Below are positions 1 through 27,392 of a stretch of 27,392 bases of DNA, one piece after another. A program made the translations under genes and the position numbers. Source of the stretch: a virus. The notes below the pieces were generated by a model. The model was given only the letters and a program-made list of their open reading frames with translations, ran no database searches and had not been told where the DNA came from. The stretch covers positions 1 to 27,392 of the IMG/VR virus record IMGVR_UViG_3300035228_000218. One strand, written 5' to 3'. How positions within the stretch are numbered: position 1 is the stretch's first letter; every line of letters starts with the position of its first letter.

Positions 1-123
1 GTTAATCAGTTTCTTGAGATCAGCGTCACTGATACTCGCTGTATGACAAATACCCTCAGCAAGAGCGATATTTGTCTCAAATTGGCGTGTGATGCGGATT
101 TTTGAAAGATCGGATTTGAACAT
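1..123 (-). CDS. Hypothetical protein, 3' end cut by window edge
   Basis: An open frame starts with ATG at 123 and runs without a stop to base 1, giving 41 residues that begin MFKSDLSKIRITRQFE. An AGGTGG Shine-Dalgarno-like sequence lies about 9 bases upstream of the ATG, and a good sigma70-type promoter (195-223) points at it, leaving a leader of about 65 bases. The visible part is hydrophilic, with no signal peptide or membrane segment. I do not recognise the family and only the N-terminus is visible, so no function is offered. An alternative minus-strand frame over 77-268 would read through the promoter and leader and is judged spurious. Confidence 0.6.
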   Translation of the reverse strand, partial: MFKSDLSKIRITRQFETNIALAEGICHTASISDADLKKLIN

Positions 124-131
124 TACGATTG

Positions 132-147
132 CCACCTACATGGGTGG
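132..147 (-). promoter_or_regulatory. Small leader hairpin covering the ribosome-binding site
   Basis: On the transcript (minus strand) CCACC (147-143) and GGTGG (136-132) can form a 5-bp GC-rich stem with a 6-base loop. The downstream arm is the AGGTGG Shine-Dalgarno-like sequence of the gene starting at 123, so the stem could mask it. The stem is short, and function is inferred only from position. Confidence 0.3.
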
Positions 148-194
148 GATTATAGAATGTGGAGTCTTTAGGGCGCTTCCTCTCCCATGAACCT

Positions 195-223
195 AATATA
201 CACCAGTTGGAGGTCTGTGTCAA
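195..223 (-). promoter_or_regulatory. Sigma70-type promoter (TTGACA-N17-TATATT)
   Basis: On the minus strand a perfect -35 box TTGACA (223-218) is followed after exactly 17 bases by TATATT (200-195), with a TG extension just upstream of the -10 box. It lies in the non-coding gap between the genes at 252-461 and 1-123 and points toward the latter. A second perfect TTGACA lies 21 bases further upstream (244-239). The match suggests use of host sigma70-type RNA polymerase, as expected for an early gene. Confidence 0.65.
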
Positions 224-251
224 CCCCCTAGTCCAGTCTGTCAACTGTACA

Positions 252-461
252 CTAGTTAATACATTCAACCCTTATCCGAATGCCTTGATGACCTTTTGAA
301 TCAACAAAGGGTTCGAGTGTTGGTCTCATGTTATCTTTCCAAGTCAATTCTGCCTCAAATAACTTTTGAGAAACAGTATAATTTGCTTTGGTATGATCTT
401 TAAAACCAGCAGTCCAAGACTTTTTTTTAATTCGCAGAGCGCAATGATGTCCTAGTCCCAT
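252..461 (-). CDS. Small hypothetical protein (69 aa)
   Basis: ATG at 461 follows the stop of the preceding gene (465-467) by three bases, and the frame ends at TAA 252-254, so it fits the tight packing of the cluster. The product is basic and hydrophilic with a KKK run near residues 12-14, and has no signal peptide or membrane segment. I do not recognise it. The lysine run is encoded by a stretch of eight A residues (421-428 on the plus strand reads as T), a tract prone to slippage, but the frame is intact. Support comes mainly from packing and strand consistency. Confidence 0.55.
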   Translation of the reverse strand: MGLGHHCALRIKKKSWTAGFKDHTKANYTVSQKLFEAELTWKDNMRPTLEPFVDSKGHQGIRIRVECIN

Positions 462-464
462 TTG

Positions 465-623
465 TTAACTGTCCCCAAAGATAGGATGGAGTTCTGTTTT
501 TGCATGTAATGTCATGTTGATGTGTTGCTCCCATGCAACAGCATCATCTAGATTATAAAATACCGCCTGTTGTTTCGCTTGACTCTTCTTCTTGTTCTTC
601 ATCCACACAACTGCATACTTCAT
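465..623 (-). CDS. Small hypothetical protein (52 aa), overlaps the upstream gene
   Basis: I start this gene at ATG 623 (MKYAVVWMKN) rather than at the upstream ATG 668, because the extra codons would only read the previous gene in another frame. The product has a short beta-like start, a lysine-rich stretch and a segment FYNLDDAVAWEQHI typical of small cyanophage proteins with a beta-then-helix layout. It overlaps the 3' end of the gene at 553-786 by 71 bases in another frame. No Shine-Dalgarno sequence is obvious, which suggests coupling to translation of the upstream gene. Function is unknown. Confidence 0.6.
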   Translation of the reverse strand: MKYAVVWMKNKKKSQAKQQAVFYNLDDAVAWEQHINMTLHAKTELHPIFGDS

Positions 624-786
624 TCCAATACTCACGAAAAACACATAAAGTTGACTGATAACGACCATGACGACATGATGGGTCAGGTCGATCTAGATAG
701 CAAATAGTGATATACTTATCACCAATAAAATCCACCCACCCCGTGGTGGTGCGGTATGTAACCATCATACCACGAGTAAATTTCAC
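553..786 (-). CDS. Small conserved cyanophage-type hypothetical protein (77 aa), GTG start
   Basis: The start is GTG at 786-784, overlapping the TGA of the upstream gene (GTGA junction), with a strong AGGAGG Shine-Dalgarno (799-794) seven bases before it. The N-terminal two thirds contain GWVDFIGDKYITIC followed by CVFREYWNEV, a pattern I associate with small conserved cyanophage proteins of unknown function. The fold suggested is a small beta-barrel-like domain. The C-terminal tail (about residues 60-77) is very acidic (EEQEEESSE) and is the part that overlaps the next gene in another frame, so the tail may be constrained by the overlap. No enzymatic motif is seen. Confidence 0.75.
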   Translation of the reverse strand: MKFTRGMMVTYRTTTGWVDFIGDKYITICYLDRPDPSCRHGRYQSTLCVFREYWNEVCSCVDEEQEEESSETTGGIL

Positions 787-799
787 TCGTCAACCTCCT
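772..799 (-). promoter_or_regulatory. Strong RBS plus hairpin at a GTGA stop/start junction
   Basis: AGGAGG at 799-794 is the best Shine-Dalgarno sequence in the window and decides the GTG start at 786. Immediately after it, ACGAGT (790-785) and ACTCGT (777-772) can pair as a perfect 6-bp stem with a 7-base loop; the stem includes the first two bases of the GTG and the loop the third. The overlap and hairpin suggest coupled translation of the two genes; the hairpin role is inference. Confidence 0.5.
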
Positions 800-983
800 C
801 AAATGGTTGACGATTCATGTTCTCTGCTTTAGGAAGACGGAACATCTCTTTGAGATCATTTAACTCACTCAATTGCTTTTGAAGACCATCAATTTGACGT
901 TGCAGAATTTGAAAGTTTGCATCATTGTTATTCTGCATCATCAAAATGTTGTTGATTGCTGATTTGAAATCTTCTTCGTTCAT
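783..983 (-). CDS. Small coiled-coil hypothetical protein (66 aa)
   Basis: ATG at 983 lies one base after the stop of the upstream gene (985-987), and its TGA overlaps the GTG of the next gene. Residues about 20-50 (NFQILQRQIDGLQKQLSELNDL) have heptad-like spacing of I, L and F, so this is likely a short coiled coil, possibly dimeric or an adaptor. It ends in an acidic tail. No catalytic motif, membrane segment or signal peptide is visible. The family is not recognised. Confidence 0.7.
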   Translation of the reverse strand: MNEEDFKSAINNILMMQNNNDANFQILQRQIDGLQKQLSELNDLKEMFRLPKAENMNRQPFEEVDE

Positions 984-984
984 T

Positions 985-1233
985 TTAGTAGCGGTCAGGA
1001 ATTTGGTGATCTAAGTTAAGAGCAGTGTTGCCAGTCATGTAGTCTCTAAGAGACATAGCACGACAATATGCTTTCTTGTGGTATTCTATCACATCATCGA
1101 CGCCAGATAACATCTCTTCATGCGCTTGTCGTGCTGATACTTTATCATCGTTGAGATAATCATCGATCGCATTTTGCATACGATCTTTGCGCTGCTTTGA
1201 ATACTCATGTGCCCAGTTGATTTCAGTTGTCAT
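985..1233 (-). CDS. Small hypothetical protein (82 aa)
   Basis: I place the start at ATG 1233 (MTTEINWAHEYSK), which overlaps the end of the upstream gene by 11 bases. A longer frame from about 1278 would add 15 residues that only read the upstream gene out of frame. The protein appears mainly alpha-helical and rich in charged residues, with an internal stretch of helices around QNAIDDYLNDDK and EEMLSGVDDVIEYHKKAY. It has one cysteine and no recognisable domain. It belongs to the run of small, overlapping hypothetical genes. Confidence 0.65.
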   Translation of the reverse strand: MTTEINWAHEYSKQRKDRMQNAIDDYLNDDKVSARQAHEEMLSGVDDVIEYHKKAYCRAMSLRDYMTGNTALNLDHQIPDRY

Positions 1234-1420
1234 TAAAGTCTTCGTTGCGACGTTTGTCAAGATACTCAATAATTTCACTACGCCATTCTAATAATTCGTG
1301 ATAGCATTCCTGATCGTGTGCGTCCTGACGTAGCTGATAGTCTGGTTTGAGAACACTCTCGTAAAAGATATAGAACGCATCTTTACGTTTCTCGTGTTTC
1401 GTGGTGCTGTTCCAATCCAT
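1223..1420 (-). CDS. Small hypothetical protein (65 aa)
   Basis: ATG at 1420 lies about 24 bases downstream of a near-consensus -10 box (1449-1444), so this is likely the first gene of the unit made from that promoter. The product is helical and highly charged, with aromatic and acidic stretches (DAFYIFYESVLKP, ECYHELLEWRSEIIEYL). No Shine-Dalgarno sequence is evident upstream. The 3' end overlaps the next gene by 11 bases. No domain is recognised. Confidence 0.65.
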   Translation of the reverse strand: MDWNSTTKHEKRKDAFYIFYESVLKPDYQLRQDAHDQECYHELLEWRSEIIEYLDKRRNEDFNDN

Positions 1421-1443
1421 GTGGTAGAAGCGTTATAGGAGAT

Positions 1444-1472
1444 ATTGTAGCATGGTTATTCGATTTGGTCAA
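1444..1472 (-). promoter_or_regulatory. Sigma70-type promoter (TTGACC-N17-TACAAT)
   Basis: On the minus strand TTGACC (1472-1467) and TACAAT (1449-1444) are separated by exactly 17 bases, each one mismatch from consensus. The -10 box is in the short gap after the gene at 1456-1680, while the -35 box is inside its last codons. It points to the genes from 1420 downward. Confidence 0.65.
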
Positions 1473-1680
1473 CCGATTCGATATCACACACTGGCACCTC
1501 ATGCTCGCCACCAATGATGTACCAGTGCATTAACTGTCCATGATATTCTGGATGAGCAGCATATTCTGTAGTATACTCACGTTTGCCACAATACAGCAGT
1601 TCAGATTCATGGATGCTGTTATCTCGTAACATTGCTTGAAGTTGCATATGTTGCAACTCTATCTGATCAGGAACTTTCAT
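1456..1680 (-). CDS. Small hypothetical protein (74 aa)
   Basis: Two ATG starts are possible, 1707 and 1680. I favour 1680 (MKVPDQIELQHMQLQ) because a promoter-like -10 box (1708-1703) overlaps the upstream ATG, which would leave it off the transcript. If the gene is read from an upstream late message, 1707 (83 aa) remains possible. The N-terminal part is helical and glutamine/methionine rich; the C-terminal part has ELLYCGKREYTTEY and HWYIIGGEHEVPVC, likely a small beta fold. The two cysteines are spaced across this fold. No known family is recognised. Confidence 0.6.
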   Translation of the reverse strand: MKVPDQIELQHMQLQAMLRDNSIHESELLYCGKREYTTEYAAHPEYHGQLMHWYIIGGEHEVPVCDIESVDQIE

Positions 1681-1702
1681 GTGGTTCGATGGACGCTCCA
1701 CT

Positions 1703-1732
1703 ACCATAGCACAGGTGTCAACCCACTGTCAA
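1703..1732 (-). promoter_or_regulatory. Putative sigma70-type promoter with duplicated TTGACA
   Basis: TTGACA (1732-1727) is followed after 18 bases by TATGGT (1708-1703), a weaker -10 box. A second perfect TTGACA (1721-1716) sits within the spacer, 11 bases downstream of the first. The site spans the 3' end of the gene at 1718-2581 and the short gap, pointing to the small-gene cluster. Less certain than the promoters at 195-223 and 1444-1472 because of the -10 box. Confidence 0.45.
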
Positions 1733-2581
1733 GTCATCAAATTCAGTAATCTTAACATGCCTCATGAACATGTCTACCAATTCTCCCTCTGCAGAAACAA
1801 TAAAGTCGATAGCAAATATACTTCTGTTAACACAAGTTTGATCAATGAATTGCTTTTGTTCTTCGCTGATTAGATCCGCTGATAACAATTTGTCAAGCAT
1901 GAGATTCTTTCTCAGTGGATTATCACACGTTTCATTCCATAACTTAGTCGTAGGATCACGCAGTAGTGTAACTGTAGGCATAAAAGGTTTGAAAGTATAT
2001 CTTAGGTCAGTAGAACCGTAGAATGTATCAATCTCACCCTTACAATCTCCTTTATATTTTTTGCAGAACTCATTGATATCATTTAATTTTTTATTCTGTG
2101 CATACTCTGCGAGATTATATCCAGGATCAAAGATCCTCATCCCAGTATAATTAGCATCTTTATCGTAATGAACACCAAGAATGTCAGTCTCTACATCCTC
2201 TGTTGCATCAGTTAATCTATCGATAGTAGTTTTACATGTATCCAGAGATTTAAATGCACAAAAGTTGACAAAATACTTCCAGATGCTTTCATTTGCAAAT
2301 CGAGTATACTTTATTGGATTTACCAAGTAGTAAGACTTTACTTCCGAGTCAACATATTCAATGCTAACAACTTTGTTATCATCATGTAGAGGTACTGATG
2401 CATTAGGAAATCTAAATTGCATAAACCTGTTAAGTTTAGCAGTGATGTTAGCATCAAAGTTAGGCAAATAAGAAGAATCTTTTAATCCAGTATATCTCCA
2501 TGGCATCCTTTCATATGTTGAAACATACTCAAAGCTGTTGAGATTATACTTATCCGCCTTGTAAAAAGTATCAGAAAACAT
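1718..2581 (-). CDS. Hypothetical protein (287 aa)
   Basis: ATG at 2581 starts one base after the stop of the upstream gene. The protein is soluble, tyrosine-, asparagine- and aspartate-rich, with at least six cysteines spread across the middle and C-terminal parts, but no CxxC pair arrangement that would mark a zinc finger. It has no signal peptide, membrane segment or catalytic motif I can identify. It has the AT-rich composition of the fibre block and lies at the end of the fibre/dioxygenase operon, so it may be co-expressed with the virion genes as a structural or fibre-accessory protein. This is inference from position only. Confidence 0.75.
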   Translation of the reverse strand: MFSDTFYKADKYNLNSFEYVSTYERMPWRYTGLKDSSYLPNFDANITAKLNRFMQFRFPNASVPLHDDNKVVSIEYVDSEVKSYYLVNPIKYTRFANESIWKYFVNFCAFKSLDTCKTTIDRLTDATEDVETDILGVHYDKDANYTGMRIFDPGYNLAEYAQNKKLNDINEFCKKYKGDCKGEIDTFYGSTDLRYTFKPFMPTVTLLRDPTTKLWNETCDNPLRKNLMLDKLLSADLISEEQKQFIDQTCVNRSIFAIDFIVSAEGELVDMFMRHVKITEFDDLTVG

Positions 2582-2582
2582 T

Positions 2583-2927
2583 TTAGTTAGATAAAATTGT
2601 TTGACCTAGTTCATTATATAATGTGAAGTGAATGTAGTTTTCAGGAATCGCACAAGATTCTTGACTGCCTGGAAAACTAGTCTCCAAAAATTCAATGGTA
2701 TCTTCAAGATTATCCACTTCAACAAAAACAAATTCTGAGTTTTGTAGAGATGCAAACATATCTGCTGGTAAGATGTCTTTATACAGTTGATATGAAGTGT
2801 TGATAGCATCTACATCAGAACTATTATTCCAACCATGAGATCTTAAATAAATTACACATTTACCCTTAGCAATAGCATATCGCTCAATAAAAGTGTCAAA
2901 ATAAAATACTTCGTAGTCTGAGTTCAT
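2583..2927 (-). CDS. Hypothetical protein (114 aa), translationally coupled to a dioxygenase
   Basis: The ATG (2927-2925) overlaps the TGA of the upstream dioxygenase gene (2926-2924) as ATGA, typical of coupled translation. The product has the layout of a small alpha/beta protein: EFVFVEVDNLEDTIEFLETSFPGSQ followed by YIHFTLYNELGQ near the C-terminus. This resembles small conserved cyanophage proteins of unknown function that I cannot name. No signal peptide, membrane segment or catalytic motif is apparent. Its coupling suggests a job linked to the dioxygenases or to the fibre genes upstream. Confidence 0.75.
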   Translation of the reverse strand: MNSDYEVFYFDTFIERYAIAKGKCVIYLRSHGWNNSSDVDAINTSYQLYKDILPADMFASLQNSEFVFVEVDNLEDTIEFLETSFPGSQESCAIPENYIHFTLYNELGQTILSN

Positions 2928-3448
2928 GAGTCTTTAAGTAGTAGTTTCCAAGCAATAGTGATACGTAGTCCAGCATATGATCTAGACGTAGGTTCTGCAG
3001 CATGTGGGATTATTCCGGGAAATAATATTGCCGCATTTGGTTTAGGAATATGAAAATATGTATCCTCTCCTAAATCAAATGCTGTTTTGCCTCCCCACTC
3101 TAATCTCCACATATCATTAGCGTAAAAAAGAAATGTTCTTCCTCTCTCATCATGCCAATCTTGATGAAAAGAACCTTGTGTGCCATAAGTATGACCATTG
3201 GCATACACATCATATAGTTCATAATGTTGTTGAGTCTTTTCCTCAATGATATTTAGAAGGTATTCTGAAAAGAAGTTATTGTCCTTAAAGTCTATGCGCC
3301 AAAAAGGCAAACCACGACGCTTATCTCCCTCAACATATGATCCATGACCAAAGTACCAATTAGGACCATGTACAAATGAAAGTATTTTCTTATAGTCTTC
3401 ATGCGAAAACATATCATTATAATTTACAATATCACTAGAACTATACAT
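2924..3448 (-). CDS. 2-oxoglutarate/Fe(II)-dependent dioxygenase (174 aa)
   Basis: The double-stranded beta-helix signature is present: HQD at residues 95-97 (the HxD iron ligands), then the distal His149 in FPGIIPHAAEP and Arg162 in LRITIAW for binding 2-oxoglutarate. The layout, with an N-terminal helix segment and FLFYANDMWRLEWGG between the HxD motif and the distal histidine, matches Fe2OG oxygenases of the prolyl-4-hydroxylase type. The substrate cannot be read from sequence. I start at ATG 3448, which overlaps the upstream gene by eight bases; a TTG at 3469 would add seven residues. It lies in a run with two more dioxygenases downstream of the fibre genes, and is likely a cytoplasmic hydroxylase made late in infection. 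Confidence 0.88.
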   Translation of the reverse strand: MYSSSDIVNYNDMFSHEDYKKILSFVHGPNWYFGHGSYVEGDKRRGLPFWRIDFKDNNFFSEYLLNIIEEKTQQHYELYDVYANGHTYGTQGSFHQDWHDERGRTFLFYANDMWRLEWGGKTAFDLGEDTYFHIPKPNAAILFPGIIPHAAEPTSRSYAGLRITIAWKLLLKDS

Positions 3449-3926
3449 GACATTCAATCCAACAAACAAAGACGTTTCTTCGACCAGCAGTTACTTCATT
3501 TACTCTATGAAGTAGATTACCTGAGTATATAATTGCTTTGCCTTTTGATAATTTAATACTATTAGTATTCTCTATCACCAATTCACCACCTTCATACTCA
3601 TCACTAAGGAAGCATGTCATACTATAATCTGGTCGGACACCACCACATGGATTAGAATCATAATGATCTCCATACCGTCCACCTACACCATACTTGACAA
3701 AGTATACTTGTGATATCTCTTTTATCTTGATGGGAAGATTAGATCTTGATATAATATCACGACAATATAAATTTAACTCCAGATTGCCTGGTCCATCATA
3801 TACTGTTTCACATACTTTACGAGCAGTAGGATTACTTACTTTACCATTATCAAACGTGAGGTAATTAAAATACTCATTAATAAAATTCAATTGCTCATCA
3901 TTTAGTAAATCAATTTCACAAATCAT
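3441..3926 (-). CDS. 2-oxoglutarate/Fe(II)-dependent dioxygenase, PiuC/PKHD-like (161 aa)
   Basis: A compact Fe2OG oxygenase. The iron ligands are His88 and Asp90 (DHYDSN) and the distal His140 (NLLHRVNEV); Arg150 in the following TAGRRNVF segment is placed to bind 2-oxoglutarate. The order HRVxxVTxGxR before a tryptophan-containing final strand is typical of the PiuC/PKHX branch. The FLSDEYEGGELVI stretch is also characteristic of that branch. The gene starts directly after the TAA of the upstream gene with a GAGGA Shine-Dalgarno. The catalytic set is complete, so it should be active; the substrate is unknown. Cyanomyoviruses commonly encode such enzymes. Confidence 0.92.
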   Translation of the reverse strand: MICEIDLLNDEQLNFINEYFNYLTFDNGKVSNPTARKVCETVYDGPGNLELNLYCRDIISRSNLPIKIKEISQVYFVKYGVGGRYGDHYDSNPCGGVRPDYSMTCFLSDEYEGGELVIENTNSIKLSKGKAIIYSGNLLHRVNEVTAGRRNVFVCWIECHV

Positions 3927-4880
3927 TTATTCCTCAGATACCAAATCAGAATCATTAACATAATATAGACTCCAATCAATAGGAACTATATCTTCAACAT
4001 TTAATAGTTTCATAATTTCAAGAACCGACTCTTTGACTTTCTTATGTTGAGTTCTGTATTGACCAGAGAAATTATACATGTTTTGTTCTCTGCTTTTAAC
4101 AAAGTCAGAAGAAGCACCATAATCATGCTTGACCCACTGTTTTGGATCGTTAACATCCATAAATGCAGGTGCATCAGTTACTTTATCTTCCAGTTTTCCA
4201 CCAGGGTAAATTGTTCTATAAATTTTAGGGTCTACAGGATACTTAATATCATAAGTATACTTAAAGAATGCTAAATTGTCATCAAAGTCTTCTGGACTTT
4301 TAAGAATGGAATTTCTAATATATCCTCTCCATGCAATCCACTCATCTTTCTGACCTTCATAATGATCTTCTACATCTGGTAAAATTCTCCAATCACTCAT
4401 AGACAAGAGATCATTCTTTTGTCTCTTTGCCTTCATATATCTCTGTTGAAAATACTGAGTAGAGTCATCAATTTTATCAATTTGTTCATAAATTTTTTCT
4501 TCCCTCACTACTAAAATAGATTCGTAAAATGTTTTAAACTTTTCGTTTAACTCTGCTGCCTGTTCTTTAGTAGCACTCTTGAATTGATATGTAGCCCAAT
4601 AGTTAGCGCCTGTAGAAAAATCATGCTTCAACTTTCTACGCTGACATCTATACAAACCATTGTTAAAATACTGGAAGTGATCTAATTGATCCTTCTCACT
4701 ATGCCAAAAAGGATCAATAACCCTCTCTAAAAATCTTTCTTTTAATGTGGCATCTAACTTGACGCGCTTTACTGCAGATTGACCATTGCCTTGAAGGTCA
4801 ACCGCAACATCAGGATTGAATAGAATATTATCGCTGAGTAAATCAACGTCTAATACTGAAATTTGTACAGATTCTGCCAT
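3927..4880 (-). CDS. Protein with phage tail-assembly-chaperone-like motif (317 aa)
   Basis: Residues about 151-190 contain SDWRILPDVE followed by QKDEWIAWRGYIRN. This matches the short Phage_tail_APC motif (DW..LPD......K..W..YR..LR) found in tail-fibre assembly and tail assembly chaperone-like proteins. The rest is hydrophilic and helical, with no signal peptide or membrane segment, and is much longer than the isolated motif, so the whole is not a standard small chaperone. It has a good AAGGAG ribosome-binding site at the ATG 4880 and lies between dioxygenase genes downstream of the fibre genes. A role in fibre maturation or as a virion component is inferred; the motif match is by eye. Confidence 0.75.
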   Translation of the reverse strand: MAESVQISVLDVDLLSDNILFNPDVAVDLQGNGQSAVKRVKLDATLKERFLERVIDPFWHSEKDQLDHFQYFNNGLYRCQRRKLKHDFSTGANYWATYQFKSATKEQAAELNEKFKTFYESILVVREEKIYEQIDKIDDSTQYFQQRYMKAKRQKNDLLSMSDWRILPDVEDHYEGQKDEWIAWRGYIRNSILKSPEDFDDNLAFFKYTYDIKYPVDPKIYRTIYPGGKLEDKVTDAPAFMDVNDPKQWVKHDYGASSDFVKSREQNMYNFSGQYRTQHKKVKESVLEIMKLLNVEDIVPIDWSLYYVNDSDLVSEE

Positions 4881-4888
4881 GGGTCTCC

Positions 4889-5551
4889 TTATTGAGCTTT
4901 AATATACCATCCTGTCAAGATGTATTTATTCTTAGTAAAGACTGTATTGCCTTTATGAGTATGTGTGTAACCAGCAGGCCACATAACAACTGTGCCAGCA
5001 GTAGGTCTAATTCTTCTCTTTTGGTAAAGAAATTCAGTTTCTGCCTCACCTTCTGGCATGTCATTCAAATAAATCATCCATACTATTTCACGCATAGCAT
5101 GTTGAATGCCAGTGTTTTCATAATGCCATAAATGATAACCACCACCCGGAGGAGTTATCTGTGCTTTAATATCAGTTGAAATCAAAGGAATTCTTGCAAG
5201 AGCACCATAGTGTGATGTATAATGCGAAATACATGAATTTAAAACTGCCTGTACCTCAATCTCAAGATTTCTATTAGCGTAATTTAAGCAAAATGCAAAA
5301 TCTTTTCTATTTAATTCACCACCATAAATTTCTTTAGACTTATAAACAGGTGCATCATCACATGATTCGTTATCCAAGTAATTACTTGGATACGAACCCG
5401 TATCTAGGACATGATCACTGTACTTAATAATTCTATTACACAATGGTTGTGGAACGAAATTTTCCCAAACAGCAACAAAATCATTGAACTCGGACTTGGT
5501 GAAATCACCTTTCTCCATTAACTCTAATGGACGATATGGTTCAACTGCCAT
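4889..5551 (-). CDS. 2-oxoglutarate/Fe(II)-dependent dioxygenase, HxE variant (220 aa)
   Basis: The core has PPGGGYHLWHYENTG, where His143-Tyr-Glu145 forms an HxE version of the usual HxD iron motif. The distal histidine is in GYTHTHKGN (His197 or His199), followed by KYILTGWY, where Lys209 is in the position that normally binds 2-oxoglutarate. YLNDMPEGEAETEF before the distal histidine is the usual strand of this fold. The protein is longer than the other two dioxygenases because of an N-terminal helical segment. ATG 5551 is seven bases after the stop of the large collar fibre gene. Substrate unknown; the position suggests a fibre or host-surface target. Confidence 0.9.
   Translation of the reverse strand: MAVEPYRPLELMEKGDFTKSEFNDFVAVWENFVPQPLCNRIIKYSDHVLDTGSYPSNYLDNESCDDAPVYKSKEIYGGELNRKDFAFCLNYANRNLEIEVQAVLNSCISHYTSHYGALARIPLISTDIKAQITPPGGGYHLWHYENTGIQHAMREIVWMIYLNDMPEGEAETEFLYQKRRIRPTAGTVVMWPAGYTHTHKGNTVFTKNKYILTGWYIKAQ
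4923..4930 (-). promoter_or_regulatory. Putative T4-type late promoter (AATAAATA)
   Basis: On the minus strand AATAAATA fits the NATAAATA late-promoter consensus reported for T4-like cyanophages. It lies in the last codons of the dioxygenase gene, 43-50 bases upstream of ATG 4880. It may give the chaperone-like gene and the genes after it their own late start. A single box in AT-rich DNA can occur by chance. Confidence 0.45.
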
Positions 5552-5558
5552 AATAAAA

Positions 5559-8500
5559 TCAGAATGCCTTAATGATATATTTAGTCTTGTGGAATGGATT
5601 GATAATAGGGACCTGTCTTTGAGGTCTCATAGTAATATCAGGAGTTGGTTTTTTAAAACTAGCGGAGAAATTAAATTCAGCATCAGTCATATCCATAAAA
5701 ATTTCAGATTGAGCAAACGAAACTTGTTTTGAAGTAGATGCTCCACCTAGTCCAGATCCAAATCCACCTCCAATTATACCAGCACCAGAAACATTACCAC
5801 CAGTAAAATCAGTATTCGGATTACCAACAACATCTCCAGTAATCATATGACTATGTGAATTTGTTTGACCAGAAGCAGGAATATATGAATCAATGGCAAA
5901 ACCTAATGGTCTAACATCAATGCAACCAGAAACATTGCCTCCAGTACCCTGAAGTGTTGCTCCAGCAAGTTCTCCTAGATCACTAATCCACCACACCATA
6001 TAACTTCCACTGACAGTAATATATGTCGTCACGTCGCCATTTGGTCCAGTTTTACTTGTTCCCATATAATCTTCAGCGAACGTTTTGAAGTCTGTCCAAT
6101 CTGCGCCAAGATATGCTTGCATTTCACTTGAGAAATTTGGATCTCTACCAGATATCCAATTAACCCAATTTTCAGCAACATGTTCCTGCTCTACTTCATT
6201 ACCACCAACTTCAATATTTGCTGCAAATTGTGTATCAGGATTTACATTCAAACCAAATAATGCTCTAACATTCCAAGGAATAACTGGATCACCAGATTCA
6301 CCATCAGGAGTAGCACTAACAAATTGATGTTCATGTACAGGAACTCTTGGTAAAACATCAGACAACGGACCTACTTGTGCAGATACAGATCCGGTGATAG
6401 TGAAAGGAACATCATCTACAATACTATTAAGATTATCTAATCTTACTGTCCCCAGAGAGAAAAATTGACTGCTCAATCCAGTTGTCCCAGTTCCCTCAAT
6501 CTGTTCCAGTGGATCAGATCCAGCAGTGTCAACTTTATCAAAATACCAATATCCACCTTCAGAACCAACATCAAAGATACCAGATCCAGTAGTTATTGGT
6601 AAGAAAGCAGAATTACCTCTGCTAGAATCAACTAATCCAACACCACACAATCTTCTATTTCTATAATCAGGAACTTTAAAAGATCCACTGAATATTGTCG
6701 TTTCATACGTGGTAGTAATAGTTTGTCCATTGACTACTGTAGGAGGAGTAGTTGTAGATTGCACAGACTCCACTACAGTTCCACCATATTGTGTTCCGAT
6801 TGCATTATATAAGTCTGTATATAAATTTGGATCTAAATCTCTACCATCACATTCAATAAATCCTGGATATCTAGCATCTAATCCACCAGCTGCGATTGTA
6901 CCGTCAAGATCACCATATCCAACAACGACATTTTCCTTTAGAATAGAAAGGACAGAACCAATTGGATAACCATCAAACTTTTGTGTCTTTTTACTATACC
7001 ACACACCAAGATTATCAGGTGCTGGAGGAACTGTCACGTAAGATTGAATCGACCACTGAAAAGAAACTGAAGGAATATTAGTTGCCTCTGTTCCAACAAT
7101 AACATCAGTAAATTCTATTGTTCCTAGTTGCTGAGGAGTAATAAGAACCAAGTAGAATGAAGTATTGACGGCAGGATCAAATGTTCTTGGTCCTACAACA
7201 GGTGTTGCTTCAGCATCTATACCAATTAAAGCACCATTTGTAGCAGTGATTGTAATTGGTCTATTGATACTGGTAACAGTGATAGGACTAGAAGAAATAT
7301 ATGTACCGGGAACTTGATTTACTTTATTTCCTGGTATATTAAACTGAGCATCATAATCTGGTCCAGTACTTGTTAAAATACTCCAAGATGGAATGTCTAG
7401 ATCACCAACACTAATCTGCATAGTGCGAGATCCAATACCACTACCATCAGAAAAGTCTGGTGATGATCGCATATAAAGTGTAATCCTATCACCATTCTGT
7501 ACTGATGTCGGGAAAGTACCTACTGATCCACTATTAACTTTAATTCTAACTTCTGTAGAGTCAGTAGACAATAAATTAACAGGAACTGATATACTTTGAC
7601 CTGTACCAGGATCTGTTCCAAGTCCAGTAATACCACCCAATGGCCTAGAATCAGAAGCAATCAATGCATCCTCAACAACATCAGATAGGGGTACATAAGA
7701 CCACCCATTGGGAGTTGATGATGGTGCGCTTCCAGTTGTTATTGTCCACATAGACAAACTAGCACCATCTCCAATAGAAAGAGTAGTATTATTTCCAGTC
7801 TGAGGATTAGATGATGTGGGAAGTTTTAACTGCAAATAATCACCATTGTTAACAGTTCCAATGCTACCACTAAATGTTACTCCATCAAGAACATTAAATC
7901 CTTCTCCATTAGTTGATGTTGTATCTACACTAGAAACTCCCCATTCACCATCACCATCTACAGATATATCTGCAGGACCGATTAAACCTTGGATTCTAAC
8001 TATATTACTATAAGCATCAATGTTTGTATCAAGTCCCACTAAATCAGTAAAAGAAGGAAATGGTTCAGGAATGTTTAGTGGAACAGATTTGCTTAAAATA
8101 TTCCATACTTCATTGGCAGTTCCAATATTAAGAGTAACTCTAGTAAATTGATTGTTAAAATTTTGAGTCTTGCCTCTAATTTGAATCTTAGCACCATTTT
8201 CTACAGTTTCAGTTCCATCTCCCTGAATCCAACCAGTATCGTATGTACCATCCCCATCATAATCAATCCGCATAGCAAAAACATCAATACCACCAGCAAC
8301 ATTGGCACCGATAGAAACTGCTGCCTGAGTAGTTGGTGTCAAACCACTAACTACTACAACCTCTTCACCACTACGCGATCCATCACCATAAGTAAAGAGA
8401 GTATCTAATTCAACATTATCAACATATGCTTGAAATGGAAATGGATCTGGCGTAAAATCTTCCGGAACTGTGGTAATAACCCAGTATTGAACAAGATCAC

Positions 8501-8615
8501 CAATTAAAATAGTAACAGTTTCGGAATAATCCCATATTGGAGGTGCCTTAAACCTAAACTGAACATAATCACCCTCAGAAACATACAACGGGGTGGTTGA
8601 GTGTGAATACGTCAT
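5559..8615 (-). CDS. Tail-collar fibre protein with N-terminal beta repeats (1018 aa)
   Basis: The N-terminal half has about four units of roughly 120 residues, each ending in a V.NG(D/A).(I/L/V).(L/I)......(T).(I/L).IG.....W.I.T pattern (starting near residues 12, 137, 255 and 372), probably beta-sandwich domains. Residues about 548-665 form a phage tail-collar domain, with PGFIECDGRDLD, LYNAIGTQYGG and FKVPDYRNRRLCG. Further on are histidine pairs (VHEHQF, NSHSHM) of the type that bind metal in T4 short-tail-fibre-like collars. The protein ends in YIIKAF, as two other fibre proteins here do almost exactly. A late-promoter box stands upstream at 8644-8651. Likely a trimeric tail fibre or tail-fibre-like virion protein. 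Confidence 0.9.
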   Translation of the reverse strand: MTYSHSTTPLYVSEGDYVQFRFKAPPIWDYSETVTILIGDLVQYWVITTVPEDFTPDPFPFQAYVDNVELDTLFTYGDGSRSGEEVVVVSGLTPTTQAAVSIGANVAGGIDVFAMRIDYDGDGTYDTGWIQGDGTETVENGAKIQIRGKTQNFNNQFTRVTLNIGTANEVWNILSKSVPLNIPEPFPSFTDLVGLDTNIDAYSNIVRIQGLIGPADISVDGDGEWGVSSVDTTSTNGEGFNVLDGVTFSGSIGTVNNGDYLQLKLPTSSNPQTGNNTTLSIGDGASLSMWTITTGSAPSSTPNGWSYVPLSDVVEDALIASDSRPLGGITGLGTDPGTGQSISVPVNLLSTDSTEVRIKVNSGSVGTFPTSVQNGDRITLYMRSSPDFSDGSGIGSRTMQISVGDLDIPSWSILTSTGPDYDAQFNIPGNKVNQVPGTYISSSPITVTSINRPITITATNGALIGIDAEATPVVGPRTFDPAVNTSFYLVLITPQQLGTIEFTDVIVGTEATNIPSVSFQWSIQSYVTVPPAPDNLGVWYSKKTQKFDGYPIGSVLSILKENVVVGYGDLDGTIAAGGLDARYPGFIECDGRDLDPNLYTDLYNAIGTQYGGTVVESVQSTTTPPTVVNGQTITTTYETTIFSGSFKVPDYRNRRLCGVGLVDSSRGNSAFLPITTGSGIFDVGSEGGYWYFDKVDTAGSDPLEQIEGTGTTGLSSQFFSLGTVRLDNLNSIVDDVPFTITGSVSAQVGPLSDVLPRVPVHEHQFVSATPDGESGDPVIPWNVRALFGLNVNPDTQFAANIEVGGNEVEQEHVAENWVNWISGRDPNFSSEMQAYLGADWTDFKTFAEDYMGTSKTGPNGDVTTYITVSGSYMVWWISDLGELAGATLQGTGGNVSGCIDVRPLGFAIDSYIPASGQTNSHSHMITGDVVGNPNTDFTGGNVSGAGIIGGGFGSGLGGASTSKQVSFAQSEIFMDMTDAEFNFSASFKKPTPDITMRPQRQVPIINPFHKTKYIIKAF
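7365..8580 (-). repeat. Four degenerate ~120-residue tandem repeats in the 1018-aa fibre
   Basis: Within the coding sequence the pattern V.NGD-I-L followed by IG-----W-I-T recurs at residues 12-49, 137-176, 255-294 and 372-417, a regular spacing of 117-125 residues. The repeats are visible only at protein level. A fifth, weaker unit may cover residues about 450-530. Confidence 0.6.
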
Positions 8616-8643
8616 TCCTAGATAGATACATTTCCAGTTCTAC

Positions 8644-8651
8644 TATTTATC
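8644..8651 (-). promoter_or_regulatory. Putative T4-type late promoter (GATAAATA)
   Basis: GATAAATA on the minus strand lies immediately after the stop of the 1012-aa adhesin gene and 29 bases upstream of ATG 8615. It matches the NATAAATA late box of T4-like cyanophages. It is located in one of the few non-coding gaps of the fibre block (36 bases), which supports function. Confidence 0.55.
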
Positions 8652-11600
8652 CTACTCATCTGAACCTGCCGGTGGTGGTGATCCTGTCTGTCTCAACTTT
8701 TTCCATTCCCCAGATTGATTAACATCTATCAAAATAGGCAGACTTGATTTAATTTCAACAGGAATATCTATGTCCTCAATTAGATAAAGATCAGATTCGA
8801 CAAGATCGTTTGGAGCAATATTAGGTGTATATACTGGTTCCTGATCCTTGAATAAACCATCAGTCTCATCTATATTAATATTATCTGGTTCTTCATCAAT
8901 CACAATTTCGATTCTCTTTGAACTTGTAGATGTTCCACCTTGTCCAGTAGCTGTTAAAATGTAATTTACAAATCTAGGTCCGAAGTCATCATATGTAATG
9001 TTAGTGTCAATATCATTTTCCTCAACTGTAGCTCCAGTACCACCTAATAGTGCAGTAGAAGAAGTTGTGTGTGAAGTACTTCCTTCTTCATTATTGTAAG
9101 TATTGTACTCATATACTTTCAGTATACTAATAGAAACATTAGCATAACTTACACTAAATGAAATTAATCCTTGTTCATCATAGTTTAAAGTCGATGGTAC
9201 TTCAAAAGAATCAATCGTAGGAATTTGATAAACTTCAAGAACAGCACAAGCAACTGGTGATGCTCCAGCTGGTCCATTAACATAAGCACAATATGTTGTA
9301 GTAGTTGCAGGACTTACTGGTTGATTACTACTTAGATTTCCATTACTAATACCACCAGATGTCCAAGTAATACTATTAGCGGTTCCAGTATAATACCATG
9401 ATAACTGTGCTACGCCACCTGCAATAATAGCAGGTACACTGACAGAGATATAAAAAATAGGAGGTATTAATACAGTAATAGTAACTGATGCTGAATATGA
9501 TCCAGCAGTAGATCCATAAGCAGATAAAGTGTAGGTTGTAGTACTAGTTGGATATACTGTAGCACTGCCACTGAAAATAAGTCCAGAATAATCCGTATAT
9601 CCTGATGTTGGTGCTTTAAACCCAGTATTGGGTCCATTACCAGTATATGGTCCTTCGCCACTAGGATTTGTCGTCCAAATTGTTCCAAATCCATTAGGAG
9701 GACCACCATTAGGATCAATTTTCTCGTAAATAGTTGTTGTACCTACAGGATGACCTGATGAATATCTTGGATATACGTATCCGATACTCGCATATGGTTT
9801 AACTCCACTTTCATTGTCATATCCAAAAAATGTACCTGGTGCCTGTGTAGTAAACGATTTGAATAGAGTGCCTTCCCGAGAATATCCACCAGGATTATAT
9901 GGAGAACACATGTGATCACCTGGAGCAGGAGATGTACTGAACCATCTGCTAATATTTTGCACACTATAAGTTGTTGCCGATCCAGATGAGGAAAGTGTTC
10001 CATAACCGCTAATTGATGCAGAAGTATATCCACCAGTCAAATACCAACTAAAAGATGCACCTTGTCCTTTAATGATTGTACTACTACTACCGAAAGATGC
10101 AGTCGCTTGCGTTGCTATAGTTCCAAAATCCTCATCTATGTTTGTAGATACCAAATCAGTAGTATTGGAAGAAACTTCAATTTCTTCTTCAGAAATTTCA
10201 ATTAAATTATCTAAATGTTCATTATTTTCCAAAAGTTCACTAGTACTACTTCCTTGTGGTGGAGGAGAACCATTTGTTCGTATATTTGACCATTGCCCAG
10301 ATTGATTAACATCTACTAAGATAGGTAGACTTGCCGTAATTTCAACGGGAATATCTATGGTATCAATTAAATAAAGATCAGATTCGACAATATCGTTTGG
10401 AGCAATATTAGGTGTATATACTGGTTCTTGATCTTTAAATAAACCATCAGTCTCATCAATGTTGATGTTATCCGGATTCTCATCAATAAAAATTTCTACT
10501 CGTTTTGATTGAGAAACAGATCCGCCTCCTCCCTGAATTGTCAGGATATAGTTTACAAATCTTGGACCAAAATTATTATATGTGATACTAGTGCTAAGAT
10601 TAGTTTCTTCGACTGTAGCATTAGGTCCGTTTAATTCAGCAGATCCAGAAGCTTCATATGAAGTCTCTCCTTGATCCGAATTGTAAGTATTGAACTCATA
10701 AATTTTTTGTATTTTTACAGAAATATTAGCATATTTTACTTTATAAGTAATAATTCCTTGCTCTCCATAATTAAGAGATACAGGAACCTCAAACTCTTCA
10801 ATTACTGGTAATTGATATACTGTAAGCGTAACTGATGCTGAAGGACTAGTTCCACCTAATCCAGTAGCATACGCTGAATATGTTGTAGTAGTTGCAGGAC
10901 ATACTTGTTGAGTACTGGTTACATTTCCATTACTAATATTGCCAGATGTCCAAATAACATTACTAGCATCTCCAGTTGTATACCAATCGAGTGTAGCACA
11001 AGCGCCAGCAATAATATATGATTGCGCTAAATTTATATACAGTACGGGCGGAATATAAACCGTAACTGTCGCAGTCCTATAAGTATTACCGCCTTCACCA
11101 CGAACATCAAAGAAATATGTTGTTGTACTAGTTGGACATACCTGTGTGTTACCACTCGCAGCAGATGATATGTTTGACATATTACGGTAGTAAATGTTAA
11201 CACCTGAAGAACTCCAAGTGAGTGTAGAACACTGTCCTCTAATAATTGTACTAGGACTTCTACTAATAGATACGTTTGGTGCTGGTGGTCGAGCTGGTGC
11301 ATCAATCGTGAAAGCAATGCCATATGGATTGCTACTAAAACTATCCGCTGATGGTGCATTATAAACACTACCACTTAAACTCTTAGTTCCTTGCGAAGCA
11401 TAAAATACAGTAGTACCTTGACCACCGTATCCAGATACGCTACAACCTCTACCATCAACAGTAAGAGATCCACTGTTATCAGCAGCTGCACGAATTACAT
11501 AGTTTCCACTCCAAGGAAAATATACATTACCGCTAAAATAGAATGTGGAACCATTATAAGCAGATCCAGGTCCACTATTAGGACCAGTAAATCTAACGGA

Positions 11601-11690
11601 GTAATTATTCATCAAAGAACCCCAAGCACCATTAGTGTAGTCTCCACCAATGCCTCCAGGTACATTTCTACTTGTGTAAATAATTGCCAC
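8652..11690 (-). CDS. Adhesin-like mosaic virion protein: PA14-like, Ig-like repeats, duplicated module (1012 aa)
   Basis: The start is GTG 11690, overlapping the TAG of the upstream gene by one base, with a GAGGA Shine-Dalgarno seven bases before it. Visible order: residues about 1-130, a PA14-like sugar-binding beta domain (AADNSGSLTVDG); Ig-like domains at 137-212 and 214-293 with the L-x-W and CP-x-TTTY pattern; a beta domain about 295-395; a C-module with FKDQEPVY and VNQSGQW at 400-475; an acidic linker 480-520; a third Ig-like domain (522-740) interrupted by about 125 foreign residues; then a second Ig/beta/C-module set (748-1012). No collar domain is present. Probably a fibre-tip or accessory adhesin with carbohydrate-binding potential. 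Confidence 0.82.
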   Translation of the reverse strand: MAIIYTSRNVPGGIGGDYTNGAWGSLMNNYSVRFTGPNSGPGSAYNGSTFYFSGNVYFPWSGNYVIRAAADNSGSLTVDGRGCSVSGYGGQGTTVFYASQGTKSLSGSVYNAPSADSFSSNPYGIAFTIDAPARPPAPNVSISRSPSTIIRGQCSTLTWSSSGVNIYYRNMSNISSAASGNTQVCPTSTTTYFFDVRGEGGNTYRTATVTVYIPPVLYINLAQSYIIAGACATLDWYTTGDASNVIWTSGNISNGNVTSTQQVCPATTTTYSAYATGLGGTSPSASVTLTVYQLPVIEEFEVPVSLNYGEQGIITYKVKYANISVKIQKIYEFNTYNSDQGETSYEASGSAELNGPNATVEETNLSTSITYNNFGPRFVNYILTIQGGGGSVSQSKRVEIFIDENPDNINIDETDGLFKDQEPVYTPNIAPNDIVESDLYLIDTIDIPVEITASLPILVDVNQSGQWSNIRTNGSPPPQGSSTSELLENNEHLDNLIEISEEEIEVSSNTTDLVSTNIDEDFGTIATQATASFGSSSTIIKGQGASFSWYLTGGYTSASISGYGTLSSSGSATTYSVQNISRWFSTSPAPGDHMCSPYNPGGYSREGTLFKSFTTQAPGTFFGYDNESGVKPYASIGYVYPRYSSGHPVGTTTIYEKIDPNGGPPNGFGTIWTTNPSGEGPYTGNGPNTGFKAPTSGYTDYSGLIFSGSATVYPTSTTTYTLSAYGSTAGSYSASVTITVLIPPIFYISVSVPAIIAGGVAQLSWYYTGTANSITWTSGGISNGNLSSNQPVSPATTTTYCAYVNGPAGASPVACAVLEVYQIPTIDSFEVPSTLNYDEQGLISFSVSYANVSISILKVYEYNTYNNEEGSTSHTTSSTALLGGTGATVEENDIDTNITYDDFGPRFVNYILTATGQGGTSTSSKRIEIVIDEEPDNINIDETDGLFKDQEPVYTPNIAPNDLVESDLYLIEDIDIPVEIKSSLPILIDVNQSGEWKKLRQTGSPPPAGSDE
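8709..9440 (-). repeat. Direct duplication inside the 1012-aa adhesin, copy 2
   Basis: Encodes the Ig-like domain, beta domain and C-module closest to the C-terminus. It pairs with 10296-11030, about 1.59 kb away. Conservation is strongest at 8794-8870, where I count 4 mismatches in 77 bases against 10381-10457; it falls off in the beta domain. This implies a fairly recent in-frame duplication or gene conversion. Confidence 0.8.
10296..11030 (-). repeat. Direct duplication inside the 1012-aa adhesin, copy 1
   Basis: Encodes the first Ig/beta/C-module set (residues about 220-465) and pairs with 8709-9440. The Ig part also shows similarity at DNA level, around 10870-11010 against 9285-9420, for example TATGTTGTAGTAGTTGCAGG in both. 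The neighbouring 565-aa gene has a third, more diverged protein-level copy of the same three-part unit. Confidence 0.8.
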
Positions 11691-13387
11691 TACATTTCCT
11701 CTACGTTTTGCCAGATCCCTGATTGATTTATATCAACTTTAACCTGTCGATTAGATTTTATAGAAACTGGAATGTCGATTCCATCAATCAAAAGTAATTC
11801 AGTTAAGATATCTGTATCTGGAGCAAATACCGGATCTTGATCTTTAAATGCATCATCAGTTTCTGGAATATCCAAATTTTCCGGAGTGATATCAATATTC
11901 ACTGGAATCACTACAGAATCATTAGCGACTCCACCTCTACCTGCAGCAGTTATTAGAACTGATACACTTTCAGGTCCAATGTTATTCCAAGCAATAGGAA
12001 CTTCAATTGATGGATTTGAAGATACAATAGTATCAGAATCTGGTCTTCCAGATTCCGCTGTAATTGCTGGATCAATGTTTATTGGAGTTCCGGTAGTATT
12101 TGTTCCATCAATATAGTAATATGTTGGTATAATAGTGATCGACACATCAGCATATTGAGTTTCAAATGAAACATTCAAAGTATCACCATAGTCAATTTCA
12201 AAAGGAGCTTCTATACTAGCAGTTGCAATGTAAAAAACATATACTGTCAAGTAAGCAATTTCGGATGTTCCTCCAAGTCCAGAAGCTTGGGCACTATAAT
12301 AGGTTGTTATTTGAGGAGTAAGTGTTACATTACTAGTCAAAAGTGTATTGTTTATATTTCCAGTCAACCAAACGAAGGTATCTGCATCTCCAGATGTTGA
12401 CCATGATAACGTTGTATTTGAACCTTTGATTATTTCCACAGATGTAGCAGTTAATGTAATCTCCGGACGAACGAGCATGTAAATTTTAACACTTCCCGCA
12501 ACACCAAATTGATAACCACCAGTTCCTCTTTGTCCAACTTCAACATTATGGGTTGTACCAGGAGCGTATGTTACAGAATCAACTAAATTTTGTCTCGTAA
12601 AATTAACTAAGGCACCGCCTCCGCCACCTCCTCCCTGACCTTGAGCACCTGCTTTTTGTCCACTAGCTTGGATACTAAAACCACGGACATATCCATTAAA
12701 TCCACCTCCTTGACAAAACCATGCTCTAAATCCACTACTGGTTTTATAAGCAATACCAGAATTATAATAAGGAGGGGCTCCGGTGCCACCACCAGCAGCC
12801 TGTTGAGCAACGTTGTAAATACTTATACTGTAATTACTACTAGTAAAAGCATTGTTGAAATAGATAACATAATGTTTTAGTGATGTACTATTTGAACAGG
12901 ATACTCCATCTGCTGCACCAGATCCAGCGTAATAAACTTGAATGTCAGAGCTATAACTACGAAATGTATGTTGGTTAGTGGTATTATTAAATGAATGTGA
13001 AACGTATGAATTATATACATACGTACCAGGATTTCCTGGTCCACCATCACCAGATCTTGAACCACCAATAGTAGGTCCATATCCTAGGGATGGTAAACCT
13101 CCAGAACTTCCATTGTATGTACTAACAGAAACTCCGTAGTTAGACCAGTTAAATACCGATGATCCACTTCCGCCTCCACCACCTCCAGGGATTCTACCAG
13201 CAGTGCCACCAGTTGCTTTTATTCCTAAAAATTGTGTATCTCCACCGTCAGTTCCAGAAGTTCTGGTAAAAGATGCATTTACATTTTCTCCAGCACCTCC
13301 ACCACCCCATAACCTGAGTTGTAATTCAGCTACATTAATCGGAATAGTAAAACTCTGTCCGTCAGATAGTGTTGTTGAAATTGGCAT
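11690..13387 (-). CDS. Glycine-rich adhesin-like protein with Ig-like and C-module domains (565 aa)
   Basis: Residues 20-35 (LQLRLWGGGGAGEN) and the glycine runs at about 67-73 and 250-258 are typical of phage glycine-rich adhesin domains, closed by VEVGQRGTGG...AGSVKIYML near 300. A non-glycine-rich segment (about 130-243) is inserted in this domain. An Ig-like domain follows (about 307-385, LSWSTSGDADTFVWLTG, then ITTYYSAQASG), then a beta domain, then a C-terminal module with FKDQDPVF, IDGIDIPVSIKS and DINQSGIW (495-565), homologous to the two copies in the next gene. Starts at ATG 13387, one base after the stop of the collar protein. Likely a receptor-binding or fibre-tip protein; glycine-rich adhesins do this in some T4-like phages, but the target here is unknown. 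Confidence 0.8.
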   Translation of the reverse strand: MPISTTLSDGQSFTIPINVAELQLRLWGGGGAGENVNASFTRTSGTDGGDTQFLGIKATGGTAGRIPGGGGGGSGSSVFNWSNYGVSVSTYNGSSGGLPSLGYGPTIGGSRSGDGGPGNPGTYVYNSYVSHSFNNTTNQHTFRSYSSDIQVYYAGSGAADGVSCSNSTSLKHYVIYFNNAFTSSNYSISIYNVAQQAAGGGTGAPPYYNSGIAYKTSSGFRAWFCQGGGFNGYVRGFSIQASGQKAGAQGQGGGGGGGALVNFTRQNLVDSVTYAPGTTHNVEVGQRGTGGYQFGVAGSVKIYMLVRPEITLTATSVEIIKGSNTTLSWSTSGDADTFVWLTGNINNTLLTSNVTLTPQITTYYSAQASGLGGTSEIAYLTVYVFYIATASIEAPFEIDYGDTLNVSFETQYADVSITIIPTYYYIDGTNTTGTPINIDPAITAESGRPDSDTIVSSNPSIEVPIAWNNIGPESVSVLITAAGRGGVANDSVVIPVNIDITPENLDIPETDDAFKDQDPVFAPDTDILTELLLIDGIDIPVSIKSNRQVKVDINQSGIWQNVEEM

Positions 13388-13388
13388 G

Positions 13389-14276
13389 TTAGAACTTAAT
13401 AATATATTCTACTAACATAAAGGGTGTAACTAATTGATCCAATTTTTCGGTATCGTTAATATCTACGTCAACAAATGCAGAAACTTCACTCATATCAACC
13501 TGTTTTTCTGAATATTGATATTCAAAATTATGGGAATAAGTTGTTGGTCTAAGAATATTATGTGAGTGAACTGATTCTTGACCTGCTTGATTAGTGAAAC
13601 CCCACTCATGTCCAGCGCCACTATTACCAGTAAATCTACCAAAGTCCTTACCTCCAGTTCCACCTACTTTATGGTTAGTAGTATAATTTAGAAAATACTG
13701 AGATCCTTGGTGAGCATGCCCCTGAAAATTTTCAATCGTAAGAGTTTCTTCTGAAGTAGATCTTTCAATGGTATATCTAGGATTTCCAAACATTTGAATA
13801 CCACTTTGAGCATTTACCTGAACATTGCCAATATAGTTGGCAGAAATTCTATTTCCTGAGTTAGAAACAACCTCAATTTGTGGTCCAACTCTTGTGGTTG
13901 GACTAGATTCAGTTATTCCCCTGTCTATAGTAAAGTTGTTGTATATACCAGTTCCTCTTCCACCAATGATAACTTTAGAACCTAGATCTGGAAGTTGAAA
14001 TTGTCCCAAATCTCCTTCTGCTTCATCCGGTTCTCTAATAATAGCATTGTCTTTTCGGAACCTAGATCCAGAACCAACTCCAAGAACTTCTGATAGAGCA
14101 ATATAACTTTGAGCATTGAAGATCGATCCATCGCATCTAAGATATCCAGCTGGCAATTCCTTTTTAAACTGAACACTATTTGGGTCATTAACTGTTCCTA
14201 AACTGGGACTAGTGTGAATTAAGATAGTTCCTACCATCCCTCCATAGCGCGATCTTTCTTTTGTGTAATTTGCCAT
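13389..14276 (-). CDS. Tail-collar domain fibre protein (295 aa)
   Basis: A phage tail-collar domain occupies about residues 14-110: GTILIHTSP near the start, LPAGYLRCDGSIFNAQ, then FQLPDLGSKVIIGG. Downstream GHAHQGSQ and SVHSHN give HxH pairs of the type that coordinate metal in trimeric collar fibres. The C-terminus is VEYIIKF, close to the endings of the 415- and 1018-aa collar proteins. ATG 14276 lies one base after the stop of the previous gene, with no clear Shine-Dalgarno sequence, suggesting coupled translation. It is probably a short tail fibre or baseplate-associated fibre of the virion. Confidence 0.88.
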   Translation of the reverse strand: MANYTKERSRYGGMVGTILIHTSPSLGTVNDPNSVQFKKELPAGYLRCDGSIFNAQSYIALSEVLGVGSGSRFRKDNAIIREPDEAEGDLGQFQLPDLGSKVIIGGRGTGIYNNFTIDRGITESSPTTRVGPQIEVVSNSGNRISANYIGNVQVNAQSGIQMFGNPRYTIERSTSEETLTIENFQGHAHQGSQYFLNYTTNHKVGGTGGKDFGRFTGNSGAGHEWGFTNQAGQESVHSHNILRPTTYSHNFEYQYSEKQVDMSEVSAFVDVDINDTEKLDQLVTPFMLVEYIIKF

Positions 14277-14277
14277 T

Positions 14278-15525
14278 TTAGTATGCTCGGATAATGTACA
14301 CTACAGTTAATGATGGTTGACTTGTATTCATATCTATTTGCAATGCCCCTACATTACTAGCATTATCGAGAGTTGTGTTTACTGGAATATTTACACTAGC
14401 AACTAATCTAGATTGTGGTTTTAAACTTGCTTGCTTGTATACAATTGCAAATGGTTCATGAGAATGTGCTTGAATACTACTATCCGTCCACCCAGATCCT
14501 TGATTACTGATCAAAGTTCCAAAAGTTCCTAAACTTGGACTATCTTGATAAAAATTTCTATATCCAACTGGGACTGAAATATTATTTCCATTTCTACCAT
14601 AAGCGATAGTAGCATCACTATCTAATTGATTATAAATCCATTGACCTTTACTAGCAATAGGAGATCTATCGAGTTGAAATGGAAAAAGGTTAACAGGAGG
14701 ATTTTCTGATGTCACTCCACCCACCACTCTTCCTGGTTGACCACTACCAAATCCAGTTCCTAAATTAGTCCAAGCAGAAAAATCGCTGCTGTTATTTCGC
14801 AGTGTTTCACCTTTATAAAATTGCTCATACTCAAAGTAAATTTCATCAATGAATCCATCAGACTCTGCTGGATTGCCAGTGTTATCCCAAGCACCGTGTG
14901 TCCAATCAATCTCAATATTGTCCCAAGGAATAGCTCCTATGCCTGGTTTAGTTGCAGGATTGGCGTTAATAGTTTCATAACTTCCACCATGACTATGTTG
15001 CCTGATGTGTGTATGACCTAACTTTCTTCCACCAATATACATGGTTTTTTCACCATCTCCAGGAATAATAGTATTTCCGGCAATGTTACCACTATATCCT
15101 AATCTATCATTTAAAGTGAATACAACATCAGTGTAAACATCAGTAAACACTGTTGGAGCAGCAGTATCTGTATTAACACCAATAAACGGTGCTATAATAT
15201 TTTTGGCGTCAGCATCATCATCAATAGTATTATTTTTAGTACCAAAATAAGTTTCTTCAATATCCATCAAAAATCTACCTTGATTTAAATTAGGTAGAAG
15301 AATATCGCCGTCATAATTTGGAAAAGAACCTCCAAAATTTGATGCGTTTGGATCTTGATTATACGTATCCCCAATTGCTTGCGCTAAAAGAGGAAATTGG
15401 TCTGCTTCGATAGCACTGCCATCACATAAAATCCATCCCTTAGGCACTTCACTAAGTGCCCCAGACCAAGGAGCGATGGTGCCCATCACCGCTGCCTTCA
15501 TAGTTTTTGTTTTCTGATAGAACAT
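14278..15525 (-). CDS. Tail-collar domain fibre protein (415 aa)
   Basis: The N-terminus carries a clear phage tail-collar domain: GTIAPWSGA, VPKGWILCDGSAIE, FPLLAQAIGDTY, and ILLPNLNQGRFLMDIEE (residues about 15-92). HTHIRQHSHGG and AHSHEPFAI are HxH pairs like those that bind metal in the T4 gp12-type collar. The protein ends in VYIIRAY. It starts four bases downstream of the giant gene stop at ATG 15525; an internal ATG at codon 9 is possible, but the packing supports the first. It is expected to trimerise as a tail fibre or short tail fibre-like virion protein. Confidence 0.9.
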   Translation of the reverse strand: MFYQKTKTMKAAVMGTIAPWSGALSEVPKGWILCDGSAIEADQFPLLAQAIGDTYNQDPNASNFGGSFPNYDGDILLPNLNQGRFLMDIEETYFGTKNNTIDDDADAKNIIAPFIGVNTDTAAPTVFTDVYTDVVFTLNDRLGYSGNIAGNTIIPGDGEKTMYIGGRKLGHTHIRQHSHGGSYETINANPATKPGIGAIPWDNIEIDWTHGAWDNTGNPAESDGFIDEIYFEYEQFYKGETLRNNSSDFSAWTNLGTGFGSGQPGRVVGGVTSENPPVNLFPFQLDRSPIASKGQWIYNQLDSDATIAYGRNGNNISVPVGYRNFYQDSPSLGTFGTLISNQGSGWTDSSIQAHSHEPFAIVYKQASLKPQSRLVASVNIPVNTTLDNASNVGALQIDMNTSQPSLTVVYIIRAY

Positions 15526-15529
15526 TTAA

Positions 15530-18500
15530 TTATACTTCGGTTAAGTACCAACCTGTTAAGGCAGACGGAACGCCAGAACCGCTTCCATCTGGATTTACGC
15601 CACCAGCATAAACTAATCCAAATGCCGCATTTGGTGTTTGAACGATTAGTTCTCCGCCATTATATCCCGCGAAGGATGAAGGAGAAACACCGCCAAGAGC
15701 AGCACTTCCTGTATTAGAAAGTTCATTCTGCACTTTAACATCATCTACTGCTCTAATAACGAGACTTAGATTATAACTTAGAGATCCACTAATATCTATA
15801 ATACGAATGGTATCTCCAATTAGAGGATTACCTGGCAATTTGAATAATGTATTACCTGTCGAGTTAACAAAGTAGTTAACATTAGATTCGGCAATAATGA
15901 CAGTATCACTTGAATGTACCCATTTAGCACCACCAGTTCTAGTAATGTAATTAGGAATCTGAGCAATTGTCATTCCTCCATCTTCTTCGACAGAGAACAT
16001 ATCCGCTCCACTGCTATTCTTAATAACAGTTCTTCTATCAATTTGATCACCACTAGAATCTCTATATTGGATATCCAATCCACCTGTAAAGATCTTAATA
16101 GATCCACCGAATTCAGAAGTTCCCGTTCCGAGAGCAGATAACTTACCAAAGACTGTCAAGTCTCCAGAAGAATTATCAAATATAAGTCTTGGAGAAGAAA
16201 GATCAGCATCACCAGTAGAAGAATCTGTACTAAAGAATCTCATTCCTCCTGTACTTAAGATGGTTCCAGTTGCAGTATCAATTTGGAAAGTAACAGACTC
16301 ACTAACCTCAGAATTACCGCCATTAGTGAGAGTTAGGAACTCTGTATTACCTTGTGGAGTTAACTTAAACAGTTCACCATCTTGAGCAGCAAAAGTCGAT
16401 CCTCTTAACGTAATAGTATTGTTTGTAGTTAGAGTTCCAGCAATGTCAGTATTACCAGTGTTAGAATCAACAGTAAACTTATTGAATCCAGATCCGGCAA
16501 GGATATCACCGAAGATGTAAGTATCACCAGTAGTAGATTCTACTTTGAATACTTCAGCAGCGGGTGATCCACCATCATTAACACTCAAGGATTGTGGAGA
16601 AGTGCTGATTAGTTCTTTGACACTTACAAATTCAGATGAAGATAACCTCATGAAATCTCTAGTGGAAATAGTTCCACCAAATTCAGCAACCCCAATTCTT
16701 GCATCAGCAGAAGTAGCAGGAATTCCATTTTCTGGAACATCAATCAGATCGTCAAAGTCAAGGTCAGAACCAGTAATATAAGAAGCATTTGACTGCTTAA
16801 CTAGTTTGGCAATAACACAACCATCTGGATGATTGAGGTATGTTCCTGTTCCTTCTTGACCTCTACCAACAATTAATCTATAACCATTTGGATCAGAAGG
16901 GTTTGCAACGTTAGCAAGACCAATAACACGAACAATTTCGCTCTCTGCCTCATTTCTCAAACCTGTTAGTTGGTTTGGAGCAACACCAACAATATCAGGA
17001 GAAGTAGGATCTGCTCTATCAATTAAGAGAAGATCACCAACTTGGAAATCAGTAATAGTTGGTGTTGTAATTGGTAGAACATATGATTGACCAGCATCAT
17101 TAGTTCCATTTACTTGGAATGTAAGGTCTCCACCACCAACTCCACCACCAAGTTGATCATTAGTAATTGTAATAGTTTCATTATCAATATATCCAGAACC
17201 AGGAGACTCAACAGAAATGTCAATTGTATTATCAAATCTAACAATAACAGTAAATGTAGCACCAACACCAATACCGTCAGAAGTAGCAGTCAAGAACGAA
17301 TATGTCGCTGCTGGTCTAAACGTAGCGCCAGTATTAATAATATTATCAATCGATGCAATTTGTCCGCCTGCTAACAAGAAGGAATTAGAACCCCATGCAG
17401 CAACACCACCAGTATCAATAAACTTACCAGTAGATTCATATTTGTAAAAATCGATATTTGGATTTTCTACACCACCAACATTATGAGCAACGATAGTCGT
17501 TCCAAACCTACCTCTTACAATTTCAATAATACCAGCGTTCAAACCACCGTCTAATCTGATATTACCTTCAACAATTGTTGAAGCAAGAACGTTCAGGGTG
17601 TTTCTGATAATGGTAGAACCACCAGTTGAACCCATGGTGAACGTAGTTGCGTTAAGAGCAAGATTAACTGTGTTAGTTTGATCTCCATCAAATAGATTGA
17701 CAGTTCTAGTTTGAGTGAACAATCTAGAAGTGCTTGTTCCAGCACCATATCGTGTGCCAATTTCAAGTTCACCAGCAATTAAAGTCTGTCTGGTTCCAAT
17801 TTCAGTAAAGGATGCGGTATTGCCCCATGCTCCACCAAGAGTAATTTCACACTTATTAGTAACATCATCACTAACACTAGCAATATCAACTACAGCATCA
17901 GTAGAATTTCTATGAAGTCTTAAAGTTGTTGTTGTTGCAGCATTACCAATCTGAATCGTTTGGTTAGGGGAAGAGTTAGCAATGTTAATACTTTGAGCAA
18001 CAGTTGTGTTGTTCAAGAAGTTAAAGATCTGACCTTCACCTGCCCAGTTTAGAATATTTGCATTCTGTGGGACAAAGTTGAATGTGTTATTTGTGGTGGT
18101 TAGATCACCACCATTAACTTGAATGTCAGAAGTAAATTCAACATCACCAGTAAATCTACCAGTACCAATAACGGTTAGAGTCTTATCTAAGTTGAATTGT
18201 GGGTTAACAGTATTTCCAACTGTAGTATTGATGCCAAGTCTACCACCATTTGTGGTCATGACACGAAGAGTTGCCGCGTCATCTATATTAGAACTATCAC
18301 CACCAACTAAGAAAGCATTATCTAGATCTGTTTCAGTCTTAACAACTGTAGTCTCATTCAAGTAGTCATTAATCTTCTTACCACTGATGAATGCATTACC
18401 TACAACATCTAGGTTTGCTCTTGGATCAGTTTCGGGAGAGACAAATCCATTCTGAGATGCAATATGAGCAGAACGAGCAAGAGTGTTAATACCAACCTTG

Positions 18501-21500
18501 AAGTCTCCCATGATCTCAGTGTTAGTTCTGAATGTTTCAGCACCAACAACACCAACTTCTTTCCAGTTAGAGTTAGAATAATCAATAGATGGGGCAACCT
18601 GTCCAACCGGAACGTCAGTTACACCACCAGATCCACTCCAAGATAAGAGATTAACAGGAATTGCATCAATAATTTGGAAGTGAACATAGTTATTTGCAGG
18701 ATTGAATGCATCACCATTTGGACTATAAACCTGCCAGACAGAATTTAATCTAGAATCTGGATAGTTATTGACTCTGATTTGAGAACCAGAAGTGATGCCA
18801 ACTGCAGAATTAGGAAGATTGACTCCCTGATCCTTAAATGTCAATTTAACAACATTAGTACCATTAAATTCAATAGTGAAAATATTGCTTTGAGGAATAG
18901 CTTCGTAGTAATTTGCGTAAATCCAACCCCATGATCCAGACTTACCAACTTCTAATCCTTTAAGAAGAATATCTCCTGCTTTAACAGCAACACCATTATA
19001 GTTAACAAACTGATTAACATATACTCTATCACCACCAGAGGCAACTAAAGAGTTATTGTTTGGTGTGATATTAGAAGGAAGACCATTAGCAGTGTGAGTT
19101 TGGATCTGATAACTTTGTCCTGTTCCTCTCGCATTCCAACCAAATACAGCAGCATCAATTCTATTCTTACTGATGCGAATATCTCCATCATTAACTACCT
19201 TAAAGGCAGTTCTATCAAGAGATTCATCTTGCTCAAGATTTGTAATAGGATCAACAGAAGATACATTAGAGCGAATGATTAGAACATCGCGAACTTCAGT
19301 TAGATCGTTATCCTGAACAGAAACAATTAGAGGAGACTGGAATACGTTCTGTTGAGTACCATCACCACCAACAACTGTGATGTTCTGGTTGAACGTTACA
19401 GGAGTATCGAAAGTGGTAACTAAGTTGCCAATATCCTCATCATCATCTGCACTAGACTCAAGAACTGCTGCTTCAAGGAAAGTTTCCTCTCCCGTAATAG
19501 CGTTAATCTTGCGATTACCAATATAGAGATCACCGTTGGAATTTAGACCCGTGTAGAAGACGATACCACCGTCTTCTTTCTTACTTTGTGCGTAGAAGTC
19601 CTCTTCAGGTGTTAAGACAACTTCCTGACGCGCTGGGAGACCTGTGGAGTAGTTTCCTGGACCGAATCCAAGATACTCAAACGTGTGATTACCAGCACGA
19701 GCAATAGAAGGTCTTCTAAGTTCAACATAATAGCGTTGATCTGCTAGAACTTCACTATTACCGGAAATTCTAATCTTACGATCTTCAGAACCAGAAGTAG
19801 CATTGCCATCCTGTGCTTTGATTTCCGTTGCCCCACTGTAATCATTAGTGATAAATGCAGGTTGATTAACAAAATCTTCAACTAATTCTCTAGTTACAGA
19901 GTTCTTATAATCGTTTGTAGATACAAGACCATGGATATAGTTGTCAGCAGCGGAATATGTTGAAGGAGGATCGATCGATTGTACAGCAAGTGCTAATTCT
20001 TCTGCTGATGTACCATTTTTCTTAAACCAGAGAGGATCATTCTTGTAATCCAAAGGATACAATCTGCTGACGGGTTGAGAGAACTTATAGTTTCTAAAGT
20101 TTCCACCAGCACCAGCTCCTGTTGGGAATGGAGAGATATTACCACGTAAACAACTTAAGTAATAAACACCATCTTGCTGACCTGCGATTCTACGTTGTAG
20201 TGTCTCATAACTAAAGACATAGAACGTATCCTCAATAACACCAGCATCTGCAACAGAATCAACATAATATTCAATACCAGAGTCATCTTGAATAGTATCA
20301 CCAGGAGTGATAGTATAGACATTAGCGCCTTTTTGCTTGTAATAATACTGGGGATAATTTTTTCGGATTTGTGTTTTTAGAGGTAGCGATTTGCCCATGT
20401 CTTGATCTTCAAGCATGTCAGCAAACGTGCTTCCCTGTTGGAATTTAATATTATAATATTCACTAAATTCTAACTTGCCACCACGAATATTTTTAAGGAT
20501 GAGATAATGCTCACCGTTAACAGTCATGTAAGCATGGATATTAGCAATACCGGTAGAATTACCAGACCAAGAGACTTGGTTATTACTAACACTTTCTGTC
20601 TTGTTAGTTGTCCAACTACCACCTTGTGGTGCATTGGTTTTAACTGTAGTAAACGATTCGTTTCTTAAACCAGAGTAATTGACGGTATCAATACTATGAT
20701 CAAAAACAGTCATTTCTAGATATTCAATTGTTGGATCTAGATTGTCTTCAACATAACGCGCAGATTGAATTGTCGCTTGAATACCAGAATTAAACTTAGC
20801 AAACTTTGGATTCAAGTATGGATCATATGCTGCATCGATGTTAAGACCTGCGGTTGACAAATCAGATTCAGAGTTTCCAATGAATTCACCTGCTTGAATT
20901 GGGTTTTCAAAACGAGCGCCAAAAACACTGCCAACAACTGGTTTTAGTAAAAGTTTCTGTGGTACTAACTTACGTGTATCATCAGTTCTTGTCTTAATAA
21001 CAAATCCGTTGATAGGATCTCTTGCATTCTCAAGATACTTAGGAATAACATAACGAATCTTATATGTTCTATCGTCTGCTCCACGCTCATCTTCCAAACG
21101 TGTGAACCACATGTCGGTAGATCTGTTTCTGTCTGCTAAATCAGACTGCTTGATTCTCCATTGAATATTAGTTTCTCTAACTGTTTGAAGAACGTTATTG
21201 GATCCTTCGTCCTTACAATTTACATACCACTTACCAGTTTTATTTGTTAAGCGTGAGAATGCAGGATCAAATTTAACAGGACTTCTGCGTTTGTTGGAGA
21301 ATATATCAAACTTCATAGTTTGACCAGAAACAAATGTAATTGGATTTACATTGTTAATTGCATCTGCATGAGTTTTATGGACAGTAAATACTTTATCGTT
21401 TTGATAACGAGCAAAGAATTCAATTTGTGGATTGATTTTACCATAGTTAACATCACCAGTGTCTTGTACTGCAACATCAGCGTCTGCAGCATATGTTGTT

Positions 21501-24500
21501 GATACTTCAGGTAGCGAAGGCTGTCCTTCTGCTTGTCTAAAGAAAACTTTATGTGGAGTTACAGATGCAAATGGTACATCAAAGACGTGAGGAACACTAG
21601 TCTCAATACCAGCATTGATTGCAGTAGTTATCTTAGCAGTATAACTATGAAGATCATATTTCTCATCTAAAACAAACTGATAGATATCAATCTCAACATT
21701 AGGATCAATACTGTCTGCTTCTGAAGAATAGAGGTATATACCTGCTGCAGCATTCTCCTTAGAAGTTGCTAACATTAACTTGGTCTGATCACTACCATTA
21801 AAGAATGTAGAGTTGCTATAATCTTCTGGTTGAGTTCTTCTACCAGGAGCAATTACATAGTATGTGGTGTTAGTAGAAAATCCATTAGGAAGTCTAACCA
21901 AACGCTTATCTACTTCAACATACTTACCAGTATTAATGTCAAAACGAGGACGTGGAACAAGTCTTACTGGAGTTCCAGTTTCAAAATCATGAGGATTAGA
22001 AGCACCAGTACCAGTTGTATTGATCGAGAATGCTGTAGACCTAGAAGCAAACAAAGAAAGATTTGCTGTTTGTGGTTGCCTAGAAACACTATCAACACCA
22101 CTGTTGATAATGGTAGTAATGTTTCCAATTAATGTATCGATAGCATCAGCAGTAGACGCACATTCTCTCTTCTGATACGTAAGACCTGTAGCAGGATCAG
22201 TAGCTACTTGACCAGTCTCAGTATCCTGTATAACATCAGGACCAGATGCTTCTGGACCAACGGTTACAGTTTTCGGTAGTGTATCTGCCCAAGATCCTTT
22301 CTCATATGAGAAGTATAGATCGAGTGTGCCAGTTTGTAGCGCATTTACACTAGGACCATCGTTTAGTTTAGATCCTATGGCACCCAATTCAATTTCAGTA
22401 CTACTTACAATTGACTTAACATAGGTGTTATTTGAAATATTATTAACTACTAAAGATGCTCCAGGTTGAAGCAAACCATTAACATATGCAGGATTAACAA
22501 GATCTGCATTATTATATTCTGCAACTCGCATTCCAATAAGAACACCACGAGTATCTCCAATATTAACAATTGAAGATCCACTTACTGTGGTTGCATCAAA
22601 AGCAAGGAAATCAAAGTTTCTCATGGCAGCAATTGCCATGTCTCTTACATATTCCCATGCATCAATAGTTTCTGTCTTCTCACCATCGATATAATCTAAT
22701 TGATTACCAACATAGTATGCTTCACCTGCCTGCACAGAATTGATATTGCCACCAAGTCTGAGGTCATTAACAACAGCGTCAACAATGTAAGATACATCAC
22801 GGAAACACTTGGAAGCTTCTGCTTCTAGTGTAAATGTACCACGATTAATTACTGGCAGATCGCTCAGATCATTGCTAGTGAATGCATCAACAGCAATATC
22901 AAATAAGTTTTCAATTGTACTACGTACATTTGCACAATCCCACTCTCCATGATCAATTGGAGGTGGATTAAACTGTCCTGACTGTACAATATCATTAACA
23001 ATACCAATTAATGTATCAACAGTTTGAAGTACATCCGAACAATTTCCAAGAGTGTATTCTGTTGGTTGTGTTGGTTCTGTTCTAGTAGCTGTAAGTGTAC
23101 CGGAAGCACCATCTGTTCCAATAGATTGAACAATTATACCCATAAGAGTATCAAAAGCAGCAATCGGTCCAGCACAAGAAGCGGGACCATAATTAGGACT
23201 ATCCCAATCTTCTACAATAGTTAAATCAAATTTCTGAGTAAATGGGTTGTTTGGTGATGTATCTACAGGATTTCCATTAACATCAGTACCGAATCCAGAT
23301 ACAAAACGATTTCTGATTACATCTCTAGCAATAGAAGTGGCATAAGCGAATACTCTTTGTGCTTCATCACGCTCAGGATCAAGGAACGTACTTACAGACT
23401 CACCTTTAAGAATACAATCGAGAAGTGAACCAATGTATGTGTGAGCATACTGATCACCAGGAGCACTGGCACCTACATTAACTGTAAGTGTATTGGTTGT
23501 TGATGTAATAATTTCCAACCAAGTATCAGAAGCAGGATCAGTTATACGAGGATAAGCATGTGGAGTGTTATTACCATCCATATCACATGTAAACGTGATA
23601 CTATTATCAGCAATCTTAATGTAGTTTCCATCGACCATTCCATGATTGGGAATAGTAATTTCAAAAATTCCAGTTGCTGGATCATATGTTGCTGAATCTG
23701 GTGTAAATCTCTTTGGATTTAAACCTGCAAAAATATTTGTGATGTATACTTCTGCTGCATCATATGTCTTGCTGTTTCCACCAAACTTAACGTTCCAAAG
23801 AACTTGGTCAAGAACATTGTAAACATCATCTAAACAATCTTGCTCAGTATTTGTAACCTGTGGTTGATATGTTGGGAAGTCAGACAACATACGATCATAT
23901 GCTTCTTTAGCAATGAACTGTTTGTTTGTCATTACTTGATTATAAGCAGTGGCAAAAGTATCACCAAGAACTACAGGATCACCAACCTGATCTAATGTAA
24001 TTGTAGAGTCTTTTTGATGTAATTGGTTATTAATAGCACGATTGATTGCATCAGCAGCACGAGCAAATGCCGTGATCGATTGTGATTGCTCTCCAAGAAG
24101 TCCGTTTGGAATAGGATTACCATCCTTGCTAAAGTATCCTCTTGCCATCGCGACACAATACTCATTGCCACCAAACCACAAGTCTTGCTGAACTGCTCCA
24201 ACTATGTACCCAATATCTCTACGGCACTTAGTTTCGTTAATAGATTGTACACCTGCAGTTAGTTGTACATAGTTAGCATTATTTGGGTCGGTTAGTGATT
24301 CAATATTGTTATCAGAAACAACCTGAGTTACAATTGTAGTTAAAGTAGCAATTGCATTCTGGACATCAGTACAAGAGGCAGGGTCTAAATTATCTGGAAG
24401 ATCACCAAGTCCATCTCCATATATTGCTTCACCAACAGAAACAAGTGTATCTTGATAACCGTTAGTTAATTGGTTAGAGACTGCTAACTGCATATAATCT

Positions 24501-27392
24501 CTAGCAGCGTTAAATGCCCAGTTGCTTTGAGCAGTTTCTCCTTGTAAACCACCAGTAACCCAATTACCACTACTATCAAAGTATCTTGAAATAAACTTAT
24601 AAGTCCAGTTGTTGCCATCCAGGAAAATATCCATAGCAACAGCTTCGATAAAGTATCCTAAATCTCTACGACACTTTGCATCACTTCCACCGGGATAATT
24701 GAATGTTGGGTACTGTGTATTGACTGCGTTAATAGCATAGTTGATGATATCATCAGTGTTTCTTCTGATAAAACGATATGCATTCTTATATCTGGATCTA
24801 TCAGTTTCTTGAGGATCACCAGGGAAGTAAAAATTCTCATGATATACTGCGATCTCTGCTAAAGCATTATCAACGATAAATTCTTTGTTTGCTTCAATTA
24901 GATTATAAGTGGTCTTATATCTGTTAGCATCTTTATTGGAAAGATCAATAGTAACACCATTTGTAGTATCACCATCTAGTTCTGCCTGAGAACCTGTCTT
25001 GCCATTTGTGATATCACCACAAGGGTTATTCGTCTTGAGTGAGAGATCAGGTAATGTTCCACTTGGATCATAAAGATCTGCCTTGACGTTTAAAAGGTTA
25101 GCGACTGCTTTCTTACACTCATCACGACACCTATTAAATACCCAGATGTATTGATTTTCTAATCCAAGAAGTCCTTGTGAAAGAGTACCATCACCTTCAA
25201 AATACTCACGAACTTTTTCGATAGTATTATAGTTTCCACCATCTCTTAAGTCTTCTCCAATTGCATCAACAATGAATCCAATCTCATCAGTTGTTAAAGC
25301 AGTTGCACCAAACGTTTGAACAGTTGAACCATATACGGTACTAACAATCTGTTGACGATTGTCAATAATCAGATTGCGAGCATCAAAGTATCTGTTCGCT
25401 TGAGGATCCCGACCAGGATTAACATAAGAAATGTTCTGTAGTCTAGGATATTTTGTTAGGATATAACCAAAGACTTCCTCTTGAATCATGCGACGGTTGC
25501 TTTCAATCAAGTTAGCAGCATCGGCAGATACACTATTGATTGCAAATCCAGATGGATTTAGAATCTGTGGAGCAGCAATATACTTAACAAAACCAGTTGG
25601 TTCTAGACTTACATTAAACTCTTCAGTGCCACCAGCAGTTGCTGGATCTAATCTTACATATAGTTTTTCATCACTCTTTGAACCAAGTCTATAACCAGCA
25701 ATAGTTACAGCAGGACGATCAATTGGATTGATGATATCTTCACTGCCAAGATACAACTTAGTAAAGTTGTTTGTATCCTGAATACTACCTTGAATATCAA
25801 TGGTGTAGTATTGAACTTTCTTGGTGTTTGCTGCAGTCTCCGCTATAACTTTTGGAGGAATGATGTCAGTAATAAAACCTGCTTTATCTTGGTTAAAGGC
25901 AAATCCTTTATGACCAATTGCATGAAGTGATGTATTACCGAAGTTGGAGTTTGAGTTCGTGATGGACATATCACCACCACTTTCCATTAGGAAGTGATCA
26001 GCGAAACCAACAGCGAAGATCGAAACGTTCTGAATAAATGCGTCTTCTGATGCACGAACGTGGAAGTTTCTCCACTCATCTTTCCAGTATGCATCACCTT
26101 TGGTGTGATAAGGAACAGTCGCAAATGCATCAGTTAGTGATGCTTGGTTCCAAGTGTTAGAATACTCATCATAACGGATGAATGCTCTATCATCCTTCTG
26201 CAACGAAACGCCCGTATACTGAGCGATAACCATTGACTTAAAGCCTGTCGCCTTAAGACCGTTCGCCCAGATACCACAAATACCCCACGTAGAGCGGATA
26301 GAGCAGTTAAAGACATAAGGAGATGCAGACTCTACACTATCAACTTCAGCGAGCGTCTGTGCATTAGAACCTAAAGAAGGAGTAGTGTCTACACTAACGG
26401 TTTGACCCGAAGCAATACCTGTTCCGATTGCACTAACAACCTCAGCAACTTCATAAGTAAACTTACGAGGATCATTTTGATCAATAGTCTTAATTGGGAA
26501 GATACCTTCGAGAACGGTATCAATCTCAGTATTTGAGATAGCAACAAACTGACCAGCAAAGTATCCGTGGTCTACCTTAGTTGTTACCTGGACTTCAGTT
26601 GTGGATGCAGGAAGACTTGGAATTGTGGTAGCATCATTTAACTTAAGAGATTCAATAACTCTAGAGTCAGATAGAGGTCCAACAATTCTGTTCTCTTGGA
26701 CTCGTAAATCAAATTCACCTGGATCATCAATTGTGGGTTGATAATCAGAGAAACCTTTAGCAATCTTTCTGTAGAATAGCGACAACTCTTCTGTGTCTGC
26801 GTATTCAAATACAGTTAGTTTGTGGTGAGAATAGTTAGGAGCAACCTTTTTGGTGAAATCATTAGGATCATAATAAACCTCACCCGTGCCATCTACACTA
26901 TTGAAAAGAGGAGATTCTGCAGTAGTCTGACCGTCTTTAATAGTGAACTGCCAGAAGTAGCAACCACCAGTTACATTAAAAATAGCAGAACGAGGAACAG
27001 TTACTGACGCAGGGTCAGGAACATATAGAGGGCGAATAACAGTACGACGGAGGTCATAACCTACCAGCGATGAACCCCTAGGGATGATAGCACCACCCTC
27101 AGTGTTGTTAAACTTATAAAGGACGTTACCAGGGTTGGAAATATCAAGAATGGAATTATCAGTCCACTCATTATTTGATTGATCAAATCCAAATATATCA
27201 ATATTGGTAGTATCCGCAAGACCAGGACGGTTATCAATGTAGTGAATACCAGGCATCAGCATAATGCTGAACTGGTCAAACCTATCATTACCAAATCCAG
27301 GAAGATACGAGTATCTTGCAATCTCTAGAAAAGCACGTTGGATGCTCTTGAATGGCGTTACAGGTGAATTACCTCTATTAGATAACGCATCT
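15530..27392 (-). CDS. Giant chimeric virion structural protein, N-terminus off the right edge (at least 3953 aa)
   Basis: The frame is open from the window edge through the ATG at 27262; the 43 extra codons (SIQRAFLEIARYSYLPGFGN and others) read as natural protein, so the true start lies outside. Numbering from 27262: the start and residues to about 480 look like a right-handed beta-helix of pectate-lyase type (TPFKSIQRAF, PGIHYIDNRPG, VGYDLRRTVIRP). Residues about 580-1750 hold repeated cysteine/helix modules. Around 1225-1300, HGMVDGNYIKIADNSITFTC is a beta domain seen in other marine phage virion proteins. Residues about 3560-3770 repeat F.V.S.TG...I.G, and the end (GDTIRIIDISG, NGGELIVQTPNAAFGL) is a typical fibre-like C-terminus. 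It is much longer than T4 fibre proteins. Likely a virion fibre or baseplate-periphery protein. Confidence 0.82.
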   Translation of the reverse strand, partial: DALSNRGNSPVTPFKSIQRAFLEIARYSYLPGFGNDRFDQFSIMLMPGIHYIDNRPGLADTTNIDIFGFDQSNNEWTDNSILDISNPGNVLYKFNNTEGGAIIPRGSSLVGYDLRRTVIRPLYVPDPASVTVPRSAIFNVTGGCYFWQFTIKDGQTTAESPLFNSVDGTGEVYYDPNDFTKKVAPNYSHHKLTVFEYADTEELSLFYRKIAKGFSDYQPTIDDPGEFDLRVQENRIVGPLSDSRVIESLKLNDATTIPSLPASTTEVQVTTKVDHGYFAGQFVAISNTEIDTVLEGIFPIKTIDQNDPRKFTYEVAEVVSAIGTGIASGQTVSVDTTPSLGSNAQTLAEVDSVESASPYVFNCSIRSTWGICGIWANGLKATGFKSMVIAQYTGVSLQKDDRAFIRYDEYSNTWNQASLTDAFATVPYHTKGDAYWKDEWRNFHVRASEDAFIQNVSIFAVGFADHFLMESGGDMSITNSNSNFGNTSLHAIGHKGFAFNQDKAGFITDIIPPKVIAETAANTKKVQYYTIDIQGSIQDTNNFTKLYLGSEDIINPIDRPAVTIAGYRLGSKSDEKLYVRLDPATAGGTEEFNVSLEPTGFVKYIAAPQILNPSGFAINSVSADAANLIESNRRMIQEEVFGYILTKYPRLQNISYVNPGRDPQANRYFDARNLIIDNRQQIVSTVYGSTVQTFGATALTTDEIGFIVDAIGEDLRDGGNYNTIEKVREYFEGDGTLSQGLLGLENQYIWVFNRCRDECKKAVANLLNVKADLYDPSGTLPDLSLKTNNPCGDITNGKTGSQAELDGDTTNGVTIDLSNKDANRYKTTYNLIEANKEFIVDNALAEIAVYHENFYFPGDPQETDRSRYKNAYRFIRRNTDDIINYAINAVNTQYPTFNYPGGSDAKCRRDLGYFIEAVAMDIFLDGNNWTYKFISRYFDSSGNWVTGGLQGETAQSNWAFNAARDYMQLAVSNQLTNGYQDTLVSVGEAIYGDGLGDLPDNLDPASCTDVQNAIATLTTIVTQVVSDNNIESLTDPNNANYVQLTAGVQSINETKCRRDIGYIVGAVQQDLWFGGNEYCVAMARGYFSKDGNPIPNGLLGEQSQSITAFARAADAINRAINNQLHQKDSTITLDQVGDPVVLGDTFATAYNQVMTNKQFIAKEAYDRMLSDFPTYQPQVTNTEQDCLDDVYNVLDQVLWNVKFGGNSKTYDAAEVYITNIFAGLNPKRFTPDSATYDPATGIFEITIPNHGMVDGNYIKIADNSITFTCDMDGNNTPHAYPRITDPASDTWLEIITSTTNTLTVNVGASAPGDQYAHTYIGSLLDCILKGESVSTFLDPERDEAQRVFAYATSIARDVIRNRFVSGFGTDVNGNPVDTSPNNPFTQKFDLTIVEDWDSPNYGPASCAGPIAAFDTLMGIIVQSIGTDGASGTLTATRTEPTQPTEYTLGNCSDVLQTVDTLIGIVNDIVQSGQFNPPPIDHGEWDCANVRSTIENLFDIAVDAFTSNDLSDLPVINRGTFTLEAEASKCFRDVSYIVDAVVNDLRLGGNINSVQAGEAYYVGNQLDYIDGEKTETIDAWEYVRDMAIAAMRNFDFLAFDATTVSGSSIVNIGDTRGVLIGMRVAEYNNADLVNPAYVNGLLQPGASLVVNNISNNTYVKSIVSSTEIELGAIGSKLNDGPSVNALQTGTLDLYFSYEKGSWADTLPKTVTVGPEASGPDVIQDTETGQVATDPATGLTYQKRECASTADAIDTLIGNITTIINSGVDSVSRQPQTANLSLFASRSTAFSINTTGTGASNPHDFETGTPVRLVPRPRFDINTGKYVEVDKRLVRLPNGFSTNTTYYVIAPGRRTQPEDYSNSTFFNGSDQTKLMLATSKENAAAGIYLYSSEADSIDPNVEIDIYQFVLDEKYDLHSYTAKITTAINAGIETSVPHVFDVPFASVTPHKVFFRQAEGQPSLPEVSTTYAADADVAVQDTGDVNYGKINPQIEFFARYQNDKVFTVHKTHADAINNVNPITFVSGQTMKFDIFSNKRRSPVKFDPAFSRLTNKTGKWYVNCKDEGSNNVLQTVRETNIQWRIKQSDLADRNRSTDMWFTRLEDERGADDRTYKIRYVIPKYLENARDPINGFVIKTRTDDTRKLVPQKLLLKPVVGSVFGARFENPIQAGEFIGNSESDLSTAGLNIDAAYDPYLNPKFAKFNSGIQATIQSARYVEDNLDPTIEYLEMTVFDHSIDTVNYSGLRNESFTTVKTNAPQGGSWTTNKTESVSNNQVSWSGNSTGIANIHAYMTVNGEHYLILKNIRGGKLEFSEYYNIKFQQGSTFADMLEDQDMGKSLPLKTQIRKNYPQYYYKQKGANVYTITPGDTIQDDSGIEYYVDSVADAGVIEDTFYVFSYETLQRRIAGQQDGVYYLSCLRGNISPFPTGAGAGGNFRNYKFSQPVSRLYPLDYKNDPLWFKKNGTSAEELALAVQSIDPPSTYSAADNYIHGLVSTNDYKNSVTRELVEDFVNQPAFITNDYSGATEIKAQDGNATSGSEDRKIRISGNSEVLADQRYYVELRRPSIARAGNHTFEYLGFGPGNYSTGLPARQEVVLTPEEDFYAQSKKEDGGIVFYTGLNSNGDLYIGNRKINAITGEETFLEAAVLESSADDDEDIGNLVTTFDTPVTFNQNITVVGGDGTQQNVFQSPLIVSVQDNDLTEVRDVLIIRSNVSSVDPITNLEQDESLDRTAFKVVNDGDIRISKNRIDAAVFGWNARGTGQSYQIQTHTANGLPSNITPNNNSLVASGGDRVYVNQFVNYNGVAVKAGDILLKGLEVGKSGSWGWIYANYYEAIPQSNIFTIEFNGTNVVKLTFKDQGVNLPNSAVGITSGSQIRVNNYPDSRLNSVWQVYSPNGDAFNPANNYVHFQIIDAIPVNLLSWSGSGGVTDVPVGQVAPSIDYSNSNWKEVGVVGAETFRTNTEIMGDFKVGINTLARSAHIASQNGFVSPETDPRANLDVVGNAFISGKKINDYLNETTVVKTETDLDNAFLVGGDSSNIDDAATLRVMTTNGGRLGINTTVGNTVNPQFNLDKTLTVIGTGRFTGDVEFTSDIQVNGGDLTTTNNTFNFVPQNANILNWAGEGQIFNFLNNTTVAQSINIANSSPNQTIQIGNAATTTTLRLHRNSTDAVVDIASVSDDVTNKCEITLGGAWGNTASFTEIGTRQTLIAGELEIGTRYGAGTSTSRLFTQTRTVNLFDGDQTNTVNLALNATTFTMGSTGGSTIIRNTLNVLASTIVEGNIRLDGGLNAGIIEIVRGRFGTTIVAHNVGGVENPNIDFYKYESTGKFIDTGGVAAWGSNSFLLAGGQIASIDNIINTGATFRPAATYSFLTATSDGIGVGATFTVIVRFDNTIDISVESPGSGYIDNETITITNDQLGGGVGGGDLTFQVNGTNDAGQSYVLPITTPTITDFQVGDLLLIDRADPTSPDIVGVAPNQLTGLRNEAESEIVRVIGLANVANPSDPNGYRLIVGRGQEGTGTYLNHPDGCVIAKLVKQSNASYITGSDLDFDDLIDVPENGIPATSADARIGVAEFGGTISTRDFMRLSSSEFVSVKELISTSPQSLSVNDGGSPAAEVFKVESTTGDTYIFGDILAGSGFNKFTVDSNTGNTDIAGTLTTNNTITLRGSTFAAQDGELFKLTPQGNTEFLTLTNGGNSEVSESVTFQIDTATGTILSTGGMRFFSTDSSTGDADLSSPRLIFDNSSGDLTVFGKLSALGTGTSEFGGSIKIFTGGLDIQYRDSSGDQIDRRTVIKNSSGADMFSVEEDGGMTIAQIPNYITRTGGAKWVHSSDTVIIAESNVNYFVNSTGNTLFKLPGNPLIGDTIRIIDISGSLSYNLSLVIRAVDDVKVQNELSNTGSAALGGVSPSSFAGYNGGELIVQTPNAAFGLVYAGGVNPDGSGSGVPSALTGWYLTEV
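22100..25520 (-). repeat. Alternating cysteine/helix modules in the giant protein
   Basis: Three motif types recur. Type A, C.RD..YI..A...D...GGN, with C at residues about 861, 1013 and 1486, a looser copy at about 1143 and a C-less copy near 661. Type B, C.....AI.TL..II, near 24330-24380, 23125-23185, 22985-23050, 22880-22945 and 22095-22170. Type C, L...N..FI..E....I...YP, usually just before type A. The pieces are short and diverged, so they are seen only at protein level. Confidence 0.7.

Follow-up and report, generated by a model that had tools for sequence, protein, structure and literature searches.

The window, the whole stretch of 27,392 nucleotides of viral DNA that was analysed (IMG/VR record IMGVR_UViG_3300035228_000218), carries a series of tail-fibre genes followed by a cassette of smaller genes, all on the minus strand. 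The source of the cassette is a marine cyanobacterial virus. Read along the minus strand, the window opens with a giant fibre or virion protein (15530..27391) that is open at the window end and occupies a position homologous to S-PM2d218. Behind it lie a short tail fibre with a Collar domain (14278..15525; PF07484, 5e-12; phrog_4591), a tail collar protein (13389..14276; phrog_4714, 6.8e-127), and two ORFs of 565 and 1012 aa, both of fibre-like composition (8652..13387), the 565-aa ORF matching the virion structural protein phrog_9770. The last fibre gene (5559..8615) encodes a 1018-aa Collar-domain protein that matches phrog_4924, a short tail fibre; it is preceded at a distance of 29-36 nt by the late-promoter motif GATAAATA (8644..8651) and contains a CTAAATA in its 3' end (5578..5584), 27-33 nt before the next gene.

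That next gene is Ox3 (4889..5551), a 220-aa prolyl-4-hydroxylase-like 2OG-Fe(II) oxygenase by Pfam match (PF13640, 3.8e-9), fold, and synteny. Within it, the late-promoter motif AATAAATA (4923..4930) spans the codons Asn-Lys209-Tyr, 43-50 nt before the gene for a 317-aa protein of the tail-assembly-chaperone family (3927..4880; phrog_4697; PF16778 in relatives; PDB 2kz6). Then come Ox2 (3441..3926), a short-form PKHD/PiuC-like 2OG-Fe(II) oxygenase of 161 aa (PF13640, 1.5e-12; PRK05467; 3dkq), and Ox1 (2924..3448), a 2OG-Fe(II) oxygenase of 174 aa counted from its ATG (PF13640, 1.2e-6; phrog_274). Two cassette proteins with no assigned function complete the series: one of 114 aa (2583..2927; phrog_4883, 1.1e-50), whose gene occupies an equivalent place in S-PM2, S-CAM4, and other phages, and one of 287 aa (1718..2581; phrog_4851, 8.7e-48), at an equivalent place in S-PM2 and others. 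Neighbouring genes of the cassette overlap or sit a few bases apart. The initial annotation had described three dioxygenases packed with a chaperone-like protein next to the fibre genes; the ORF coordinates and the phrog_4697 match bear out this arrangement, and the three ORFs (174, 161, and 220 aa) are real, all on the minus strand and all above the PF13640 cut-off.

The PF13640 scores in an HMM search of the window ORFs are 29.8 (Ox1), 48.7 (Ox2), and 37.8 bits (Ox3), against a gathering score of 27 bits. The iron ligands and the 2OG-binding residue are conserved in each enzyme across 13-16 orthologues: H95-x-D97 and H149 in Ox1, with R156/R162 invariant; H88-x-D90, H140, and R150 in Ox2, with K replacing R150 in P-SSM2; and H143-x-E145, H199, and K209 in Ox3. 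Ox2 and Ox3 are 22% identical, Ox1 aligns poorly with both, and the three form separate groups in a 125-row tree (built with FastTree only, with long branches common, and used only for these groups and one group of 99 support). The earlier view that the enzymes are too divergent to be recent duplicates is thus upheld, and they are best described as deep paralogues. The sequences confirm Ox1, Ox2, and Ox3 as three distinct predicted 2OG-Fe(II) oxygenases with full sets of catalytic residues.

Ox2 matches NCBIfam PRK05467 (6.3e-27) and, by profile, the structures 3dkq (4.8e-40) and PiuC 9ghl (7.1e-36); the window copy lies below the NCBIfam equivalog cut-off for PiuC/YbiX (best 94.5 vs 143 bits). 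In the Ox1 family, 13/13 relatives match PF13640, and a search of these relatives for endonuclease V or DenV gave no Pfam match, the only hits being 2OG families and one stray DUF. The name “DNA endonuclease V” that PHROG and RefSeq attach to Ox1-type genes is wrong, and it spreads a false DNA-repair reading.

The predicted model of Ox3 (pLDDT 90.8) aligns with the Pseudomonas putida prolyl 4-hydroxylase (P4H) 4j25 over 176 residues (Z 21.2, rmsd 2.5), with HIF PHD2 at a Z of about 20, and with PBCV-1 vCPH at 19.9. Among the matches listed, 50/50 entries are named prolyl hydroxylases (Z 18.5-21.2), and the predicted fold of Ox3 is nearest to protein prolyl hydroxylases; the sequence profile also matches the Bacillus anthracis P4H (3.8e-7). 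One entry for the P. putida P4H, the nearest fold among the entries listed, is a complex with EF-Tu rather than with a fibre. An HxD iron motif is typical of P4Hs. In all 15 sequences of one Ox3 alignment the motif is HxE, not HxD, and E145 is invariant across the 54 sequences of another; Ox3 belongs with the P4Hs by fold and stands apart from them by its iron motif.

The 317-aa protein has a full-length match to phrog_4697, “tail assembly chaperone” (1.5e-107, over 6-313), and matches PDB 2kz6 at 7.2e-10. Its match to PF16778 (Phage_tail_APC) falls under the cut-off in the window copy (12.2 vs 26.6 bits, E 0.16), and the same family matches 8/18 of its relatives at E<=0.01 (best 2.5e-13). Fold searches at E<=0.001 returned no PDB match, and none spanning the whole protein, and only the protein's own family in BFVD. 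No fold is claimed for it because the pTM of its model is 0.54.

The order of these genes is nearly constant. Among the best 80 of 586 Ox3 relatives, which represent 78 distinct IMG/VR loci, the order fibre-Ox3-chaperone occurs in 78/78, Ox2 comes next after the chaperone in 73/78, and Ox1 next after Ox2 in 66/69. The order persists even where Ox3 orthologues share just 45-60% identity. In phage records that bear the chaperone, Ox3 directly precedes it in 56/59 (coordinates compared by eye); a scan with the unaligned chaperone yielded two loci only. Additional Ox2-type genes lie between two fibre genes at five loci, and Ox1, Ox2, and Ox3 are the only PF13640 genes of a 64.5-kb contig that carries a chaperone with 93% identity. 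The shared position had been taken to raise the possibility of fibre hydroxylation during virion assembly. With near-universal synteny to fibre and chaperone-family genes, late-promoter motifs, and a P4H-like Ox3 fold, the link of the cassette to fibre assembly is stronger than could be seen at first.

A T4-type late-promoter motif (NATAAATA or CTAAATA) is embedded in Ox3 in 93/93 sequences, about 45 nt before the chaperone gene, and overlaps the codons of the 2OG-binding Lys; a binomial P value was set aside for this count because the sequences are related to one another. NATAAATA also stands near the site before the last fibre gene in 42/64 IMG/VR loci, with CTAAATA in many others. The CTAAATA at the end of the fibre gene may be a late promoter or a mere product of the conserved peptide TKYI. 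Since the embedded motif lies before the chaperone gene, the chaperone, Ox2, and Ox1 should, on this reading of the sequence, be expressed late like the fibre genes. According to passages of PMC3037559, the promoter scan there was restricted to the regions between genes or an overlap of 10 bp; a motif embedded in Ox3 would escape such a scan, whatever the function of the enzyme.

As originally noted, collagen-like G-X-Y stretches are absent (no run of at least 4 units in any of the window's six fibre ORFs). Comparing fibres with and without Ox genes revealed no Ox-specific motif or proline content, and their C-termini are alike. The expectation that each dioxygenase tracks one fibre type is not supported: fibres of several architectures precede the cassette, and in the isolates S-WAM2 and Sf-FR1 the fibre and chaperone genes are present but dioxygenases are missing at this locus.

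Occurrence of the dioxygenases independently of fibre genes had been proposed as evidence against a fibre role, and here the picture is divided. Relatives within the superfamily are located in regions devoted to replication or photosynthesis, beside uvsY/uvsW, gp44/gp62, or psbA, and the Ox1 and Ox3 groups have a few members away from fibre genes, whereas Ox2 is found in the tree only in the cassette. In 13 whole genomes, 73/122 motif-complete 2OG genes have a fibre-like ORF <=5 kb away, against a mean of 43.4 (sd 8.1) in a rotation control; at distances of 0.1-1 kb, P ranges from 0.15 to 0.22. These counts leave out 28/153 HMM-positive genes that lack the motif pattern. With 19 cassette genes removed, 54/103 are near a fibre (P 0.006 at 5 kb, 0.054 at 3 kb, and 0.30 at 2 kb), and in six cassette-free genomes 30/57 are (P 0.018, 0.25, and 0.68, respectively). 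Three alternative fibre definitions, cassette excluded, give P 0.13-0.50, and other genes of 150-250 aa serve as a control (142/429 near fibre vs 153 expected). A general rule that cyanophage dioxygenases cluster at fibre genes was rejected: enrichment outside the cassette varies with the fibre definition, and the tracking of fibre genes across cyanophages is not robust.

The arrangement of the cassette, preserved in many marine cyanobacterial viruses, suggests that their attachment fibres may be modified chemically in the course of construction, and the reading that fits best is that the fibres are hydroxylated as they assemble with the help of the chaperone. Ox3, Ox2, and Ox1 would be late-expressed protein hydroxylases acting with the neighbouring chaperone on tail-fibre chains that are still unfolded or in trimerisation; the target of Ox3 would most likely be proline, and the added hydroxyl groups might stabilise the fibre or give attachment points for later decoration. 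That the three enzymes hydroxylate fibre chains before or during folding is plausible, though we put it forward tentatively, substrate, residue, and timing all being inferred. A fuller parallel with procollagen maturation, in which up to three hydroxylases and a chaperone under late promoters would act before trimerisation, is possible but rather doubtful. One of the late promoters in that scheme would lie inside a hydroxylase active site.

By itself, the embedded promoter could account for some of the fixed gene order. Because the putative late promoter of the chaperone lies inside Ox3, where the motif is present in 93/93 sequences, the order might be locked for reasons of expression, with enzymes that have an unrelated task such as consuming 2-oxoglutarate or acting on a metabolite; the Ox1 and Ox3 groups do have members elsewhere, and passages of Sullivan 2010 propose an involvement in the metabolism of 2OG and nitrogen. 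Such a lock would cover Ox3 alone and not the Ox2 and Ox1 that follow, and it appears avoidable, since phages without Ox3 have CTAAATA at the fibre stop codon; three different enzymes would also make an odd 2OG sink, and linkage without shared function is rather unlikely. Late expression would equally suit hydroxylases whose target is EF-Tu (in view of the P. putida complex), the chaperone itself, an envelope protein, or another host or phage protein; this is unlikely, as it leaves unexplained both the fixed contact with fibre and chaperone-family genes and the dioxygenase genes between fibre genes. DNA repair or modification, the reading behind the “endonuclease V” names and one reportedly proposed by Weigele in 2007, could draw on the S-SM1 relative between uvsY and uvsW, but AlkB, TET, and endonuclease V families are absent from the Pfam matches, the best matches of Ox3 are protein prolyl hydroxylases, and the fibre linkage and late motifs point elsewhere; we consider it very improbable.

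Among the openly licensed PMC papers listed, none had a title or abstract that dealt with the hydroxylation of phage fibres, nor do the papers found describe fibre hydroxylation as a programmed part of phage assembly. If fibre hydroxylation is correct, phage host-range proteins would bear programmed hydroxylations that escape both host prediction from sequence and work with recombinant fibres. The cassette provides a small, defined, and testable subset of enzymes, whose candidate substrate is the fibre chains that the neighbouring chaperone would handle.

Several known systems share parts of this design. The P4Hs of P. putida, PBCV-1 (vCPH), and B. anthracis and HIF PHD2 have a fold in common with nearly the whole of Ox3, and share with it the distal His and a basic residue that binds 2OG; in contrast, Ox3 is only 14-19% identical to them, has HxE in place of HxD, and is set in a phage fibre operon. 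The PKHD-type hydroxylases PiuC and YbiX resemble Ox2 by profile match, although the window copy is shorter (profile positions 7-176 of 221). Phage tail assembly chaperones (PF16778, phrog_4697) have a core, L159, D163-W164, D169, R185, R189, and P218, that is conserved in the 317-aa family, whose window member bears large extra domains around it. Mimivirus, as described in passages of PMC9546862, has collagen-modifying hydroxylases whose substrates, unlike those proposed for the cassette, are collagens in a eukaryotic host; by description only, it is like the cassette in that the hydroxylases and the fibrous protein they act on come from one viral genome.

The window, a virus record of 27,392 bases, comes from the part of a marine cyanomyovirus genome that encodes the fibres, and all genes discussed here lie on the minus strand. 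In transcription order, genes for a giant fibre, a short tail fibre, a collar protein, two fibre-like proteins and a 1018-aa fibre are followed by the oxygenase Ox3, a 317-aa chaperone-family protein, the oxygenases Ox2 and Ox1 (2924-3448; PF13640, phrog_274), and conserved proteins of 114 aa (2583-2927; phrog_4883) and 287 aa (1718-2581; phrog_4851). The Ox1 start at 3448 and its length of 174 aa agree with the initial annotation. Neighbouring genes of this cassette overlap by a few bases or stand a few bases apart, so that the block can be read as a single unit.

Each of the three enzymes passes the PF13640 cut-off in profile matching, and the iron ligands (HxE in Ox3) are conserved across the orthologues compared (15 for Ox3, 16 for Ox2, 13 for Ox1). 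The 2OG-binding residue is a conserved K209 in Ox3, R150 in Ox2 (K in P-SSM2) and an invariant Arg in Ox1. A FastTree phylogeny, built on 125 2OG proteins with complete motifs (taken from the window and 13 phages), bears out the earlier view that the three are not recent duplicates. They are old paralogues in three separate groups: all 8 Ox2 form a single group (support 99), the 6 Ox1 share a nine-member group (support 100) with three proteins from elsewhere, and the 8 Ox3 share a ten-member group (support 94) with two from elsewhere. PHROG and RefSeq label the Ox1 family “DNA endonuclease V” (phrog_274), a wrong name, since all 13 members examined match PF13640, with no match to a nuclease family. 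Other 2OG oxygenase genes are named “DNA endonuclease” (phrog_2297) and “ferrochelatase” (phrog_3531); detailed examination of misnaming was confined to the Ox1 family.

The AlphaFold2 model of Ox3 (pLDDT 90.8) is closest in fold to the P. putida P4H (Z 21.2; 20.8 for its EF-Tu complex), with Z about 20 for HIF PHD2 and 19.9 for the PBCV-1 viral P4H, and the sequence profile finds the B. anthracis P4H at 3.8e-7. These P4H-type enzymes act on proline in proteins. By profile match Ox2 is PKHD/PiuC-like (4.8e-40), its copy in the window being short, and the PDB matches of Ox1 are weak (OGFOD1 at 0.0047). The 317-aa protein belongs to phrog_4697 and has a core motif common to PF16778 and PDB 2kz6; structure comparison yielded no placement for its whole fold.

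The order fibre, Ox3, chaperone recurs, through to the 114- and 287-aa genes, in S-PM2 (Ox3 48% identical), ACG-2014e, S-CAM4, ACG-2014i and Syn1. Ox3 lies directly upstream of the chaperone gene in 56 of 59 chaperone-bearing phage records, many of them isolates of one species (coordinates compared by eye). Two of the three exceptions are records of S-WAM2 and the third is Sf-FR1; in both isolates fibre and chaperone are present and all three enzymes are missing at that place. An IMG/VR survey drew on the 80 top-ranking relatives of each of two enzymes, out of 586 for Ox3 and 363 for Ox1; with L001 and L002 added it comprised 152 loci, of which 145 had a complete chaperone (7 dropped) and formed 78 clusters at 95% identity, one of them (L001) with a chaperone identical to that of the window. 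Among these best relatives, and with unlabelled ORFs under 80 aa skipped, the fibre-Ox3-chaperone order is found in every cluster, Ox2 comes next after the chaperone in 73 of 78, and Ox1 next after Ox2 in 66 of the 69 with enough sequence. Being restricted to the closest relatives, the survey speaks for orthologues rather than for the superfamily. Enzyme content of the cassette is nested (none, Ox3, Ox3 with Ox2, or all three), and a 64.5-kb contig with a 93% identical chaperone has no PF13640 genes besides these three. Five loci (L214, L215, L276, L280 and L281) have an additional Ox2-type gene between two fibre genes.

The tracking of dioxygenases with fibres, raised in the initial annotation, is seen for cassette orthologues (Ox3 behind a fibre gene in 78/78 clusters) and is not robust across the superfamily, relatives of which lie between uvsY and uvsW in S-SM1, between gp44 and gp62 in S-CAM8, near psbA in S-B64 and among the replication genes of P-SSM2. 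Twenty whole phage records carry 4-11 PF13640 genes each, and 73 of 122 2OG genes lie within 5 kb of fibre-like ORFs (43.4 expected, rotation test). With the cassette left out this excess is weak and is lost under other fibre definitions, so no general rule that cyanophage dioxygenases track fibres is claimed. By eye, runs of several dioxygenase genes are seen, for example, behind the giant tail fibre of S-RSM4 (L055, 84000-102000) and downstream of SSM1_043 in S-SM1 (L053, 16000-42000); both follow a tail-fibre gene other than the cassette's, and no generalisation is drawn. A further dioxygenase group (support 99, FastTree) lies directly upstream of the giant fibre gene (S-PM2 155763-156344, L056; ACG-2014h about 20175; S-H9-1 about 30970). 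In the P-SSM2 fibre cluster (L054), at 27121-28270, a chaperone-motif protein precedes a dioxygenase of piuC type that falls outside the Ox2 group; this may be a second, independent case of a chaperone paired with a dioxygenase.

For late promoters of cyanophages, PMC2984593 gives the sequence NATAAATA. The window has GATAAATA just upstream of the last fibre gene, and NATAAATA stands near the start of that gene in 42 of 64 IMG/VR loci, many others having CTAAATA (control: 6 of 543 other genes). A second motif site lies inside Ox3, upstream of the chaperone (4923-4930, minus strand), where the codons of Asp/Asn-Lys209-Tyr, including the 2OG-binding lysine, spell (G/A)AT AAA TA(T/C). It is present in all 93 Ox3 sequences compared (NATAAATA in 91, CTAAATA in 2), a set of 78 from IMG/VR, 14 from phages and the window in which a few repeat (L232 and S-CAM3, L287 and ACG-2014i). 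The Lys209 codon is AAA in 93 of 93; the equally invariant Lys129 is AAA in 52 and AAG in 41, and codons neighbouring the motif vary freely. Asp/Asn-Lys-Tyr elsewhere carries the motif in 6 of 90 cases in the same loci and 45 of 248 in 13 genomes, and none of four non-cassette dioxygenases with the same tetrapeptide has it. From the embedded motif to the start of the chaperone gene the distance is mostly 36-50 nt; in place of this motif, S-WAM2 and Sf-FR1 have CTAAATA at the fibre stop codon. One of 122 2OG genes has ATAAATA in the 70 nt upstream of it; among fibre-like ORFs 96 of 218 have it there, and among the others 188 of 1543. Given its rarity before 2OG genes, the dioxygenases appear, on motif evidence, to be carried on the transcripts of fibre or chaperone genes.

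From the observed enzyme class, synteny and late motifs we infer a substrate and chemistry tentatively: in the favoured reading, put at somewhat under even odds, the three enzymes hydroxylate fibre chains, a possibility that the initial annotation had raised. They would do so late in infection, while the chaperone would hold the chains unfolded or guide their trimerisation. Counting against this are the enzyme-free phages S-WAM2 and Sf-FR1, and the variety of fibre types served, the last fibre ranging from 370 to 1406 aa in seven cassette phages. Also counting against it, a search of the window's fibre proteins found no G-X-Y repeats, in keeping with the earlier reading. A further counterpoint is that the putative promoter embedded in Ox3 might, by itself, preserve part of the gene order.

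If the three enzymes do hydroxylate fibre chains, the process would be analogous to that of procollagen, whose chains acquire hydroxyl groups ahead of triple-helix formation. Mimivirus provides a viral precedent, in that it codes both for a fibrous protein and for the hydroxylases of that protein (PMC9546862).
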